DNA from: a virus
DNA length: 64,000 nucleotides
Direction: 5' to 3' (one strand)
IMG/VR virus record: IMGVR_UViG_3300018080_004265
Coordinates: 1-64,000 of that record
This document shows, piece by piece, positions 1 through 64,000 of this stretch. How positions within the stretch are numbered: position 1 is the stretch's first letter; each line of letters opens with the position of its first letter. The translations under genes were made by a program, and so were the position numbers. A model generated the notes under the pieces. It saw only the letters and a program-made list of their open reading frames with translations, was not told the DNA's origin and made no database searches.

Positions 1-2
1 GA

Positions 3-83
3 AGAGGTAGAGGAATGGGACCCGGTAGAGGAGTAAATGCAAGAAGAGGTAGAGCTTGGGAAGAAGAGAATGGAAATAAATAA
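3..83 (+). CDS. C-terminal end of a Gly/Arg-rich protein (partial)
   Basis: An open frame enters from the left edge and ends at TAA 81-83. It reads as a Gly/Arg-rich tail (GRGRGMGPGRG, then an acidic end). The composition resembles the low-complexity tails of DUF5320-like small proteins or of RRM-type RNA-binding proteins, and an RRM protein follows shortly. Only 26 codons are visible, so no domain can be assigned. It overlaps the likely start of the next gene, as is common in this operon. Confidence 0.4.
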   Translation, partial: RGRGMGPGRGVNARRGRAWEEENGNK

Positions 84-240
84 AGATTGTCCTTGTTTGA
101 ATCTTAAATGTCAATACAGAACTAAATGTTCTGATTGTCAAGCTTTTCATGAGAGAATGGGTGGAACACCTGCTTGTAAAAAGTTAGAAAAGTCTAAAAA
201 AGAAGAGAAAAATAAAAAAGAAGAAAATGATGAGGAGTAA
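70..240 (+). CDS. Small Cys-rich protein, DUF6485-like
   Basis: A 56-residue protein with a compact cysteine cluster near the N-terminus (MEINKDCPC, then CQYRTKCSDCQAFH), followed by a Lys/Glu-rich low-complexity tail. The cysteine pattern recalls DUF6485, small presumed metal-binding proteins of anaerobic bacteria and archaea; this is recalled similarity, not a search. ATG 70 is chosen because family members begin close to the cysteine block. An in-frame ATG at 37 with GAGGAG three bases upstream would add 11 residues. The gene lies 22 bp before the RRM gene, so cotranscription is likely. The function is unknown. Confidence 0.6.
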   Translation: MEINKDCPCLNLKCQYRTKCSDCQAFHERMGGTPACKKLEKSKKEEKNKKEENDEE

Positions 241-262
241 AGAAGGCAGGTGAGAAAATAGA

Positions 263-514
263 ATGACTAATAAGTTATATATAGGTGGCATCGCATATGC
301 CACTGAAGAGGCAACATTGAAAGATGAATTTGCTAAAGCCGGTAATGTTCAATCAGTAAAAATAATTACTGATAAATTTACTGGTAAGTCAAGGGGATTT
401 GGTTTTGTTGAAATGTCTAGTATCGAAGAAGCTAAAAAAGCGATCGAGATGTTCAACGACAAAGAACTTGATGGTAGAGTGATTAAAGTTAACGAAGCTA
501 AACCATTAAAATAA
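263..514 (+). CDS. RRM-domain RNA-binding protein
   Basis: An 83-residue single RNA recognition motif filling the whole protein. RNP2 is LYIGGI (residues 5-10) and RNP1 is KSRGFGFV (residues 42-49), with the aromatic residues that stack on RNA bases intact. The beta-alpha-beta-beta-alpha-beta order is complete and ends in VNEAKPLK. Bacterial stand-alone RRM proteins of this type occur in cyanobacteria, proteobacteria and candidate-phyla bacteria; a phage copy is unusual. The SD AGGTGA precedes ATG 263. By inference it may bind phage or host mRNA post-transcriptionally. The RRM assignment itself is very secure. Confidence 0.95.
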   Translation: MTNKLYIGGIAYATEEATLKDEFAKAGNVQSVKIITDKFTGKSRGFGFVEMSSIEEAKKAIEMFNDKELDGRVIKVNEAKPLK

Positions 515-527
515 AAGGGGGAAATAC

Positions 528-827
528 ATGGATTTAAAAGCTTTAAAAGACAAACTAGTAGCAACAGTGAAATTTTATTATGATAAATTGTTAGCAGTAG
601 TAAACTCAGCATTGGATAATATAGTAAAAACAGTTGAAACTTTTTTGAATAAGATTCCACAAGCGATTGAAGATTCCTACAATATTATAATAAAGAATAT
701 AACAGCCCAGAATGCAGCAATTCTGGGATTGGTGTATATATTATATATCAATGCGAATACGGTTCTTAAGAACCCCGTAACATTGATTGCAGTATTGATT
801 GCAATTGTAGCTTTGTTGAAAAAATAG
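528..827 (+). CDS. Small membrane protein, unknown
   Basis: A 99-residue protein with a strong SD (GGGGGAA before ATG 528). The first ~65 residues form amphipathic helices with alternating Lys and hydrophobic residues. Two hydrophobic segments follow (about residues 63-77, ILGLVYILYIN region, and 83-96, LIAVLIAIVALL), with a KK C-terminus. This is consistent with a small inner-membrane protein. A holin-like role is possible from size, but no lysis gene is adjacent, so no function is assigned. Confidence 0.7.
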   Translation: MDLKALKDKLVATVKFYYDKLLAVVNSALDNIVKTVETFLNKIPQAIEDSYNIIIKNITAQNAAILGLVYILYINANTVLKNPVTLIAVLIAIVALLKK

Positions 828-828
828 A

Positions 829-1011
829 ATGCCTGGGAATATTCTCAAGATAAATGATTTTTTAGAATGGTATATCGGAGATAGTAAGATGCCGTCAGTA
901 TTAAACTTTTTAGATAATATTGGCGGCAGATACGATTCAGAAACCGGTGACTATGTCTTTAGAAAAGAAGAAAAAGAATTAATTCCCAACATTGTAGATG
1001 AAAGTTTATAA
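829..1011 (+). CDS. Hypothetical 60-residue protein
   Basis: It begins one base after the preceding stop, so translation is probably coupled. The protein is acidic with a short aromatic segment (LEWYIGD), a GGRYD turn and no recognisable motif. Its position between the membrane protein and the actin-like gene suggests the same transcript. It ends 16 bp before the actin-like gene, and the AAAGGAGG ribosome binding site of that gene lies in the gap. Confidence 0.6.
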   Translation: MPGNILKINDFLEWYIGDSKMPSVLNFLDNIGGRYDSETGDYVFRKEEKELIPNIVDESL

Positions 1012-1027
1012 AAGGAGGTAAAGTAAA

Positions 1028-2044
1028 ATGCCAATTGGAGCTGATATTGGAACGATGAATATCGTTTCAGCGCGAAAGAATAGTGATGGAAAAGTTATCT
1101 ATAAACGAGACCGTGATATTTTTATAGAGCTTCCTGAGAATGCTCAAGAAGCGAAACAATTTATGGATATGGCAGGATCGAAGTTAGTCTCTATAGATAA
1201 AAAGAACTATGCGGTTGGAGAGGAAGCCGTCAATTTCTCTTCATTCTTTGGCGAGGATTTTAAAAGACCGTTGAAAAATGGAATGATAAACCCTGATGAA
1301 GAAGATCTTGCCATCCATATTTTGAATACTATTATAGGTGGGGTATTAGGTAAACCCGCTAAAAAGGATGAACTTTGTGTTTTCTCTGTTCCTGCTGAAC
1401 CTATTGATGACGTACGTAATGCTCTCTATCATAGAAAGACATTAGAGTTACTTGTTGAACAGGCAGGATATAAGCCTAAGGCAATTAATGAGGCGCAAGC
1501 GATCATTTATGCTGAGCTTATGAAGAATCAAATGACTGGTATTGCGATATCGTGGGGGGCAGGTTTGTGCAACGTAAGTGTATCCTACAAAGCATTACCA
1601 GTATTTTCATTTAGTGTTAATAGATGTGGTGACTGGATCGATGAACAAGTAAAACAAGCGACTAGCAAACCAACATCCGAAGTTGCTATTATCAAAGAGC
1701 AAGAATTAGATCTGACTAAGAATAGTGATGACCGAATTCTTCGATATTTGAAAGCATATTATGAAGAGCTTATTGATTATGTTATTCGTAATATCATCAA
1801 GAAATTTGAAGCAACAAAAAGAATCCCACCAGCATTAGATGCAAAACATCGAAATGCAGAACCAATTCCTATTGTGTTAGCTGGTGGTACATCAACGCCA
1901 AAAGGATTCCCTGAAATGTTCAGAGATAGAATTGAGATCTCTGAATTCCCATTTAAAATTTCAGAGATACTTGTGGCAAACGATCCGCTATATACTGTAG
2001 CAAAAGGATGTTTGATATACGCAGAATCTGAAGAATCTAAGTGA
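1028..2044 (+). CDS. Actin/Hsp70-superfamily filament-type ATPase
   Basis: A 338-residue protein with the actin-fold nucleotide signature. Phosphate-1 is near the N-terminus (GADIGTMNIV, residues 4-13). A phosphate-2-like segment, ISWGAGLCNVSV, lies near residue 176. The adenosine motif VLAGGTSTPKGF is in the last quarter. The RPLKNGMI segment resembles that of MreB/MamK/ParM-like proteins. Such proteins assemble into dynamic filaments that move DNA or position complexes; phage actins such as Alp6A and AlpC are known. Strong SD AAAGGAGG. Whether this one polymerises cannot be seen. The superfamily assignment is secure and the subfamily is not. Confidence 0.85.
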   Translation: MPIGADIGTMNIVSARKNSDGKVIYKRDRDIFIELPENAQEAKQFMDMAGSKLVSIDKKNYAVGEEAVNFSSFFGEDFKRPLKNGMINPDEEDLAIHILNTIIGGVLGKPAKKDELCVFSVPAEPIDDVRNALYHRKTLELLVEQAGYKPKAINEAQAIIYAELMKNQMTGIAISWGAGLCNVSVSYKALPVFSFSVNRCGDWIDEQVKQATSKPTSEVAIIKEQELDLTKNSDDRILRYLKAYYEELIDYVIRNIIKKFEATKRIPPALDAKHRNAEPIPIVLAGGTSTPKGFPEMFRDRIEISEFPFKISEILVANDPLYTVAKGCLIYAESEESK

Positions 2045-2068
2045 CTACGAGGGGCGTTGAAAATCTAA

Positions 2069-2206
2069 ATGTATTTCAAAAGAAACAAAAAAGAAATTCG
2101 TATAGAGAACGAAGAGAAAGTACTTGTACTTAAACGCAAAGTATTGGAACAAGCATTGAAAGATCTCGTAAGAGATTTTAAAGAAGAATTTTTAAATTTG
2201 AATTGA
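2069..2206 (+). CDS. Small charged protein, unknown
   Basis: A 45-residue ORF in the gap between the actin-like gene and the tag-repeat gene. It encodes a highly charged, probably helical peptide (EEKVLVLKRKVLEQ) that could form a short coiled coil. ATG 2069 has a GAGGGG stretch about 14 bases upstream, longer than ideal. Its TGA stop lies inside the SD of the next gene. Location after a ParM-like ATPase would fit a small partner or adaptor, but nothing else supports that. Confidence 0.45.
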   Translation: MYFKRNKKEIRIENEEKVLVLKRKVLEQALKDLVRDFKEEFLNLN

Positions 2207-2214
2207 GGAGAACA

Positions 2215-3186
2215 ATGGAACTACCAATACTGAAGTCAAAAGGCCCATGGAAAAAAGGTAAAAAAGCACCCGAAATTAAACCTTTTGTTTCACATTCAAA
2301 AGAAGAATATGAAAGACGAAAAAACAATCTTTTAGAACAAGGATATGAAATAATTAAAGAAGATTATAAAATGACTCCCGAGGGTCCCAAATTTACTATT
2401 TATGCAAAATATAATCCTGTTGATACCCGATTTGAAATTAATGAAGATGTAATTTATGAGGGTGATGATGCTATTGTTGTTGGTCAAGAAGGTAATAATT
2501 ATATTGTTAGTCTTCCATATATGGATCAAACTGTAATAGCAGAACCAAGTGAATTACGAAGACCAACAGCAGATGAATTACATTATAGTGATGTAGTTGC
2601 AAAACCTAGTAGATCTAAAGACCCAAAAGATATGCCGATTGAAGATGTTTTAGCAGAAGCAAAAGAATTATTGAGTGGTGCAAAAAGGTATGAAGAAGGT
2701 AGAAAAACTATTAAATCTAAAGGACCGTGGAAAAAGGGAAAGAAATTAAAAGTAGATAATAAAGGAATACAACAGATTGTAGATAGAATAGATGATATTG
2801 ATGATGAGATATCAATACTAGAAGATGATCTATATGATGATAGAGTTCAAGAAGGTGGAACACTTGGTGGGATGAATGAATACGAACTTGAAGAAGAAAT
2901 AAGAAAACTCAGCAACAAAAAAGACTCATTAACTGCTCAATTAAAAAAACTTTCTAAATCAAAAGGACCATGGAGATTTCGTAAGAAAAAACATGGTGAA
3001 CAAAGATATGAATATCCTCGACAAACAGAATGCAAATATGCTTTACCAAAGAAAAAAAATAAATCAATGGGAGGCATGACAACAACAGGAGGCGGAAGAG
3101 GAGTAGTAACAGTTGGTATGGGTAGTTATCCTAAATTAAGAAAGAAAGAACATCTACCTTCAGAGAAAAAGAAAAGGAGAAAATAA
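2215..3186 (+). CDS. Protein with three SKGPWKKGKK tag copies
   Basis: Three near-identical basic tags are spaced through this 323-residue protein: KSKGPWKKGKK at the N-terminus after LPIL, KSKGPWKKGKK near residue 173, and KSKGPWRFRKKK near residue 250. Between the first two is a predicted small beta-barrel-like stretch (INEDVIYEGDDAIVVGQEG), and between the last two an acidic coiled coil. The C-terminus is Gly- then Lys-rich. ATG 2215 is preferred over an upstream TTG because TGAGGAGA lies just before it. The same tag occurs at the start of unrelated proteins downstream. The function is unknown; a virion or scaffold-associated address tag is an inference. Confidence 0.75.
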   Translation: MELPILKSKGPWKKGKKAPEIKPFVSHSKEEYERRKNNLLEQGYEIIKEDYKMTPEGPKFTIYAKYNPVDTRFEINEDVIYEGDDAIVVGQEGNNYIVSLPYMDQTVIAEPSELRRPTADELHYSDVVAKPSRSKDPKDMPIEDVLAEAKELLSGAKRYEEGRKTIKSKGPWKKGKKLKVDNKGIQQIVDRIDDIDDEISILEDDLYDDRVQEGGTLGGMNEYELEEEIRKLSNKKDSLTAQLKKLSKSKGPWRFRKKKHGEQRYEYPRQTECKYALPKKKNKSMGGMTTTGGGRGVVTVGMGSYPKLRKKEHLPSEKKKRRK

Positions 3187-3362
3187 TGAGAAAAGCAAAG
3201 TCATTAGCTTATGAAAAGAAAAGAGCAGAGAAAACTTGGAGAACAACTAAAAAAGAAGAGCGAAAAGATGCATATAAAGTTTACTTAAAAGTATGTGCTA
3301 AGATAAAAAGAGAAATGAGAGATAGAAGAGCTAGAAAAGTAGCACCAAAACAAGTAGGTTAA
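3186..3362 (+). CDS. Small Arg/Lys-rich protein
   Basis: A 58-residue, strongly basic, helix-prone protein (KKRAEKTWRTTKKEERKDAY, then KIKREMRDRRARK). Its ATG overlaps the TAA of the preceding gene by one base and its own stop is 2 bp before the papain-like gene, indicating translational coupling. The charge suggests nucleic-acid binding or capsid-interior packing. No family is recognised. Confidence 0.6.
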   Translation: MRKAKSLAYEKKRAEKTWRTTKKEERKDAYKVYLKVCAKIKREMRDRRARKVAPKQVG

Positions 3363-3364
3363 TA

Positions 3365-4237
3365 ATGAAAGATGAGAACAAAACAACTGGGGCAAAACGT
3401 TCACCTGTTGATGAAAGAGACTGGCGAGCAGAATCAATACATCCAACAGTAACACTTCCTTTAAAATTTGATTTAAGAGAGAAGATGCTTCCCGTTAGAG
3501 ATCAAGGATATCAAGGTTCGTGTGCAGCAATGACAGCGGCCGCTATGAAAGAATATCAAGAATATATAAATATTAGTTTAGCAGAATATATGAGCCCTCA
3601 GTTTGTTTATGATAATAGATATGATCAAACACATCTTGCTGGAATGTATGGTAGAGAAGTTATGCAGATCCTTCAAGAAAAGGGAGATTGCAGAGAAGTA
3701 ACTTATCCATATAATCATCCCCATAGTCCAGAAGATATTGCAGAAAATATATATGAAGAAGCATTGAATTTTACAATACAAAATTATGCTCAAGTAACAA
3801 CAATAGAAGGATTAAAAACTGCATTGATGCAGAATGGTCCTTGTTATATAGCTGTTCCTGTTTATAGATACGATACAAGAATGTGGTACCAATATCCTGG
3901 AGATGTTGGTAAATGTGGTCATGCTATGACAGTTGTAGGGTGGGATGATAAGGGATTTATAATCAGGAATAGTTGGGGAGAAGATTGGGGAGACAAAGGA
4001 TTTTGTACTTTCCCTTATGAAGATTGGGGATGGCAATGGGAAGTTTGGTCTCCTATTGATGATAATTCATCAACCCCTAATCCGAAATATTTTAATAATT
4101 TATGGCTGATGAAATTCTGGTTATGGCTGCAAAAAGCATATAAAAAATATAGACCATTTTTTGATATGGCAATATTGACTGCAGTTTTCTTTACTGTAAA
4201 ATTTATTTTAGTTGATCTATTACATTGGGTGAAATGA
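3365..4237 (+). CDS. Papain-like (C1A) cysteine protease with C-terminal membrane anchor
   Basis: A 290-residue protein with the full C1-type catalytic set. Cys53 is in QGYQGSCAAM (Gln50 would form the oxyanion hole), His186 is in KCGHAMTVVGW, and Asn202 is in RNSWGEDWGDKGF, the hallmark downstream block. The DLREKMLPVRDQG start of the mature domain is also typical. There is no signal peptide. A hydrophobic helix near residues 267-286 (AILTAVFFTVKFILVDLL) predicts membrane anchoring at the C-terminus. C1 proteases are uncommon in phages. Possible roles are host-protein or envelope cleavage, or virion maturation; context does not decide. The protease call is very secure. Confidence 0.93.
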   Translation: MKDENKTTGAKRSPVDERDWRAESIHPTVTLPLKFDLREKMLPVRDQGYQGSCAAMTAAAMKEYQEYINISLAEYMSPQFVYDNRYDQTHLAGMYGREVMQILQEKGDCREVTYPYNHPHSPEDIAENIYEEALNFTIQNYAQVTTIEGLKTALMQNGPCYIAVPVYRYDTRMWYQYPGDVGKCGHAMTVVGWDDKGFIIRNSWGEDWGDKGFCTFPYEDWGWQWEVWSPIDDNSSTPNPKYFNNLWLMKFWLWLQKAYKKYRPFFDMAILTAVFFTVKFILVDLLHWVK

Positions 4238-4434
4238 TCACTGAAAAGACTTTGATGAGAGATATATATTGTTCTTCTGATTTCAAAAAAGAATTAGTAA
4301 TTAGATTATTTAATATTCCTAGAGGTTCTTGTTTTAGTTGTATGGGAATAGCACATATATCATTAAAAGATGCTTGTAAAGAAAAAAATTTAAATTTAGA
4401 GAGTGTGTTAAATGAAATACAAACTACCAATTGA
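4234..4434 (+). CDS. DUF1858-like redox-disulfide protein
   Basis: A 66-residue protein starting at ATG 4234, overlapping the previous TGA (ATGA). It shows the plan of the small hybrid-cluster-associated redox disulfide domain (DUF1858): MITEKTLMRDI, a helix, then CFSCMGIAHISLKDACKEKN. The CxxC pair and the helix with DACK follow the family pattern. Such proteins occur mostly in anaerobes and are thought to act in redox chemistry. An in-frame TTG at 4225 is rejected in favour of the ATG. Family assignment is from memory of the pattern. Confidence 0.7.
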   Translation: MITEKTLMRDIYCSSDFKKELVIRLFNIPRGSCFSCMGIAHISLKDACKEKNLNLESVLNEIQTTN

Positions 4435-4687
4435 GAAAGCTATTAAAAGTGGATATGATAAGATTTTCTGGGATGCTGGAAAATCTAGTAATTATAATGG
4501 GAAATATGATCCTAAACAATTAGCTATGGGAATAAAAGTTGAATATGAGCATACAACAGACAAAAAGATGGCTGAGAAAATTGCTAAAGATCATATTGCG
4601 GAAATTCCAGATTATTATACCAGATTAGATGCTATGGAAGAACAAGCTAAAGCTGAAGGTAAATTCAGAAAAATTCCCAACAAATAA
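4412..4687 (+). CDS. DUF5661-like protein with LPIxK start
   Basis: A 91-residue protein overlapping the preceding gene by 23 bp. After an MKYKLPIEK start it carries a segment typical of DUF5661 (DPKQLAMGIKVEYEHT, then AEKIAKDHIAEIPDYYTRL), found in phage and bacterial small proteins. The LPIEK start recurs in other proteins of this window (13955, 14358, 14894). The function is unknown. Conserved His/Glu/Asp residues in the core could bind metal, which is inference. Confidence 0.75.
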   Translation: MKYKLPIEKAIKSGYDKIFWDAGKSSNYNGKYDPKQLAMGIKVEYEHTTDKKMAEKIAKDHIAEIPDYYTRLDAMEEQAKAEGKFRKIPNK

Positions 4688-4710
4688 AATAAAGTCAAGG
4701 AGAGATGTTA

Positions 4711-5859
4711 ATGAAGCGCACAGTTTTAATGTGGAAAGCCGACCATGCTGGGTGTGGCTGGGCAAGAATAGAGATGATTTCAAAATACTTAAATAAATAT
4801 TATGGAGATGAATTAGAAACAAGAACTTCGAATGTTATGAATCCAGATGAATGGGTAGAAAAAGATAAAGATGGTAAAATAATTGGTCCCAAGATACATT
4901 TAACAATACATCAACGACAATATGGGACACCTAACTTACAAAACTTTAGAGTACTCCAGAGAAATTTAAAGATTCCATGTATATATGAAATAGATGATTA
5001 TTTACATGGTGTGAGTAGATGGAGTACGGCATATCAAGCATATAATCCTCATACACAAAAAGAGCGATTTAAAAATATCGATTTATATTTAAAAGAAGCA
5101 AATGCTGTTACAGTAACGACAGATTATTTAAAAGGATTATATTCAGCTTACAATGGTAAAATTTACGTTCTGCCTAACTGTATAGATTTTGATGAAGTTT
5201 ATACCGATGAAATTCTCAAATTAAGAGAACAACATAGGAGTGAACATGAAAAAAAGAATGAAATTTGGATTGGGTGGGCCGGGTCTAATACTCATTTACC
5301 TGATCTACGTATTATCATTGATGCTATTAAGCAAATCTTGCACGATTTTCCAAATGTCAAACTCGCCCTCGGTGGTTGGCATGGAGAATTTAGAAATAAA
5401 GAAGGCGAAATAGTAAATCCAGAACTTAACCCATGGAAAGATGTTCCCGAAGATAGAATAGTTAAAATCCCATGGGCTAAAGATATGAAAGATTACCCCA
5501 AGATGCTTGCTCAATTTGATATAGGACTTGCTCCATTAGAAGATAATGATTTTAATAGAGCAAAATCAAATATTAAATTATTAGAATATGGTGGGTGTGG
5601 AGTTCCAGTAATTTGTTCTGATGTTGAACCATACACTCAAACAGTAACAAGCGGAGAGAATGGTTATAGGATTAAAGTTAAAGGGTCAGTTCATTATAGA
5701 TGGTATAAAAGAATAAAGCAATTAGTTGAAGATAGAGAAATGAGATTGAAATTGGGAACGAATATTAATAAGTATGTAAGAGATAATTTTGATATAAAAA
5801 AGAATATCCATTTATGGCGAGATGCATATGTAGATATTATGGATTCTTTTCATAAATGA
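4711..5859 (+). CDS. GT-B glycosyltransferase (GT4-like)
   Basis: A protein of about 382 residues with GT-B features. The N-terminal half opens with GCGWARIEM (Gly-rich loop) and contains YEIDDYLHGV. The C-terminal half contains IWIGWAGSNTHLPDL, a KIPWAKDM segment, a DIGLAPLEDNDFN stretch and SNIKLLEYGGCGVPVICSD, which matches the GT4 sugar-nucleotide site (E-x7-E-like, with GVPV). ATG 4711 is chosen over ATG 4705 because AAGGAGAG ends at 4704, so 4711 has normal spacing. It probably transfers a sugar onto host surface glycan, a virion protein or DNA; the substrate is unknown. Confidence 0.88.
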   Translation: MKRTVLMWKADHAGCGWARIEMISKYLNKYYGDELETRTSNVMNPDEWVEKDKDGKIIGPKIHLTIHQRQYGTPNLQNFRVLQRNLKIPCIYEIDDYLHGVSRWSTAYQAYNPHTQKERFKNIDLYLKEANAVTVTTDYLKGLYSAYNGKIYVLPNCIDFDEVYTDEILKLREQHRSEHEKKNEIWIGWAGSNTHLPDLRIIIDAIKQILHDFPNVKLALGGWHGEFRNKEGEIVNPELNPWKDVPEDRIVKIPWAKDMKDYPKMLAQFDIGLAPLEDNDFNRAKSNIKLLEYGGCGVPVICSDVEPYTQTVTSGENGYRIKVKGSVHYRWYKRIKQLVEDREMRLKLGTNINKYVRDNFDIKKNIHLWRDAYVDIMDSFHK

Positions 5860-5874
5860 TGAAGGGGAGATACA

Positions 5875-6222
5875 ATGCCATTCGAATCAAAAAAACAAGC
5901 GCGCTTTGCTTTCGGAACAGATCAACCATGGGCTGAGGAATGGGCAAAGAAAACAGATTTTAAGAAACTACCTGAAAAGAAGAAAAAAAAGAAAAAATCA
6001 TTAGATCTTCCAATGTATAAATCAGAAGTAACTGATCTTGCAAAAGATGTAATGAAAAATAAGATTACTCTTCCTGAAGCATTGGGTAAAATAGATAATG
6101 GCAAACGTAAACAGTTATTAAAAGAGATAAGAACTAATGGGAAGTCTGTTAAGAAAAAGAATAAAAAGAAAAAGTTAACTACTGAAGGTCAAGCATTATC
6201 TTCATTAGGCGGCGGAATGTAA
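5875..6222 (+). CDS. Basic protein with phage KKQARFAF motif
   Basis: A 115-residue protein opening with SKKQARFAFGTDQPWAEEW. This matches a recurring phage motif (usual form KSKAQARFMFA...PxxAxxWA) found in small proteins near head genes. Two Lys-rich blocks flank a central helical segment that begins LDLPMYKS. SD GGGGAG precedes ATG 5875. The net charge suggests DNA or capsid-interior contact. The function is unknown; it belongs to the tagged group by position and motif style. Confidence 0.7.
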   Translation: MPFESKKQARFAFGTDQPWAEEWAKKTDFKKLPEKKKKKKKSLDLPMYKSEVTDLAKDVMKNKITLPEALGKIDNGKRKQLLKEIRTNGKSVKKKNKKKKLTTEGQALSSLGGGM

Positions 6223-6737
6223 TGGCACTAAATAAATTTCAAGATAATAATATAGAAAAGGGTAAACCATGGCATATGCAGAATCGTATGTATGGGGAAG
6301 GGCGCGGATTTTCTGGAAGAAAAGAAAAGATCAAGCATTATAAATTAAAAGGATTTTTAGATTGGCTCGAAGAGCGACATGATATGAAGTTATCTATTGC
6401 TGGAGAAATGCTGACAAGAGGAAAAAGTAATGATATTAAGTTAGTTGCAGAACCAACTGAAAAAAATTTTAGCAAAGTAAGATCATCAGTTCATGAAATG
6501 TTAGGGTATCTTCGACATGTACAGAGAAGTTTATATAATCAAGAGAAACCAACAACAGAGATATCTATTAAAATGAAGCCTGAATGGAAAAATGATGTAA
6601 AAATATTATTTGAAAATGAATATCCCGATATTGATGTAAATAAAATTAAATATATTAAAATGAAAAGAAGCGGGTTATTTGATCATTTTGATGGATTTGA
6701 ATATGATGAAATACCCCATGAGAGGATAGATCAATGA
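6222..6737 (+). CDS. KGKPW-tagged protein, unknown
   Basis: A 171-residue protein whose N-terminus carries the tag IEKGKPWHMQNRMYGEGRGF near residues 11-30, followed by a basic GRKEKIKH stretch. The body is helical and mixed-charge with no known motif. Its ATG lies within the stop of the upstream gene and its stop overlaps the next ATG (ATGA at 6734). The tag is shared with 6734, 11669 and 12823 while the bodies differ, which argues for a common addressing role rather than common enzymatic function. Confidence 0.7.
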   Translation: MALNKFQDNNIEKGKPWHMQNRMYGEGRGFSGRKEKIKHYKLKGFLDWLEERHDMKLSIAGEMLTRGKSNDIKLVAEPTEKNFSKVRSSVHEMLGYLRHVQRSLYNQEKPTTEISIKMKPEWKNDVKILFENEYPDIDVNKIKYIKMKRSGLFDHFDGFEYDEIPHERIDQ

Positions 6738-7321
6738 CATTAAAAAAATATGGATCAAGTTTTTATAAGAGTTCATTTTCAAAAGCTAAACCATGGCTTC
6801 TTCAACAACGAGAATTCGGAGCGGGAAAAGGTAAAAAAGGTACAACAAAAAAGACTCCAGCTGAAGAATTCAATCATCCACCAATAGGGGTTATAACTAC
6901 AAAAGAACAAACATTGCGAGGGGTAGACCAAACTCCAGACTTTCATTTAAAAGCTGAAAAATATGATGTTATTGGAGTTAGTGAAGATATGCATGGTATA
7001 AAAACATATGTAACAAATACTTGGTATGATAAAGATAAAAGGATCCCTTTGCTTATTCATGAAGCGATGGTTGATAACTTTCAAGATATGCAAGAAGCAA
7101 TGATCGAATCAGACCTTGATGTTCAACACAGAGCATGGAAAGCTAAAGATGAATTAATCAAAGTTGGAAAAAATAATGATTATAAATTAGATTCCTCAAC
7201 TGTTAGTAGAATTACTGATAAATTTGATATTGAATTAGAAGATCTTCAAAGAGCAATGCAAAGATCTGATTATAGTTTAGAATACAATGGTTACGGGAAT
7301 TTTACATTAGAAGAAAATTAA
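6734..7321 (+). CDS. KAKPW-tagged protein, unknown
   Basis: A 195-residue protein with the N-terminal tag FSKAKPWLLQQREFGAGKGK followed by KGTTKK. The body after about residue 45 contains a mixed alpha/beta region (KYDVIGVSEDMHGIKTYVTN) and helices with many acidic residues. I recognise no domain. The ATGA overlap with the upstream gene implies coupled translation. Tag and body boundaries are clear by eye because the tag is basic and Gly-rich while the body is acidic. Confidence 0.7.
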   Translation: MTLKKYGSSFYKSSFSKAKPWLLQQREFGAGKGKKGTTKKTPAEEFNHPPIGVITTKEQTLRGVDQTPDFHLKAEKYDVIGVSEDMHGIKTYVTNTWYDKDKRIPLLIHEAMVDNFQDMQEAMIESDLDVQHRAWKAKDELIKVGKNNDYKLDSSTVSRITDKFDIELEDLQRAMQRSDYSLEYNGYGNFTLEEN

Positions 7322-7332
7322 AGGAGTAAAGA

Positions 7333-7869
7333 ATGAAAGTATTGCATGAGGGAAAGTATGTATCATTGGTAGATCTTAGTGTTGGATATGAAACACTAAA
7401 AGAGAAAGATATTGTTATTTCATTTGTAAAAAAAGTAAGTCAATTCGGGGAAACACTTTATGCTGTTAGATATGAGAATTGTCCGCCTTATAGTGAAGAT
7501 GAAAATTATTATACAATAATTAGTGGCAAAATAGATGAAGGCGAAACTCCAATGGATGCTTGTATTAGAGAATTAGTTGAAGAAGCTGGAGTAAAAATAT
7601 TAAATAAAGATATTGTTAATCCATCATTTGAAAAGATTCCAGTATGTAAATCAACTATGATGAGAACGAACTTATATATTATTACATTAAATGAGGATCG
7701 CAAAGATCTTGATTGGGAAGAGACAGAAGCAACGGGTGATGGAACAGAGTTTGAAGGTAACAGTGAAACACAATGGCTCACAATGGATGAACTAATAAAC
7801 ATTCTAAATAATAATAGCAACTTTGATGTACTATATTATCTAGCATGTTTTGTGTATCAAAATGCATAA
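7333..7869 (+). CDS. Nudix hydrolase
   Basis: A 178-residue protein with a complete Nudix box, G-x5-E-x7-REL-x-EEAG-V, at about residues 65-87 (GKIDEGET, then RELVEEAGV). This loop-helix-loop binds Mg2+ and cleaves nucleoside diphosphates linked to another moiety. Beta strands before and after fit the family, and a short insert with TEATGDGTEFEG precedes the C-terminal helix. SD AAGGAG. Phage Nudix enzymes can act on (d)NTPs, NAD-type cofactors, ADP-ribose or RNA caps. The substrate cannot be read from sequence. Confidence 0.9.
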   Translation: MKVLHEGKYVSLVDLSVGYETLKEKDIVISFVKKVSQFGETLYAVRYENCPPYSEDENYYTIISGKIDEGETPMDACIRELVEEAGVKILNKDIVNPSFEKIPVCKSTMMRTNLYIITLNEDRKDLDWEETEATGDGTEFEGNSETQWLTMDELINILNNNSNFDVLYYLACFVYQNA

Positions 7870-7956
7870 GTAAGGTGATTAAAGATTGATAACAAATTAC
7901 ATGATATACTTAATGATTTAAGTATTGAATTAGCTAAAGAATCTGCCGGGATCAAT

Positions 7957-9453
7957 ATGACCCCCGTAGATATTGAGACTTTTTTATATGGTAAAGACTA
8001 TATGAATTTGTCTCCAGATAAAGATCATCCATTAAGATTATCTGATGAACAAATGCGTGTTTTACGAGAACTTGATGATGATAATCCAGATACAAATAAG
8101 ATTATAGAAGCGGTATTAGTTTGGGGAAAAGGATCTGGTAAAGATTGGATAACATCGATCTTTTTCTGTAGAAGAGTCTATAAATTATTATGTTTAGCAA
8201 ATCCTCAGAAATTTTACGGTATGCCAGCCGGTGAACCTATGGAATTTTTGAATGTTGCAGTATCTGCTGAACAAGCTAACTCAGTATTCTTTTTTAAATT
8301 GACTAATATGATAAAAGAAGCTGGGCCATTAGCATTCAAACAATTTGGATTTGATAAAAATAAAGATATATTATCGAATAAAATAATTTTCCCTAAAAGT
8401 ATAATATTACATAGTGGACATAGTGAACAAGCGTCCTTAGAAGGTAAGAACTTATTTGCAGCTGTTATGGACGAAGCCGCTGAGTTTAAAACTGAAGCTG
8501 AATTAAGAGGTAAAGGACATAGAGCTAAAAAATCAGCTCCAGCAATTTATAGATTTTTAGCTTCATCAATTCGTTCGCGTTTCCCAACAGTTGGTAAATT
8601 AATAATTATATCTTATCCTCGATTTGCTAATGATTTTATTTTACAAAGATATGAGATTGGAAAAAATGCTCCTGACACTTTAACAAGTTTTGGGACAACA
8701 TGGGAAATAAATCCCCTAAGAAAAAGGGATGATTTTAATAAAGATTATAGAGAAAATCCAGAGCAAGCTCGAAGTCAATACGAATGTGTTCCTCCAATGG
8801 CAAAAGAACCATTCATTAGAGAATCAGAAAAAGTTGATTTCATTATAGATAATATGATAAAATCTCCGTATGATTTATGGGGAACATATTATCCAGAATT
8901 TAGAGGTAAACCATATTCATATGCTGTTGGAGTCGACTTAGCATTAACTGGAGATAGAGTTGGGTTCGCATTAACGCACAAAGAACAACGGATACTTAAT
9001 GATACGAGAAAAGATATAGTTGTTCTTGATTTGTTAAAGACATGGGAAGCTGAACCCGGAAAAGAAATAGATCTCGATCTAATTACTAAAGAGATATTAT
9101 TTCTTCGATCAAGAGGCTTTAATATTATACAAATATTTTTTGATCAATTCCAAAGTGCACATATAATTCAACAATTAAGAAAGCTTGGATTTGCTGTTGA
9201 TAGATTATCAATAGAAACAAAATTAGATATATGGAATTCTGTTAAAACATTAATATATAATTACGAATTAAAAACTTATAAAAGTGAAGCAAGTTATTTA
9301 TTAATAGAAGAGTTAAAAGGATTAAGTTTATTTAATGGGAAAAAAGTTGATCATACAGATACTACTACAAAAGATTTGTCTGATGCAGTTGTAAGAGCGA
9401 TCCACGGGTTAGTACAAACAGGTGGTAGCGAGTTTGTGTTTAAGCCAGCGTAA
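7957..9453 (+). CDS. terL: Terminase large subunit
   Basis: A 498-residue DNA-packaging motor. The ATPase has Walker A-like VLVWGKGSGKDW (about residues 53-64) and Walker B FAAVMDEAAEF (about 165-172). The RNase H-like nuclease begins YAVGVDLALTGDRVGF (about 322 on) and has later acidic residues including FFDQF and a C-terminal DLSDA. The frame stays open and protein-like upstream of ATG 7957 back to an ATT at 7885. That ATT has AAGGTG seven bases upstream, whereas 7957 has only a weak site, so the true N-terminus may be 24 residues longer. No small terminase subunit is recognisable nearby. Confidence 0.95.
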   Translation: MTPVDIETFLYGKDYMNLSPDKDHPLRLSDEQMRVLRELDDDNPDTNKIIEAVLVWGKGSGKDWITSIFFCRRVYKLLCLANPQKFYGMPAGEPMEFLNVAVSAEQANSVFFFKLTNMIKEAGPLAFKQFGFDKNKDILSNKIIFPKSIILHSGHSEQASLEGKNLFAAVMDEAAEFKTEAELRGKGHRAKKSAPAIYRFLASSIRSRFPTVGKLIIISYPRFANDFILQRYEIGKNAPDTLTSFGTTWEINPLRKRDDFNKDYRENPEQARSQYECVPPMAKEPFIRESEKVDFIIDNMIKSPYDLWGTYYPEFRGKPYSYAVGVDLALTGDRVGFALTHKEQRILNDTRKDIVVLDLLKTWEAEPGKEIDLDLITKEILFLRSRGFNIIQIFFDQFQSAHIIQQLRKLGFAVDRLSIETKLDIWNSVKTLIYNYELKTYKSEASYLLIEELKGLSLFNGKKVDHTDTTTKDLSDAVVRAIHGLVQTGGSEFVFKPA

Positions 9454-9465
9454 AGGAGGGTAGTA

Positions 9466-9993
9466 ATGAAAGCGACGATACAGTATAGTATTGAAAGTGT
9501 TGTAAATTTTGTGATATCTGCAGCTGAACAATTTTCTGATTCAACTAAAGATAAAAATTTTGAGTATTTAAAAAGATATAAAGCCAGAATTGGGCTGAAA
9601 CAAAATGATTCTGTAGATATTGTAATAGTATATAAAACATGGGATAAACATGTTGCTGAACTACAGAATAGAATAAATTATAAACTTTCAGATAATTCAA
9701 AAGTTGGTGTATTTTTTAAAGGCGGAAAAAATAAAGAATATTTTTTAATGCCATTTAATTTTAATATTTTACTTGAGAGTGCTGATTCGTTTATGCAAAA
9801 AATGCGTTCGGAGAAAATGAATCCAATCGCATTAGTTAATTTAGAAATTAAAAATTTTGGTATGTTTGAAGATATCCTTGAAAAAAATAAAAAATCAAAA
9901 AAATTAAATTTTGAACCTACTTATTTGCATCTTCAACGTGAAGATAAATTTGATTTAGATAAACACGTATTAGGTGCATGGAGTAATAAATAG
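9466..9993 (+). CDS. Hypothetical protein following terminase
   Basis: A 175-residue soluble protein with good SD (GGAGGG). The sequence shows alternating beta and helical stretches (SVDIVIVYKTWDKHV, then KVGVFFKGGKNKEYFLMPFN). No family is recognised. It is immediately downstream of the terminase and followed by two small genes in the same order and strand, so a packaging or head-related role is possible but unsupported. Confidence 0.65.
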   Translation: MKATIQYSIESVVNFVISAAEQFSDSTKDKNFEYLKRYKARIGLKQNDSVDIVIVYKTWDKHVAELQNRINYKLSDNSKVGVFFKGGKNKEYFLMPFNFNILLESADSFMQKMRSEKMNPIALVNLEIKNFGMFEDILEKNKKSKKLNFEPTYLHLQREDKFDLDKHVLGAWSNK

Positions 9994-10008
9994 AAAGGGG
10001 AATTAAAG

Positions 10009-10269
10009 ATGGCTGATGAAGTAAAGGCTACTGAAAAGAAAGGGGAAATTAAGATTGAATCTAAGGAGGAAGCGATCAAGGCCTTGGAAAATCTTTCTGT
10101 AATCGTATATTCTAGAATGAAAGGTAAAGGATTGAGTCTTATTGAAAAGATCATTCCCGAAGGAAGCGATTCTTTAGAACCAAACAAAACATTATTCACT
10201 TCTTATACTAGCGCAATTTCGAATGATGTATCTAAGACAGTTAAAAAAGCTCTTGAATTCTTAAAATAA
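10009..10269 (+). CDS. Small acidic/basic helical protein
   Basis: An 86-residue, mostly helical protein: a charged N-terminus (KATEKKGEIKIESKEEAIKA), a central KGKGLSLIEKIIP segment and a helical C-terminus. SD AAAGGGG precedes ATG 10009. No motif is recognised. It lies between the post-terminase gene and 10273 with spacings of 15 and 3 bp, clearly part of the same transcript. Confidence 0.6.
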   Translation: MADEVKATEKKGEIKIESKEEAIKALENLSVIVYSRMKGKGLSLIEKIIPEGSDSLEPNKTLFTSYTSAISNDVSKTVKKALEFLK

Positions 10270-10272
10270 AAT

Positions 10273-10659
10273 ATGAGACGCAAATTTGATGTTTTTAAAG
10301 GTATCTCCATGGATGGAGTTGATAAACTCGCCAACTTTTTTGATATACAAAGAGCTGGACGGGATACTGATGTTCAATTTAGACAAAAAGTCAAAAGTTG
10401 CGTCGATTATTTTCAACATAAAAATCAAGAACCTGTAATAAAGCCAATAACAAAATCTTTAAGCGAATTATCATATGAAGTTTGTGGATACGATAAAGAT
10501 CTTGAAAATTATATGGCTGAACGAAGCGTTGAATTAAAACGTATCCCATTAGGTACAAAAGTTAAAGCAACTGATTTATTAAAAACTCAGCTGGCTAAAT
10601 TTACGCCTCCAAGAACTTATGTAGATGGGCAAGGGAATATCTGGAAAATAGTAGTTTAA
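10273..10659 (+). CDS. Hypothetical 128-residue protein
   Basis: Starts 3 bp after the preceding stop. The N-terminal half looks helical (ISMDGVDKLANFFDIQR). The C-terminal part has IPLGTKVKATDLLKTQL followed by an aromatic tail with a DGQGN turn. No family is recognised. The stop lies inside the -35 region of the promoter at 10655, so this gene ends a transcription segment that is reinforced immediately downstream. Confidence 0.6.
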   Translation: MRRKFDVFKGISMDGVDKLANFFDIQRAGRDTDVQFRQKVKSCVDYFQHKNQEPVIKPITKSLSELSYEVCGYDKDLENYMAERSVELKRIPLGTKVKATDLLKTQLAKFTPPRTYVDGQGNIWKIVV

Positions 10660-10683
10660 ATTTGCTTTCTTTTGCAGTATAAT
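10655..10683 (+). promoter_or_regulatory. Phage promoter P1 (TTTAAA-17-TATAAT)
   Basis: The -35-like TTTAAA is at 10655-10660, followed by a 17 bp spacer and -10 TATAAT at 10678-10683. The flanks AGTTTAAA and CAGTATAATATA are shared exactly, with identical spacing, by the element at 10881-10909. It lies 27 bp upstream of the ATG at 10711, which has a strong AAGGAGG. The repeated arrangement rather than the AT-rich hexamers alone supports the call. Confidence 0.7.
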
Positions 10684-10710
10684 ATACTATCAAAATCAAG
10701 GAGGTAGTAT

Positions 10711-10872
10711 ATGGAAGTTAATGAAAGATTGTATACATTTTTAGATAGTGACGAGAACATTATTTTTCAGGTACGAGCATATAGTCATGATCACGCAGTA
10801 ATGAGAGCACAAGGAAGTTATACGGGTTATGATGTTGATAGTGATACCGATTTTTATAGCGAGTCCTTATAA
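10711..10872 (+). CDS. Small acidic protein between two promoters
   Basis: A 53-residue acidic protein (MEVNERLYTFLDSDENIIFQ opening, then an AYSHDHAVMRAQGSY segment and an Asp-rich end). The ribosome binding site AAGGAGG is near-perfect. It has its own promoter 27 bp upstream and another promoter follows 9 bp after the stop, so it is a self-contained expression unit. The size and isolation recall early or regulatory phage proteins such as anti-host factors; that is inference. The body resembles small DUF-type proteins that modify signal input (VRAYSHDHAV), but I cannot name a family. Confidence 0.6.
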   Translation: MEVNERLYTFLDSDENIIFQVRAYSHDHAVMRAQGSYTGYDVDSDTDFYSESL

Positions 10873-10880
10873 AATAACAG

Positions 10881-10909
10881 TTTAAAAAGAAAGAAAAGTA
10901 CAGTATAAT
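10881..10909 (+). promoter_or_regulatory. Phage promoter P2 (TTTAAA-17-TATAAT)
   Basis: TTTAAA at 10881-10886, a 17 bp spacer and TATAAT at 10904-10909. It shares AGTTTAAA, a 14-base interval and CAGTATAATATA with P1, while the spacer sequences are unrelated (pyrimidine-rich in P1, purine-rich in P2). That is what a protein-recognised bipartite site should look like. It drives the HExxH gene at 10937 and probably the small tagged genes after it. Confidence 0.7.
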
Positions 10910-10936
10910 ATAGAAGCAAAGTAAAGTAGGTTAATT

Positions 10937-11461
10937 ATGGAACTCGAAGTACAAGTAAATTTGTCAAGAGAAGCAGAGCAATTTATCATAGCATTTTTAT
11001 CACAATATAATGTCGATAAACTTGCATACATAAGATTACGCGGATCGAAAGGGATTGGCAATCATGGTTATTGTCAATATCCAATATCGACAAGAAAATA
11101 TAATAAATTACGACACATTAGAAGAAATATTCAACCAAGAAAGTACTATCATATCGTTTGTAATATTGGCAGAGACACAACGTACCCCCGTAAGATATCA
11201 CAATATATTGGGTGCAAAGTACCTCAAGGATTTAAGGGTGATCCTTCAGGCTTAGCGCGCAATCAGCTTGATTGGGTATACGATGAAGAAGAAGTAAGAG
11301 ATATAAATGAAGAAACGATATGGATATTTGGACATGAGATATTTCATTTTCTTCGAAAGACACGGCAAGTCGATGGAAGAAATACACAATCTCAAGCGAA
11401 CAAGTTTGGGTTTAAATTATTAAGAGATTTTAAAACTCAAACATATTATAATAGTATATGA
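10937..11461 (+). CDS. HExxH putative zinc metallopeptidase
   Basis: A 174-residue protein containing FGHEIFHFL, an HExxH zinc-binding helix at about residues 133-137, preceded by an acidic helix (DEEEVRDINEETIWI). Downstream a segment with Gln/Asn residues (NTQSQANKFGF) is where a third ligand could lie. The N-terminal ~100 residues have beta-type and basic stretches and include cysteines. HExxH alone also occurs in non-proteases, so catalysis is not proven. The gene follows promoter P2 by 27 bp and overlaps the next gene (ATGA at 11458). Confidence 0.65.
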   Translation: MELEVQVNLSREAEQFIIAFLSQYNVDKLAYIRLRGSKGIGNHGYCQYPISTRKYNKLRHIRRNIQPRKYYHIVCNIGRDTTYPRKISQYIGCKVPQGFKGDPSGLARNQLDWVYDEEEVRDINEETIWIFGHEIFHFLRKTRQVDGRNTQSQANKFGFKLLRDFKTQTYYNSI

Positions 11462-11658
11462 AAAAATATAAGATCTATGAAAATAACGAATGGCTAACAA
11501 CAATGGCTGCATCTTCTATAAAAGAAGCAAGAGATAAATTTTTAAAACAATATCCATATTATAAGGATAAAGAAAAATTTAAAAACTTATCTGTTGGAGA
11601 ATTAACGAGTTTTAGTTCAGTGGGATTTGATTTAAAGACAATAAAATATTTATTATAA
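11458..11658 (+). CDS. Hypothetical 66-residue protein
   Basis: The ATG overlaps the TGA of the metallopeptidase-like gene, so the two are probably co-translated. The sequence begins MKKYKIYENNEWLTTMAASS and continues with a helix (IKEARDKFLKQYPYY). The pattern of an edge strand, an IKEAR helix and a second strand resembles small DUF-type alpha/beta domains. No function is recognised. Confidence 0.55.
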   Translation: MKKYKIYENNEWLTTMAASSIKEARDKFLKQYPYYKDKEKFKNLSVGELTSFSSVGFDLKTIKYLL

Positions 11659-11668
11659 GGAGTCAATA

Positions 11669-12574
11669 ATGGTTATTCATAAATATGGAATTGACGATAA
11701 TAGAGAAATTTCCAAGGGTAAACCATGGGTATTACAACAACGTGGATTTGGAGAAGGACGCGGTAAAAAAGGAAAGAAATTAAGTAACGATGATATTTTA
11801 GATATTAGATATCACGGTATTGATCAAGGATATGCATATAATATTGCTATTGCGAGAATACAAGAAAATGGGATATTTAAAGATATTACTTATTATCAAA
11901 GTCCAGATAATCCAAATGATTGGGGATCTGAAATTTATCAAGGTAAAAATTATATAGAATATTCTGAAGACCCATCCTTTTCAAGAAATTATAAAAATGG
12001 AGAAGGTTTACCAGAAAAATATAAAGATATAGTTAGTACTCTTAAAAAAATGCATGAAGATCGTTATGGAGAAGAAGAAATTGAAGAAGAAGTTGAACCA
12101 GAAATTGGAGATTATGTCAGAATAGCAAGTCATTTAGTAGAAGCTGGTGGAAAAAGCGGAGAAGTAGTAGAAAAGCATGGAAGCTTTTTAGTTGTTGATG
12201 TTGATGGTAAATATTTTAGTGTTCATGCGAGTGACACTGATATTGTTGATGATGATGAATTAATGGATGAGATGGAAGAAGAAGTTTATCAAGATGAGAT
12301 CTTACAAGAACTAGATCAGCAAAATATGATTACGGGATTAAAGAATAAATTTCCAACATTAGAACTTGGAACTACTGAAGAATTTGGAACAAGTGCTGGT
12401 GGTATTTGGGTTAAGAATAATCCTGATATGCCAGATGGAATACCAATGTTTGATTCATATGCTAATAATTCACTTTATCCTTTGGGAGTACATAAAGATG
12501 TGAATCAAATTCTTACAGATCATGGATGGCACGCTGAATGGCATGATGCTGGAACAGTAATGTTTTGGCAATAA
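11669..12574 (+). CDS. KGKPW-tagged protein with SH3/KOW-like barrel
   Basis: A 301-residue protein. The tag ISKGKPWVLQQRGFGEGRGK occupies residues ~13-32, preceded by an MVIHKYGIDDN lead and followed by KGKK. After an acidic helix, residues ~145-200 form a beta-rich unit (IGDYVRIASH, GKSGEVVEKHGSFLVVDVDG), like KOW/SH3 barrels. The C-terminal 90 residues are a separate unit (FGTSAGGIWVKNN, then HGWHAEWHDAGTVMFWQ). Strong SD AAGGAG. The tag is shared with 6222, 6734 and 12823. The function is unknown; the barrel suggests nucleic-acid or protein binding. Confidence 0.72.
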   Translation: MVIHKYGIDDNREISKGKPWVLQQRGFGEGRGKKGKKLSNDDILDIRYHGIDQGYAYNIAIARIQENGIFKDITYYQSPDNPNDWGSEIYQGKNYIEYSEDPSFSRNYKNGEGLPEKYKDIVSTLKKMHEDRYGEEEIEEEVEPEIGDYVRIASHLVEAGGKSGEVVEKHGSFLVVDVDGKYFSVHASDTDIVDDDELMDEMEEEVYQDEILQELDQQNMITGLKNKFPTLELGTTEEFGTSAGGIWVKNNPDMPDGIPMFDSYANNSLYPLGVHKDVNQILTDHGWHAEWHDAGTVMFWQ

Positions 12575-12584
12575 GGAGATTATA

Positions 12585-12818
12585 ATGCGTAAATTATTAG
12601 TTGAGAAATCTAAGGGGCCATGGAAGAAAGGTAAGAAAGGTCCAGTAACTAAAGAGCAAAAATTGAAAGATGCTGCTGTGAATATTTACTATCATCAATA
12701 TCGACAAAAGGATAATTACGATATAATAAGAAAACTTCTTGGGAAAGAAAGTGTTAGCATTGAAGATGTAGAAGACATTTTAAAAATACCAAAGCGCTCA
12801 AGAATATTAGAAAGGTAA
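12585..12818 (+). CDS. SKGPWKKGKK-tagged small protein
   Basis: A 77-residue protein beginning MRKLLVEKSKGPWKKGKKGP, i.e. the same basic tag that is repeated three times in the gene at 2215. The remainder is a short helical body (NIYYHQYRQKDNYDII, then SVSIEDVEDILKIPKR). Good SD AAGGAG. Because the tag makes up a quarter of the protein, it gives the simplest example of tag plus small domain. Confidence 0.7.
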   Translation: MRKLLVEKSKGPWKKGKKGPVTKEQKLKDAAVNIYYHQYRQKDNYDIIRKLLGKESVSIEDVEDILKIPKRSRILER

Positions 12819-12822
12819 TACA

Positions 12823-13569
12823 ATGACTGTTAATAAATATCATTTAGATGGTGATAATAAGAAATTTGAAAAAGGTACTGGAAAACCCTGGGCCCTTCAA
12901 CAAAGAAAACCTGGTAAAGGTAAAGGTAAAAAAGGAAAAGAAGTTAAATATGATGATGTTATATTAGAAGAAATAATGAATGATATTGATACTTCAAAAA
13001 AGACATTGACTAGTTTACAAGGGCAAGAGTTAAATCATTATATCTCAGCTGGATCTTCTAATCTTTATGAAAAGAGAGCAATTCAATATCATGTTGGCCA
13101 AATAATTTCAGCTCCTGTTCCAGCATTATCTGAAGCACGAGAAAAATTAAAAGAGATCGATAAAAAATATACTGTAAGAATTGCAGAAGATATGGGAAAA
13201 AATGAATCTAGAAATCTTGCTAGATTACATCATGATAAATTAAAAGAACAAAAAAGAATTGTATTTGGGGTACAACAATATTTAGATCTAACTCCAGAAA
13301 AGCAAGATGTAGGAGATAAGTATCTTGATGTAGCTAAAAAATTAGGGATTAAACCAGAACCAATGGGAACAGCTCCATTTATTTTTCATAAAAAAAATGG
13401 GGATACTCTTACTTTTGGTTATGTTGATGGCCCATTAGGTTGGGATATTGTTAATAGAGAAGGAGAAATAAAAGATTCAAATCAGATGGAAGATGAATAT
13501 GCATCAGCCGAAGATCAAGTAGCTTTTATGAGAGATGTTGCTGATACATATGGATTTGAGCTTAAATAA
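12823..13569 (+). CDS. GKPW-tagged helical protein
   Basis: A 248-residue protein with the N-terminal tag TGKPWALQQRKPGKGKGKKG near residues 19-38, after an MTVNKYHLDGDN lead like that of 11669. The body is mainly helical with a coiled-coil-like region (LSEAREKLKEIDKKY). It ends in a small alpha/beta unit (GTAPFIFHKKNGDTLTFGYV, then VAFMRDVADTYGFELK). That C-terminal part resembles the DUF1257 (Ycf35-like) layout, but only weakly. The stop overlaps the next ATG. Confidence 0.68.
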   Translation: MTVNKYHLDGDNKKFEKGTGKPWALQQRKPGKGKGKKGKEVKYDDVILEEIMNDIDTSKKTLTSLQGQELNHYISAGSSNLYEKRAIQYHVGQIISAPVPALSEAREKLKEIDKKYTVRIAEDMGKNESRNLARLHHDKLKEQKRIVFGVQQYLDLTPEKQDVGDKYLDVAKKLGIKPEPMGTAPFIFHKKNGDTLTFGYVDGPLGWDIVNREGEIKDSNQMEDEYASAEDQVAFMRDVADTYGFELK

Positions 13570-13958
13570 TGTATTATCAATGTGTTGGTAAAACTCATTA
13601 TTACGAGAAGCTGGGCTTCCCTCAGTATAAGGGACCAAATAACGTAAGTAAGTTTATTGACTATAAAGATTGGATGCCAGGGTACAAAAAGACTCCATCA
13701 GAATTAGGTGTACCATTTCCGCCTCCAGAACAATTTAGAGATGCTGATGGCAGATTATGGTTATTAAGACATGGCGATATTGGAGTTGATGGCAATAAAC
13801 CATTTACAAGTGAAGCTAGACATGGTGCAGAAGCAGTTGGGGATTGGAGTGGATTTAAGCCTCAAGTAAAAGAAAAAACATATGATCCGAATTTAAGTTG
13901 GGCTTTTCAATGGGGAAATACATGGCAAAGCCTTAAACGAAGGGGATTTTTAAAATGA
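13569..13958 (+). CDS. Aromatic-rich hypothetical protein
   Basis: A 129-residue protein rich in Trp, Tyr, Gly and Pro (KFIDYKDWMPGYKKTP, FPPPEQFRDADGRLW), with TSEARHGAEAVGDWSGF in the second half and a SLKRRGFLK end. The similar C-terminal SLKERG of the gene at 15244, and a shared build of Pro-rich turns with a W-rich segment, suggest the two could be distant relatives. It has no tag, but overlaps tagged genes on both sides by 1 and 4 bp. Confidence 0.6.
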   Translation: MYYQCVGKTHYYEKLGFPQYKGPNNVSKFIDYKDWMPGYKKTPSELGVPFPPPEQFRDADGRLWLLRHGDIGVDGNKPFTSEARHGAEAVGDWSGFKPQVKEKTYDPNLSWAFQWGNTWQSLKRRGFLK

Positions 13959-14197
13959 AAAAATATAAACTGCCAATAAAAAAGAATATAGATAAACTTC
14001 CTATAGAAAAAGGTGGACCAGGATCTGGTCGAAGAAAAGGAAGTCGACTTGATGTTGGAATGCCATTAGTTAATGTTAATGGTAAACCTGGAGAAATTGT
14101 TGGTGGTAATAGTAGACATGGTTATTGGGTAAGATTCCATGGTAGTGGAGAAGAAAAACGTTATCCTGCTAAAAAAATTCATGTTATGAGAGACTAG
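13955..14197 (+). CDS. LPIxK/KGGPGSGR-tagged SH3-like protein
   Basis: An 80-residue protein. Two LPIxK units (YKLPIKK, KLPIEK) lead into KGGPGSGRRKGSR, a motif I know from many phage head-associated proteins. The remaining ~50 residues read as a small beta barrel (VGMPLVNVNGKPGEIVGGN, then GYWVRFHGSGEEKRYPAKKI). It thus repeats the plan of tag plus SH3-like barrel seen at 11669. Its stop is followed by a 160 bp AT-rich gap with no gene and no convincing promoter or terminator. Confidence 0.7.
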   Translation: MKKYKLPIKKNIDKLPIEKGGPGSGRRKGSRLDVGMPLVNVNGKPGEIVGGNSRHGYWVRFHGSGEEKRYPAKKIHVMRD

Positions 14198-14357
14198 TTA
14201 AAATAGTATTAACAATTAATTTAAATTTGTTATTATCGCTATAAGAAAAGTTAATAAGTATTATATCCTCTTTCATTCTTCTGTTAATCATAAAAAATTG
14301 CCTTCGTAGATAACATTTTTGTGGTAATAATTATATATATAGAGCAATAGCTTTCAA

Positions 14358-14873
14358 ATGAAAAAAACATTAATTTTAGATAATTTAGGTCGTATACAAG
14401 GGAGGTTGGAACCTCGCGGAGGTGACGTGTATGTGTATGACCGCAATGGTGTGTATCAAGGAAAAACTTCTGGCGGAAAAACATATAACAAGAATGGGAT
14501 TATTATTGCTATTGGAGAAATCCCTGGTATTTTAATAAAATCAAAAAATAAATTACCAATTCAAAAAGGCGGTCCAGGATCTGGTAGAAAAAAATTAACT
14601 GAAAAAGATAAGAAACTTATAGCGTTAGCAAAAAAAGTAATTAAACCAGGTATGGATGCGTCTGATATAGTTGCTGCTTTAAAACAAGAAGGAGTAAGCC
14701 CTACTGAATTTTGGAAACCAAAAGATTATGAAACATGGGCTGAAAGAACTGGAAAAAAACATAAAGAAGCAAATAAAAATAGATCACAAGAAGATATTCA
14801 AAAAGAAGAAGAAAAGTATAAGAAACAACAAGAGAATGAAGATAAGACAAAGCGTAGATATGATATTGGCTAA
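14358..14873 (+). CDS. Protein with internal LPIQKGGPGSGR tag
   Basis: A 171-residue protein in which the tag KLPIQKGGPGSGRKK is internal (about residues 67-81). It is preceded by an unusual domain of Gly/Asp turns (LGRIQGRLEPRGGDVYVYD, then RNGVYQGKTSGGKTYNKNG). The body after the tag is helical and Lys/Glu-rich. No SD is visible before ATG 14358, and the first ~100 bases are clearly more GC-rich than the surroundings. A perfect 6 bp inverted repeat (GAGGTT/AACCTC) lies near 14401-14415. This looks like a fusion of an acquired N-terminal domain to a normal tagged protein. Confidence 0.6.
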   Translation: MKKTLILDNLGRIQGRLEPRGGDVYVYDRNGVYQGKTSGGKTYNKNGIIIAIGEIPGILIKSKNKLPIQKGGPGSGRKKLTEKDKKLIALAKKVIKPGMDASDIVAALKQEGVSPTEFWKPKDYETWAERTGKKHKEANKNRSQEDIQKEEEKYKKQQENEDKTKRRYDIG

Positions 14874-14893
14874 ATAAAAAAGGAGAGTGTTAC

Positions 14894-15244
14894 ATGAAAA
14901 AGTTACCTATTCTAAAAGCTAAAAAGAAACCTACGCGTTCTCAAGCAAAACAATCTGGAACGTATATCGGATTTGATAAATTGGTTGAGAAGTTAAAAAG
15001 AAAAAAAGGTATTTCAGAAAATTCATTGGAAAAAGCTTTGGATATTTTGAAAGTAGAGGATTTCTTCGAAGAACTTTGGGTAAAATCCATTGATGGTGTT
15101 ATTATGAACACACCAGAATTTATGGAAGAAATTGGGAAGGCAAAGGTTTATAATCCCGCTGGATTAGCTGCATATATTGGAAGAAAAAAGTATGGAAAGA
15201 AAAAGTATCAAGAAATGGCAGCTAAAGGAAAGAAGAAAAAATAA
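14894..15244 (+). CDS. LPILK-tagged protein with phage IGRKKYGK motif
   Basis: A 116-residue protein starting MKKLPILKAKKKPTRSQAKQ. It ends with NPAGLAAYIGRKKYGKKKYQ and a Lys-rich tail. The last motif (usual form PxxLAAxIGRKKYGKxxF..MAAxGRK) is widespread as a short terminal module of phage proteins. The middle is helical (GISENSLEKALDILKVEDFFEEL order). Good SD GGAGAG. Both ends therefore carry recurring phage tags, which supports a structural or packaged role. Confidence 0.72.
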   Translation: MKKLPILKAKKKPTRSQAKQSGTYIGFDKLVEKLKRKKGISENSLEKALDILKVEDFFEELWVKSIDGVIMNTPEFMEEIGKAKVYNPAGLAAYIGRKKYGKKKYQEMAAKGKKKK

Positions 15245-15651
15245 TGGGGATGTTAGGTGAACAACCTACTCAACCAGTTTCAGCATTTGGGTGGTGGGTT
15301 GGTAAAACAGGGAGCCAGCTTATTCAATCGCTTGTTCCTCAAATGCCAAAGCCACCACCAAAATTAAATATAAACTTAACATATGATAATGTAAAACAAG
15401 TAAATCCAACAACACATGATTGGTCATATCCTCAAACATATAAATCTGGATCTGCTGAAATAAAAGCATATGAAGATAGAGGATTTCCACGTTATGATAA
15501 TAATGGACAGCCAACAAAAGAATTTGCGAATTGGAATGGATTTAATTGGAAAGATTATCCAAATAGATTTGAACCGCCAAGAGAAAAAACAGCGACTACA
15601 CATGGGGCAAGATTAGATTCTTTAAAAGAACGAGGCTTAATACAATCATGA
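15244..15651 (+). CDS. Pro/aromatic-rich hypothetical protein
   Basis: A 135-residue protein that starts on the last base of the previous stop. It opens with Gln/Pro-rich sequence and a hydrophobic FGWWVGKTGSQLIQSLVPQM stretch, then PKPPPK and an aromatic-rich body (HDWSYPQTYKSG, GFPRYDNNGQP). The end, ARLDSLKERGLIQS, parallels SLKRRGFLK of the gene at 13569. Possibly a peripheral structural protein; no family is recognised. Confidence 0.58.
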   Translation: MGMLGEQPTQPVSAFGWWVGKTGSQLIQSLVPQMPKPPPKLNINLTYDNVKQVNPTTHDWSYPQTYKSGSAEIKAYEDRGFPRYDNNGQPTKEFANWNGFNWKDYPNRFEPPREKTATTHGARLDSLKERGLIQS

Positions 15652-16076
15652 CATTAAAGATACATAAAGATTTAAGAATATGGAAGAAGCCAGACAAAAG
15701 AGCTTCTGAATATGCATCAGATCAGGGATTAGAATATTCTTCTAAAGATCCTGCGCCAAATCAATGGATTAGAAAAAACATTTTAGATAAAGTGGTTTAT
15801 TGGATTGATACAGTTCATGAACCCGGTTCTCAAGAGGGGTATAGAACCGCCTTTAATGAATTAACTAATTATGCTATACCCCTTGGGGATATTAAATTAA
15901 ATATTGAATCATATATAGCACAAACAAAGATTAATAGAAAAGAATCAAAAGTAGAACCAACAAAAGATAATTTTAAGTATTATGATAATGAACTTAAAGC
16001 TTTAGAAAATGTATTATTGTTGGTGAACGATAAGATCCCACCAGAAGAACGAGATCGCCTATTTACTTTAGGTTAA
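15648..16076 (+). CDS. Hypothetical 142-residue protein
   Basis: ATGA overlap with the previous gene. The N-terminus (MTLKIHKDLRIWKKPDKRA) is basic and resembles the lead peptides of the tagged genes without the KGKPW core. The rest is helical with acidic patches (DNFKYYDNELKALENVL, then IPPEERDRLFTLG). No family is recognised. Confidence 0.58.
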   Translation: MTLKIHKDLRIWKKPDKRASEYASDQGLEYSSKDPAPNQWIRKNILDKVVYWIDTVHEPGSQEGYRTAFNELTNYAIPLGDIKLNIESYIAQTKINRKESKVEPTKDNFKYYDNELKALENVLLLVNDKIPPEERDRLFTLG

Positions 16077-16084
16077 GGAGAAAT

Positions 16085-16672
16085 ATGACTATCGCTAAAT
16101 ATACATTACATAATAATTTATTAGAAAAAATTGAAAACAATATTAATAAAACTATTGATATTAGCATGTGGGATCCCAAAAGAGATAATATAGAAAATCA
16201 TACAGATATAGATCCTGATATTGCAGATAAAATGCCATTTAAAGTTGGCGATTCTCGACAATTATTAGATAATAAAGTACATACTGATTTATCAATTGAT
16301 GAACAATTGCCAATAAGAAATAAAATAATTGTTATTATAAATGATGCTTTACAGACCGCAGATCACGATTCAAACGAAAGTAAAAGACAACAAATATATA
16401 ATTTAGGAATTAAAGAAGCTCTTACAGCATCAATAGAGCATATTAAGAGTGGAGTGAATTTATATGAATTAGCAGATTATTATAAAAAATTAGCATTTAA
16501 ATACAAAAATATGTTAATTGATGAACCAGATACAGAAGAGTTAGAGTACCCACAAACACGATTCAAAGGAAGTGCTAGTGGGTTTTTTAATTTATACCAG
16601 CTAATTGAATATAAATTAGCTGAAGAAACGATGACAAAATATAAACAAAATCTCGTCCCAGTGGTGAGATAA
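16085..16672 (+). CDS. Hypothetical helical protein
   Basis: A 195-residue protein with SD AAGGAG. It opens with MTIAKYTLHNNLLEKIENNI, again similar in style to the MTxxKY lead of the tagged proteins, followed by acidic and helical sequence (QIYNLGIKEALTASIEHIK, LYELADYYKKLAFKYK). I recognise no domain. Position and orientation place it in the same operon. Confidence 0.58.
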   Translation: MTIAKYTLHNNLLEKIENNINKTIDISMWDPKRDNIENHTDIDPDIADKMPFKVGDSRQLLDNKVHTDLSIDEQLPIRNKIIVIINDALQTADHDSNESKRQQIYNLGIKEALTASIEHIKSGVNLYELADYYKKLAFKYKNMLIDEPDTEELEYPQTRFKGSASGFFNLYQLIEYKLAEETMTKYKQNLVPVVR

Positions 16673-16687
16673 AAAAGGAGTGCAAAA

Positions 16688-17167
16688 ATGAAAGTGACGG
16701 AATCATATAGTAGCCAACCATTATTGAGACCAACAGAAAGATTTAAAAGTGTAGAAGAAAAGCTAGAGGAATTAAAACAAAACTTTTCTCACAATGCTGT
16801 GAAAGTAGATTTTTTAAGAAAGTCTGATGGATTTAATTATGTATTAGGTTATGTTGGCTTAACCGAAGATAATGCAGAATGGAGAATATGGAAATCTATT
16901 GGTAATATTTCTAAAAGTGATGAATATCTTCATACATTTAAAAATGCCGATGAAGCACGAGTAATGTTTAAATCGGTAATTGAAGAAGATTATACATCAA
17001 AGTCAATAGAAAAGGATCAAGTAGAAAAAGCAAGAAAAAAGAAAAAAAAGAAAAAAGATAATAATTTCGTATCTAAAGATAGTGACTATCCTGCGGCACA
17101 AGATAATTCTAGTGATGTTGAAGCAGCAAAAAATGCCGAGGAAAAAGGAACATTGGCAAAAGAATAA
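16688..17167 (+). CDS. Hypothetical protein with Lys tract
   Basis: A 159-residue protein with SD AAAGGAG. An N-terminal alpha/beta part (ERFKSVEEKLEELKQNFS, then FNYVLGYVGLTEDNAEWRIW) is followed by a run of about ten Lys/Arg residues near residue 117 and a disordered acidic tail. The Lys tract could bind DNA or the capsid interior, as in several proteins here. No family is recognised. Confidence 0.6.
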   Translation: MKVTESYSSQPLLRPTERFKSVEEKLEELKQNFSHNAVKVDFLRKSDGFNYVLGYVGLTEDNAEWRIWKSIGNISKSDEYLHTFKNADEARVMFKSVIEEDYTSKSIEKDQVEKARKKKKKKKDNNFVSKDSDYPAAQDNSSDVEAAKNAEEKGTLAKE

Positions 17168-17193
17168 TAATTTCCCAACAAGGAGGAACAACG

Positions 17194-17619
17194 ATGAAAG
17201 TCTATCGCGCAAAAGATAATGGTAGTAAAGTTACCGTTCAACAATTTGACGGAGCTTGGAACTACAATGATAAAAAAGAGAAAAGTATTGAACAGTACGC
17301 TGGAGATGGTAGTTGGAAATGGCTTCATGGAGTAAAACTTATGGTTGATCCAGCTGGTTTAGTTATAAAAGGACCAGATATTTTTATTAGTAGAAAATAT
17401 GATGATGTAAAAAATCTATCATATGCCGATACATTTACTGTAATGCGTTCAGTTGCAAGAGCAACTGGTGCAACTAATAAAGCTATTGAAATGCCAGAAG
17501 ATAAAGAAGCAAAAGAAAAAGCATGGCAAGAAGCAGTTGATTTAATGGATACATTAATTGAAACTAGAAAGCAACATGAAAAAGATAAAACAAAGTATTT
17601 AACTCCAAGTAACGAATAA
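17194..17619 (+). CDS. Hypothetical 141-residue protein
   Basis: Strong SD AAGGAGG. The sequence combines a beta-rich start (KVTVQQFDGAWNYN), a central GVKLMVDPAGLVIKGPDIFI stretch and a helical C-terminus (AKEKAWQEAVDLMDTLIE). No motif is recognised. Its own strong ribosome binding site suggests appreciable expression compared with the coupled genes upstream. Confidence 0.6.
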   Translation: MKVYRAKDNGSKVTVQQFDGAWNYNDKKEKSIEQYAGDGSWKWLHGVKLMVDPAGLVIKGPDIFISRKYDDVKNLSYADTFTVMRSVARATGATNKAIEMPEDKEAKEKAWQEAVDLMDTLIETRKQHEKDKTKYLTPSNE

Positions 17620-17632
17620 AGAAGGTGAAGCA

Positions 17633-18076
17633 ATGAGTAAGTTTGAAGCATTTAAATGTTTAGTTTGCGGGAAGAAATTTAAAAAGCCAAAAGAAGAGTG
17701 GGTTAAACTTAATGAGGAATTAAAAAAAGTAAATGACCCTGATAAAGTAAAGAATAAAATTGAATGTCCACAATGTAGAAATACAAAATTACAGCATTTA
17801 GTTAAAAAGAATATTAATATATTTAAATCTTTATTTTCTTTTATAAATAAAATAATTGATTTAAATTTAAGTATGTTGGGTAATTTAGCTGCAAATACTT
17901 TGATTTTTATTAATAGACAAGTTGGTAGAAATATAGATATTGTAATTGAATATGTAATTGGATTTGTTGGCATATTAGTAGCTACTTATCTTACTAGTCA
18001 ATATTTAAAAATAGATGTGTTGTGGAGTCTTGGAGTTGTATTTCTATTTTTCATAATTAAGAAACTATTAAAGTAA
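17633..18076 (+). CDS. Zinc-ribbon membrane protein
   Basis: A 147-residue protein with an N-terminal zinc-ribbon (CLVCGKKF near residue 10 and CPQCRN near residue 44, a CxxC-CxxC pair). After it come two hydrophobic helices (roughly residues 104-121, YVIGFVGILVATYLTS, and 127-142, LWSLGVVFLFFII), ending KKLLK. The topology suggests a cytosolic metal-binding head anchored in the inner membrane. It is the last gene before the endonuclease/portal boundary. The role is unknown. Confidence 0.68.
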   Translation: MSKFEAFKCLVCGKKFKKPKEEWVKLNEELKKVNDPDKVKNKIECPQCRNTKLQHLVKKNINIFKSLFSFINKIIDLNLSMLGNLAANTLIFINRQVGRNIDIVIEYVIGFVGILVATYLTSQYLKIDVLWSLGVVFLFFIIKKLLK

Positions 18077-18080
18077 AGTA

Positions 18081-18127
18081 TAGGCTAGGGTCGCTCCCGA
18101 AAAGAGACATTCTGAGTCTCCTGCCTA
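18081..18127 (+). other. Three-stem RNA-like structure upstream of homing endonuclease
   Basis: In the 88 bp gap between two genes an outer 5 bp stem (TAGGC 18081-18085 with GCCTA 18123-18127) encloses two hairpins: GGG/CCC (18088-18090 with 18096-18098) and GAGAC/GTCTC (18104-18108 with 18116-18120). The GC content is much higher than nearby intergenic DNA. It lies 37 bp before the endonuclease ATG. It could be a regulatory leader, an RNA processing site, or a relic of a mobile intron end. No known family is recognised. Confidence 0.4.
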
Positions 18128-18164
18128 ACTATAAAACCAGAAAATAACTACGGAGGTTATTAAT

Positions 18165-18845
18165 ATGCCAATTGGAGTATATAGAAAAACTAAAAAACAT
18201 AAACAAAAAATCGGTAAAGCGAATAAAGGTAAAATTTCTTATAAAAAAGGAAGAACTTATGAAGAGATATATGGAAAAGAAAAAGCAAAACAAATAATTA
18301 AAAAAATAAGTAAAACGAAAATAAAATATTATAAAACTCATGATGCCCCTATGAAAGGTAAAAAGCATTCAGAAGAAACAAAAGAAAAATTTAGAAAAAT
18401 AAAATTAGGAAAGAAAACTGGAAGAAAACCAATGTTAGGCAAAAGTCATTCTAAAAAAACTAAACAATTATTAAGTGAAAAATTTAAAGGGAGAACATTT
18501 TCTAAAGAAGCAAAAAAGAAAATGAGAATATCAGCAATCAAAAGGATAGAACGAAATCATGGCATTGCACATCCTAACTATAATTCTAAAGCATGTGAAT
18601 TTTTCAAAACATACGATAAAAAACATAATACTAATGGACAATATGCAACTAATGGTGGGGAATATTATATAAAAGAACTCGGATACTATCCCGATTACAT
18701 AAACTTTGATAAGAAAATAATTATAGAATATGATGAGAATTATCATAAAGGTCAAATTAAAAAAGATAAAGGGCGTCAAATGGAAATACAAAAATTATAT
18801 CCAGATTTTGAATTTGTAAGAGTTAAAGAAAGTAAAGGAGTGTAA
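18165..18845 (+). CDS. Free-standing homing endonuclease (NUMOD3 + Vsr-like nuclease)
   Basis: A 226-residue protein. The N-terminal half has repeated NUMOD3-type DNA-binding motifs (TKKHKQKIGKANKGK, MKGKKHSEETKEKFRK, LGKSHSKKTKQLLSEKFKG). The C-terminal nuclease carries YYPDYINFDKKIIIEYDENY, then HKGQIKKDKGR, matching the EDxHD/Vsr-like fold of I-Bth0305I-type enzymes. It sits between a membrane gene and portal without interrupting either, so it is a free-standing homing endonuclease gene. Good SD (CGGAGG). Composition is even more Lys-rich and AT-rich than neighbours, a usual sign of mobility. Confidence 0.85.
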   Translation: MPIGVYRKTKKHKQKIGKANKGKISYKKGRTYEEIYGKEKAKQIIKKISKTKIKYYKTHDAPMKGKKHSEETKEKFRKIKLGKKTGRKPMLGKSHSKKTKQLLSEKFKGRTFSKEAKKKMRISAIKRIERNHGIAHPNYNSKACEFFKTYDKKHNTNGQYATNGGEYYIKELGYYPDYINFDKKIIIEYDENYHKGQIKKDKGRQMEIQKLYPDFEFVRVKESKGV

Positions 18846-18847
18846 AC

Positions 18848-20500
18848 ATGGCATTTCGCGATGGATTTAATCAAACTATGAATAAAGCTTTTGGGCATTC
18901 ACAAGTGTCTGCACGCCCATCTATTGTTACATCTGGAAGTTCAATGGAAAAGTCCATGCGAGCCTATTTACCTACATACCGTGATGATGCTCGATATGGA
19001 CAACCACCAGAAGAAGGCTTTGAATACAAACTTAGAACTTCTTTATTGCGTAAAATGTATGAAAGAAATGTTGTTGTTCGTGCGGCAATAGATACTATTA
19101 TTAATGAAGTTGTATCTGCAAAATTTGAAATTAAACCAATAAATCCAGATGAAAAAGTTAGTCCAGAAAAAAAATCACAACAAGATAAAAAAATAAAAGA
19201 AATAGAAGATTTTTTTAATCATCCAAATGAAAATAGAGAATCATTTCGTATTTTATTAGAAAAAATGATGTGGGATCTTCTAGTATTTGATGCTGGTGTC
19301 ATAGAAAAAGTTAGAAATGTTGGCGGAGATAAATTAAAAGAAATTTATGCGATACCTGGAGATACAATAAGAATTAAAGTAGATGAACATGGTAAAATAT
19401 TAGGGTATTGGCAAGTATTAGATGGTACAAAACGACCACCTAAGTTTTTTAAATCAGATAATATTATATATATCGTAATGAATCCGCGTTCTCATACACC
19501 TTATGGATTTTCTCCATTACATACATTGGAGAATATGGTAACAGCTTTCTTATATTCAGAACATTACAATGTTAAATATTTTGAAAATAATGCTACACCA
19601 AGGGGAATATTAGAACTTGGAGCTATTAATGAAGGTCAATTAGATAGATTTAGAGAATATTGGAGGCAAGAAAATCTTCAGCAACCACATCGTGTAATGG
19701 TTGTTTCCAATCCGCATGCACACGAAGGCAAAGGCGGAATCAAATGGATTCCTTTAGCGTTAAATGCTAAAGATATGGAGCTAATGCAATATTTAAATTG
19801 GTTAATGAAAATGATTCTTATGGTCTTTGGCGTTACGCCATCCGAGGTCGGCTTTGCGGACGAACTTAGAGGTGCACCTGCTCTTGGCCAAGTCCTCCAA
19901 TCTCAAGCTTTTAAAAATAAAGCAATCTTTCCTATGATGGATAGAATTGCAAGATATTTTACTGAAGAAATTATTGTTTCTGAATTTGGGGCTAAAGATT
20001 TAATATTTGATTTTATTGAAGAACAATCAATTCAAGAACAATTACAAAAAGCCCAATTAGATTCATTGTTAATTCAATCTCAAATAATGACTGTTGAAGA
20101 AGTTAGAAAAGACCGTGGATTAGAAATTAAAAAAGGAAGAGGAGTTCCTGGTCTTGAGGGCATTCTCGCTGGATTGCAAGGTAAACCTGCGCCTGGTGAA
20201 GAAGCAGTAATGGGAATTGAAAACGAACCAACAATTGTAGACACCGCATTTAAGCAGTTAAAAGAAGCAGTATATAATCATTTAGGTCTTGATGAAAGTG
20301 TCGAGTCGAAGCCTGGCGTGCCTGAGACATTGGATGGCGCGTACAATGAGCTAAAAGATTCGATTGAAGCATATATTGGGCAGAAGAAAACTGGAGAAAC
20401 TGGAAGTCTTATTGAAGATGCTTTTCATCGATTAGTTAGAGAAATTAAACTTATGACTACAATGAAGCATATAGATGGTATTTTAAGTGGGAACCGCTAA
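18848..20500 (+). CDS. Portal protein
   Basis: A 550-residue protein with portal features. The N-terminal part includes RKMYERNVVVRAAIDTIINE. The clip/stem region includes GDTIRIKVDEHGKILGYWQV, DNIIYIVMNPRSHTPYGFSP and LNWLMKMILMVFGVTPSEVG. There is a conserved QSQ-containing helix near residue 355, and a C-terminal helical and acidic extension follows from about residue 420. Twelve copies form the packaging ring at the capsid vertex. It is followed directly by a small gene, MuF-like and protease genes as expected for a head module. Confidence 0.93.
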   Translation: MAFRDGFNQTMNKAFGHSQVSARPSIVTSGSSMEKSMRAYLPTYRDDARYGQPPEEGFEYKLRTSLLRKMYERNVVVRAAIDTIINEVVSAKFEIKPINPDEKVSPEKKSQQDKKIKEIEDFFNHPNENRESFRILLEKMMWDLLVFDAGVIEKVRNVGGDKLKEIYAIPGDTIRIKVDEHGKILGYWQVLDGTKRPPKFFKSDNIIYIVMNPRSHTPYGFSPLHTLENMVTAFLYSEHYNVKYFENNATPRGILELGAINEGQLDRFREYWRQENLQQPHRVMVVSNPHAHEGKGGIKWIPLALNAKDMELMQYLNWLMKMILMVFGVTPSEVGFADELRGAPALGQVLQSQAFKNKAIFPMMDRIARYFTEEIIVSEFGAKDLIFDFIEEQSIQEQLQKAQLDSLLIQSQIMTVEEVRKDRGLEIKKGRGVPGLEGILAGLQGKPAPGEEAVMGIENEPTIVDTAFKQLKEAVYNHLGLDESVESKPGVPETLDGAYNELKDSIEAYIGQKKTGETGSLIEDAFHRLVREIKLMTTMKHIDGILSGNR

Positions 20501-20702
20501 AGATAAAATTGCTCCTGAAACTACGGGCAAAAAATTAGATCCAGAAATCAAAAGAGTATATTCAACTCTAAACCAATCAAAGAAACGTGAAAGATATGAT
20601 AAGCCTCTACAACAACTAGAGACTTGGTATTATGATCTTCTAATAGAGAAGATGAAAAAAGTTAAAGAAAGGTTTAATGAGGTGTATAAGGAAGGTAAAT
20701 AA
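20487..20702 (+). CDS. Small basic helical protein after portal
   Basis: A 71-residue ORF starting at GTG 20487 inside the last codons of portal; no clear SD, so translational coupling is likely. The sequence is charged and helical (DPEIKRVYSTLNQSKKRERY, KMKKVKERFNEVYK). Its stop overlaps the ATG of the MuF-like gene. It may be an assembly factor; no family is recognised. Confidence 0.55.
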   Translation: MGTAKDKIAPETTGKKLDPEIKRVYSTLNQSKKRERYDKPLQQLETWYYDLLIEKMKKVKERFNEVYKEGK

Positions 20703-21532
20703 TGAAATTTGATTTTACTTTTCCAAATACTTTGCTTTTAGCTTCACTATTTTTCCTATTTATCGACGATATTTTATCAGCAACTGACGATCTTCCAGAT
20801 AAAACTCTTTTATTAGGTGCTCAGTTATTACATGAGCAAGTAAAGCCGGGAACGACAATGGATATTAAAAGAATATCTGAAGAAGCTGGCCCCACATTAG
20901 AGAAATTAAAATTAAAACATTATTGGAATGTTCAAGGTTTAGCAGATAATTCTCGAAATAAGTTAATGGAAGTTATAGTTGGTGGTAAAGAAAAAGATCT
21001 TCCACCTGGAGAAATTGCTAAACAAATAAATACAGAAGTATTTGAGAAATTTTCCAATAAAGCATTATTAACAACAAGAACTTTTATTACGGAAGCTGAG
21101 GCTGAAGGTAGAGTTCTTTATGCTAAAATGCGCGAAAAAGATACTGGCAAAAAACAATATTTACAAGCAAATTCTGCACCAGATGCTTGTCCTTTATGTA
21201 AAACATATTTAAATTTCATCGATGGAAAAGGTTCTATAATAGAAGGAAAGATATTTCCAGTCGATTATTTAGCGAAACAAAAAAGTAATTTAAGTAAAAA
21301 ACCTAAAGATATTAAACCAAATATTCCAGTTCATTTTAATTGTCGTTGTATTTGGTTACTTGTTTCAGAAGAAAAATATAAATCTCAACAAGACAGAATT
21401 AAAAAAGGTGAATTGAAAAATAGAAAATTAGATGAAGTTACTTCTATATTAAAAAAGCATGACAAAAATTTTAAGAAGACTATTGATGAAGTAACATTGG
21501 AAAAAACATTTGAATTAGAATTTACTTACTAG
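20702..21532 (+). CDS. Phage Mu gpF/SPP1 gp7-like head morphogenesis protein
   Basis: A 276-residue protein with the MuF core: a helical N-terminal part, then LTTRTFITEAEAEGRV near residue 125. The signature cysteines follow: DACPLCKTYL (about residues 160-169) and IPVHFNCRCIWLL (about 206-218). In this family the CxxC and CRC residues are typical and the protein is a minor head component near the portal. The hydrophobic N-terminus (LLLASLFFLFIDD) is unusual. The position between portal and protease is standard. Confidence 0.88.
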   Translation: MKFDFTFPNTLLLASLFFLFIDDILSATDDLPDKTLLLGAQLLHEQVKPGTTMDIKRISEEAGPTLEKLKLKHYWNVQGLADNSRNKLMEVIVGGKEKDLPPGEIAKQINTEVFEKFSNKALLTTRTFITEAEAEGRVLYAKMREKDTGKKQYLQANSAPDACPLCKTYLNFIDGKGSIIEGKIFPVDYLAKQKSNLSKKPKDIKPNIPVHFNCRCIWLLVSEEKYKSQQDRIKKGELKNRKLDEVTSILKKHDKNFKKTIDEVTLEKTFELEFTY

Positions 21533-21541
21533 GGGAGAATT

Positions 21542-22876
21542 ATGGGTACGTTAGATAGAACATACAAAGATATTTTAAAGCAATTTTTTCCTGAGACGTC
21601 ACATAAAATACCTATTTATAAAACTATGTCAACGACAGTTGGTAAACCAAGAGGTCCACTTACTGAAGAGCATAAGCGCCATATTAGCGAATCATTAAAA
21701 AAGAAATATGGTGCCACTAATTATGATGAAATATTTAAACGTTTTATTAGTGAAAATTACGGTATTATTGGTAATGTCGTAAAAAAATATCAACCTTATG
21801 CCGATCGAGATGATTTGATTCAAGAAGCATTGGTTAAGGTATATGAAAATTTTCATAGATATGATCCAGATATTTCTAAACCTACTACTTGGTTAAATCA
21901 AGTAGTTAGTGGACATTTACATGGATATATTACTCCTCAAGAATTAAAAAGGCATGGGGCTTATGTAAAAATGGTAACTTTTAAAAGAATTGCTGCAAAA
22001 TTCCTAAAAGATACTGGAAAAGAAGCAACAAATGAAGATATTTCTCGTATCTCAGGAGAACCTCTTGAAAAAGTAAATGTTATTTTAAATCTTTCCAAAC
22101 CCGTACTTCAATTAGATCAACCAATGAAATTCGGCGATGATGATAATATGTTATTAGGAGATACGCTTGAAGTCATTGGCCCATCACCAGAAGATATTGT
22201 AGAAAGAATAGAGGCAAAAGAAATGATTAATCAAGCAATAGATCAGTTAGATGATAGAGAGAAAGTAGTTATATTAGAAAATACTGGATACAAAACTGGC
22301 GAACCTAAAAATGATTCTGAAGTTGCAAGAATATTAAATATTTCAAGTGTATATGTAAAAAAGATAAGGGAAAAAGCATTTGATAAAATGAAAAGATTTT
22401 TAAAGAAAAAAGAATATGTTGCAAAATCAGAAGATACTCCAGATAAAATTATTCTATATTTAGCAGGAATAGAACAAGCGATTAATCAATTAAATGATAA
22501 AGCAGTTATTAAATCAATGGTCACTTCATTATTAACTGCTATTAGTAAAAAAGAAATTAAAAAAACATATAATCCAATAAGAATTAGACAAAGAGATCCA
22601 AAAATATTTAATAAAGATACCATGAGAACAATAAGTTTATCAAAAAGTCTTGGTATTCAAGCGGTTATTGGTGAATTACCAAACGATAAAAGAACAAGAG
22701 TTCAAACACTTATATTCAATAGAACTCCCGATGAAGGCAAAACATGGGATTTAAAAGAAGCAAAATCATGGGTAAAAGCGCATAAAGAAAGGATAAAAGT
22801 AAGTTTAGATTTAAAAGAATTATTAGAAAAAACTAAAAAAATTATCGATAAACAAATAGAAGAAGAGGTGAAATAA
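21542..22876 (+). CDS. Sigma-70-family protein with phage C-terminal extension
   Basis: A 444-residue protein. Residues ~1-45 hold an IPIYK start-like motif, GKPRGP and a NUMOD3-like LTEEHKRHISESLKKKYG. Sigma region 2 follows (DRDDLIQEALVKVYENFHRY, then PTTWLNQVVSGHL), then a region 3-like helix (GKEATNEDISRISGEP) and region 4 with helix-turn-helix (INQAIDQLDDREKVVI, then DSEVARILNISSVYVKKI). The last ~140 residues are unlike sigma factors and include RTPDEGKTWDLKEAKSWVKA, a motif I associate with phage head/protease C-termini. It lies in the head operon between MuF and protease. It may direct late transcription or be packaged. Confidence 0.82.
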   Translation: MGTLDRTYKDILKQFFPETSHKIPIYKTMSTTVGKPRGPLTEEHKRHISESLKKKYGATNYDEIFKRFISENYGIIGNVVKKYQPYADRDDLIQEALVKVYENFHRYDPDISKPTTWLNQVVSGHLHGYITPQELKRHGAYVKMVTFKRIAAKFLKDTGKEATNEDISRISGEPLEKVNVILNLSKPVLQLDQPMKFGDDDNMLLGDTLEVIGPSPEDIVERIEAKEMINQAIDQLDDREKVVILENTGYKTGEPKNDSEVARILNISSVYVKKIREKAFDKMKRFLKKKEYVAKSEDTPDKIILYLAGIEQAINQLNDKAVIKSMVTSLLTAISKKEIKKTYNPIRIRQRDPKIFNKDTMRTISLSKSLGIQAVIGELPNDKRTRVQTLIFNRTPDEGKTWDLKEAKSWVKAHKERIKVSLDLKELLEKTKKIIDKQIEEEVK

Positions 22877-24852
22877 TGTTTAATCCGATATTTAAAGGAA
22901 AAATATCGAAAAGTGATAGTGACAAATCTGATAATAAATTTTTTATTCAAGGATATATGTCAAAACCAGTAGTTGATTTAGAAAATGAAATAGTTGATAC
23001 TTCGGCTTATGATGATGCTATTGATACTGTTCAACAACGATCAGCAGTTGGGAGACCAATTCCGATTTTCATTGAACATAGAAGAAAAGAATTAAGTTTA
23101 CCAGTTGGTAAAATTGTAGATGCTGGAAAAGATGATAAAGGATTGTGGTTTAAAGGAGAAATTGCTGGTGGAGTTATTGGACAACCAGTAAGAGATTTAA
23201 TTAAAGGTGGATATCTATATGGATGTTCCATTGGTGGAGATGCATTAAAAACAATTCCCTTTTATGATTCGAAATCTAGAAAGGACGTTCGAAAGATTAC
23301 GAAGATGGCATTCAGGGAACTGTCATTAACTGGACTTCCCGTCAACGAGGAAGCAGTTTTTTCAATTGCGAAAAGTTTAAATAAAGATGGAAGGGAGGTG
23401 AAGTTGTTAATGAACAAGTTGAATAAAGCCATCGACATGCAGCAAACGCTTAAAACTTTGGAAAAGGCTGTAGAGCCTGATAATTTAGATGAAGCAAGTC
23501 TAAACCGAATTAAAGAAGCGTTGAACAATTTAGCTAAATTGCTTAAGATAGATATTGCAGAAGGTGGAGGTGTTACTGGTGAAGGGGCCACTCCTGTAGA
23601 AGGAGCTGAAACTCCAACTCCAGAAGCACAACCTGCTGCTGATACAACAGCTGCTCCGGAACCAGCTGTTGCAGAACAAGCTCCTTCAGAAGAGGAGACA
23701 ACTGAAATAGAAGAAAAGAAAAAGAAACCAGAAGAAGAAGTAAAATTAAAAACTCCGGGTACGCCAGAAGAAGGATCAAAGCTTGATGAAATTAATTCTA
23801 AGCTTGATAAACTTTTGAGTATGGAAGCTACTGAAGAGGAAAGTAAATATTCTGAAGAAGATAATTCTGAAGATAATGATTCAGAAGAAAATGATTCTGA
23901 TGAAGATAATGATAGTGATGATGATGAAAATGGTAAAAAGAAAAAATTTCCTAAGAAAAAAGATGATGAAGAAAGGGGTGACAATATGGAGTACTTGAAA
24001 TGCAGAAAATGCGGAGCTAAATATGATATTACTAAATCATATGACGCGAAGTATTGTCCCGAATGTGGCGAAGAATTAGAAGCCGATCAATCTACTGAAA
24101 AAGCACTAGATACCGAAGGGCTATTTAGTGGGGACGATTTAATCTGTGAGGAATGCGGATCTGTTTTCGGAAAATCCGAAAAATATGAAGCTCACTACTG
24201 CCCTAAATGTGGTAAGTCGTTAGCTACTATTGCTGTAGCACCTCCTGCAAAAGGAGCTGATACAAAGCGTCCTGCTGAAAAGCAGATGCCTAAAGGAAAT
24301 GCTTCCCCAGAAGGCGGAGACAGAGTTGCTGTAGCGCCAAGTCCTAAAGGTGCTGATACAAGTTATCAAGATCCTTCAAATTCTGATGGATCTGGTATGG
24401 ATTGGAAAACACCAGACAAAGATATTGATAATTTAAGTAAAGGTGAGAATGCAGACGGTATGGAAAAAGATCTTTCGATCGATAAACCTGTAAAAGACAA
24501 CGCTAATAACGTTGCTTCTTATAAAGGAACTTATTACGTACCTGCTGATCAGAAAGAAGTTACAGATAGAAAAGGATCTGATCTCAACGAATCTCGTCCA
24601 GCTGGAAAACCTATGTTAGGGGCTGATAATCCGGACAAGTATACACAGTACGGAAAAGACAGAATGGGTAAGAGTATGGATGAAAGATTGAGTTCAATCG
24701 AAAAAACGATTGAAAAAGTCCTTGATAAATCTGAAGGAAGAAAATCTGAAATTCCTGGTGAAGGTATTGAGAAGTCTCAAACAGCTTCTGTTCCTTCCCA
24801 AGAATCTATGGATAGAAACTTTGCACAATATTTGTTAGGTTCAAAGAAATAA
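22876..24852 (+). CDS. Prohead protease-scaffold fusion with two zinc ribbons
   Basis: A 658-residue protein. Residues 1-170 are an S78-type prohead protease with His in IFIEHRRKELSLPVG (about 64-78), Ser in YGCSIGGDA (about 115-123) and a typical FRELSLTGLPVNEEAVF end. Residues ~180-365 form a helical then very acidic, Pro/Glu/Ser/Asp-rich scaffold. Two Cys4 zinc ribbons follow (CRKCG...CPEC near 375-395; CEECG...CPKC near 424-446), then low-complexity linker and a C-terminal coiled coil (MDERLSSIEKTIEKVLDK). Two strong internal ribosome binding sites suggest nested products. Zinc ribbons in a scaffold are unusual. Confidence 0.88.
   Translation: MFNPIFKGKISKSDSDKSDNKFFIQGYMSKPVVDLENEIVDTSAYDDAIDTVQQRSAVGRPIPIFIEHRRKELSLPVGKIVDAGKDDKGLWFKGEIAGGVIGQPVRDLIKGGYLYGCSIGGDALKTIPFYDSKSRKDVRKITKMAFRELSLTGLPVNEEAVFSIAKSLNKDGREVKLLMNKLNKAIDMQQTLKTLEKAVEPDNLDEASLNRIKEALNNLAKLLKIDIAEGGGVTGEGATPVEGAETPTPEAQPAADTTAAPEPAVAEQAPSEEETTEIEEKKKKPEEEVKLKTPGTPEEGSKLDEINSKLDKLLSMEATEEESKYSEEDNSEDNDSEENDSDEDNDSDDDENGKKKKFPKKKDDEERGDNMEYLKCRKCGAKYDITKSYDAKYCPECGEELEADQSTEKALDTEGLFSGDDLICEECGSVFGKSEKYEAHYCPKCGKSLATIAVAPPAKGADTKRPAEKQMPKGNASPEGGDRVAVAPSPKGADTSYQDPSNSDGSGMDWKTPDKDIDNLSKGENADGMEKDLSIDKPVKDNANNVASYKGTYYVPADQKEVTDRKGSDLNESRPAGKPMLGADNPDKYTQYGKDRMGKSMDERLSSIEKTIEKVLDKSEGRKSEIPGEGIEKSQTASVPSQESMDRNFAQYLLGSKK
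23410..24852 (+). CDS. Probable nested scaffold product (internal start)
   Basis: In-frame ATG 23410 is preceded by AAGGGAGGTGAA at 23391-23402, as good as any ribosome binding site in the window. It lies exactly where the protease domain ends and the scaffold begins (product starts MNKLNKAIDMQQTLKTLEKA, helical). An in-frame TTG at 23404 is a second option. Known phages such as lambda (C/Nu3) make the scaffold from an in-frame internal start, so the same arrangement is inferred here. Confidence 0.5.
   Translation: MNKLNKAIDMQQTLKTLEKAVEPDNLDEASLNRIKEALNNLAKLLKIDIAEGGGVTGEGATPVEGAETPTPEAQPAADTTAAPEPAVAEQAPSEEETTEIEEKKKKPEEEVKLKTPGTPEEGSKLDEINSKLDKLLSMEATEEESKYSEEDNSEDNDSEENDSDEDNDSDDDENGKKKKFPKKKDDEERGDNMEYLKCRKCGAKYDITKSYDAKYCPECGEELEADQSTEKALDTEGLFSGDDLICEECGSVFGKSEKYEAHYCPKCGKSLATIAVAPPAKGADTKRPAEKQMPKGNASPEGGDRVAVAPSPKGADTSYQDPSNSDGSGMDWKTPDKDIDNLSKGENADGMEKDLSIDKPVKDNANNVASYKGTYYVPADQKEVTDRKGSDLNESRPAGKPMLGADNPDKYTQYGKDRMGKSMDERLSSIEKTIEKVLDKSEGRKSEIPGEGIEKSQTASVPSQESMDRNFAQYLLGSKK
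23986..24852 (+). CDS. Possible nested zinc-ribbon product (internal start)
   Basis: A second in-frame ATG at 23986 follows AAAGGGGTGACAAT (23973-23985), nearly the same ribosome binding sequence as the major capsid gene (AAGGGGTGAAATTAAA). The product would begin MEYLKCRKCGAKYD and contain both zinc ribbons plus the coiled-coil tail, without protease and acidic scaffold. Precise placement at the domain boundary argues against chance. Expression is unproven. Confidence 0.45.
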   Translation: MEYLKCRKCGAKYDITKSYDAKYCPECGEELEADQSTEKALDTEGLFSGDDLICEECGSVFGKSEKYEAHYCPKCGKSLATIAVAPPAKGADTKRPAEKQMPKGNASPEGGDRVAVAPSPKGADTSYQDPSNSDGSGMDWKTPDKDIDNLSKGENADGMEKDLSIDKPVKDNANNVASYKGTYYVPADQKEVTDRKGSDLNESRPAGKPMLGADNPDKYTQYGKDRMGKSMDERLSSIEKTIEKVLDKSEGRKSEIPGEGIEKSQTASVPSQESMDRNFAQYLLGSKK

Positions 24853-24963
24853 CGAGTGAGGAAATCTCACGATATCTAAACAGAATGCCAGTGGTCACAG
24901 AAGATTACCACGATACTATTAACTTCAAAACAAAAATTCAAAAATGTAAGGGGTGAAATTAAA
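24853..24963 (+). promoter_or_regulatory. Structured leader of the major capsid gene
   Basis: This 111 bp gap contains two small hairpins: GTGAG/CTCAC (24856-24860 with 24866-24870) and GTGGT/ACCAC (24891-24895 with 24907-24911). An A-rich stretch follows, then the strong site AAGGGGTGA before ATG 24964. It may stabilise or process the mRNA for the most abundant virion protein. No convincing -10/-35 pair is visible. Confidence 0.35.
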
Positions 24964-25405
24964 ATGGGTTTAGAGAAAGCTCTTTCTAGTGCCGTAGGTC
25001 AAGGCGGAGATACAATTATCCCTCAGCTTGCTGATCAGATAATTCCATTTATTCGTCAAAAGTCTTATTTAAGACAATTCCTACAAAGTTTCACTATGCC
25101 TACAGAAACATATCGTTTTCCTAAGTTAACACAAGGGAATTCTGTATATTATGTGGGTGAAGCTGCAAGTGCACCTGAGAGTTTAATGACTACAGGAACT
25201 ATCGAACTTAATGCTAAAAAGCTTATGGTTGCGTTAGCAATTTCTGCTGAGTTAGAAGAAGATGCTGTTGTTCCTATCGTACCGGTTGTCCGTGACGATA
25301 TGGCAAAAGCATTCGCTCTTGCTGAAGAAAACGTATTCATCAATGGTGATACGACTCATACAGCGACTCAAACAGATCCTGCTTCTGCTACAGAAGCGGA
25401 TTGGT
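24964..25405 (+). CDS. Major capsid protein, exon 1
   Basis: HK97-fold major capsid protein start: VGQGGDTIIPQLADQIIPFI, then LRQFLQSFTMPTETYRFPKL, GEAASAPESLMTTGTIELNA and AFALAEENVFINGDTT. After ATEADW the frame runs into non-coding intron sequence. The 5' splice site after T25405 is defined by a P1 helix (ATTGGT 25400-25405 with GCCAAT 25415-25420) ending in the required U-G pair. Joined exons 25405|26380 and 26639|27603 give 945 nt, a 314-residue protein. It continues as W-Y-VNDHRLAFNG across junction 1. Confidence 0.93.
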
Positions 25406-26379
25406 GTTTTACACGCCAATGTAAAACCCTGAAGAATTGCTGGAAAGTCTTAAAGTCTATCTACTACAACGTAATTTCTTATATAGAAGTAAGCGTGAAT
25501 TGTTTGAAAAATGATAGAATTATGCAATTTGCATAAATAGACAATCAGCAGCCGAGCCCGAAAGGGAAGGTTCAGAGACTATGTATCGGGGATGTTTAAC
25601 AAAACATAAGATATAGTCCGAACTATATGGAGACATATAGAATTATCCAGAAATGAGATAATCTTTAAATAGAATATGGGGTTAAGATAAGAAGTCATGA
25701 GCTTATCGATGGAGCCCAAACTCCAAACCCCACCAATCTTTTGGGAGGTTGAAATGAATGAATTCGTTATATGTGAAATTTGTAGTCAGAAACTAAAAAG
25801 AATTACAAATACTCATTTAAAGCAACATAATCTAACATTTAAAGAATATATTGAATTATACCCTAATTCAAATACAACTTCTAAAATTGTTAGAGATAAA
25901 ATAAGTAAAAACGGAAAAGGAATAACAGGAAGAAAAGCAGGATTTAAGCATAACAAAAAGCATAAAAAGTTAATAAGTAATTTAATGAAAAATAGAAAAA
26001 TTACTTGGAAAGATAAGATAAGAGAGACAATTCAAGATTATTACGATAATAATACTTTAATTGGATGGAAAAGTAAAGAATGTTATGAAAATAAGCCAGA
26101 ATATATGAAGAATATATTCTATGGGAATGAATGGCTGAGTATTCGGTCAAAAGTTAAACAAAGAGATAAATTTATTTGTCAAGATTGTAAAAAGAAAGAA
26201 AATAAATTAGCTGTTCATCACATAATTCCTTTTAAGCATTACTTATTAAAGCACAATGGTAGTTTAGAAAAAGCTAGAAAAGACGCACATAAATTGAAAA
26301 ACTTAATTACCTTATGTTTTAGCTGTCACATGAAAAGAGAAAGACGAATTCAAAAATCTATTTAATAGTAACAAAATTG
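25406..26379 (+). ncRNA. Group I intron 1 in the capsid gene
   Basis: A 974 nt intron. P1 pairs exon ATTGGT with GCCAAT (25415-25420). P10 pairs TTTACA (25408-25413) with TGTAAA of exon 2 (26381-26386). The 3' end is G26379. Core sequence before the ORF includes GAAGGTTCAGAGACTATG and AAGATATAGTCC, the P3/P7 type blocks of td-like group IA introns. The frame is restored exactly on removal, and the joined codon TAT fits between exon 1 Trp and exon 2 Val. It encodes an HNH endonuclease at 25754. Confidence 0.92.
25754..26365 (+). CDS. Intron-encoded HNH homing endonuclease
   Basis: A 203-residue protein. The N-terminal CEICSQKLKRITNTHLKQHN and the following FKEYIELYP resemble a MucR/Ros-type zinc finger, and GKGITGRKAGFKHNKKHKK is a basic linker. 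The HNH core is CQDCKKKENKLAVHHIIPF, with NLITLCFSCH as the last part. ATG 25754 is chosen because GGGAGG lies five bases upstream; an upstream in-frame ATG at 25697 lacks this. The ORF ends 14 bp before the 3' splice site. It is expected to cut intron-less capsid genes and spread the intron. Confidence 0.9.
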   Translation: MNEFVICEICSQKLKRITNTHLKQHNLTFKEYIELYPNSNTTSKIVRDKISKNGKGITGRKAGFKHNKKHKKLISNLMKNRKITWKDKIRETIQDYYDNNTLIGWKSKECYENKPEYMKNIFYGNEWLSIRSKVKQRDKFICQDCKKKENKLAVHHIIPFKHYLLKHNGSLEKARKDAHKLKNLITLCFSCHMKRERRIQKSI

Positions 26380-26639
26380 ATGTAAACGACCACAGATTGG
26401 CGTTTAATGGTTTGAGAAAAGTTGCTTGTGGTACTCAGGTAGACGCTGGATCTGGTGCTCTTACTCTTGCTGATATCTCTACAGGTATTCAAAATTTAGA
26501 CGTTTTCGGACGTGATAAATCAGAACTTCTGTTAGTTGTATCTTTGAGAGAAGAAAACACTTTGAGACAGTTGTTAGGTATCAACCTTGCTGTTAACCAG
26601 CTTGGATTAACTGGTACTGCACTTCCGGGTGAAATCGGT
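26380..26639 (+). CDS. Major capsid protein, exon 2
   Basis: A 260 nt middle exon encoding VNDHRLAFNGLRKVACGTQ, a Gly/Asp-rich segment, then SELLLVVSLREENTLRQLLG and QLGLTGTALPGEIG. The 3' boundary at T26639 is set by P1 of intron 2 (AAATCGGT 26632-26639 with GCCGATTT 26667-26674). Its first two bases complete a Tyr codon begun in exon 1. The typical capsid continuation GxxWGVPVV is found only in exon 3, confirming splicing. Confidence 0.92.
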
Positions 26640-27602
26640 AGACACAGTAAATTACCCAATTACTTTGCCGATTTAAAAACTCGTAAATTCGGTGGAACTC
26701 CAGAAATGGACAATACCGAGCCAAGCCTTGTAATTAAATTACTCGGAAGGTGTAGAGACTATACACGAGTCATTTTAGAAAATATTTCTAAAATTGAAGA
26801 TATAGTCCGAACTGCATATAAATCATTAATGATGAAATTGCAGAGCATAGCAGAAATGACTATGCCTCAAGAATTTAATATGGGTCTAAGTTTAGCCTAA
26901 TTAACTAAACGACGGTGCTTGTATCACCAAGACCCACCTAATCTTATACAAGGAGATTAAAATGGTTGCAAAAGGTTCTAAATTATCAGAGGAAACAAAA
27001 AGAAAAATAAGTGAAAGTGTAAAGAAAAAGTTTAAAGAAAGTCCTGAAATTATTGAAAATGGTGTTAAAAAATGGAAAAAATTTTTTAATACAAAAGAAG
27101 GAAAAATAATTTGGGAAGAAAAAAATAAAAAAGTTAGTAATACAATGAAAGGAATTAAAAAGAAGCCTTTCACTAAAAAACACAAAGAAAACATAAGCAA
27201 AGCAACAAAAAGACAATATAAAGAAATGTTTCCTTGGGGTAAACGAAAATCATCAAAAATTCATTTAAAGTTACAAAAACAATTATATAAATACACTGAT
27301 AATTTTATATCAGAAGAATTTATAAGATTAAAAGAATTAGAAAAATGGATTTGTGTTGATGAACTTGATAGAAAAAATAAAATTGCAATATTTATAGATG
27401 GCGAACATTGGCACGCAAGAAATTATAAAGATAATTATATTGTTCGACCTCTAAATAAAACTGCAAAAGAAATAAGAAATAAAGACAAGATAGAAACAAA
27501 ATGTCTTATTTCAAAAGGATATCAAGTTTTAAGATTTTGGGATACCGAAATTGAAAGTAATTTAGAACAATGTATTAATAAAATTCTTGAAGTAACAAAA
27601 TG
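26640..27602 (+). ncRNA. Group I intron 2 in the capsid gene
   Basis: A 963 nt intron. P1 has eight pairs ending in U-G. P10 pairs TACTTT (26661-26666) with AAAGTA of exon 3 (27603-27608). The core includes GAAGGTGTAGAGACTATAC and GAAGATATAGTCC near 26746-26810, close to intron 1. The intron ends at G27602. The open frame runs on from exon 2 for 87 codons into the intron before a stop, which would mislead an annotator. It encodes a Vsr-like endonuclease at 26962 whose stop codon spans the 3' splice site. Confidence 0.92.
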
Positions 27603-27603
27603 A
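26962..27603 (+). CDS. Intron-encoded homing endonuclease (NUMOD3 + Vsr-like)
   Basis: A 213-residue protein. NUMOD3-type motifs are at the N-terminus (KLSEETKRKISESVKKKF, FTKKHKENISKATKRQ). The C-terminal EDxHD/Vsr-like nuclease contains IAIFIDGEHWHARNYKDN, then RNKDKIETKCLISKGYQVLR and FWDTEIE. SD AAGGAG before ATG 26962. The stop TGA (27601-27603) uses the last two intron bases and the first base of exon 3, so the spliced mRNA destroys the stop. It belongs to the I-Bth0305I-like group, unlike the HNH enzyme of intron 1. Confidence 0.9.
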   Translation: MVAKGSKLSEETKRKISESVKKKFKESPEIIENGVKKWKKFFNTKEGKIIWEEKNKKVSNTMKGIKKKPFTKKHKENISKATKRQYKEMFPWGKRKSSKIHLKLQKQLYKYTDNFISEEFIRLKELEKWICVDELDRKNKIAIFIDGEHWHARNYKDNYIVRPLNKTAKEIRNKDKIETKCLISKGYQVLRFWDTEIESNLEQCINKILEVTK

Positions 27604-27845
27604 AAGTATGGGGCGTTCCAGTTGTAGCAACAAACTTATTGAGGGTTAGTGATACTAATACTTCAGAAGCTCTGTTGTTAAATAGAAACGCTGCGGTTAT
27701 CGGCGACAGACGTATTTTCACTATCAAGTCTTCGGATGAGGTATTGTTACGTTCTGACCAGTTGTTAATCGTTGCTTCTGAAAGATTGGCATTTAATGCA
27801 CAATACTGTGAAGCAATCACTAAGATCGTTAACATCGCTAGCTAA
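27603..27845 (+). CDS. Major capsid protein, exon 3
   Basis: A 243 nt final exon encoding KVWGVPVVATNLLRV, LLLNRNAAVIGDRRIFTIKS and ASERLAFNAQYCEAITKIVN, ending TAA. WGxPVV followed by NRNA and a DR stretch is the standard end of HK97-fold capsid proteins. An ATG at 27600 creates a false start because its last two bases are intron sequence. Confidence 0.92.
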   Translation, partial: KVWGVPVVATNLLRVSDTNTSEALLLNRNAAVIGDRRIFTIKSSDEVLLRSDQLLIVASERLAFNAQYCEAITKIVNIAS

Positions 27846-27867
27846 AATAAAATTAGTTAGTTTTGTG

Positions 27868-27895
27868 GGGGAGGTAGTAATCCTGCCTCCCCTTT
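27868..27895 (+). terminator. Hairpin terminator after capsid gene
   Basis: GGGGAGGTAG (27868-27877), loop TAATC, CTGCCTCCCC (27883-27892), then TTT. This is a ten-pair stem with one G-T pair, by far the most GC-rich structure in this AT-rich region, followed by a short T run. It would end or attenuate the head transcript after the capsid gene. The T tract is short, so it may be partial or act as an mRNA 3' stabiliser. Confidence 0.75.
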
Positions 27896-27920
27896 GTAAA
27901 GAAAAGAATAGGAGTTTAAA

Positions 27921-28355
27921 ATGACATTAGTAATAACAGATATGAATTTAATTTTGAATTGGAAAAAAGATAATAAAACATATAAAATAGTAAAAGATCT
28001 TCAAATAGATTTACCAGATGAAGCAATTAGCTATTTAAAAAAAGTATATCCAAAAAATAATATAGTAAATATATTAGATAGACCAAAAAAAGATCTACCT
28101 CCAATTGCTAAAGAGCCAATCGAAATTAAAACTACACCTGATGAAGTTACTAATTTAGAAGATCTTGTAGAAGATAAAAAAGAAGAAATAGATATTAAAT
28201 CTATTATAGAAGATGCTATAAAGAAAAAAATAATTATACAAAATGGAATGTGGTATCAATACAATGGCAATAATATTTGTAGAGGTATCAATAAATTAAA
28301 AAATGCATTAAAACAAGATTCTATATTATTAAATGAAATTAGGGGCAAACTATGA
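27921..28355 (+). CDS. Hypothetical protein after capsid
   Basis: A 144-residue protein with SD AGGAG. An N-terminal part starting MTLVITDMNLILNWKKDN is followed by a Pro-rich acidic linker and a helical C-terminus (IIQNGMWYQYNGNNICRG near residue 105). Small post-capsid proteins with a beta-rich start can be head fibre or adaptor components, but no family is recognised. The stop overlaps the next gene. Confidence 0.58.
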   Translation: MTLVITDMNLILNWKKDNKTYKIVKDLQIDLPDEAISYLKKVYPKNNIVNILDRPKKDLPPIAKEPIEIKTTPDEVTNLEDLVEDKKEEIDIKSIIEDAIKKKIIIQNGMWYQYNGNNICRGINKLKNALKQDSILLNEIRGKL

Positions 28356-28609
28356 TAGATGCTAAATCTTTAATATGTGATTCAAACAATAAACTTTCAA
28401 AAGGTAATATTATGTGTTGGATATCTTTTTTCTTTTTAATGGGGTTAATTGTAGCCAATTTAAAAGGAATAAATATATCGACAGATGCTTTTGAAACTTT
28501 AAAATATATTTTTACAACAACTTTTATTTATAGTGGTTGGAAGAAAGGTACAGATGTTTTTAAAGACGTAGAAATCACTAAAAATGGATTTTCAGCCAAA
28601 AAGGAATAA
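28352..28609 (+). CDS. Small two-helix membrane protein
   Basis: An 85-residue protein overlapping the previous stop (ATGA). One strong hydrophobic segment (MCWISFFFLMGLIVANL, about residues 21-37) and a weaker one (FETLKYIFTTTFIYSGW, about 47-63) with a charged C-terminus. Two-segment small membrane proteins in phages are often holins, but its place in the head-neck region is odd for one. Confidence 0.6.
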   Translation: MIDAKSLICDSNNKLSKGNIMCWISFFFLMGLIVANLKGINISTDAFETLKYIFTTTFIYSGWKKGTDVFKDVEITKNGFSAKKE

Positions 28610-28612
28610 AGA

Positions 28613-29755
28613 ATGAAATCATCTTATACTTGGGATCTAAATACAGATAATGCAAGTGAATATATATATGATGCATCTAAGCTAGAATTTACAGCTAATG
28701 GTGTGCGTAGATTATATCCTGCAAGTCCTGATACTCCATATGTTATTAATTCAGAAGGAATTTATTTTACTATATTAAATAAATTTACATGTACAGTATA
28801 CGGGACAACATCACAAGAACAAGTTAGATTCCAATTAAGTAACGATGGTGAAACTTGGTATTATTATGATCAATTACAAACGCAATGGGTAGAATCTGGA
28901 ACAGTTTCTACTTCTGCTGAAATTGTATCTGGATCAAACACTGCAAATGAATTAACTAGTAGTATATTTGAAAAATTTGTTTATGATATTGACGCTGGCA
29001 GTCTTTATTGGAAAGCATATTTATTTCAAGATGTTGAACTTTCAACAGTATCTTTTAATTATGAACAATATTATACAACAATTAAAAAAATAAGACAATT
29101 AATGGCACCGTATGGATTAAGAGCAAGAGATCCAAATACTGGTGAATATTGTGAAGATGAAGATTTTTTATCTGATGCAACACTAAAAGATTATTTAATT
29201 CTTGCTGATAGTTATTTAAATAATTTATTATTTAGAGATTTTTATTATCATAGAGATGTTGTAGAATTCCATGATGGTAATGGGAAAGAATCTTTAACTA
29301 CATATTATTTCCCAATTACAAAGATAACACGTGTAATAATGTATAATCAATTATTACAAGCGATGAGAACATTTTTAGATTCCGAGTTAATAGTACATCC
29401 CGAATGGGGTGAATTGTTCTTGCCTCCTGCATATCCAGCATATTTATCAGATAGACCATCAAGAGGTATATTTGGGAATATCTTTATTCCCGGAAAAAGA
29501 AATGTAGAAATTAAATATGATTATGGATATGAGACGCCACCTGATGATATAGAGATGGCAGCAAGAAAATATATAGGTACACAAGTATTAAATGCTTATT
29601 GGGCATGGATAACACGAGGAATCCAAAGCAGAAGCTTTGATGGTTATTCTGAATCTTATATGCAAAAACCATTTACTGGCATATGGGAACAATGGAATAA
29701 AGAAGTTAATGATATTATAGAACGTAGAAGAAGACAATTTCAGAGGTCAATATAA
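28613..29755 (+). CDS. Head-tail adaptor-like protein with N-terminal beta domain
   Basis: A 380-residue protein. The N-terminal ~155 residues are beta-rich and read like a sandwich domain (YGTTSQEQVRFQLSNDGETW, YDIDAGSLYWKAYLFQDVEL). From about residue 160 a helical part (KKIRQLMAPYGLRARDP, TLKDYLILADSYLNNLLFRD) and a beta segment (YFPITKITRVIMYNQ, YDYGYETPPDDIEMAARKYI) match the layout of connector proteins that bind under the portal (gp6/gp15-like). The position right after the capsid module fits. The domain call is moderately sure. Confidence 0.65.
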   Translation: MKSSYTWDLNTDNASEYIYDASKLEFTANGVRRLYPASPDTPYVINSEGIYFTILNKFTCTVYGTTSQEQVRFQLSNDGETWYYYDQLQTQWVESGTVSTSAEIVSGSNTANELTSSIFEKFVYDIDAGSLYWKAYLFQDVELSTVSFNYEQYYTTIKKIRQLMAPYGLRARDPNTGEYCEDEDFLSDATLKDYLILADSYLNNLLFRDFYYHRDVVEFHDGNGKESLTTYYFPITKITRVIMYNQLLQAMRTFLDSELIVHPEWGELFLPPAYPAYLSDRPSRGIFGNIFIPGKRNVEIKYDYGYETPPDDIEMAARKYIGTQVLNAYWAWITRGIQSRSFDGYSESYMQKPFTGIWEQWNKEVNDIIERRRRQFQRSI

Positions 29756-31980
29756 TGCTTATAAATAAATCATTAATAGACGACTTAAGTGAAGGAGTCG
29801 TTTATGAACTTGAAAAAGCGATTCCTGGCATGCCTAAATTACCAAAACCTGGTAAAATAGGCGGACAACCTGATTTAGATAAGAAAAAAGTTGGAGATAT
29901 CGTTCAAAGACACGGGAAAGATTATAGAATTACAGCTATAAACCCAACAAAAACTGGGTGGGGACGTTTTAAATTAGAAGCAGTTACTAAAAAACCAGAA
30001 GATGAAGCTGCTAAAAGAGAAGCGCGTCCAGAAGAAACTGGAAAACCTACTGCTATTAAACAAATGGGACAACAAGTAAAAGATCTTTATTCTAAAGTAA
30101 AAGAAAAATTAGGGGAAAAACAAAAACCAACTGTAACACCGCCTAAAGAAAAACCAAAAGAAAGACCAATGATCCCTAAAACATCGGCAGAAGTACAACA
30201 AGCTGATATAAATACTTTAAAAGGGACAATGGATTATCTTTCTAATTTAGAAAATAAAATGAATGCTACAAAAACATCTCCAGAACTGGCAAAATTAAAA
30301 CAAGATGTTGTAGATAATTATATAGTTAAAATGAGAGATAAACTTAAACAAAAAATGGGATCTCGTTTTGTTGAATACAAACCAACTGGAAAACCAGGAG
30401 CAGCAGCTGCAGCTGTGAGTTATGAAGATTTACAAAATAAAGTTAAACAATATGAAGATAAAATGTCTGCTGGTCAATATTTAGATCCTCTTGAAAATAA
30501 AGAATATAAGAGAATGAGTAAACAGCTTAATGATATAGAAGATAATAGAATTAAAGCAATGCAAGCTGCTAATCAAAAAATGATGCAAGAAGAACGTGCT
30601 AAAAAAGCAAAAGAATTTGGTGAGAAATTAGCACGTGGTGAAAAACCATTTCCTGAAAGAACTGATAAACATAAAATTGAAGAAGTTAAGTTAACAGATA
30701 AAGATAAACAAGAAGATCTTAGCACCTTTGTTATGACTCGTTATAGAGATGATACTGGAAAATCATATTCATTAGATCAAGTACAAGCTAATAATAAAAA
30801 AGTTGTAGATAGTTTTGTAAAACAAAATGGGTTAAAGATTCCTAAAGATTCTATTAATTATGTTAAAGGTGAAATTAGAATACCATTTAATTCAAAAACT
30901 ATTAAAGAAATAAGTGGAACACTAAAAGAAAATTATGGATCAACTGATAATGATTATATATCTTTTGAAAAAGGTACTCCTGGTGAAGATTCAATTTTAA
31001 AGATCAAAAAAGTTGGCGGAATTAATTGGGAAATTAAACCATTACCAGAACAATCATTAGCTGATTCAATAAATACAGTTTCTGATATGTATGATAAACA
31101 AGCAAAATCTGGAAAGAGAAAAGAATACAGATTTTTATTTGCTCCAGATCAAGCATTATTTAATCCGCCAGATTCTCCTGAAGGTCAATCAATGACATTT
31201 ATTCAAGGTGGTATGAGATCTGGTAAAGGATTAATGTTTGGTACAATGATGAATCAAGCTCTTGGAAGTGCTGATGGATCTGTTGTTAAATTTTATAATT
31301 TTGATCCAACTGGTGCTTTTTGGAATGACATGAAAGATGTTAATCCAAATGTTATTAAACAAATGGATAAAAAAGGATTAGTTGGTCATAATGGTGTTGC
31401 AACAGATAATATAGTTAAGATGCCACCAGATAAACAAGCTTCTGCTGTTAAATCATATGTAGATAATTTTGTTAATAAATATAATGAAGTTTATAGCGAA
31501 CGAGCAGCAATGATGGAACATTATGGCGTTGGTCATATTGGGAAAATAAAAGATCAACAAATTCCTCAAGCAGTATTTAATTTTGATGAAATGCAACAAT
31601 TTGAAGGTATTATTCAAAAAAATACTGCATTATCTAAAGGTGAGAAAAAAGAATTATTAAATAAAATAACTGGAGTAATGGCATCACAAAAAACAACAGG
31701 AAAAAAACTTGGTATAACAATGAATGTTGTTTGTCAAAATGGATTTGATAGTGATCAAATGACTAGTATTTCTGGTGCAGCTGGAAATCATTTATTATCA
31801 TTAGATGGAAAAGCAGATTTAAGATCTTTTGGCAGTGCTAGAGGATTTACAAGTGCAGTGACAAGGGCAAATATTGGAAATGCAATAGTTGCTGAAACAA
31901 GAAAGCCAGATCAGAATCCTAGACTATTAAATCCAATAGTTCCTGGTGTTGGTACAGCAACTGCATTAAAAGGTAAATAA
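29755..31980 (+). CDS. FtsK/HerA/VirD4-type P-loop ATPase
   Basis: A 741-residue protein. The N-terminal portion has an LPKPGKIGGQPDLDKKKVG tag-like segment and a small barrel-like stretch (VGDIVQRHGKDYRITAINP). A long Lys/Glu/Pro-rich coiled coil follows to about residue 320. The C-terminal ~270 residues form an ATPase with Walker A FIQGGMRSGKGLMFG (about 480-494) and Walker B QAVFNFDEMQQFE (about 602-614). A Gln-containing motif NVVCQNGFDSDQM lies further on. This layout is typical of DNA or protein translocating ATPases such as FtsK, HerA or VirD4. It is not a terminase, which lies at 7957. A role at the neck or in ejection is inference. Confidence 0.75.
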   Translation: MLINKSLIDDLSEGVVYELEKAIPGMPKLPKPGKIGGQPDLDKKKVGDIVQRHGKDYRITAINPTKTGWGRFKLEAVTKKPEDEAAKREARPEETGKPTAIKQMGQQVKDLYSKVKEKLGEKQKPTVTPPKEKPKERPMIPKTSAEVQQADINTLKGTMDYLSNLENKMNATKTSPELAKLKQDVVDNYIVKMRDKLKQKMGSRFVEYKPTGKPGAAAAAVSYEDLQNKVKQYEDKMSAGQYLDPLENKEYKRMSKQLNDIEDNRIKAMQAANQKMMQEERAKKAKEFGEKLARGEKPFPERTDKHKIEEVKLTDKDKQEDLSTFVMTRYRDDTGKSYSLDQVQANNKKVVDSFVKQNGLKIPKDSINYVKGEIRIPFNSKTIKEISGTLKENYGSTDNDYISFEKGTPGEDSILKIKKVGGINWEIKPLPEQSLADSINTVSDMYDKQAKSGKRKEYRFLFAPDQALFNPPDSPEGQSMTFIQGGMRSGKGLMFGTMMNQALGSADGSVVKFYNFDPTGAFWNDMKDVNPNVIKQMDKKGLVGHNGVATDNIVKMPPDKQASAVKSYVDNFVNKYNEVYSERAAMMEHYGVGHIGKIKDQQIPQAVFNFDEMQQFEGIIQKNTALSKGEKKELLNKITGVMASQKTTGKKLGITMNVVCQNGFDSDQMTSISGAAGNHLLSLDGKADLRSFGSARGFTSAVTRANIGNAIVAETRKPDQNPRLLNPIVPGVGTATALKGK

Positions 31981-31982
31981 TA

Positions 31983-32741
31983 ATGGCAGAATGTACTTCA
32001 ACTAGAGTTAATGCGATCAAAGGCATGGTTGATAGAGGTGGTGTTTACGTCACTATCTATAATGCTGAACCTTGTACTGGTGATCAAATAACAGTTAATA
32101 ATGAACTTCAACAGTTTAATTATGAATTAACTGGCACTAATAGCGTGATCCTGTATGGGTATGAGAGTCTTATTGGGGCTAAAGTAGATTGGGATCTAAG
32201 TGGAACTGAAGTAGTATCTGGATCCATGGTAGTAACAGATGCGTCTGGAGTTACTGGATATAATGAAAATATTGATTATACAATGGATTATGAAAATGGC
32301 ACTTTAACTAGAACAGATACTGGATTATTACAAGACTTATCAATTATAAAAATAAATTATACATGGCATTTTGATTGTGTAGATGAAAAAACTGGATCTC
32401 CGTTTAGATATTGTACAACATGTATAGATCCAGATCAAGGTAATTTTCCAACAGGTGTAATATATACAAATTCGACTAGAATGAAAGCTTTATTTCATAT
32501 TCCAAATTATAATTCTCCTTTTGAAAAAATTGGCGTATGGAAATTAGGTGATGGTGTAGTAACAGTACCTTATGATGTTCAAGTAAATGCTAAAAATCAT
32601 GAAGACGGTGGATTTTTCTGTCAAGATAAAATAAAAATTGATGGACAACCAGGAATTTGGAAAGTTATGTCTCTCCCACAGACCATACAAATGGGGGAAT
32701 TCTTGGGTAAAAGAATTCATGTCAGAAAGATAGATTTTTAA
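31983..32741 (+). CDS. Neck/tail protein, unknown
   Basis: A 252-residue beta-rich protein with an internal NIDYTMDYENGTLTRTD unit ending IIKINYTW. This is the same small beta module found in baseplate proteins downstream. Cysteine pairs occur (RYCTTCIDPD). The C-terminal part (KIKIDGQPGIWKVMSLPQTI) resembles the end of head-tail joining proteins. It lies between the ATPase and an ART-like gene in the neck region. I cannot name the family. Confidence 0.6.
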   Translation: MAECTSTRVNAIKGMVDRGGVYVTIYNAEPCTGDQITVNNELQQFNYELTGTNSVILYGYESLIGAKVDWDLSGTEVVSGSMVVTDASGVTGYNENIDYTMDYENGTLTRTDTGLLQDLSIIKINYTWHFDCVDEKTGSPFRYCTTCIDPDQGNFPTGVIYTNSTRMKALFHIPNYNSPFEKIGVWKLGDGVVTVPYDVQVNAKNHEDGGFFCQDKIKIDGQPGIWKVMSLPQTIQMGEFLGKRIHVRKIDF

Positions 32742-32742
32742 C

Positions 32743-33300
32743 ATGACTATATATAAATACGTAGTAGATGAAAATATAAATAAAGCAAAAAAGCCAGTTA
32801 AAGTTAGATCAAAAACTGGTAAAGTGTTTACTCAAATGAGAGAAGAAGGTAAAGGAGCTAAAACAAAAACTCCTAAAATTCTTTATCATGTAGCATTTAC
32901 TGAAAAAGTTCCTAAGATAAAAGAAGAAGGAGTTAGACCATTACAACCAACAAATTGGGTTCAAGCAGGTAATAAGAAAAGATATGGTGGTGGAGAAGTA
33001 TATGCGTTTGAACATCCAGAAGATGCTTTTCGATGGGCAGCTAAAATGGATTGGGAATTTAATAAAGAGATGGGCAGTGGAAAAATTTCTGTAGTTAGAG
33101 CTAAAAATGATGAAGAATGGGAAATAGATGAAAATGATCCAATGAGTCAAGCCGGTTCAAAAGGTAATTGGCTTAAACATGATTTAGGAATCAAAAAAGA
33201 AAATATACAAGATGCTGTACCATTAACAATAGATATTACAAGAAAAATAACTGCAGGAGATACTGAAAAATTAGATTCATTATTTAAAAAGGAAAAATAA
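32743..33300 (+). CDS. Tagged protein with ADP-ribosyltransferase-like fold (putative)
   Basis: A 185-residue protein. The lead MTIYKYVVDENINKAKK and the basic KVRSKTGKVFTQMREEGKG are in the style of the tagged proteins at 6-14 kb. The body starts ILYHVAFTEKVPKIKEEGVR and continues with GGGEVYAFEHPEDAFRWAAK and ISVVRAKNDEEWEID. This is the order of His-strand, helix, YAFE-type strand and later acidic segment seen in ART-like domains of phage MuF-type effectors. Catalytic identity is uncertain. A virion-delivered effector is an inference from tag and location. Confidence 0.5.
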   Translation: MTIYKYVVDENINKAKKPVKVRSKTGKVFTQMREEGKGAKTKTPKILYHVAFTEKVPKIKEEGVRPLQPTNWVQAGNKKRYGGGEVYAFEHPEDAFRWAAKMDWEFNKEMGSGKISVVRAKNDEEWEIDENDPMSQAGSKGNWLKHDLGIKKENIQDAVPLTIDITRKITAGDTEKLDSLFKKEK

Positions 33301-33758
33301 TGGCTTTAAAAGATAATGATGCGTTACAGGCTAGATTTGATAATATTGTTCATGAAGAAATGGAACAAGGAGTTGGAATTGTAGTTGAAACAATTCAAGA
33401 AGTTGGGATAAGACGAAGAACTGGTAATTTATTAAATTCAGTTAGATATGTTGGTGAAGTTGAAGCGATGACACATAGAATTGTAGTTGGTGCTCCTTAT
33501 GCATCATATTTAAATAGAGGATATGGCGAATTTAGTTTGGTTCCGGGAAGATTGGGAAAAACAATTCCATTAAGAGATGCAACTGGTAAATTAATATTTC
33601 GTAGAGTATCAACAAGGCCAACATCAACAGGAAAAAATTGGACACATCCAGGATATGAAGGAAAAAATTTCGTGGATATAGCAAAAGAAAAAATTTATAA
33701 AAATATTGTTGTTCGTGTTGAACAGTTTTTAAATGATATTGATCCGGAGGATATGTAA
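33300..33758 (+). CDS. HK97 gp10-like neck/tail protein
   Basis: A 152-residue protein. RRRTGNLLNSVRYVGEVE and VVGAPYASYLNRGYGEFSLV are the recognised core of HK97 gp10-like proteins, which join head and tail or complete the tail top. A helical C-terminus with an acidic end (FLNDIDPEDM) follows. It starts on the last base of the previous stop and its own stop overlaps a homing endonuclease start. Confidence 0.85.
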   Translation: MALKDNDALQARFDNIVHEEMEQGVGIVVETIQEVGIRRRTGNLLNSVRYVGEVEAMTHRIVVGAPYASYLNRGYGEFSLVPGRLGKTIPLRDATGKLIFRRVSTRPTSTGKNWTHPGYEGKNFVDIAKEKIYKNIVVRVEQFLNDIDPEDM

Positions 33759-34234
33759 TGAGAAAAGCCTGGAATAAAGGGTTAGTAGTAGAAAATTATC
33801 ATACAGATGAAGTTAAAAAAAGAATTGGTGAAGCTTCAAAAAAAAGATGGGCAAAAACAAGTTATAGAAATATGATATATAAATCTATGCGTAATGCATT
33901 TAATAATAAATGTACTTCTATTGAAATAAAAATACAAAAAGCATTGAAAGATAAAAACATTGATTTTGAAATCAATAAGCCATTAAGTGGATTACCAGAT
34001 ATATTTATAAAACCTAATATTTGTATTTTTGCAGATGGTGATTATTGGCATTGCAATCCAATTAAATATCCTAATGGACCAATAAATAATTATCAAAAGA
34101 CAAGAATAGAAAAAGATAAAAGAATTAATAGAATATTGAAATCAAATAAGTATAAAGTTTTAAGGTTTTGGGAGAATGATATAAAAAATAATTGGGGTAA
34201 ATGTGAAAAAAAATTAATGGGGGCTATCTACTAA
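33758..34234 (+). CDS. Free-standing Vsr-like homing endonuclease
   Basis: A 158-residue protein. A short NUMOD-like N-terminal stretch (DEVKKRIGEASKKRW) is followed by a Vsr/EDxHD-type nuclease: TSIEIKIQKALKDKNIDFEI, GLPDIFIKPNICIFADGDYW, HCNPIKYPNG, and RINRILKSNKYKVLRFWEND. It is wedged between the gp10-like and tail-terminator genes with one-base stop/start overlaps at both ends, so it exploits the existing translation coupling. It is unlike the host-type Vsr repair enzyme in lacking an adjacent methylase. Confidence 0.88.
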   Translation: MRKAWNKGLVVENYHTDEVKKRIGEASKKRWAKTSYRNMIYKSMRNAFNNKCTSIEIKIQKALKDKNIDFEINKPLSGLPDIFIKPNICIFADGDYWHCNPIKYPNGPINNYQKTRIEKDKRINRILKSNKYKVLRFWENDIKNNWGKCEKKLMGAIY

Positions 34235-34791
34235 TGAGTATCGTGGATGCAAAATATGCAATATGGCGAACATTACATGATGCTTATAAAGAATTAAATG
34301 AGCAGCATCCAGATAAAATAGATGTAAAAGTAACTATGGCTTATCCAAGAACTGTTGAGGAAATCGATAAAAGAGCTATAATTACTGTTGCACGAATAAA
34401 TGCTCCGGAAGAAACGAGATTTGTTTCTGATTTGCTATACGAAGAATTACAAACAAATGAAATGCAAAATCAAAGGGGGACATTTCAAACTGATATTTTC
34501 GAAGTAGCAATTTGGACATTGGATCCTCAATATAGAGATGATTTATATTTATTAACAAGACAACTATTATTTGAAAAAAAGAAAACTGAATTATTAGAAA
34601 AATTTAAATTTATTAAATTTTACAGAATAGGGGGAAGTGATCAAGAATTAGATGTAGCAAAATTGCCACGTACAATATACAGAGCAGTATTAACTTATTT
34701 GACAACAACTCAATTAGAATACCAAACATTATATGATTTAGTAGAACAAATAACTGTTAGTACTTTAGTGGTTACGGGAGATATAGTTTAG
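34234..34791 (+). CDS. Tail terminator-like protein
   Basis: A 185-residue protein in the standard place between the gp10-like gene and sheath. Its layout fits terminator proteins: an N-terminal helix (MSIVDAKYAIWRTLHDAYKE), VKVTMAYPRTVEEI strand, a TFQTDIFEVAIWTLDPQYRD segment, then LLTRQLLFEKKK helix and a final strand. Terminators cap the tail tube and sheath at the head side. Assignment relies mainly on order and length. Confidence 0.65.
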   Translation: MSIVDAKYAIWRTLHDAYKELNEQHPDKIDVKVTMAYPRTVEEIDKRAIITVARINAPEETRFVSDLLYEELQTNEMQNQRGTFQTDIFEVAIWTLDPQYRDDLYLLTRQLLFEKKKTELLEKFKFIKFYRIGGSDQELDVAKLPRTIYRAVLTYLTTTQLEYQTLYDLVEQITVSTLVVTGDIV

Positions 34792-34802
34792 GAGGAGAAA
34801 AG

Positions 34803-35036
34803 ATGGTTGAAATAATTAAAAGTCAAAATGAAGATGAAAGTATTAAACTTCAAGCTGGAAGTGAGCCTAAGAAAGATTATCCTAAAATGAACTTTTTTGA
34901 GCTTGCTGCCGAAATTGATCAAAAATATGTACAAGCATTAAAAGTATTTGCAAAAGTTAAAAATGGTAATGAAGAAAAAACAAGAGAAGAATGGCATGAA
35001 CTATTAAGTAAAATGCTGAATAAAAAAACTACATAG
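34803..35036 (+). CDS. Small acidic protein before sheath
   Basis: A 77-residue charged, helical protein (KMNFFELAAEIDQKYVQALK core, EWHELLSKMLNKK end) with SD AGGAGGA. It could be a small assembly factor for sheath or tube. No family is recognised. The spacing to the sheath gene is 15 bp and contains AAAGGAGGA. Confidence 0.6.
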   Translation: MVEIIKSQNEDESIKLQAGSEPKKDYPKMNFFELAAEIDQKYVQALKVFAKVKNGNEEKTREEWHELLSKMLNKKTT

Positions 35037-35051
35037 AAAAGGAGGAGAACG

Positions 35052-36470
35052 ATGAGTCCTACGTTTGATGGAAAGTTTTATAGGGTTCCACAAGTAGCTG
35101 TAAAAACTGATATTTCAGGTCTTACGTCTACTGCTTTGGCACCCGGAGGAATTGTTGCGATGATAGGATCTGCTGAGGGTGGAGCACCGAATCTAGTAAC
35201 TCGTTTTACTGATCCGGTAGAAGCAACTAATACATTTAGAGGCGGGAATTTACTTGAAGCAGCTCAAGTCGCATGGCAACATGGCGCACAAGTGATCTAT
35301 ATGACAAGAATTGGAACAGCTGATCAAGCTACATTGACATTAGTAGATGGAGCTAGTGCAGATGTTCTTCAAGTCGATTCAATAGATTATGGTGATTATG
35401 TAAATGAAATTAAAGTAAAAGTAGAAGATGGGTCTGTAAGTGGTAAAAAAGTTACTGTACAATTGTATGATAGTTTAACAAACAGAACAACTGTGGAAGT
35501 TGGAGATAATTTGGCAGATGCAATATCAATTGCTAATTATTTTAATGGTATTACAGAAGGGGTTGAACCATCTGCACTTGTTACGATGACCTCTATTGTA
35601 AGTGGCGGAATTCCTGAAAATATTGGATATACTAATTTAAGTGGTGGAGATAATGGTACGCCATTAACAGCTACTGATTGGTCAAATGCATTAGATCTGT
35701 ATGCAACTGAATTTGTAAATATTTTACATCCTGCAGGAAGTACAGATGCAACAGTTCACGCGTTATTTCAAACACACGTTGAAACATATTCTAATCAAAA
35801 ATTAGAAAGAACAGCGGTTGTTGGAGCGGCGGCTGAAGATCCAATTGGAGATATAAGTACACCAGATTCGTTAGTATACAGAGCATATAATATGAATTCT
35901 GAAAGAATGGTATTAGTTGCGCCTGGAACTGATGGAAGATCTGGAGCTTATACAGCTGCAAAGATTGTTGGAAGAGCAGCTGGAGTTGATGTTGCAACAC
36001 CATTAACTTATCAGACAATCACGGCTACAAGTATTGCCGAAAAATATACAGCGTCTCAAAAAGACACATTAGTACAATATGGAATTCTTGCAATTGAAGA
36101 AGTACCTCAAGGTCGAAGAATCGTAAGAGGTATTACAACTGTTCAAGATCCATCTCAAACGACTGAAGATCCTTTTAAAGAATATAGTGTATTGAGAATT
36201 AGAGATTATGTTAATTCTAATGTAAGATCAATTCTTGAATCTACTTATATTGGCAAGAAAGGTGTTTTTGGAGTTGAGAGTCAAATTCAAGCTACTACAG
36301 CTTCAGTGCTTGGAAGATTAAAGGAAGCTGAAATCGTTCTTGGTTATAGAAATATCAGAGTTACAAAAGATCAGAACAATCCAAAAGTTTACTATGTAAA
36401 CTATCAAATTGCTCCGATCAGTCCGATTAACTGGATATTCGTGACTACAGAATTTGTTAACACAATTTAA
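35052..36470 (+). CDS. Contractile tail sheath protein
   Basis: A 472-residue protein with the sheath signature. The N-terminal PQVAVKTDISGLTSTALAPG and VAMIGSAEGGAPNLVTRFT are followed by GGNLLEAAQVAWQHGAQVIY. The C-terminal domain has GILAIEEVPQGRRIVRGIT, SVLRIRDYVNSNVRSILEST and NPKVYYVNYQIAPISPINWI. Very strong SD AAAGGAGGA. It establishes a contractile (myovirus) tail. Length is normal for the family. Confidence 0.95.
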   Translation: MSPTFDGKFYRVPQVAVKTDISGLTSTALAPGGIVAMIGSAEGGAPNLVTRFTDPVEATNTFRGGNLLEAAQVAWQHGAQVIYMTRIGTADQATLTLVDGASADVLQVDSIDYGDYVNEIKVKVEDGSVSGKKVTVQLYDSLTNRTTVEVGDNLADAISIANYFNGITEGVEPSALVTMTSIVSGGIPENIGYTNLSGGDNGTPLTATDWSNALDLYATEFVNILHPAGSTDATVHALFQTHVETYSNQKLERTAVVGAAAEDPIGDISTPDSLVYRAYNMNSERMVLVAPGTDGRSGAYTAAKIVGRAAGVDVATPLTYQTITATSIAEKYTASQKDTLVQYGILAIEEVPQGRRIVRGITTVQDPSQTTEDPFKEYSVLRIRDYVNSNVRSILESTYIGKKGVFGVESQIQATTASVLGRLKEAEIVLGYRNIRVTKDQNNPKVYYVNYQIAPISPINWIFVTTEFVNTI

Positions 36471-36487
36471 GAAAAGGAGGTAGAGAA

Positions 36488-37087
36488 ATGTCTAATTTAA
36501 TTGGTGCTCCGCTTACAGCGATTACAGCAACGCTTATGTTTTTTGGAAGACAAGTTGGCGAATTACAATCACTGTCATGGAATGAAAACAATAATTATCG
36601 TAGATTGAGTTCTATTGGTAATGGCGTTGATGTTATTCATGTTCCAGGAGTATCCCAATATGATTTAACCGCAAGACGTGCTTTATTGGAAACTGATCTA
36701 GTTTTAGATTTGTTATATACAATGAAGCAAGGGGATTTTGATGGTAAAACACCATTCGTTGGTAAAGGACCCAATCCCACAGATACAGCTTCATTAGTAG
36801 CTGCAACAGTAACACCTGAAGATTTAATTGCAGCAATTCTTGCTGGTGGCGGTGGAATTGATTTGGGAGATAAGATTGTAAACTTGTACTTTGATGTACA
36901 AGTACAAAATGCTGCTGGTGCTCCGCTCTTTACCTTCGAGGATGTTTCGTTAAACACGAGAAGAGCTACCCTTGATGTGGGTGGAGTTATTATTATGAGT
37001 GATATAACAATGCTTGGTAGAAAGAAGAAAATTGCAGTTGATTCAAATAGAGCAGCTGAATTAACAAAAGCATTGCCATCAACTTAA
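36488..37087 (+). CDS. Tail tube protein 1
   Basis: A 199-residue protein immediately after the sheath, the normal place of the tube gene. It shows GELQSLSWNENNNYRRLSSI, then TARRALLETDLVLDLLY, a central Gly-rich loop, and FEDVSLNTRRATLDVGGVII followed by a DITMLGRKK end. These features are repeated in the two following genes. SD AAAGGAGG makes it the best expressed of the three by appearance, so it is probably the main tube subunit. Confidence 0.85.
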   Translation: MSNLIGAPLTAITATLMFFGRQVGELQSLSWNENNNYRRLSSIGNGVDVIHVPGVSQYDLTARRALLETDLVLDLLYTMKQGDFDGKTPFVGKGPNPTDTASLVAATVTPEDLIAAILAGGGGIDLGDKIVNLYFDVQVQNAAGAPLFTFEDVSLNTRRATLDVGGVIIMSDITMLGRKKKIAVDSNRAAELTKALPST

Positions 37088-37105
37088 TAAAAAAAGGAAA
37101 AATGA

Positions 37106-37654
37106 ATGCCGGGAATAATTGGAAATCCATTATCAGCTTTAACCGCAAGAATCCTATTTGATGGGACAGATGTCGGCACATTGCAAGAATTAACTGTTGA
37201 GGAAGATTTTAATGTTCGACAAGTTAATCAGATTGGTTCCAATATTCCCGCTGAATTTTTACCGGGAACACAGACTGGGAGAATAATTGCTGCTAGAGCA
37301 ATGCTCGAAGGTGATTTACTTTGGGATAAACTTACTCCTAGCCTTGTTCCCGGGGCAGATTTAACGGAACTAATCAAAGGTGCTATAGATAATAGTGGAG
37401 AATTAGAGCTTAATCCAGTATCAGATATTCTTGAACAAGCATATGATATTTATGAAGCTCTTTTTTTGGGGAGAGTTACTGGGGATAGAGCAACATTTGT
37501 AGTATATTTTAATGTTGAAATATTAGATCCAAATGATAATATAATTGCAAAATTTAATAAATGTACTTTAACAGCTAGAACATTATCAATAACAATTGGT
37601 AATATAATAGTAATGCAAAATATAACAATGTTATTTGGAAGTAGGGAATATTAA
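37106..37654 (+). CDS. Tail tube-like protein 2
   Basis: A 182-residue paralogue of 36488: GTLQELTVEEDFNVRQVNQI, then ARAMLEGDLLWDKL, and FNKCTLTARTLSITIGNIIV followed by NITMLFG. The ribosome binding site (AAAAAGGAA) is weaker than that of the first gene, suggesting lower copy number. It might form the tube end next to the terminator or the baseplate. Confidence 0.8.
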   Translation: MPGIIGNPLSALTARILFDGTDVGTLQELTVEEDFNVRQVNQIGSNIPAEFLPGTQTGRIIAARAMLEGDLLWDKLTPSLVPGADLTELIKGAIDNSGELELNPVSDILEQAYDIYEALFLGRVTGDRATFVVYFNVEILDPNDNIIAKFNKCTLTARTLSITIGNIIVMQNITMLFGSREY

Positions 37655-38376
37655 TGTTAATTAAGCAGGTAATAACAGCTCAGAATTGTGTAATTGAAAT
37701 ACCAGATGGACATGAAGTTGGTTATTTGCAAAATTTAACTATAAATGCTAGTTATAATTTACAACCTATTAAAAATTTATATCAACATACTATACAACAA
37801 TATGCTCAAGGTATTGCACAATATGCCGTGACAGCTCAAAGGGGATTCATTGAAATGGATTCTATTTTTGGGGATCAAAGGGCATTAGTACAATTTTTAG
37901 ATTCACTTGAGAATTTAACAAATAAAAATCAAGAAAATACAACAGCTAATAATCAAATGCTTCAATGGCTAGATGATATTGGTACGATTATTAGAACTGG
38001 TAAACAAATATGGGATAAGATAACATCAGATAATAGTGAAGGTATTATAGATACTTTAAAAGAAATATTCTTAGGTAATAGAAATATTGGAGACTTATTT
38101 ACATTAATAAAATTTAACATTAGAGTGGCAAACCCAATTGTTCAATATCCTGAAACACTTGGGCAAGAAGCTGCTAGAATAGCTGAACTTTTCACTGGCA
38201 ATCGAAGTGATTTGTATATATTAAAGGACTGTAAGGTAAATTCAAGAAACATGGTAATTAATCCAGAGAATGTATTAGTTATGGAAACTGTAGAAATTTT
38301 CGCCGAACAAATGGAAGATGCTGTATTTAGAGCAAATCTTCCAAATGATTTAAATATCGGAAATTTTACAACGTAA
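37654..38376 (+). CDS. Tail tube-like protein 3 with insertion
   Basis: A 240-residue third paralogue: VGYLQNLTINASYNLQPIKN, ITAQRG-type helix (AQRGFIEMDSIF), then KDCKVNSRNMVINPENVLV and MEFV-like end. Compared with the others it has an added helical segment (about residues 85-150) and a C-terminal extension. It starts on the last base of the previous stop and lacks an obvious SD. It may be a special tube ring or an initiator. Confidence 0.72.
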   Translation: MLIKQVITAQNCVIEIPDGHEVGYLQNLTINASYNLQPIKNLYQHTIQQYAQGIAQYAVTAQRGFIEMDSIFGDQRALVQFLDSLENLTNKNQENTTANNQMLQWLDDIGTIIRTGKQIWDKITSDNSEGIIDTLKEIFLGNRNIGDLFTLIKFNIRVANPIVQYPETLGQEAARIAELFTGNRSDLYILKDCKVNSRNMVINPENVLVMETVEIFAEQMEDAVFRANLPNDLNIGNFTT

Positions 38377-38398
38377 AGAATAATGGGAGGTGAATGAA

Positions 38399-38893
38399 AT
38401 GCCAGAGGATAAAAAGCCAGAAATAAAGAAACTGACAGAAGAACAAGAAGCTATTAAAGTAGCAAAAATTGAAATTGGTAAAGATCAAAAAGCAAAGATC
38501 ACAACTACTTTCGATGATGATAAAGATAGAAATAGAAAGATCACATTTGAATTTGATGTTCATATTCCTACTGTTCAAGAAGAACTTCAAATAACAGTAA
38601 GAGAAAATGAAATTCTTGGTGCTAATGTAAATAATTTTCTAGTAAATACTGCAGTTAGAATGATTGCAACTTTAGATATTGTTACTGATCAAATTAGAGT
38701 AACTGATGACGACAATAAAACTCATGTTCTTGATTGTGGATTTTGGGATATGTTACAAACAATGAAACAAGTTGGTAAAGCATACAAAGAAATAGTTTTT
38801 CCAGTTTATCAAGAATTTTCTAAATTTCAACAAGATATCGAGGTTGATTTCGACGTATTAAAAAAATCGTTAGCACACCTTGGGAAGAAATAA
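38399..38893 (+). CDS. Tail assembly chaperone (short form)
   Basis: A 164-residue protein in the usual place just before tape measure. ATG 38399 has GGGAGGTG at good distance; GTG 38390 is rejected. The N-terminus is charged (EDKKPEIKKLTEEQEAIKV) and a beta-type core follows (ITFEFDVHIPTVQEELQITV), with a helical end (GKAYKEIVFPVYQEFSKFQQ). It matches gpG/gpE-type chaperones that wrap the tape measure. It has a slippery site near its 3' end. Confidence 0.82.
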   Translation: MPEDKKPEIKKLTEEQEAIKVAKIEIGKDQKAKITTTFDDDKDRNRKITFEFDVHIPTVQEELQITVRENEILGANVNNFLVNTAVRMIATLDIVTDQIRVTDDDNKTHVLDCGFWDMLQTMKQVGKAYKEIVFPVYQEFSKFQQDIEVDFDVLKKSLAHLGKK

Positions 38894-39159
38894 AATTTGG
38901 TATTTGGGAAAGATATGGGCTACCCTGGGATGTGCAAAATCTTACAAAGATGCAGTATATGTTGCTTTATGCCCATATTTTTAATAGCTTACATAAAGAA
39001 GATACTAAAGATAAAGCAACTAAAGAAGAAATTGAAAATGATTGGAATAAACGCTTAGAAGACGCTAAAGTGAGATCTATTAAGAGACAAAAAAGCCGAG
39101 AAGACATGATTAAAGAAGCCCAAGACAAGATCATGAAACACATAGAGGAAAATAAATAA
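38399..39159 (+). CDS. Tail assembly chaperone, -1 frameshift fusion
   Basis: At A AAA AAA (38860-38866) a -1 shift joins codon AAA to ATC at 38866, giving a ~253-residue fusion. The new frame reads STPWEEIKFGIWERYGLPWD, then NLTKMQYMLLYAHIF and a charged coil, with no stop until 39157-39159. The downstream frame is clearly coding before any start codon, so the fusion is the only sensible way to express it. This is the gpGT/E-E' arrangement of long-tailed phages. Confidence 0.85.
38860..38866 (+). promoter_or_regulatory. Programmed -1 ribosomal frameshift slippery site
   Basis: The heptamer A AAA AAA is in the correct phase (zero-frame codons TTA AAA AAA TCG). It lies 27 bp before the zero-frame stop of the chaperone gene, as in lambda-like and P2-like phages. 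No strong downstream pseudoknot is obvious by eye. Confidence 0.82.
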
Positions 39160-41070
39160 ATGGCATCGGAAGTAATTGATTTATTATTAGGAAGATCTGG
39201 AGTTGGGGCTGGTAGGCGTGTAGAACAGGCTCATAGCGATGCTATGTCTCAACAACAAGTAACAGATATTTCTAATGCGATGCAAGAACTAACTACCCAA
39301 TTCAGAGATATGAAGCAACTTCAATATCAATTAAGAAGTGGGGAAATTAGACCTAGTGAGGGCGAACCAGCAAGAGCGGCAAAAGAAGTTGAATTAAACC
39401 TTCAAAGAGACTTAACAAGAAGTTTACAAGATTATTTGAAAAGTCAAGGCGGAGGCAAAGAAGACTGGGAAGTTTATCAAACAGCTCAAAGAATATCAAG
39501 AGCTAGAAGCTTAGAAGAATTTAATGAGCAAATTGAGAAAGCTACAGGTAGTTATAAAGAATTCAATAGAGCTGCTGAAAGAGCTGGAGGATCTAGAGGA
39601 TTTATAAGTACATTGCTTGGAGCTGCTGGAGCAGCTGCAGTTGTTGGTGGAGCAATGACTGGTAATGTACTTCAATTAGCTATGGGCGGAGTTGCAATTG
39701 GCGAAGGATTTCGTAGGGAAAGAATGCGCCAGCAACAAATTGATGAAGCAAAAGAACAAGGTGTAGATATTGCAAGTATGTATGAGAAACTTGTTCCATC
39801 TCCAATGCTTCGACAAGCATTATCTGTATTTACAACTGGAACAGTTTATGCACTTCAAGCTTCAATAGATAGAGCATTACAAGATGTTCCAAGAGCACTT
39901 CAATTAGGAATGGGTGTTGAACGAGCTAGAGCAATGGGTGCTACTGGTTTAGGTTATATGCAATTAACTGGTAGAGCTATTGGCCAAGATCAATTTGCAG
40001 CAATGGGTGCTATTGCTGGACAAGATGTATTAGGAATACAAAGACGCCAGCAAATGGTAGATCTTTTTGCTCAAACAGGCGGAGGAACACAAGCTGATCT
40101 TGCAAGAGCAATGAGACAGTTTGCTGAATATACAGTAGTATATGGAGAATCAGCTCAACAAATGATGCAAGCTACTAGAGGTTTGCAAATGTGGATTCCT
40201 GATGGAGATATGGGAAAAGTAATGAGAGATGCTCTCAATGCTTCTGAAGCCCAAGGAGTTCCAAGAGCTTTACAATTAGAACAAATACAAGCATTTAGTC
40301 AATATGGTAGACAACTTGCGATAAGCGGATATCAAGATAGAGGCGCTGTTGCTGATGAAGCTAGAAAAGCTATACAATATGCTGATCGTTTAGGATTACA
40401 TGGAGCAGCAGGGGTACAAGCAGTTCAAGGGTTCCAAGGTGGATTTGCTGGGGCAGTACAAAATACTCCTCAATTTGCGGCATTAATGGCTGCAGGATTT
40501 TCTCCACAAGAAATATTTGCAATTGCATCTGGTGAAAAATCAATAAATAAAGATCAAATACAACAATTAAGTAGCTATTTAGGGACTGCAATGGGTGGAA
40601 CCCCCGAATATGTACAATCATATATAACAAGAATGTTAATTCCAATGGCTGGCGGAAGAATAGGCGGAGAACTTCTTGAACGAGGAAGAGCTGGAGAAGA
40701 AGTAGTTGTTGGTGAACTTGGTGCAAGAAGAGGAAGAAGAGGTATTGGAAGACAAGCATATGCTGCAGTAACTGGTGAATTTGCAAATCAATTTCAAGCA
40801 ATGTCTTCTGTATATACAACTGAATCTGAAAGAGTAAGAATTGCTTTTCATGCTGGTATGAAGAGTTTAGTACAAGCAAATCAAGCGATTCAACAAGAAC
40901 TTGGGAATAGAATGGTTGCATCTATTGCTGGATTAGCAGAGAAAGTTGATAATGTAATTGGTATATTAAGAGGAAGAGTTCCAACGAAAGCTGAAAGGCA
41001 AGCAGAAAAACCAATGGTAATATCTACAGATTCAGTTAATCAAGTTGGTACTTCTAAAGGTAAAAGATAA
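39160..41070 (+). CDS. Tail tape measure protein
   Basis: A 636-residue protein following the chaperones. It is Ala/Gln/Gly-rich and helical with coiled-coil stretches, a hydrophobic segment near residues 150-180 (GAAGAAAVVGGAMTGN), and repeated LQ/ARA helices. The length sets the tail length; at about 1.5 Å per residue it would predict a tube of roughly 95 nm. It starts right after the frameshift ORF stop and ends with overlap to the hub gene. No lysozyme or peptidase domain is seen. Confidence 0.85.
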   Translation: MASEVIDLLLGRSGVGAGRRVEQAHSDAMSQQQVTDISNAMQELTTQFRDMKQLQYQLRSGEIRPSEGEPARAAKEVELNLQRDLTRSLQDYLKSQGGGKEDWEVYQTAQRISRARSLEEFNEQIEKATGSYKEFNRAAERAGGSRGFISTLLGAAGAAAVVGGAMTGNVLQLAMGGVAIGEGFRRERMRQQQIDEAKEQGVDIASMYEKLVPSPMLRQALSVFTTGTVYALQASIDRALQDVPRALQLGMGVERARAMGATGLGYMQLTGRAIGQDQFAAMGAIAGQDVLGIQRRQQMVDLFAQTGGGTQADLARAMRQFAEYTVVYGESAQQMMQATRGLQMWIPDGDMGKVMRDALNASEAQGVPRALQLEQIQAFSQYGRQLAISGYQDRGAVADEARKAIQYADRLGLHGAAGVQAVQGFQGGFAGAVQNTPQFAALMAAGFSPQEIFAIASGEKSINKDQIQQLSSYLGTAMGGTPEYVQSYITRMLIPMAGGRIGGELLERGRAGEEVVVGELGARRGRRGIGRQAYAAVTGEFANQFQAMSSVYTTESERVRIAFHAGMKSLVQANQAIQQELGNRMVASIAGLAEKVDNVIGILRGRVPTKAERQAEKPMVISTDSVNQVGTSKGKR

Positions 41071-43007
41071 TGGTTAGAGAATATGGGCCACAATATCATG
41101 TAAGAATAATTACAAGTACAGGCGAAATTAATTTAGATAATGTTTTGTCTATAACAACTGACAAGGATATATATGCAGATCATGGAAGTTTTCAAATAGA
41201 ATTAAATTATGATCAACATTTTTTTAATGATCAATTAATAAATTCAGTAACTTATAGTCAAAGTTCAGTATTTTTTAGAATAAAACCAATGGATTATGTT
41301 GAGATTTATTTATCTCATGATACTGATAAAAAATTTGGAGTATATGATATAAAAGGAAAATTCGTTAGGGATTTTGATTTTAATTCAGATACTCAACAGC
41401 CAGAAAATAAACAAGATGCAGATGCTATTGGAATAGTCGAAAGAATGGTAAATCCTCATTTAGTATTTTGTGGATTTGTAGATGCAATTGATAATAATTT
41501 TGCTTTAGCTGAAAATAGTACAAACAATAGAGTAATAATAAGAGGAAAATGTCTTGCTAAATATTTAGTTAATCATCATTTGTTTTTTAATTTTCCTTAC
41601 GATGAATTATTCGTAAGAAAAGTTAAAGGGCAAATTGCATTATTGGGGTTAAGACCAAATGAGGCTATTGATCTTGTTATGACTAATTATTTAATTGGTA
41701 TAATGACAACAGATCAATTACAAGTAGTTGATGAAGTTATTGATAAGGGTCAAGGTAAAAAAATTAAGTCAAGAAAATTGAAGAAAAAACCATCTCATAC
41801 AATAATTTGGCATGATAAAAAGAAAAAAGGTAAAGATGGTCAACCAGCAAAACTTGCTGAAGTTCTTCATAACGATACACCAAGCTTTAGATATTTATAT
41901 TGGGGAACAAATTTAACATCAGCCAGCCGCAACGGTGTGCCTGCTTCGGAGCAAATTCCATCAAAAGGATACTTTGAATGGGGCAGAATGCAATATGTGA
42001 ATACAACTAATAGAAATATAATGAACATAACTGCTGATGCTCCATTGTTTGGTATTTTAAAACAAAGTGCTCAAGTTCCATTTAATGAATTCTTTGTGGA
42101 TGAAGTTGGTAATATAGTTTTAAGAAGAGCAATAGATGCATGGGATTTTAATCAAGGCAGTTTAGATACTCAAGATGATAAATTAGTTAAAGATTGGGTA
42201 GAAATAAAAGAAGAAGATATTATTAATTGGAATTTTTCAATTAGTGATGATGAATTAAGAACTTTAATATTATCTATCCCAGTTGCTTCAATGTTTGGCA
42301 ATATGCCTATTATGGTTGGAGCAGTTGGTATGGCTCCAGTAACAGAAGAAATACAAAGAACTTTTACAGATTTAGATACAAAAAGATTTAAACAAGCTTC
42401 TGATATTTTAAAAAATAAAGCAAGAGGAAAAACTCAAGTAGTTAATGTTCAAAAAGAAAAACAACAACTTGCAGATACTTTACAAGATATACGAGAAAAA
42501 CAAGCGAATCATTTAGATGAATATCCATTAGTAACAAAAGAAGATATTCTAAATTTCTGGAAAAGATTTGGTGTAAGACCTGAATCAATTAATGATCTTT
42601 ATTCAGATGATTTTAGTAAATTTTATTGGTCTGCTTGGTCATTATTTCAAAAGTATGCAAATTATTGGTGGAAAGGGTCAATTACGGTTAAAGGTGATTC
42701 AAAATATAAAATTGGCCAAAAATGTGTAATTAAGAGATTTGCTAAAGATAAAACTAATGTAATAAGAGATTTTCATTTATATATTCATTCAGTAAAACAT
42801 CAATTTGTGTGGGGAGAGGGATGGATAACTCAATTAGCTTTTACTCGTGGAGAAATTGAAGGATCTACAACGAGCCAAGATATGGAAGCTAATAGTGAAA
42901 AAACAAAAACAGATCCAAAAAATAAACAACGCCCACCCCTTGCAAAGCCATCTATAGAAACCGAAGATTATGAATCAATACAGGACAAAGCTGTTCCTGG
43001 ATTTTAA
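41070..43007 (+). CDS. Baseplate hub protein (gp27/gpD-like)
   Basis: A 645-residue protein after the tape measure. Segments such as SITTDKDIYADHGSFQIELN, RIKPMDYVEIYLSHDT, NNRVIIRGKCLAKYLVNHHL and NWNFSISDDELRTLILSIPV are typical of hub proteins that hold the tail spike. The C-terminal part carries KYKIGQKCVIKRFAKDKTNV and a beta-rich end. Length is about twice the minimal hub, so additional domains may be inserted. Confidence 0.78.
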   Translation: MVREYGPQYHVRIITSTGEINLDNVLSITTDKDIYADHGSFQIELNYDQHFFNDQLINSVTYSQSSVFFRIKPMDYVEIYLSHDTDKKFGVYDIKGKFVRDFDFNSDTQQPENKQDADAIGIVERMVNPHLVFCGFVDAIDNNFALAENSTNNRVIIRGKCLAKYLVNHHLFFNFPYDELFVRKVKGQIALLGLRPNEAIDLVMTNYLIGIMTTDQLQVVDEVIDKGQGKKIKSRKLKKKPSHTIIWHDKKKKGKDGQPAKLAEVLHNDTPSFRYLYWGTNLTSASRNGVPASEQIPSKGYFEWGRMQYVNTTNRNIMNITADAPLFGILKQSAQVPFNEFFVDEVGNIVLRRAIDAWDFNQGSLDTQDDKLVKDWVEIKEEDIINWNFSISDDELRTLILSIPVASMFGNMPIMVGAVGMAPVTEEIQRTFTDLDTKRFKQASDILKNKARGKTQVVNVQKEKQQLADTLQDIREKQANHLDEYPLVTKEDILNFWKRFGVRPESINDLYSDDFSKFYWSAWSLFQKYANYWWKGSITVKGDSKYKIGQKCVIKRFAKDKTNVIRDFHLYIHSVKHQFVWGEGWITQLAFTRGEIEGSTTSQDMEANSEKTKTDPKNKQRPPLAKPSIETEDYESIQDKAVPGF

Positions 43008-43019
43008 TTGGAGATATAA

Positions 43020-43739
43020 ATGTTTGAAGATACTAAATTATTTTTAGCTGAAGTTACTAATGTCTACCCAAAAAGAGTTGTAGGCAAACAAGCTTTAGGT
43101 ACAGATACAGAAATTGAAGTAGTTCATGAAGCATATACAATTGATGTAAAACCTGCCGCTCATAGGATGCCATTACAAGGAGTAAGAGTATTAATTCCAA
43201 CAGCTGGAACTGGATCAAATGTTAATTCTGGATTTGTTTGGTTACCATCAGTTGGGGATTGGGTTGTTTGTGGATTTTTAGAAGGATATCCTGATTTTGC
43301 TATATGTTTTGGAGTGGTTAGAAATCCATTATTTAATAAACCATCTGATGAAGGTGAAGTTTTTGATGATTATGTAATTCATCATCAATCAGATTCTTGG
43401 ATAAGAATGAGAAATCTTGAGAAAGAACAAGATCCATCATCGACACAAATAAGATCTGAAGTAAAAATACATCATAAGTCTGGAACAGAATTAGAATTTA
43501 CAGAACCAGAAGTTGATAAATGTGAATGCAGTATAACACATAATACTGGTACAATATTTAAAATAGATCAAGAAGGTAATATTGAAATAACTACAGAAAA
43601 AGATGTAAAAGTTATTGGCAAAACAGTTACTTTAGGTGATGAAAGTAAAGCACAAGGTGTTCAAACTAAACAAACAATTCCATTTTGTAGATATACTGGA
43701 GAACCTTTTGAAGGATTACCAAATATAAAAGCTGGTTAA
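43020..43739 (+). CDS. OB-fold tail spike (gpV/gp5-like)
   Basis: A 239-residue protein. The OB-fold part includes VRVLIPTAGTGSNVNSGFVW, then LPSVGDWVVCGFLEGYPDFA, as in gp5/gpV/VgrG proteins. After it come an IHHKSGTELEF-type strand repeat and FKIDQEGNIEITTEKDVKVI, the beginning of a triple-stranded beta-helix. It ends with a small Cys-containing tail. It most likely forms the trimeric membrane-piercing spike. No lysozyme domain is present. Confidence 0.85.
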   Translation: MFEDTKLFLAEVTNVYPKRVVGKQALGTDTEIEVVHEAYTIDVKPAAHRMPLQGVRVLIPTAGTGSNVNSGFVWLPSVGDWVVCGFLEGYPDFAICFGVVRNPLFNKPSDEGEVFDDYVIHHQSDSWIRMRNLEKEQDPSSTQIRSEVKIHHKSGTELEFTEPEVDKCECSITHNTGTIFKIDQEGNIEITTEKDVKVIGKTVTLGDESKAQGVQTKQTIPFCRYTGEPFEGLPNIKAG

Positions 43740-43740
43740 A

Positions 43741-44523
43741 ATGAAATGGACATCATCAAAATTAAAAAATTTTATAAAGAGTGCTTTACAAACTAAAAAT
43801 AGAGTTACTTTACAAGATGGTAATATAACTAAAGCAACTAATGAAGTATTAACAGCAATTGCAAACGGTATTGCAACTGTACATGGTGAATGGCAAGATA
43901 ATGCAAAAATAAATAATATTATAGTAAATGGTGGAACATGTACACCACTTGGTCCATTGGCATTACCAGCAACTGGAATAGCATTAACTGGGTGTATTCA
44001 ATTAAAAATAAAAGCAAAACAAATCGAATCTGAAATATTAAGTTATTTTCCAGGAAAAAATATTGTTGAATTAACTGGCGGATTAAAGAGTTTAGCAATT
44101 GCGGCATCAAGTGGATTTGCTAATACATATAATCAATGGTTAGATCTATTAGTTATAAATAATATTATAGTAAGCGGTGGAACATGTACATGTCAATCAC
44201 CACCATTATCGCCAATTGGAACATATTCAAATGGAACTGGGCAATTACCAATATTAGAAGGTAATTTATCTACAAAGATTCAACAAAAAGTTTTAAAACA
44301 AAATATTACTTTAGATTTAAAAAGTCAGGTTAAATTAGACGAATCTGGTAATATAACAAAACATTTACAACAATTTGTTGATGCAATAACACAAGGGATT
44401 ATGGATATGTATAATCAATGGTTAATTGGAACACAAATTCAAAATATACAAGTTAATGGTGGAGTTTCAGTATTTGCAGGACCATTAAGTGGAGCACAGG
44501 GTATTCAAGGAGAGTTAAAATAA
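43741..44523 (+). CDS. Triple-repeat baseplate/spike-associated protein
   Basis: A 260-residue protein made of three tandem ~85-residue repeats. Each has an AI(A/T)xGIxxxY/HxxW helix followed by INNIIVNGGTCTPLGPLALP (repeat 1), INNIIVSGGTCTCQSPPLSP (repeat 2) or IQNIQVNGGVSVFAGPLSGA (repeat 3). The family single unit is usually seen as short proteins near spikes. A fused trimer next to a trimeric spike suggests a pseudo-threefold partner in the baseplate centre. Confidence 0.65.
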   Translation: MKWTSSKLKNFIKSALQTKNRVTLQDGNITKATNEVLTAIANGIATVHGEWQDNAKINNIIVNGGTCTPLGPLALPATGIALTGCIQLKIKAKQIESEILSYFPGKNIVELTGGLKSLAIAASSGFANTYNQWLDLLVINNIIVSGGTCTCQSPPLSPIGTYSNGTGQLPILEGNLSTKIQQKVLKQNITLDLKSQVKLDESGNITKHLQQFVDAITQGIMDMYNQWLIGTQIQNIQVNGGVSVFAGPLSGAQGIQGELK

Positions 44524-44524
44524 T

Positions 44525-46213
44525 ATGCCAACTTTTACTGTAGATATACAAAATACACAAGAAGCTTTAGATACAATTACTGATTATATTGGTGGAACAT
44601 TTAAAAATTATATAAAAACAATATTTCCACCGATATCAGTTGTTTATGTAAAACAATCTGGAGTCGAAATACCATATACATTAGAAGATATTGATGGGGA
44701 TGGTGAATTAGAAATAGTTGTTGGAAGTGCGACAGAATCTGCTCTTGTTAAATTTAATTATGAGGGCGGAGATGAACCATATTCTCAAGCAGCAGAAATA
44801 ACTATTTATAATCCAACTGGAACACCAAATAATTATGTAGAAGTAACTAATTATCCAGTAACAACAGTAAATGATCCAGCAACTGGGACTATTGATGGAA
44901 TTGGAAATCAATTAATAAGAGTTGGCGGATTAACTGGTAAAATAAATGTGAATTATCAATATGATGCTGGGGAACTTGGAGCAATGGCTGGGGCTGCCGT
45001 TTCTAAAGAAGAAGAATATGATGAATTAATTGCTTCAATAGACAATTTAGAACAAACTAAAATAGATAAATATAATGAGTTCGTCATAAACAACAAAATG
45101 GCCACCTTTTATTATCAAGGTTTTGATTTAACTGTCTCTTACCCTACTGAATATGATCTGTATCAAGATGAATATGATAATAAGGGCAGTTGGACGTGGC
45201 AGGACCAAGGCGGTGGTAACTTTACCTGGTATTATACGGGTGGCCATTCAACTGAATTTGCTGCTGGAATAATTGAAGAAATTGAATATAATAAAAAAGA
45301 ATTGGCTTCAATGGCTATTCAAGGGTTGCAACAAGAAGAAAAAATTAGTTTAGATACATTAACAATTAGCACTGCAGTATCGGGAGAAAATTTTCAATAT
45401 GGTGAAAGAATTCTTGAAAAAGCAATTGATGATCAAATTGGTATAGATAACGCTTTTCAATCTAATGCAATTAATCCAATTACTATTTTTATTACATTAG
45501 ATTCTTTACAATATATAACTAAAATTAGAATTAATGCAACTCCAGAATTAGGTCTAGAAATAATTGAAAGTGTTAAATTAATGGATGATTATGGAACTTC
45601 TGGAATTGAATTATTAAGAGAGCCTAAAGAAGTTGCTAATGAATGGATAGATATAGATGCAATTCAAAAATTTACAGATGATTTTGGAATAGCAGAAGAA
45701 GATGAAAATGGCCAAGAAAAAATATATTTAGCAAAGAAAAAAATAATTGGGATTACAATATCAAGAGCGTTATCTGATAATGTATGGATAAATGAAATAG
45801 AAATTTATAAAGCAGCATATACACCAACTCAATTAAGTATATTAGAAAGTACTTGGAATATATACAATATTAATATAATAGATTCACAACGAAATTATGG
45901 CCCCGATGATGGATGGGATACAATTCCTCCAACTGGTAGAGCAACATGGATTGATACTCGTTTCACGAATACATTAACAAATAGACAATCAAATATTACT
46001 ACTTGGGTAGAACTTCCAGAAAATATTGCAGATGCAGCACAAATTGTAGATGAGGGAGATACAAATTATGTAATATCTCAAAAGAAATTATGGAGAGAAA
46101 AATTTGATTCAAGTGAAACACAACAGTTTGGAATTCAAAATTCAATTAGTGACACTGGAGTAGAGATTGTAAAAATAGGGTCTGAACTTCGAGATTATCA
46201 GAGGTATTTATAA
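44525..46213 (+). CDS. Baseplate-associated protein with discoidin-like region
   Basis: A 562-residue protein. The N-terminal region has beta modules (EIPYTLEDIDGDGELEIVVG, NQLIRVGGLTGKINVNYQYD), followed by a coiled coil near 180-200. A tailpiece follows with FQSNAINPITIFITLDSLQY, then IRINATPELGLEIIESVKLM and KIIGITISRALSDNVWINEI, recalling discoidin-type (F5/8-like) carbohydrate-binding sandwiches. It lies between spike and gp25-like genes, so a baseplate arm protein is probable. Confidence 0.58.
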   Translation: MPTFTVDIQNTQEALDTITDYIGGTFKNYIKTIFPPISVVYVKQSGVEIPYTLEDIDGDGELEIVVGSATESALVKFNYEGGDEPYSQAAEITIYNPTGTPNNYVEVTNYPVTTVNDPATGTIDGIGNQLIRVGGLTGKINVNYQYDAGELGAMAGAAVSKEEEYDELIASIDNLEQTKIDKYNEFVINNKMATFYYQGFDLTVSYPTEYDLYQDEYDNKGSWTWQDQGGGNFTWYYTGGHSTEFAAGIIEEIEYNKKELASMAIQGLQQEEKISLDTLTISTAVSGENFQYGERILEKAIDDQIGIDNAFQSNAINPITIFITLDSLQYITKIRINATPELGLEIIESVKLMDDYGTSGIELLREPKEVANEWIDIDAIQKFTDDFGIAEEDENGQEKIYLAKKKIIGITISRALSDNVWINEIEIYKAAYTPTQLSILESTWNIYNINIIDSQRNYGPDDGWDTIPPTGRATWIDTRFTNTLTNRQSNITTWVELPENIADAAQIVDEGDTNYVISQKKLWREKFDSSETQQFGIQNSISDTGVEIVKIGSELRDYQRYL

Positions 46214-47571
46214 TGGCACAACTCCTATCAGAAAAAAATAAACCACCAATGTTCATTTTAGAATATTGGGAAAAAAAAGATATTTCAGAAGAACAAGCTA
46301 ATGATGAAGTTAGTACTAATGAAACTGATATCATTAATGGATTATTTGAAAATGTAAAAACTAAATTTATAAATACTGCAACCCAACCATTAAATAATGT
46401 TACAAGAAAATATGGATTACCAAGTCTTCAATTATTTGGTAAACAACCAACGGAAATAAAAAAAATAAAAACTTTAGATTTGAATTCAGCAACAATGGAT
46501 TGGGCATCTAGTCGTTCAAAAAAAGGAAGCCCAAAAATGGATTCAAAGACCGCTATAGAATGGGCAAAACCACCAAGAACTGGATGGGCTGTTGTAAGAC
46601 ATAAATCTTTAGGAAATTCAGTATTGGCACCAGATGATGATAGAGTCCATCTTCTTACAGCTAACGAAGTAGCAGCAGCACCTATTGATTTTGGTGGAGT
46701 TGTATGGGTATATCAAGCTCAAGGCGGAGAAACTCCAATATGGGTTCCGGGATCTCCTGATTATTATAATCATTATGTGGAAAGATTTGAAAAGGGAAGA
46801 GTAGCTAAAACACTTAGAAATTATGAATATATTTCTGAGCCTGGAGATAATAAATATAAAGTTGTAATATTAGATCAATCAGCATTGAATTTACCTTCTT
46901 ATCCGCCAGCAAATGTTCCATATGTAGTAATTAGATATTATAAAGATTGGGAATATAAACCTGGTGATAGAGAATTACCACATCCAATTCAAACAGATAT
47001 AAATGGATTAAATATTGATGTTTTTGGATTACATATAAATTTTCCATGGAAAGACGAAGAAGATACTACAACAACTCCTACATATGATATTTGGATGTTA
47101 GATTTTCATGATATTGCAAGAAGAGATTTTGGATTTGGCGTAGAAAGATTTGATTTTGGTGGAGATTCTAGAAAATCAATACAACAAACAAGAGGAAAAG
47201 TTACTAATGATACTGTTCAAAATAATTTTTATGTAGATACATGGTGGAAAGGTCCAGAAACAATAACATTAGCAGGAGTAATTGAATTACCAAATGGTTA
47301 TGAAACTAATGTTTTAATAAAAAATAGCGAATCATATGATGATATATTTTCTCCATTTTTAGAAGCAACTGAAAGATTTTTTCTATGGAATAATAATCCA
47401 ATAAGAGCAAACCGCGGAGATTATATGATCTTTAGAGATTTATATAGAGAACAAGAATATAAAGTTACATTTAAATCGAGAAGATATTCTCAATCAGTTG
47501 AGAGACAGAGTTTAGTATCATTTCAATTTGATTTTGTTGTATTAGATTCTACAAAGGATAGAGGAAGATAA
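46213..47571 (+). CDS. Baseplate-related structural protein
   Basis: A 452-residue protein. A Lys/Glu-rich N-terminal part is followed by a mixed region (TGWAVVRHKSLGNSVLAPDD, VVWVYQAQGGETPIWVPGSP). A C-terminal domain resembles the tail-hub-adjacent DUF6046-like proteins (WWKGPETITLAGVIELPNGY, FLWNNNPIRANRGDYMIFRD, EYKVTFKSRRYSQSVERQSL). It overlaps both flanking genes by one base. The role in the baseplate is inferred from position. Confidence 0.58.
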   Translation: MAQLLSEKNKPPMFILEYWEKKDISEEQANDEVSTNETDIINGLFENVKTKFINTATQPLNNVTRKYGLPSLQLFGKQPTEIKKIKTLDLNSATMDWASSRSKKGSPKMDSKTAIEWAKPPRTGWAVVRHKSLGNSVLAPDDDRVHLLTANEVAAAPIDFGGVVWVYQAQGGETPIWVPGSPDYYNHYVERFEKGRVAKTLRNYEYISEPGDNKYKVVILDQSALNLPSYPPANVPYVVIRYYKDWEYKPGDRELPHPIQTDINGLNIDVFGLHINFPWKDEEDTTTTPTYDIWMLDFHDIARRDFGFGVERFDFGGDSRKSIQQTRGKVTNDTVQNNFYVDTWWKGPETITLAGVIELPNGYETNVLIKNSESYDDIFSPFLEATERFFLWNNNPIRANRGDYMIFRDLYREQEYKVTFKSRRYSQSVERQSLVSFQFDFVVLDSTKDRGR

Positions 47572-48464
47572 TGGCAGCTGATCCAAGGATTTATGGTACT
47601 GATTTATATTTAGAAGATGGTGATCTTATTTCTGGGTATTCTGGAGATATGCAAACAATTTCTTCTTTAGAAAATCTTGCACAATCTATTAAATATGCTT
47701 TAATGACTGAGCAAGGAAGTCTTTATTATGATCCAGATTATGGAATAAATCTTTCTAGTATTATTGGGACAAAAAATACCGCTTTACAACGTTCAAGATT
47801 AAGAACAGAAATCAGTCGAGTATTAAACGCGGAACCAAGAATTGAAAAAATAGAACAATTAGATGTAACTCAAAGCACTACAAATCCAACAGAAATAAAT
47901 ATATATGCGAGAGTAAAACCTATTGAATCAACAGCAACGGTAGAAATTAATTTAATTTATCCATTTGCTGTATTTGCTGTAGAATCAACTACGATAACTG
48001 GGGAAGCACAAATAAGTTCTACACAACTAATAGTATATACACAATATTCAATTTATAATGTTCAAGGTGTTTATTTATCTACCGATATAAATCGCGAAGG
48101 AACAAATTATTATACTGGGGGATATGTTGAAGATAATAAAATAACTTTAGGTACTCCTCTTCCAGGTGCTTATACTGATGTTATTATCGATTATGAAACA
48201 TTAAATATAACAAGAACGAATATTCAAGTTACACAAATAGATAATGAAAGAGTAACCACGAATGATGGTTTAACATTAAATCTTGAATATAATATATATG
48301 ATTTAACTAGTGCCTATTTAGTAAGCGATACAACACAGACTGGTACTGATTATGCTTCTGGTGCAACATATGTTACAAATGTAATGACTCTTGGAGCATC
48401 AGCTGAGCCTAACACTTCATTTTTTGTAGATTATTCTACTACAGATAAAATAAGAAGGAGCTAA
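47571..48464 (+). CDS. Baseplate wedge gp25-like protein with two added beta modules
   Basis: A 297-residue protein. Residues 1-130 have gp25/gpW features (LENLAQSIKYALMTEQGSLY, DPDYGINLSSIIG, ARLRTEISRVL-like helix). Two copies of a beta module follow, each with YLSTDINREGTNYYTGGYVE or YLVSDTTQTGTDYASGATYV, then ITLGTPLPG or MTLGASAEP and a final IDY/VDY strand. The module occurs in other baseplate genes here. It is therefore roughly double the size of a normal gp25. Confidence 0.8.
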   Translation: MAADPRIYGTDLYLEDGDLISGYSGDMQTISSLENLAQSIKYALMTEQGSLYYDPDYGINLSSIIGTKNTALQRSRLRTEISRVLNAEPRIEKIEQLDVTQSTTNPTEINIYARVKPIESTATVEINLIYPFAVFAVESTTITGEAQISSTQLIVYTQYSIYNVQGVYLSTDINREGTNYYTGGYVEDNKITLGTPLPGAYTDVIIDYETLNITRTNIQVTQIDNERVTTNDGLTLNLEYNIYDLTSAYLVSDTTQTGTDYASGATYVTNVMTLGASAEPNTSFFVDYSTTDKIRRS

Positions 48465-48466
48465 TT

Positions 48467-49837
48467 GTGGCTGTCGAATTTAGAACACAAAATAAGATAT
48501 TTCAAAATCTAAGAGCATACATTAGAACGATAAGTTCTACTTTAACTGATTTTAATAAAGGAAGTATACTTAATACTATTTTATATGCTTTTAGTAATGG
48601 ACTTTCTAGTTTATATGGAAGTTTACAAAATGTTTACGATGCTAGTTTTGTTGCAACAGCTACTGAAGATGATTTAGATGATAGAGTTTTAGATTTTAAT
48701 ATAACAAGAAGAATTGCTACTCGTGGGTCTGGAACTGTTACATTTTTCAGATCAACTCCTACTGGTGGAGATATTATTATACCAGCAGGAACTCGTGTTA
48801 AAACAATTACAACAAATTTATTACAAGGTATAGAATTTCAAACAACAATTGAAAAAGTTATTCAACCAGATATTACTGAAGAAGCATATACATATTATTC
48901 AACACAACAAATATATGATTTTAGTGTAAGAAAAGTTTATGACATAGATGAAATAATTGGAACTGTTGGTGGATTTTCTGGATATACTTTTGTAAAGAAT
49001 GTCGATTATCAATTAAATACAACTGATTCAACTCAAGCAAAAATAGAATGGTTAACTGTTGGTGTAAAACCAGATACAAATACAAATTTCTTTGTTACAT
49101 ATACACCACTTTCAGTAGATGCTCCAATTGAAGCAATTGGTGCTGGTGCTTTTGGAAACGTATCTGCTGGAACTATTATAAATATTCCACAAAAACCATC
49201 TGGAGTTGAAGAAGTAACTAATTATGAAGCAACAAGTGGGGGAACTGATGCTGAGTCTGATGAAGATTTAAGGGCAAGGGTTCCCCTTTATTTGTCTTCA
49301 CTTTCAAAATCAATTAAAAGTTCATTAAAAGCTTCAGCACTTTCAATTGATGGAGTACAAAATGCAAATGTTGTTGAATATGATCCACCAAATGGATATG
49401 TAACTATTTTTATTGATGATGAATCTGGTGGTGCAACAACTGATGTTATTAGAGCTGTTAAAGATGCAATTGATGGGACTGTTAATGGAGTAGAATCAAC
49501 TAGTGCTACTGGAATTAGAGCGGCTGGAATTGCTGTTAATGTAACAGCTCCAACTGTAAAAGATATTTCAATATTTGTAATAGCATATATTGATACTGGA
49601 TATGATCAAACAACAGTTTCAGCTAATATAGAAACTGATGTAAAACAATGGTTGTCATCTCATACAACTGGTCAAGATATTTTAAGAGCCGAATTAATTG
49701 AGATTATTATGGGAGTTGAAGGGGTAGCAAATATTGATTTAGAAACTCTAAGTGTAAATGGAATTACAACTGGAGATACAACAGTTGGAGATAATGAAGT
49801 TCCAAGACTTAGAACAATAACAATCTCACCGAGGTAA
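48467..49837 (+). CDS. Baseplate J-like protein
   Basis: A 456-residue protein starting at GTG 48467 with AAGGAG just upstream. It has the J/gp47 pattern: YAFSNGLSSLYGSLQNVYDA, then ATEDDLDDRVLDFNITR, GSGTVTFFRSTPTGGDIIIP with AGTRVKT, GTDAESDEDLRARVPLYLSS and SIDGVQNANVVEYDPPNGYV. A modified beta module is inserted (TFVKNVDYQLNTTDSTQAKI, then NFFVTYTP). It is part of the baseplate wedge. Confidence 0.9.
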   Translation: MAVEFRTQNKIFQNLRAYIRTISSTLTDFNKGSILNTILYAFSNGLSSLYGSLQNVYDASFVATATEDDLDDRVLDFNITRRIATRGSGTVTFFRSTPTGGDIIIPAGTRVKTITTNLLQGIEFQTTIEKVIQPDITEEAYTYYSTQQIYDFSVRKVYDIDEIIGTVGGFSGYTFVKNVDYQLNTTDSTQAKIEWLTVGVKPDTNTNFFVTYTPLSVDAPIEAIGAGAFGNVSAGTIINIPQKPSGVEEVTNYEATSGGTDAESDEDLRARVPLYLSSLSKSIKSSLKASALSIDGVQNANVVEYDPPNGYVTIFIDDESGGATTDVIRAVKDAIDGTVNGVESTSATGIRAAGIAVNVTAPTVKDISIFVIAYIDTGYDQTTVSANIETDVKQWLSSHTTGQDILRAELIEIIMGVEGVANIDLETLSVNGITTGDTTVGDNEVPRLRTITISPR

Positions 49838-49841
49838 TTGA

Positions 49842-49925
49842 ATGTCTTTAGAAATTTTTAGAAAAATTAAAAGAGAGATAAGAATTAAAGATAACAAGAA
49901 AAAGGGAATAGTTTATGTCACTTAA
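49842..49925 (+). CDS. 27-residue basic ORF between wedge genes
   Basis: A short ORF with GAGGT six bases upstream, encoding MSLEIFRKIKREIRIKDNKK and a short tail. It overlaps the next gene by 11 bp. Its first residues (MSLxIFR) match those of the next protein (MSLNIFRELL), suggesting either a duplicated 5' end or a small leader that couples translation. It may not be a real protein. Confidence 0.35.
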   Translation: MSLEIFRKIKREIRIKDNKKKGIVYVT

Positions 49926-51303
49926 TATTTTTCGGGAATTATTACTTTCAAGTCTTTCAAGTGTTTTTTCTAAAGTAACGTCATCAACAAATTATAAAGT
50001 TATGACGGCTATTGCTAGTAGTGTAGATGATGCTCAAACTCAAATTGATAATATGAGTGAAGCATCCTCGATTAATCAAGCAACATCTGCAGATTTAGAT
50101 CTTCATGGATATACATTAGATGTACAAAGAATTATTGGTGAAAATGATGCAACCTATAGACAAAGAATTTTAGCTTCATATGATAGACCATATGTAACAA
50201 AACCAAATCTTAAAGAATTAACTCAACAATATAGCGAAAGCGATATTAGAGTTGAAGAATATATATTAGATAGATGGTGGCTTGGTGGTAATCCATGGCC
50301 ACAACCAGTTACTGAATATTTACCAGCATTAACTGATACAGTTACTCAGACATCAAGCGGAATATTAACACGTACAATGCCTGAAGGATGGTTAGCAGCA
50401 GACACAGCGCGCACTGGTACTAATTATACTTCTGGTAGCACATGGACTAATAATGCCTCAGGAGCCGAACTCACCCTGACAACTCCTGTGTCAGCTGGAA
50501 CTATATTACGAATCACATATACTCCAAATACAAGTCCATCTGGAGATGACATTGATTGGGTCCCCCATGGATATCTTGGTGATGACACAATAATACATCA
50601 TCGTTTAGTATCGAATAATTATGGGGAAATCGAATCAATACCATCAGAAATAAGTATACAGACAAATATGCTTCCAGGATATCAGGTATATTCTATGTAT
50701 AATGATATAGAAACTGGAATTGTTTATAGTTGGATATCAGTAGTAGATGGAAATAAACGAATAACATTAAAAGAAGAAAATAGAACTGATAATTTAGTTA
50801 GTGATGAATTTCAAAATGCAACTAGCACAACACAAGTACAAGTAAATCACGATATTGCAAAAGTAATTGGTGTATGGTTAGCTACAGATCCAGATCATGA
50901 AGGAATAAACTACGCTACAGATAATACTTTTGATGGAAGAACTATTTATTTAAATACAGAATTACCAAGTAAAACTGGATTAATTGTTAATTATCATCGA
51001 TATTCAATTACAGATTATCAAAGACTTGATTTTGAAAAATTTGTAAAAACCGGAGAAGATGATTTGAGATTTACACTTGAATTACAAATGTCTTCTAGCT
51101 TTATTAAATGGGGAACTTTTAAATATAGACAAAAAAGATGGGGAGAATTAATAAATGAAGTTGCTGGGACAGTAGGGGAACTTCTTAATATTGCAAAAGC
51201 TGCTGGCGTAAAAACAAAAGCAATATTGATTACAGCTGGCGCAATTTATGGAAGACCAGAATCGATATACGCACAAGTATATTATGGTGGTTCATATTAC
51301 TAA
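49915..51303 (+). CDS. Baseplate wedge/tail protein I-like with beta-module insertions
   Basis: A 462-residue protein. The N-terminal part (MSLNIFRELLLSSLSSVFSK, SINQATSADLDLHGYTLDVQ, TYRQRILASYDRPYVTKPN) resembles the gene next to J in contractile tails. Insertions include two beta modules: LAADTARTGTNYTSGSTWTN, LTLTTPVSAG with ILRITY; and LATDPDHEGINYATDNTFDG, IYLNTELPSK with LIVNYH. The C-terminus returns to structural sequence (ELINEVAGTVGELLNIAKAA). Confidence 0.7.
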   Translation: MSLNIFRELLLSSLSSVFSKVTSSTNYKVMTAIASSVDDAQTQIDNMSEASSINQATSADLDLHGYTLDVQRIIGENDATYRQRILASYDRPYVTKPNLKELTQQYSESDIRVEEYILDRWWLGGNPWPQPVTEYLPALTDTVTQTSSGILTRTMPEGWLAADTARTGTNYTSGSTWTNNASGAELTLTTPVSAGTILRITYTPNTSPSGDDIDWVPHGYLGDDTIIHHRLVSNNYGEIESIPSEISIQTNMLPGYQVYSMYNDIETGIVYSWISVVDGNKRITLKEENRTDNLVSDEFQNATSTTQVQVNHDIAKVIGVWLATDPDHEGINYATDNTFDGRTIYLNTELPSKTGLIVNYHRYSITDYQRLDFEKFVKTGEDDLRFTLELQMSSSFIKWGTFKYRQKRWGELINEVAGTVGELLNIAKAAGVKTKAILITAGAIYGRPESIYAQVYYGGSYY

Positions 51304-51317
51304 GTTGGAGGAAAACA

Positions 51318-51944
51318 ATGGATAAGACTAAATTTTATGATCAAATGCATGTTGCTGCAGAAGACATGGAACAAATATATTTAGATACAGAAGCTTTTAT
51401 GGTGCAGCATATAAGAGACTTTCATACAAATAAAACACAATTTATACTTGGAAGTACTGCATATGGATCTAATTCATTGAAAGTTTCTTCAACTTCTATT
51501 CCATCTTTAACTGTTGAAATTTCTGGTGGAGTTGCTTATGATAGTTATAAACGCCTTGAAGTAACATCAACAGAAGATTTTGTAATTACGAACCCTCCTC
51601 CAACATCTGGTGGTGGATTAATTATTACAAGAATTGATCTACTTTATATTAAAAGAATTACGACAGATGCATATCCATTTACTATTGATTTAATTGATTA
51701 TAATAGAAATATTTATCAAGATACAAAAGATACAAGAAGCGTTGATTCATATCAAATTGAACAATTGCAAGGAACATATAATATAGCTGGTGGAGTAAAA
51801 CCCGCAGTTCCTGATGATGTAATTCCTCTCGCATGGATTCATTTGAGAGATAATACAAATAAAATTTATAACTATGATACGGGAAGTCTTGACGAGGGGT
51901 ATATCGAAGACGCCCGTACAGTTGTATATGCAAATACAATATAA
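51318..51944 (+). CDS. Tail fibre base/connector protein
   Basis: A 208-residue protein. The start (YDQMHVAAEDMEQIYLDTEA, FMVQHIRDFHTNKTQFIL) and the following beta-rich part (YDSYKRLEVTSTEDFVITNP, IDLLYIKRITTDAYPFTIDL, DDVIPLAWIHLRDNTNKIYN) resemble baseplate-proximal fibre attachment proteins. It lies between the wedge genes and the first fibre. Good SD GGAGGA. Confidence 0.65.
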   Translation: MDKTKFYDQMHVAAEDMEQIYLDTEAFMVQHIRDFHTNKTQFILGSTAYGSNSLKVSSTSIPSLTVEISGGVAYDSYKRLEVTSTEDFVITNPPPTSGGGLIITRIDLLYIKRITTDAYPFTIDLIDYNRNIYQDTKDTRSVDSYQIEQLQGTYNIAGGVKPAVPDDVIPLAWIHLRDNTNKIYNYDTGSLDEGYIEDARTVVYANTI

Positions 51945-51956
51945 GGAGAATGAATA

Positions 51957-53216
51957 ATGTCAACACGTTATCCTGACAACTATGACAGTTATACAGATAA
52001 GCAAGACAATATAAGTGATGCAAGAGCGCAAGATGTAAATGATTTACAAGATGCTATAATGGCAATCCAAGAGGAACTTGGAACTAATGTTGCTGGAAGG
52101 AATCAACCTTCTGGGTGGACACTTGCATCTAGATTGGATCGTTTTATTAATGATAACGGGACATTAAAAGCTACAGTGTTGACTTCATCTGATATACCCT
52201 CTGGATCAATTTCAAATACAAAAATTTTCCATGAAGATACTTTTGATTTTAAACAAATAAATGTTGGACAACATTCTGATGGAATAACTTATGGATATTC
52301 TGGTAGTGGACCTGGCCCAGATGCCGGTGTAACAATAGATGAAGATGGTAATATATGGTGTGATGGAAATATAACAGTAAAAGGTGGACAAGCAATTCAA
52401 GCATCTGAAACAATTACAACAAATCTTAATGTACATGGTAATTCATATTTAGGTGATCAATCAACAGATATTACAGAAATTCATGGGACATTACGACCAG
52501 CTGTAACTTCACAATATAATATTGGATCTTCAACAAAAAGATGGAAATCTGCTTATATTGATATAATATTGGGGCAATCAACTGGTGGAGAAACTTTAAC
52601 TGTTGGAACTTCGGGGGTATTTGATAATACAATAGCAATTAAATCATCAACAGATTCTTCTTCTGGTGATGCTCTTGGATTTATTGGTATAAAAAATCAA
52701 GATCTAATATTTCAATCTGGTACGGGAAAAAATTTAAGATTACAACCTTATGAAGGGATTACATACCTTGATGGAGTTGCAACACTTACAAATCCCAATA
52801 CAGGAATGATTGTTAATAGTAATATTGTTTTTAATGATGGGTCTTCAAAAATAACAGCAAAATATGATGATATAGATACATATAATTTTTATATAAAATA
52901 TCCATATGTACAAGAAAATATTCAACAACAATTTATAGCAAGCCCAGGAACAGTAATTTCAACTTCAGCAAAGACTGATGTAGCAGCTTCTGGGAATAAT
53001 TTAATTGTTGATGTTACTATAAATAATGATAGATTAAATGAAATAGGGGATTTATATACTTTTCCAGATATTACAAATGCAGTTACGACAAAAACAGATT
53101 TTGTTTCTGGGGATTCAGTAGTTTTGAATGATGCTCTTGGAATTTCAATTATACAAACTGGTTCAATAGTTTCTGGACAAGATTTAAAAATTGGAGTTAA
53201 GGTAAGGAAAATATAA
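51957..53216 (+). CDS. Tail fibre protein A
   Basis: A 419-residue protein. The N-terminal anchor has RYPDNYDSYTDKQDN and VNDLQDAIMAIQEELG, shared with the larger fibre at 54618. A repetitive fibre shaft follows (GNSYLGDQSTDITEIHGTLR, NIGSSTKRWKSAYIDIILGQ), and a C-terminal beta domain. The next gene is a Gly-rich adhesin, the pattern of fibre plus tip protein. SD AAGGAG. Confidence 0.82.
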   Translation: MSTRYPDNYDSYTDKQDNISDARAQDVNDLQDAIMAIQEELGTNVAGRNQPSGWTLASRLDRFINDNGTLKATVLTSSDIPSGSISNTKIFHEDTFDFKQINVGQHSDGITYGYSGSGPGPDAGVTIDEDGNIWCDGNITVKGGQAIQASETITTNLNVHGNSYLGDQSTDITEIHGTLRPAVTSQYNIGSSTKRWKSAYIDIILGQSTGGETLTVGTSGVFDNTIAIKSSTDSSSGDALGFIGIKNQDLIFQSGTGKNLRLQPYEGITYLDGVATLTNPNTGMIVNSNIVFNDGSSKITAKYDDIDTYNFYIKYPYVQENIQQQFIASPGTVISTSAKTDVAASGNNLIVDVTINNDRLNEIGDLYTFPDITNAVTTKTDFVSGDSVVLNDALGISIIQTGSIVSGQDLKIGVKVRKI

Positions 53217-54316
53217 TGGGGAATATATATTATTCTGGAGGTTCATCTTTACCTCCTCAATATAGTGAAGGTAGAGATGGGAATATTATTGTCACTGGAA
53301 CAAATGTAAATATTGCTGATATTTATAATAATGATAATGTTACTGGTGTTATAACTCATCGCGGTTCTAATAAAGGATTAAATTATTCAAATGGAAATCC
53401 AACAGGTGAAAATGCATATAATCCTCAAGCAAATCAATTTGAAAATAGAGGATTAAATATTCCTAACTGTCTTAATTTCACTATAAACTCTGGTGCTTCT
53501 TTAATAGCTTCATCATGGAATGGTACAGATAATCGAAAAGGTGTAATATGGATTGCTGCTATACAACAAATTTATATTGCAGGAACAATTAATGTTGATC
53601 AATTAGCAGTTGCTGGAGCATCTTCTCCTTGTTATCAACAGCAAGGGCTTACTGGAGCTGGAGTTGGTTATGGTGGAGGAGGTTTTAGTGGAGGTCCTGG
53701 TTATGGTGGTCCAACAGGAGGAACTGCTGGCGCGTCATATGGAGATACTCAAATAAGTACAATTACTTGGGAAAATATATATGGTTCATCTGGTGGAAGT
53801 GGCGGAGCTACACACGCTGGATTTTGTGGAGGATTCCCATTTGGTGGCGGTGGTGGACATTATTCTGGGCACGGTGGTGGCGGTGGTTTTAGAAGTACAG
53901 GACGTGAAGGATACACAAGTTCGGGTACAAATACTTCAACGGATTGTTTTTGGGGTTCTCATGGCGGTGCTGGCGGAGGAGCAGTTAGATTATATGCAGC
54001 TTCTTTAATAATTGATGATTCCACAGGATTAATAACAAGTGATGGAACTTTTGGTGGAAGCGGAACAGGTCAATTACAGGGTGATTATGCTTCGGGTGGA
54101 GCTGGTGGAGGAGGTAGTGGAGGTTCAATTTATATTGAAACAGTTTTAGGTGCAAATATAGGTACAGATAAAATTAGAGCAAGGGGTGGGACTGGTGGAG
54201 GATGTTGGAATTTAAGTCCTACACGTTATTCAAATGCTGGTGGTTATGGTAGTGAAGGAAGAGTTCACATAGAAGGTGGATATACGGGTTCAACAAGTTT
54301 TAACCCAATAGAATAA
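53216..54316 (+). CDS. Gly-rich fibre-tip adhesin A
   Basis: A 366-residue protein with dense Gly stretches (GVGYGGGGFSGGPGYGGPTG, FGGGGGHYSGHGGGGG, GGAGGGGSGGSIYIET). The pattern alternates Gly-rich loops and short beta/aromatic segments, as in gp38-type phage adhesins that use poly-glycine helices to present receptor-binding loops. The start is MGNIYYSGGSSLPPQYSEGR. The ATG is one base after the fibre stop. A paralogue lies at 57653. Confidence 0.78.
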   Translation: MGNIYYSGGSSLPPQYSEGRDGNIIVTGTNVNIADIYNNDNVTGVITHRGSNKGLNYSNGNPTGENAYNPQANQFENRGLNIPNCLNFTINSGASLIASSWNGTDNRKGVIWIAAIQQIYIAGTINVDQLAVAGASSPCYQQQGLTGAGVGYGGGGFSGGPGYGGPTGGTAGASYGDTQISTITWENIYGSSGGSGGATHAGFCGGFPFGGGGGHYSGHGGGGGFRSTGREGYTSSGTNTSTDCFWGSHGGAGGGAVRLYAASLIIDDSTGLITSDGTFGGSGTGQLQGDYASGGAGGGGSGGSIYIETVLGANIGTDKIRARGGTGGGCWNLSPTRYSNAGGYGSEGRVHIEGGYTGSTSFNPIE

Positions 54317-54326
54317 AAGGAAATTT

Positions 54327-54587
54327 ATGGGAAATACTATAATATATAAATATAATTTAACAGATAAAATAAATAATAATGAATTAACTTTAACTTCTGC
54401 AACAAGCGGGACTAAAGAAGAATTTTTACAAAATCCATTGACTATTGAAGAAAAAGAAGAATTAGAAATTATATTAAAAACGGTTAATAATAATTATGAT
54501 TTATTAGGATATAAAGAAGTTAACGGGAAAAGACATGTAATAATTATATATCTGGATTGTCCAGAATGTCATACACCTAGTGATTAA
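54327..54587 (+). CDS. Small protein between fibre units
   Basis: An 86-residue protein with AAAAGGAAA SD. It has a helical region (NPLTIEEKEELEIILKTVNN) and a final CPECHTPSD with a CxxC pair. It lies just after adhesin A, where phages often carry fibre assembly chaperones. That role is inferred from position only. Confidence 0.55.
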   Translation: MGNTIIYKYNLTDKINNNELTLTSATSGTKEEFLQNPLTIEEKEELEIILKTVNNNYDLLGYKEVNGKRHVIIIYLDCPECHTPSD

Positions 54588-54617
54588 TTTTGTTAATAAC
54601 ATTAAAGGAGAATAAGA

Positions 54618-57600
54618 ATGACAGGCCTAAACATATATCCAAGTGATTACGATACATGGTCAACAAAAGTTGATAATGTCAATCGTATTTTTGCTGATCA
54701 TGTAAATAAATTACAAGATGTAGTAGAAGCGATTGAATATGAACTTGGACTTGGCCCAAAAGGTGCTACATCAAATGTAGCTGCAAGATTAGATACATCT
54801 CATGATATATATGGTAATAATGTAGATAGATTTTATAATAATTCTGGAAGAACATTAAATATCGGGGAAGTTGTTGTTGCAGATAAAACTCAAGCACAAT
54901 CTATAACTGTTAGTGGAGCTTTATATAATGAAGAAGTTATTGGAGTTGTAACTGAAGCGACTGCAGCTGGATTATTAACACCTATTGCGACATTGGGTAA
55001 TGTTGGAACTTATGTTACTGCTGAAACTGGGGACATTAGTCCTGGGGATTGGTTAACAACTGCTTCTACTCCTGGATATGCAACTAAAGCTCTTGCTGAT
55101 ACTCAAGTATTTTTAGGAAAAGCTAATACAACTATTTCAGCTGGCACTTCTGGAATATATTCAATATTTGTAAGAGTTGGTGCTAGTGGATTACCAGAAC
55201 ATACCCATAGTGGAATTACTGGGTCTGGTGGGTTATTAGGTGATAATGTTGTTGATAATAGAATATTAGATAATACAGATGATTATACAGTTCATAGTTT
55301 AACTGTTTCTGGAGATCTAATTGTTAGTAATTTAGGTGGAGATACTCTTAATATAACTGGAAATTCATATTTAGGAAATGATGCTTCTGATTTAACTCAA
55401 ATATCTGGTAATCTTTATATTGCTGAAAATACTGGTATTCCAGTATCAAATGGAGCTATTTATTTGGGACGTGCTGGTGGTTGGACATATTACTTAAGAT
55501 ATAATTCTGCAGAAGGAAGATTTGAATTAAATGCTCCTCTTTATATTGGAGGACTTTTTAGTGCAGATTATTTACAATCTTATAATGATGCTATTATTTG
55601 GGGAAATACTTCTGTAAATACAATTTCTACTTCTGGTAATGCTGAATTTGGAAATGATGTTGTAATACATGGGGATCTTTATGTAGAAGGTACAGAATAT
55701 GTAACAGAAACAGAAGTTTTAACTGGAGATCAAGTTATTACTGGTTCTTTATATGTTTCTGGTAATACATATTTAGGAAGTGATTCTACAGATACTGTTT
55801 ATGTGTCAGGAGATTTAGCTGCTGCTGGAACAATATCTGCTTCAGCATTAAATATTGCAGACAATTCAATTTTTCAAAGTGATTTAACTATTGAAGGTGA
55901 TTTATATGTAAATGGTACGGAATACATTACTAATACTGAGATTATTTCTGGGGATCAAATAATTGGTGATGAATTATGGGTTAAAGGAAACTCATATTTA
56001 GGAAATGAATTAACTGATACAACTTTTGTATCTGGAGACTTATATGTTGGTGGAATAGTTCATGGATCAAGTCCATTAAAAATTGGTGATGATTTGAACA
56101 TGAATAGTAATAAGATTGCAAGTTTAGGAGAACCAAATGATAATTCAGATGCAACAACTAAAAATTATGTAGATACTCTTGTTGCGGCAACTTCAGGACA
56201 AGGTGGAGGTGGAGGAGCCTCACTTATTACTGGAGTATTAGGTGAAACAATAGATATTGGGCAACCTGCATATCAAGCAGAATCTGATAGTAAATGGTAT
56301 TTAGCTCAAGCTATTGATGGAAAATTAACAAGTTTATCTATTTGTCAAGCCGGTGGAAATGCTGATGATACTGGAACATTTATGAGATATGGTGAAATTA
56401 CTTCTGCAACATCAGTTACTTCTGGTAAAGAATTATATGTTTCACAAGATACTCCAGGAGAATTAATTGATGTAGTTCCTGAAACTGGTATTATATCATT
56501 TATTGGAGTAGGTAAAGAAAACGATAAAATAGATGTTGCAATTGGATTAACATCATATACTATTAATAGTACTGGCGGTGGAGGTACTGGAACTGGAATA
56601 TTAACAGGAACTCTTGGAGAAGCAGCTAGTGCTGGTCAACCAGTATATCAACAAGAATCTGACGGAAAATGGTATCTTGCTCAAGCTGTTGAAAATATGG
56701 TATCATCATTATCTATAGTAAAAGTTGGTGGCGGATCTGGAGCAACTGCAAGTCTTGTGAGATATGCAGAAGTTACTGGATTAGATAATTATCCATCAAA
56801 TAAAGAATTATATCTTTCTCAAGATTCACCTGGGGTTTTAACTGATACAGTTCCAGCTTGTGGAATTAAAATATATACAGGTATTACACGCGGCCCTGAT
56901 ACAATGGATGTTGTTATTGGAGTTATTGGCGGATCTATTAGTGGTGGATCTGGTGGTACAGGGACTGGGGTTACTGAAGGTGAACTTGGTGAAACTGTAG
57001 CAAAAGGACAACCTGTTTATCAAAATAGTTTAGACGGTAAGTGGTATCTTGCACAAGGTGTTAGCGGAAAAATATCTTCATTATCTGTATGTATTTTAGG
57101 CGGAAGTTCAGGAGCAACAGGACAATTTATTAGATATGGAGAAATTACTGGACTCACTGGATTACCTGATAGTAATGAAATATATTTATCGCAAGAAAAT
57201 GCTGGTGAATTTGTTGAAACTGCATCTCCATCTGGAGTTGTTGCTTATATTGGTGTAAGTAGGGGTACAACCGAACTTGATGTTGCAATTGGAATTACTT
57301 CTTATGCTTCTAGTGCTTCTGGGAATGTTGAAGTACAAGGACAAATTTATTCACCATCTGTAGATCATGGAGATGTTAGTGGAGCATTTGATCTTAATTG
57401 GAATGATGGAAATGTTCATACAATTTCTTTAACTGATAATGCTACAGGTAATTTAATACATGCATTTAATGGTGCAAGTTATGTACTTACTGTAACTCAA
57501 GGAACATCTGGGAATAATCTTAATTTTGTTCAAGCAATTAAATGGCCTGGTGGAGAAACATATGTACCAACAACAACTCAAGGAAGTGTTGATGTTCTGA

Positions 57601-57656
57601 ATTTTATTTATGCAAATAGTACTTATTATGGTGCTTATATGCAGGATATGTCATGA
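54618..57656 (+). CDS. Large tail fibre protein B
   Basis: A 1012-residue protein. It has the same kind of anchor as fibre A (SDYDTWSTKVDNVNRIF, VNKLQDVVEAIEYELGLG), a DUF2190-like segment near residues 85-185, and several shaft repeats (GNSYLGNDASDLTQISGNLY, GNTYLGSDSTDTVYVSGDLA, GNSYLGNELTDTTFVSGDLY). Three ~122-residue repeats start near residues 538, 661 and 783 (GQPAYQAESDSKWYLAQAID, GQPVYQQESDGKWYLAQAVE, GQPVYQNSLDGKWYLAQGVS). A C-terminal beta domain contacts the adhesin. The stop overlaps the next ATG. Confidence 0.85.
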   Translation: MTGLNIYPSDYDTWSTKVDNVNRIFADHVNKLQDVVEAIEYELGLGPKGATSNVAARLDTSHDIYGNNVDRFYNNSGRTLNIGEVVVADKTQAQSITVSGALYNEEVIGVVTEATAAGLLTPIATLGNVGTYVTAETGDISPGDWLTTASTPGYATKALADTQVFLGKANTTISAGTSGIYSIFVRVGASGLPEHTHSGITGSGGLLGDNVVDNRILDNTDDYTVHSLTVSGDLIVSNLGGDTLNITGNSYLGNDASDLTQISGNLYIAENTGIPVSNGAIYLGRAGGWTYYLRYNSAEGRFELNAPLYIGGLFSADYLQSYNDAIIWGNTSVNTISTSGNAEFGNDVVIHGDLYVEGTEYVTETEVLTGDQVITGSLYVSGNTYLGSDSTDTVYVSGDLAAAGTISASALNIADNSIFQSDLTIEGDLYVNGTEYITNTEIISGDQIIGDELWVKGNSYLGNELTDTTFVSGDLYVGGIVHGSSPLKIGDDLNMNSNKIASLGEPNDNSDATTKNYVDTLVAATSGQGGGGGASLITGVLGETIDIGQPAYQAESDSKWYLAQAIDGKLTSLSICQAGGNADDTGTFMRYGEITSATSVTSGKELYVSQDTPGELIDVVPETGIISFIGVGKENDKIDVAIGLTSYTINSTGGGGTGTGILTGTLGEAASAGQPVYQQESDGKWYLAQAVENMVSSLSIVKVGGGSGATASLVRYAEVTGLDNYPSNKELYLSQDSPGVLTDTVPACGIKIYTGITRGPDTMDVVIGVIGGSISGGSGGTGTGVTEGELGETVAKGQPVYQNSLDGKWYLAQGVSGKISSLSVCILGGSSGATGQFIRYGEITGLTGLPDSNEIYLSQENAGEFVETASPSGVVAYIGVSRGTTELDVAIGITSYASSASGNVEVQGQIYSPSVDHGDVSGAFDLNWNDGNVHTISLTDNATGNLIHAFNGASYVLTVTQGTSGNNLNFVQAIKWPGGETYVPTTTQGSVDVLNFIYANSTYYGAYMQDMS

Positions 57657-58639
57657 CAGCCTATTATAATTTAGGAGCATTTTTAGGGTAATATTATCCT
57701 CCATTTGGTAATGGAAGTGATGGAGAAGTTATTTTAGGGTCTGGATCGGTAACTTTAAAAAGTATTTATGAAGATGATGATGTATCTGGAGTTACTACTT
57801 GGAGAGGTACAGATAAAGGATTAAATCACGGAACAGATTCTTATTTACCATATAGAAATAAAACATTTGGTAATTGTCGTAATGTTCCCAATTTTACTAA
57901 TTTTACTATAAATAATGGTGCAACTTTAACAATTGATGCTTTAGGAGAAGGGACAGATTTAAATAATGGAGTAGCTTGGTTTTGTTGTACTGGAACTTGT
58001 ACAAATAGTGGAGCAATAGATTTAGCAGCAAAAGGATGGATAGGCGCTCCTTGGACATGGGGAGATAGCGAGAACGGAAGAGGTCCAGGTGGCGGTATAA
58101 ATGGTAGAGGTGGAAGTAACCCTCCGCCATATGGAGGAACTGGTGGACCAATTTATGGATCTACTAATATTCCTAAAAAACCATGGGAAAATTTATTTGG
58201 TTCAGGTGCTTCCGCTGGTGGAGGTGCCGTTTATGATGATTCTTGGTATGGTGGTGGCGGAGCTGGAGCGGGTCATAGAAGTGTTGGTGAAGATGGTTCA
58301 GATGGATTAGCAAAAACACCACAAACTGCGGGTCCTTCAAGTGGTATACCAGGAAATGGTGGAGGCGCATTAAGAATATATGCAGTTAATTTTAATACAG
58401 AGAGTGGAACAATTAGTGTAAATGGACAAAATGCAGTAAATGGACATGCTGGTGGCGGTTCAGGTGGAACAGTTTATATAAAAACATTAAACGGTAAGTT
58501 AGGAACAAATAAAATTACTTCTACAGGTGGAATTGGATTAACTGACTGGGCTAGTTCGGTAGGTGGGGATGGTTCAGAAGGAAGAATTCATATTGATGGA
58601 CCATATACTGGAAGTACAACTACTCCACCAATTGAATAA
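57653..58639 (+). pseudogene. Gly-rich fibre-tip adhesin B with in-frame TAA
   Basis: ATG 57653 overlaps the stop of fibre B. After 12 codons (MTAYYNLGAFLG) an in-frame TAA occurs at 57689-57691, yet the same frame continues for 316 codons with the features of adhesin A (GSDGEVILGSGSVTLKSIYE, GPGGGINGRGGSNPPPYGGT, GGGGAGAGHRSVGEDGSDG) to TAA 58637. The 12 residues before the stop also match the start of adhesin A (MxxxYY). There is no good restart codon after the stop. It is either a recent nonsense allele, a readthrough gene or a sequence error. Confidence 0.75.
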
Positions 58640-58656
58640 AATAAAAAAGGAGAATT

Positions 58657-59469
58657 ATGATGGTTAGAGGAGATGGAGGTCTTATAAATGTACCCGTTGG
58701 CGGTGTTGGGGGAGAAGCGTTTGACCCATCCCAAACTCTTACGCTAACAAATCCAGGAACAGGATTAGTTGTTGAAGGCGATTCTGTAATGCAGAGTGCT
58801 TTATATGCTGTAGATGAAATAATTTTTGCAGATGGAACTTCAATGACAACTGCTTCTTCTGGTGGCGGCGGAGGAGGGGGAGAAAATCTCTCTCAAACAT
58901 TAGCTATTGGTAATTCAGCTGGATCCTATACAATTGATATGAACAGCCAAAAGATAACAAATGTCGCAACACCGACAAATAGTGGAGATGGCGTAAATAT
59001 TGATTATGTATTAACACAATCTGAAGCAACTTCAGGGAATGCTTTGGGGCAAGCACAAGCTTATACAGATACAGCTTCAGGGAATCTCGCTTCTTATATA
59101 GATGTAAGAGATCAATGGGTATATGATAATGTCCCAAAAGGAATAACTTGGAATGAAGTTACAGGAACTTCTCAAGGGATGTCAGTAGGAAATGGTTATA
59201 TAGCAAATAATGCATCAAGAGTAACTTTAACATTACCTTCAACTTGTGCAGTTGGAAGTATTGTTGCTTCTATTGGTAAAGGCGCTGGTGGTTGGAAAAT
59301 AGCACAAAATTCTGGACAACAAATACATTTCATTAATGTAAGTACAACATCAGGAACAAGTGGATATGTTCAATCAACAAATCAATATGATGGTTGTGAA
59401 ATAATTTGTATTACTGCAAATACTACATTTGCTATTAGAAATTCAGTTGGTACTTTAGAGGTAAATTAA
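58657..59469 (+). CDS. Tail fibre tip-like protein C
   Basis: A 270-residue protein. After a Gly-rich start and a GGGGGGGENL linker, a coiled-coil-prone section (ATSGNALGQAQAYTDTASGN) leads to a C-terminal beta domain with SNRVTLTLPSTCAVGSIVAS-like strands and GKGAGGWKIAQNSGQQIHFI. The end domain is a common phage fibre end that binds a receptor or trimerises. SD AAAAGGAG. Confidence 0.72.
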   Translation: MMVRGDGGLINVPVGGVGGEAFDPSQTLTLTNPGTGLVVEGDSVMQSALYAVDEIIFADGTSMTTASSGGGGGGGENLSQTLAIGNSAGSYTIDMNSQKITNVATPTNSGDGVNIDYVLTQSEATSGNALGQAQAYTDTASGNLASYIDVRDQWVYDNVPKGITWNEVTGTSQGMSVGNGYIANNASRVTLTLPSTCAVGSIVASIGKGAGGWKIAQNSGQQIHFINVSTTSGTSGYVQSTNQYDGCEIICITANTTFAIRNSVGTLEVN

Positions 59470-59471
59470 TT

Positions 59472-60440
59472 ATGGCGATAAAACGTAGTGGAGATGTTTT
59501 ACAAATATCTTCATCAGCTAAATCTTCTACAATATCTGCTACAGGACAAATGTATTATGAGACAGATACTCATAAAATAAAATTTGTTATTGTTGGTGGT
59601 GCTGCTGGTTGGACTAGCGGAGGAAATTTAAATAATGCTAGAGGGGCTGGAATTGGTGGTGCAGGGACTTTAAATGAAACATTATCTTTTGGTGGAGGTA
59701 CTGGTATTAGTGCTTTTTCTGCTAAAACTGAAGAATATAATGGAGCATCCTGGACAAACAGTAATGATTTATCTACGGCGAAATATTTTGTTGGTGAGGC
59801 AGGTACTCAAAATGCTGGGTTATGTGCAGGTGGAAGTACTGATGTAGGTGTTTATACTGCCGTAACAGAAGAATATGATGGAGCGTCTTGGTCTGGAGGT
59901 GGTGCTCTTAGTACTGCCAGACAAGGAATGGGTGGTTGTGGGACTCAAAATGAAGCATTAACATTTGGTGGTAATAATGGCGGGCATTTAGCAACTACTG
60001 AAGAATACAATGGTGCGTCATGGTCATCTGGAGGAAATTTATTAGATTCAAGAAATAGTACTTCAGGATGTGGAACACAAAATTCAGCACTTTGTGCTGG
60101 TGGATATGATGGTTCTTATAAACCTGTTTCAGAAGAATATAATGGTTCGTCATGGTCAAATGGTGGAACAATGAACACGGGATATGGAATGCTTGCAACT
60201 TTCGGGGTACAGGGTGACGCAATTTCTGCAGGTGGAGATACTGGAAGTCCAAGTTCTAGTTGTGAGAGATATAACGGGACTTCTTGGTCTATTATGCAAA
60301 GTTTAAATACTGCAAGAAGAGCAGCTGGACCTGGAGGAGTTACTTCTGCAGGATTAACTTTTGGTGGCGGATGGTTATTTGATACTTATTTAAGTTCTAC
60401 AGAAGAAATTACTGGGGCTGTAGAGAGGTATATACAATGA
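59472..60440 (+). CDS. Kelch-repeat tail adhesin 1
   Basis: A 322-residue protein. A short attachment domain (YYETDTHKIKFVIVGG) is followed by six Kelch-like units of ~45 residues. Each has a GG(N/A)LxxAR start, a CGTQN(A/E)AL(C/T)xGG strand and a (T/S)EEYNGASW end. Six units could close a beta-propeller. Such repeats appear in phage fibre proteins and suit glycan or protein binding. The stop overlaps the next gene. Confidence 0.82.
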   Translation: MAIKRSGDVLQISSSAKSSTISATGQMYYETDTHKIKFVIVGGAAGWTSGGNLNNARGAGIGGAGTLNETLSFGGGTGISAFSAKTEEYNGASWTNSNDLSTAKYFVGEAGTQNAGLCAGGSTDVGVYTAVTEEYDGASWSGGGALSTARQGMGGCGTQNEALTFGGNNGGHLATTEEYNGASWSSGGNLLDSRNSTSGCGTQNSALCAGGYDGSYKPVSEEYNGSSWSNGGTMNTGYGMLATFGVQGDAISAGGDTGSPSSSCERYNGTSWSIMQSLNTARRAAGPGGVTSAGLTFGGGWLFDTYLSSTEEITGAVERYIQ

Positions 60441-60619
60441 TAATACAAAATTCTTCAGCATTTAAAGTTCCAATTATAACATCAACAACTGCACCAACAA
60501 CTGGTGAAGAAGTTTCAGGAGCATTTTTAGGATATATGTGGTATGAAACAGACACTGCTAAATTAAAAGCATTTGTTGACGATAATAATGGAACACCATT
60601 AATAAAGGAATTAAATTAA
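60437..60619 (+). CDS. Kelch-less adhesin attachment domain
   Basis: A 60-residue protein overlapping the Kelch gene by four bases. It consists of the attachment domain only (GAFLGYMWYETDTAKLKAFV), which opens the two Kelch proteins at 59472 and 60621. It may be a stand-alone competitor or cap, or the remnant of an adhesin that lost its Kelch part. Confidence 0.68.
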   Translation: MIIQNSSAFKVPIITSTTAPTTGEEVSGAFLGYMWYETDTAKLKAFVDDNNGTPLIKELN

Positions 60620-60620
60620 T

Positions 60621-61610
60621 ATGAGTTATCAAAACAATGATAATTTTAAATATATACATATGACAACTTCAGCATCAAGTGGGGATTTTACAATTACCGG
60701 TAATGAAGGAATAATTTTTTATGAAACAGATACTGAAGCATTAAAAGTATTTATTACTTCTGGTGGATGGAGCTCTGGTGGTAATTTAATAACTGCACGT
60801 CCAGGATTAGCGGGTGCAGGATTGCAAGATGTTGGACTTTGTTTTGGAGGTCAAACTGCAGAAGCTCCATATTATAGAGATGAAACAGAAGAATATGATG
60901 GAAGTTCATGGGCAAGCGGTGGAGATTTAGTAACTGGTAGAGGTTCTCCAAGCGGAGCTGGTACTCAAAATGCTGGACTTTGTATTGGCGGACAAAATGC
61001 TGGTTCTCTTAGTTCTTGTGAAGAGTACGATGGAGCATCATGGTCAAGCGGTGGAGATACTATAACTGCAAGAAATGGCGGCGCAGGTGCAGGAACTCAA
61101 ACAGCTGGATTAGTTTTTGGTGGAACTGGTGCAGGACTTACTTCTGAAGAATATAATGGATCAACTTGGGCAACAGGTGGTTCTTTATCTTGGTCAAGAA
61201 TGACTCCTGCGAGTGCAGGTATACAGACAGATGCTTTAGCAATTGCAGGATATGTTTCAATTGATGCTTCTGTATTATGTGAATCTTATGATGGTGCTTC
61301 ATGGAGTAGTGCAGGAAGTTTAAGTCAAAAAAGATATACTACAGCGGGATGTGGTGCAGATAGTAGTAATGCATTAGTATTTGGAGGTCTTTCTGGAAGT
61401 ACAGTTCTTTCAAGTACAGAAATATACAATGGATCAAATTGGGCAAATACTGGTTCATTAAATAGTGCAAGAAGATATTTAGGCGGGGCAGGAACAACCT
61501 TAGCAGGATTAAGTATGGGTGGAAATGCAGTTGGAAGTACTTCTGGAAATACAAATGTTACAGAAGAATATAGTGGCAGTTCTACAGTAACAGTTCCAAC
61601 AGCAGAATAA
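60621..61610 (+). CDS. Kelch-repeat tail adhesin 2
   Basis: A 329-residue paralogue of 59472: the same attachment domain (GIIFYETDTEALKVFITSGG) and six Kelch-like units with GGxLxxxR, GAGTQxAGL and EEYDGASW, ending in Ser/Thr/Val-rich sequence. Unit order is preserved but the loops between strands differ strongly, the expected pattern for receptor-range diversification. Confidence 0.82.
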   Translation: MSYQNNDNFKYIHMTTSASSGDFTITGNEGIIFYETDTEALKVFITSGGWSSGGNLITARPGLAGAGLQDVGLCFGGQTAEAPYYRDETEEYDGSSWASGGDLVTGRGSPSGAGTQNAGLCIGGQNAGSLSSCEEYDGASWSSGGDTITARNGGAGAGTQTAGLVFGGTGAGLTSEEYNGSTWATGGSLSWSRMTPASAGIQTDALAIAGYVSIDASVLCESYDGASWSSAGSLSQKRYTTAGCGADSSNALVFGGLSGSTVLSSTEIYNGSNWANTGSLNSARRYLGGAGTTLAGLSMGGNAVGSTSGNTNVTEEYSGSSTVTVPTAE

Positions 61611-61628
61611 ATAAAGGAGTAAAGTAAA

Positions 61629-62411
61629 ATGAATAACAATACTATTTCTATACCTATGTATTCTGAAGAAAGTTTAGAGACAATTAAAGAAAGTCAATTT
61701 TTACCAAAAGAAGACTTTAAAGAATTAGAACAATTAAGAAGCGAATTGCAAGATACATTTGAAAAGAAACAAATGTGGAGAACAGAAACTGAAATGAGAA
61801 TTTCTGTTCTTAATGATATTAAATTCCCAACAAATGCTTCTAAATACTGGCAATCAGTTAGAGAGCAATCTGTATTTTTTGAGAATTTAGTAACACTTTC
61901 GTTTGAATATAGAAGAAATAATATAAAAATAAAAAAATTAATGAAAGAAATTGAACAAGCAAAAAATGATTTTGAAAAAGAAGAAAAACAAATTGATTTA
62001 GATGAGGCATTATTTTCAAAAAAGAATATGGAATTAGCTGCCAAAGATAGAATGAGAGAAATAAAACTTTGGAGTAAAATTAAAAAAGAACTTGATAATA
62101 ATACTTTTGATACTCACAATGTTAATAATCATCAACTTATAAGTTATGGTCAGAGATTTCTTAAAATGGGACTTAATTTAAAACATTCTCCCAATGCTAA
62201 TACCGGAGAGGTTAATAATATATTGGGGCAAATGATAACAACATTAAAAGTCGCAAAGGATAATGGAGTTGAAGATGAGATTCTTAAAGCATTAACTCCA
62301 AATGAACAACAAGAAATTATTAATTATATGAAAATAAGCACTGGAATAGATTTATCTAAAAATTTACCAGAAGGTAAACCACAGTTAAGAATTTTGGAGG
62401 GTAAACAATGA
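61629..62411 (+). CDS. Coiled-coil protein, unknown
   Basis: A 260-residue, Lys/Glu-rich protein dominated by coiled-coil heptads (FKELEQLRSELQDTFEKKQM, IKKLMKEIEQAKNDFEKEEK). A conserved-looking C-terminal region follows (ALTPNEQQEIINYMKISTGI). SD AAAGGAG. It follows the adhesins and could be a structural or regulatory protein. No family is recognised. Confidence 0.6.
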   Translation: MNNNTISIPMYSEESLETIKESQFLPKEDFKELEQLRSELQDTFEKKQMWRTETEMRISVLNDIKFPTNASKYWQSVREQSVFFENLVTLSFEYRRNNIKIKKLMKEIEQAKNDFEKEEKQIDLDEALFSKKNMELAAKDRMREIKLWSKIKKELDNNTFDTHNVNNHQLISYGQRFLKMGLNLKHSPNANTGEVNNILGQMITTLKVAKDNGVEDEILKALTPNEQQEIINYMKISTGIDLSKNLPEGKPQLRILEGKQ

Positions 62412-62680
62412 CACACAAATATTATGTTGCTGAATGTTATGGACAAGGGTTTATAACACATGATCATCAAGAAGAAGATAATCTTCAATTTGAAGGATTT
62501 CCTGGTAATGTATGGCTTGTTAGATCATCTACTGAAGAGAATTCAGGCAATATATTAACTTGGGCAGCTGGAGTAAGTGGTGAAGAAAAAACTCTTTCAG
62601 AGGCTCAAAATATTGTAGACGCAACAAATCCTACTGATATAGAAGGTAATCCAATAACAATAACAGTTCCTGCGTCATAA
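62408..62680 (+). CDS. Hypothetical 90-residue protein
   Basis: Overlaps the coiled-coil gene by four bases (ATGA-type). A small alpha/beta protein with FITHDHQEEDNLQFEGFPGN, then VWLVRSSTEENSGNILTWAA and a Thr/Val-rich end. Proteins of this length and pattern lie near fibres in many phages, but no function is known to me. Confidence 0.55.
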   Translation: MTHKYYVAECYGQGFITHDHQEEDNLQFEGFPGNVWLVRSSTEENSGNILTWAAGVSGEEKTLSEAQNIVDATNPTDIEGNPITITVPAS

Positions 62681-62699
62681 AAGATAAGGAGGATAAGTT

Positions 62700-63017
62700 A
62701 TGTGGGTAAAGATAGTAGAATTTTTGCTTAATCAAGGTCTTGCGGGGATTGCAATACTGGCATTAGGTGGTGCTGCTTGGATTTTTTATAAAGATAATCA
62801 AAAAAAAGAAGTATCACATCATGGAGAAAAAAAAGAAATAACAGAAAAGTTTATTCAATTATCTAATGAAGCGGTAAAATATATACAAGAAAATACTTCA
62901 AGTCTTAAAGAATTACGAGAAGATATAAAAGAAGATCGACATGCGCGCGAAAGAGTTAATGAGAGAATGTTACAAGCATTGCAAGATGCAATAAGGGATT
63001 ATAGAAGAGGAGAATAA
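62700..63017 (+). CDS. Single-span membrane protein with cytosolic coiled coil
   Basis: A 105-residue protein: MWVKIVEFLLNQGLAGIAIL and LALGGAAWIFY make one N-terminal membrane segment, followed by a charged helical tail (SLKELREDIKEDRHARERVN). Very good SD AAGGAGG. The layout matches phage proteins often labelled holin-like or DUF-type membrane accessory proteins. A role in lysis is possible because a three-span membrane protein follows. Confidence 0.62.
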   Translation: MWVKIVEFLLNQGLAGIAILALGGAAWIFYKDNQKKEVSHHGEKKEITEKFIQLSNEAVKYIQENTSSLKELREDIKEDRHARERVNERMLQALQDAIRDYRRGE

Positions 63018-63019
63018 TA

Positions 63020-63358
63020 ATGAATATGGTTTTTATAGTATTTGCAATAATGATGTTTATTAGTTTTCTTATTGCATCAAGATTAACATACACTTTTTTT
63101 AAATTAGCTGAAATAATGAAAAGCAAAAAGAATTTAGCTAAATTTTTAGGGTATTTTTCATCAGCCGGTGCGATTGTTGCATTATCAGTTTTAGCAACAA
63201 ATATTATGAGTATTTTTGCTAGTACTGTTGATAGATATGTAACTTATCTTGTATATAGCTCAATTGGCACGCTTATTAATATATCTGTATTTGTATGTTC
63301 TTTAATTCTATTTTATATAGTAGAAATTAAAAACGGCAATGGTAAATCTATTAAATAA
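63020..63358 (+). CDS. Three-span membrane protein, holin candidate
   Basis: A 112-residue protein with three hydrophobic segments: residues ~3-25 (FIVFAIMMFISFLIASRLTY), ~43-66 (LGYFSSAGAIVALSVLATNI) and ~78-104 (SSIGTLINISVFVCSLILFY). It ends in a basic tail. Three spans and this length fit class I holins. It directly follows the single-span gene. No endolysin is within the window, so the holin call is tentative. Confidence 0.55.
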   Translation: MNMVFIVFAIMMFISFLIASRLTYTFFKLAEIMKSKKNLAKFLGYFSSAGAIVALSVLATNIMSIFASTVDRYVTYLVYSSIGTLINISVFVCSLILFYIVEIKNGNGKSIK

Positions 63359-63369
63359 AGGCAACTTAA

Positions 63370-63798
63370 ATGGGTGTAACAGGAACAGGACAACCTTATG
63401 TAAATCCGGGTGATATAATACAACGTCGCTGGCAAACACCAGCTGATGCAGATAGAGTTACGCTTGTTGATGAAAATGGCAATCTTATAAATGAAAGTCA
63501 CCCATTACCAACATCAGCGACAATAGAATTAAGTGGAGTTAATATTGAAGCTGTCGCTATTAAAGATGGTACAACAGATTCTCAAAGAGCAGCAGTTGAT
63601 AGCGATGGAAGTTTACACGTAAAAATTCAAGAAGTAGAACCTTTATCCGCTACAACTGTCAATCCTTCATATATATATACTTGGACAGGAAATAATCTCA
63701 CAAAAATTAGAAAAACAATTGGATCTAATAGTTGGGAAAAAACCTTGTCATATACTAATAATAATTTGACAAGCGTTAGCGGATGGGTTTCAGTATGA
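63370..63798 (+). CDS. Virion-associated beta protein, unknown
   Basis: A 142-residue, beta-rich protein: GVTGTGQPYVNPGDIIQRRW, DRVTLVDENGNLINESHPLP, VNIEAVAIKDGTTDSQRAAV, and an end with repeated WTGNNLTKIRK and YTNNNLTSVSG units. Such DGTTD-type proteins are found near phage tail fibres and are probably structural. The stop overlaps the next ATG (ATGA). Confidence 0.58.
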   Translation: MGVTGTGQPYVNPGDIIQRRWQTPADADRVTLVDENGNLINESHPLPTSATIELSGVNIEAVAIKDGTTDSQRAAVDSDGSLHVKIQEVEPLSATTVNPSYIYTWTGNNLTKIRKTIGSNSWEKTLSYTNNNLTSVSGWVSV

Positions 63799-64000
63799 CA
63801 TGGCATAAACACGAAGTATTAGATTTAGAACATGGAGAAATTAGAGGATTAGCACTTCCCGTCGAAACTGATGGTACTTCTGGTGAGTATTTAAGTAAAG
63901 TAAGTGATGATACAGCAGAAGGAACAATAACTTTTAATAAAGATATTATTCTTACACCAACAACTACTCCAAGTGGTTCTGAAGATGGAAGAATAACTTA
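63795..64000 (+). CDS. Fibre-like protein, 5' part only
   Basis: Starts at ATG 63795 overlapping the previous TGA and runs open to the window edge (about 68 codons). It begins MTWHKHEVLDLEHGEIRGLA and continues with SKVSDDTAEGTITFNKDIIL. That composition (SDDTAEGxITF) is typical of phage tail fibre or appendage proteins. The rest lies outside the window. Confidence 0.65.
   Translation, partial: MTWHKHEVLDLEHGEIRGLALPVETDGTSGEYLSKVSDDTAEGTITFNKDIILTPTTTPSGSEDGRIT

Follow-up and report, generated by a model that had tools for sequence, protein, structure and literature searches.

What a second motor would be doing in a tailed phage that already has a terminase is the question raised by an ATPase gene lying between the head-tail adaptor and the neck genes. 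The window (the whole stretch of DNA that was analysed) is 64,000 bases long and begins at base 1 of a virus record of 152,375 bases. An initial annotation had described the gene product as an FtsK/HerA-type ATPase, perhaps carried in the virion, that helps DNA or cargo proteins into the host. The coordinates that it gave for the ORF, which lies on the plus strand, were exact, and the Walker A GGMRSGKG, the Walker B FNFDEMQQ, and the stretch LPKPGKIGG were all present as quoted. The ORF starts with ATG and encodes 741 aa (pI 9.4).

The gene is surrounded by the head and neck module of a contractile-tail phage (Table 1), and the large subunit of a normal terminase is encoded as well, as had been noted. 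The prohead protease, the presumed processing enzyme of the head proteins, has a long, scaffold-like C-terminal region with many hydrophobic-x-K-[ASGT] sites and zinc ribbons. The pI values of the ATPases were 8.9–9.9, versus 4.8–5.0 for the adaptor, stopper, sheath, and presumed terminator; such a basic pI fits a putative location with DNA.

Table 1. Head, neck, and ATPase features in the window, in order of position
Feature	Positions	Strand	Basis or detail
Terminase large subunit (ordinary packaging motor)	7957-9453	+	phrog_2, E 1.8e-21
Portal protein	18848-20500	+	phrog_12, E 3.4e-56; PF04860
Minor head protein	20702-21532		
Sigma factor	21542-22876		
Prohead protease	22876-24852	+	Peptidase_S78, E 2.6e-9
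Head-tail adaptor	28613-29755	+	phrog_442, E 5.6e-7
FtsK/HerA-like P-loop ATPase gene	29755-31980	+	ORF; same-slot orthologues; FtsK profile match
N-terminal segment ending in LEKA	29755-29820	+	LEKA at residues 19-22; shared motif, orthologue alignment
Small beta-rich stretch, KKVGDIVQRHGKDYRITAINPTKTGWGRFKLEAV	29878-29988	+	residues ~42-78; AlphaFold strands, pLDDT ~65
Small alpha/beta domain preceding the ATPase domain	30775-31044	+	residues ~341-430; AlphaFold pLDDT ~67-83
Walker A GGMRSGKG	31207-31230	+	residues 485-492
Strand-2 motif DPTG	31303-31314	+	residues 517-520; aligned with DPK of FtsK
Walker B FNFDE	31576-31590	+	residues 608-612
Strand-4 Gln 661 (ITMNVVCQ)	31735-31737	+	aligned with Gln of ATQRP in FtsK
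Probable stopper (head closure) protein	31983-32741	+	position, sequence; Cys...CxxC loop
Neck1 / tail completion protein	33300-33758	+	phrog_5, E 5.4e-8
Probable tail terminator	34234-34791	+	gene order only, before sheath
Sheath	35052-36470		

In an alignment of seven orthologue rows, six of them distinct, whose identities fell as low as 17%, G490, K491, D517, G520, D611, and E612 were invariant. The GK of the P-loop was found in all orthologues, followed by G in subfamily I (the window protein and its three closest distinct relatives among them) and by T in subfamily II (L016, L027, and L049), which has the canonical GKT. Since the GKG form of Walker A lacks the Mg-binding S/T, ATP hydrolysis is not assured in the first subfamily, and some of its members may bind ATP without hydrolysing it. 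Walker B reads FNFDE or IHMDE, with the catalytic Glu directly after the Asp, and the polar residue of strand 4 was also present (VVCQ or ITAYTQTP). Motif spacings were counted by hand in the window protein, the L016 orthologue, and E. coli FtsK. From the Walker Lys to DP there were 26 residues in all three; Walker B followed after a further 94, 91, and 98 residues, and the strand-4 Gln after another 50, 43, and 36, respectively. AlphaFold gave a mean pLDDT of 45 in both runs (the full protein and the second-subfamily domain) and no confident ATPase fold, the best-predicted stretch of the full-protein model being the alpha/beta domain that precedes the motifs. In the second subfamily, the beta-rich stretch near the N-terminus was swapped for a different element (RPHKYVKR...YKYWYKLPNGKL).

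No significant match came from single-sequence searches of PHROGs, Pfam, NCBIfam, and PDB sequences. In Pfam, the ATPase domain matched FtsK_SpoIIIE best (E 0.18, far below the cut-off), and PF01580 scores ranged from 8.9 to 11.6 bits against a cut-off of 24, so that the protein is not classed in the FtsK/SpoIIIE family proper. In the whole 152-kb record, the ATPase was the sole PF01580 match (8.9 bits), and the HerA model (PF01935) matched nowhere. Because the curated libraries were nearly silent, a family profile (the same seven rows, six distinct) and an FtsK profile (twelve diverse domains from E. coli, plasmids, and phages) were built. These two aligned over 181 columns, including all four motifs, with an hhalign probability of 86% and an E-value of 5e-6 that, like the other hhalign E-values, refers to a single comparison. 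The second subfamily alone reached 92% over the Walker A-to-DP stretch, and the first alone 70% over 185 columns. The control profiles, most of which held fewer sequences than the FtsK profile (DnaB, with nine, excepted), gave 0.5% for RecA, 0.3% for DnaB, 0.7% for terminase (TerL), 8.8% for a DnaC-like protein, and 0.1% for reversed FtsK. When the FtsK profile was cut to three sequences, 7 of 8 random draws beat every control of similar depth, and sixty column-shuffled FtsK profiles scored at most 17.8, versus 48.6 for the real one. With single sequences instead of profiles, FtsK still came first, weakly (14.6% versus 13.7% for DnaC-like). A small FtsK HMM placed the L016 orthologue at the top of the available proteins of these phages (E 3e-5). 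DEAD helicase, a weak Pfam alternative in two members, was confined to the P-loop stretch and was rejected.

Since the family profile matches FtsK through all four motifs while the controls do not, the ATPase was assigned with moderate certainty to the FtsK-HerA superfamily; the profile evidence does not extend to membership in the FtsK family proper. It shares with the FtsK/SpoIIIE DNA translocases (PF01580), among which are FtsK-like translocases of Bacillus and Mycobacterium phages, the Walker A, the DPxx of strand 2, the DE of Walker B, and the strand-4 Gln, in the same order and with the same first spacing, and differs in having no visible membrane or gamma domain and in falling below the Pfam cut-off. 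The label given initially, FtsK/HerA-type, thus draws its support from the profile-profile comparison with controls and from motif spacing, the Pfam match being sub-threshold.

Relatives were found through the portal, the adaptor, the capsid protein, and the ATPase itself. Nine related contigs, not counting the window record, cover some or all of the slot, and each of them carried the ATPase there (fragment L001, G003 [178 kb], G004, G005, L023, L026, G008 [113 kb], G009, and L049). It always followed the adaptor and preceded the stopper where the contig reached that far, with one homing endonuclease gene between ATPase and stopper in G005. The stop codon of the adaptor and the start codon of the ATPase overlapped as TAATG in 6 of the 7 junctions examined, including that of the window, and adaptor and ATPase are therefore probably translationally coupled. 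The gene is under strong purifying selection, and the ATPase domain is its most constrained part: between L027 and L049, dN was 0.087 and dS 1.33 in this domain (dN/dS ~0.07), and dN was 0.35 in the N-terminal 120 residues. Conservation beside the neck genes and not in a replication module, on which the initial annotation had staked its proposal, was seen in every related contig covering the slot; nor did the family search place the ATPase among unrelated P-loop families, so neither of the two outcomes named there as contrary was found. A mobile insertion was dropped as an explanation, as all relatives carry the ATPase gene, unlike the homing endonuclease genes around it. No match was obtained when two orthologues were compared by tblastn with 50,697 phage records, nor was a relative or prophage detected when 84,980 prokaryote genomes were scanned with the ATPase or portal alignment. 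For this reason, the lineage is called uncultured.

A short motif, hydrophobic-x-K-[A/S/G] within the first 25 residues, is shared by the ATPase and the head and cargo proteins. In the window phage, it was present in 17 of 42 head and cargo proteins versus 20 of 148 others (Fisher p 2.5e-4, computed on the same data in which the motif was first noticed). By residue shuffling, 5.9 head and cargo proteins were expected to carry it, and 17 was reached in none of 2000 shuffles. Because it had first been seen in the window phage, the motif was tested in four relatives, where it occurred in 11 of 24, 16 of 53, 11 of 17, and 10 of 23 head and cargo proteins versus 2.4–6.8 expected (observed counts reached in 0 of 1000 shuffles). 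Three control stretches elsewhere in the genomes of the relatives had no significant excess. In six phages, such sites, with T also allowed as the fourth residue, were enriched by a factor of two to four in the scaffold-like region at the C-terminus of the prohead protease. Carriers include the capsid protein (LEKA), the portal (MNKA), the prohead protease (ISKS), and cargo proteins in which IEKG, ISKG, or FEKG is followed by KPW..., KGPW..., or GGPGSGR. The ATPase orthologues have LEKA, IKKA, ILKA, ISKA, LEKA, and FPKA, with a close variant, YTKS, in L049; the adaptor, stopper, and Neck1 of the window are without it.

The LEKA segment of the ATPase is thus presumed to be a capsid-targeting or prohead-protease site. 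By analogy with the targeting and cleavage peptides of T4, phiKZ, and SPN3US head proteins, which the pattern resembles, the prohead protease may cut after hydrophobic-x-K, or the motif may dock proteins to the scaffold, and from a signal of either kind we infer that the ATPase is a head-interior protein. Presence in the virion, suggested at the outset with a perhaps, gains indirect support from this shared motif. Resemblance of the N-terminus to those of the tagged proteins, also claimed earlier, held for the short motif and not for the barrel-like stretch, which was not detectably common to them. The barrel (residues ~42-78) was accordingly discarded as a shared tag: among the available proteins of this phage group, only the orthologues were clearly similar to it in sequence. 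In the capsid protein, cleavage between LEK and A would take off just ~5 residues, and a protease site so close to the start would be odd.

Starting from the superfamily-level similarity, the conserved slot, the conserved catalytic residues, the purifying selection, and the shared N-terminal motif, we infer a course of events that includes cleavage, presence in virions, a particular position, ejection, and use of ATP for DNA movement. The ATPase would be made together with the adaptor by means of the overlapping stop and start codons, and its N-terminal peptide would target it into the prohead. There, the prohead protease would probably cut it after hydrophobic-x-K, as in T4 and SPN3US ejection proteins (whose motif ends in Glu). 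The mature protein would share the head interior with the DNA or lie close to the channel of portal and adaptor. At infection, it would exit through the tail or act at the channel, and ATP would drive the movement of phage DNA, or of cargo proteins bound to DNA, into the cell. That the ATPase is such an FtsK-HerA pump of the head interior, carried in the virion and acting on DNA at ejection, is our tentative preference, held at somewhat less than an even chance. As a general statement about tailed phages, that those with a terminase can carry a second motor of the FtsK/HerA class in the virion, which brings the genome or cargo bound to DNA into the host, seems rather doubtful. The GKG Walker A, the pLDDT of 45, the prior sighting of the motif in the same data, the ~5-residue cut in the capsid protein, and the slot beside the adaptor, which also fits an assembly-only protein, were counted against an ejection pump. 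Help with DNA entry into the host, as first suggested, is plausible; the conjugation-like effector exporter, offered initially as another possibility, received no specific support.

The main rival is a role at the assembly stage, in which a motor acts on the prohead or neck, for example by loading tagged cargo through the portal or assisting the exchange of terminase for adaptor, and is dispensable at ejection. Co-translation with the adaptor and the strict conservation of the neck slot would be expected of it, and the tagged cargo set found throughout the lineage needs a loader. T4 cargo, however, is loaded by targeting peptides alone (PMC7411985), and the ATPase has an N-terminus of the head-interior type and is basic, unlike the neck proteins; we regard this role as unlikely. 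An injected effector that acts on DNA in the host by protecting, positioning, or evicting it (cf. P1 DarB), and not on genome passage, would account for the N-terminal motif held in common with variable cargo proteins, and protective DNA translocases carried in virions are known (DarB, PMC5512222). The ATPase gene, however, is present in every contig covering the slot and is fixed between adaptor and stopper; the cargo genes differ from one relative to the next, and most of them are found upstream of the portal. We consider this explanation quite improbable.

Two further readings concern the ATPase domain itself. The protein could be a structural one of the neck or head, in which a degenerate P-loop binds nucleotide or nothing, and could serve as decoration or plug. 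A Walker A lacking S/T, in the window protein as in the three distinct relatives closest to it, and the lack of a confident predicted fold would agree with this. We give this reading a small probability, as the second subfamily has the canonical GKT, no variation occurs at G490, K491, D611, or E612, and constraint on the protein is strongest in the ATPase domain. Smaller still is the probability that the ATPase stands outside FtsK-HerA, its motifs matching by chance or marking a different P-loop family: the silence of Pfam, NCBIfam, PHROGs, and PDB sequences would be expected in that case, and the profile-profile result with its controls and the first rank of the L016 orthologue with the FtsK HMM argue against it.

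The preferred reading, an ejection pump, would have parallels in several known systems. Reviews present HerA/FtsK pumps as the packaging class of membrane-containing viruses, as opposed to portal-terminase phages, and the two are described as alternative motor classes of DNA viruses (PMC5512222, PMC7824862). With packaging ATPases of the HerA/A32 type, such as PRD1 P9, the protein has in common the hallmarks of the superfamily and being virus-carried and tied to the particle; PRD1, however, uses its ATPase instead of a terminase, while here a normal terminase is present too. A lineage that keeps both motors, and in which the FtsK-like motor has a fixed place in the neck operon and bears the tag of a head protein, would blur this division. 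In T4, SPN3US, and phiKZ, the prohead protease cleaves N-terminal targeting peptides as well as capsid proteins (PMC7411985, PMC5694885). The T4 internal proteins and Alt and the SPN3US and phiKZ ejection proteins resemble the proteins described here in having an N-terminal peptide in which the residue two positions ahead of the motif's last one is characteristic. The motifs of T4, phiKZ (SxE), and SPN3US (AxE) end in Glu, whereas the one found here ends in Lys, and none of these ejection proteins is an FtsK/HerA pump. P1 DarB is a DNA-translocase-type ATPase and a component of the phage head (PMC5512222). The ATPase of the window would likewise be of DNA-translocase type, with a putative head location. 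DarB is a SWI2/SNF2 helicase-methylase, not an FtsK-HerA protein, and shields DNA from restriction; it is not known to be encoded between neck genes.

None of the FtsK-like genes inspected in four cultured phages belonged to a neck module; one was next to a relaxation protein and one near a Ku gene. A literature search of incomplete coverage turned up no tailed phage in which an FtsK/HerA ATPase is described as part of the neck or head. The motor appears to be of a known class but in a location new to that class, with a likely though still putative role in the particle. If the pump reading is true, the particle itself would deliver an ATP-driven ejection motor, and a two-motor lineage would open to direct test how large tailed phages complete the entry of their genomes. 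With the hydrophobic-x-K head motif, moreover, the injected proteins of these uncultured phages could be listed by a simple rule.

The neck otherwise resembles that of Staphylococcus phage 812, with portal, adaptor, stopper with a Cys loop, and tail terminator, and differs from it in that the neck proteins described for 812 include no ATPase (PMC12886913). The Cys...CxxC loop of the probable stopper resembles the tetra-Cys loop present in Herelleviridae stoppers (PMC12886913), and the portal of the window phage is distantly related to Herelleviridae portals.

The product of the tagged gene inserted between stopper and Neck1 was found to carry the tag INKA, followed by KKPVKVRSKTGKVF, and matched the Tpt1/KptA family weakly (E 0.1). 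It is a candidate injected cargo protein, ADP-ribosyltransferase-like in character. No counterpart of the gene was present in the stopper-Neck1 gap of two contigs from related phages, L016 and L026.

The sigma-70 factor gene is flanked by the minor head protein and prohead protease genes, and was also detected in related contigs (L010:13010-14446 and L026:8-934). Residues 25-28 of the factor, IYKT, come close to matching the head/cargo motif (hydrophobic-x-K-[A/S/G]). As a candidate virion-delivered protein, it could redirect the host polymerase at once. Zinc ribbons, which are unusual in a scaffold, lie within the scaffold-like region of the neighboring protease (at about residues 371-455).

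The interruptions of the major capsid gene are probably self-splicing introns. Similar ones were observed in L010 and L011, and the gene was intact in L026 and L027. The 85-aa protein encoded downstream has a hydrophobic segment and, in the window, LSKG near its N-terminal start; its counterpart was located at L026:4582-4839.

The glycosyltransferase gene, with MWKA at residues 9-12 of its product, sits amid cargo-like genes near the terminase. On the related contig L009, several small genes (L009:3014-7500) encode products starting with a hydrophobic-E-K-G-G-x-G-S-G-R-[KRH] tag, behind which the bodies are unrelated to one another. This region has the look of a cassette array encoding head cargo, and the same tag was found in the window at 13955-14197.

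Head-region and cargo-like features in the window
Feature	Positions	Details
Group 1 glycosyltransferase gene	4705-5859	PF00534, E 4e-11
Sigma-70 factor gene	21542-22876	Regions 2, 3, 4 present
Prohead protease gene	22876-24852	Long acidic scaffold-like region fused to protease
Major capsid gene	24964-27845	Split into at least 3 pieces; two homing-endonuclease-like ORFs inside
Homing-endonuclease-like ORFs	25697-26365, 26962-27603	Interrupt major capsid gene
Conserved 85-aa protein gene	28352-28609	Between capsid protein and adaptor genes
Tagged protein gene	32743-33300	Inserted between stopper and Neck1
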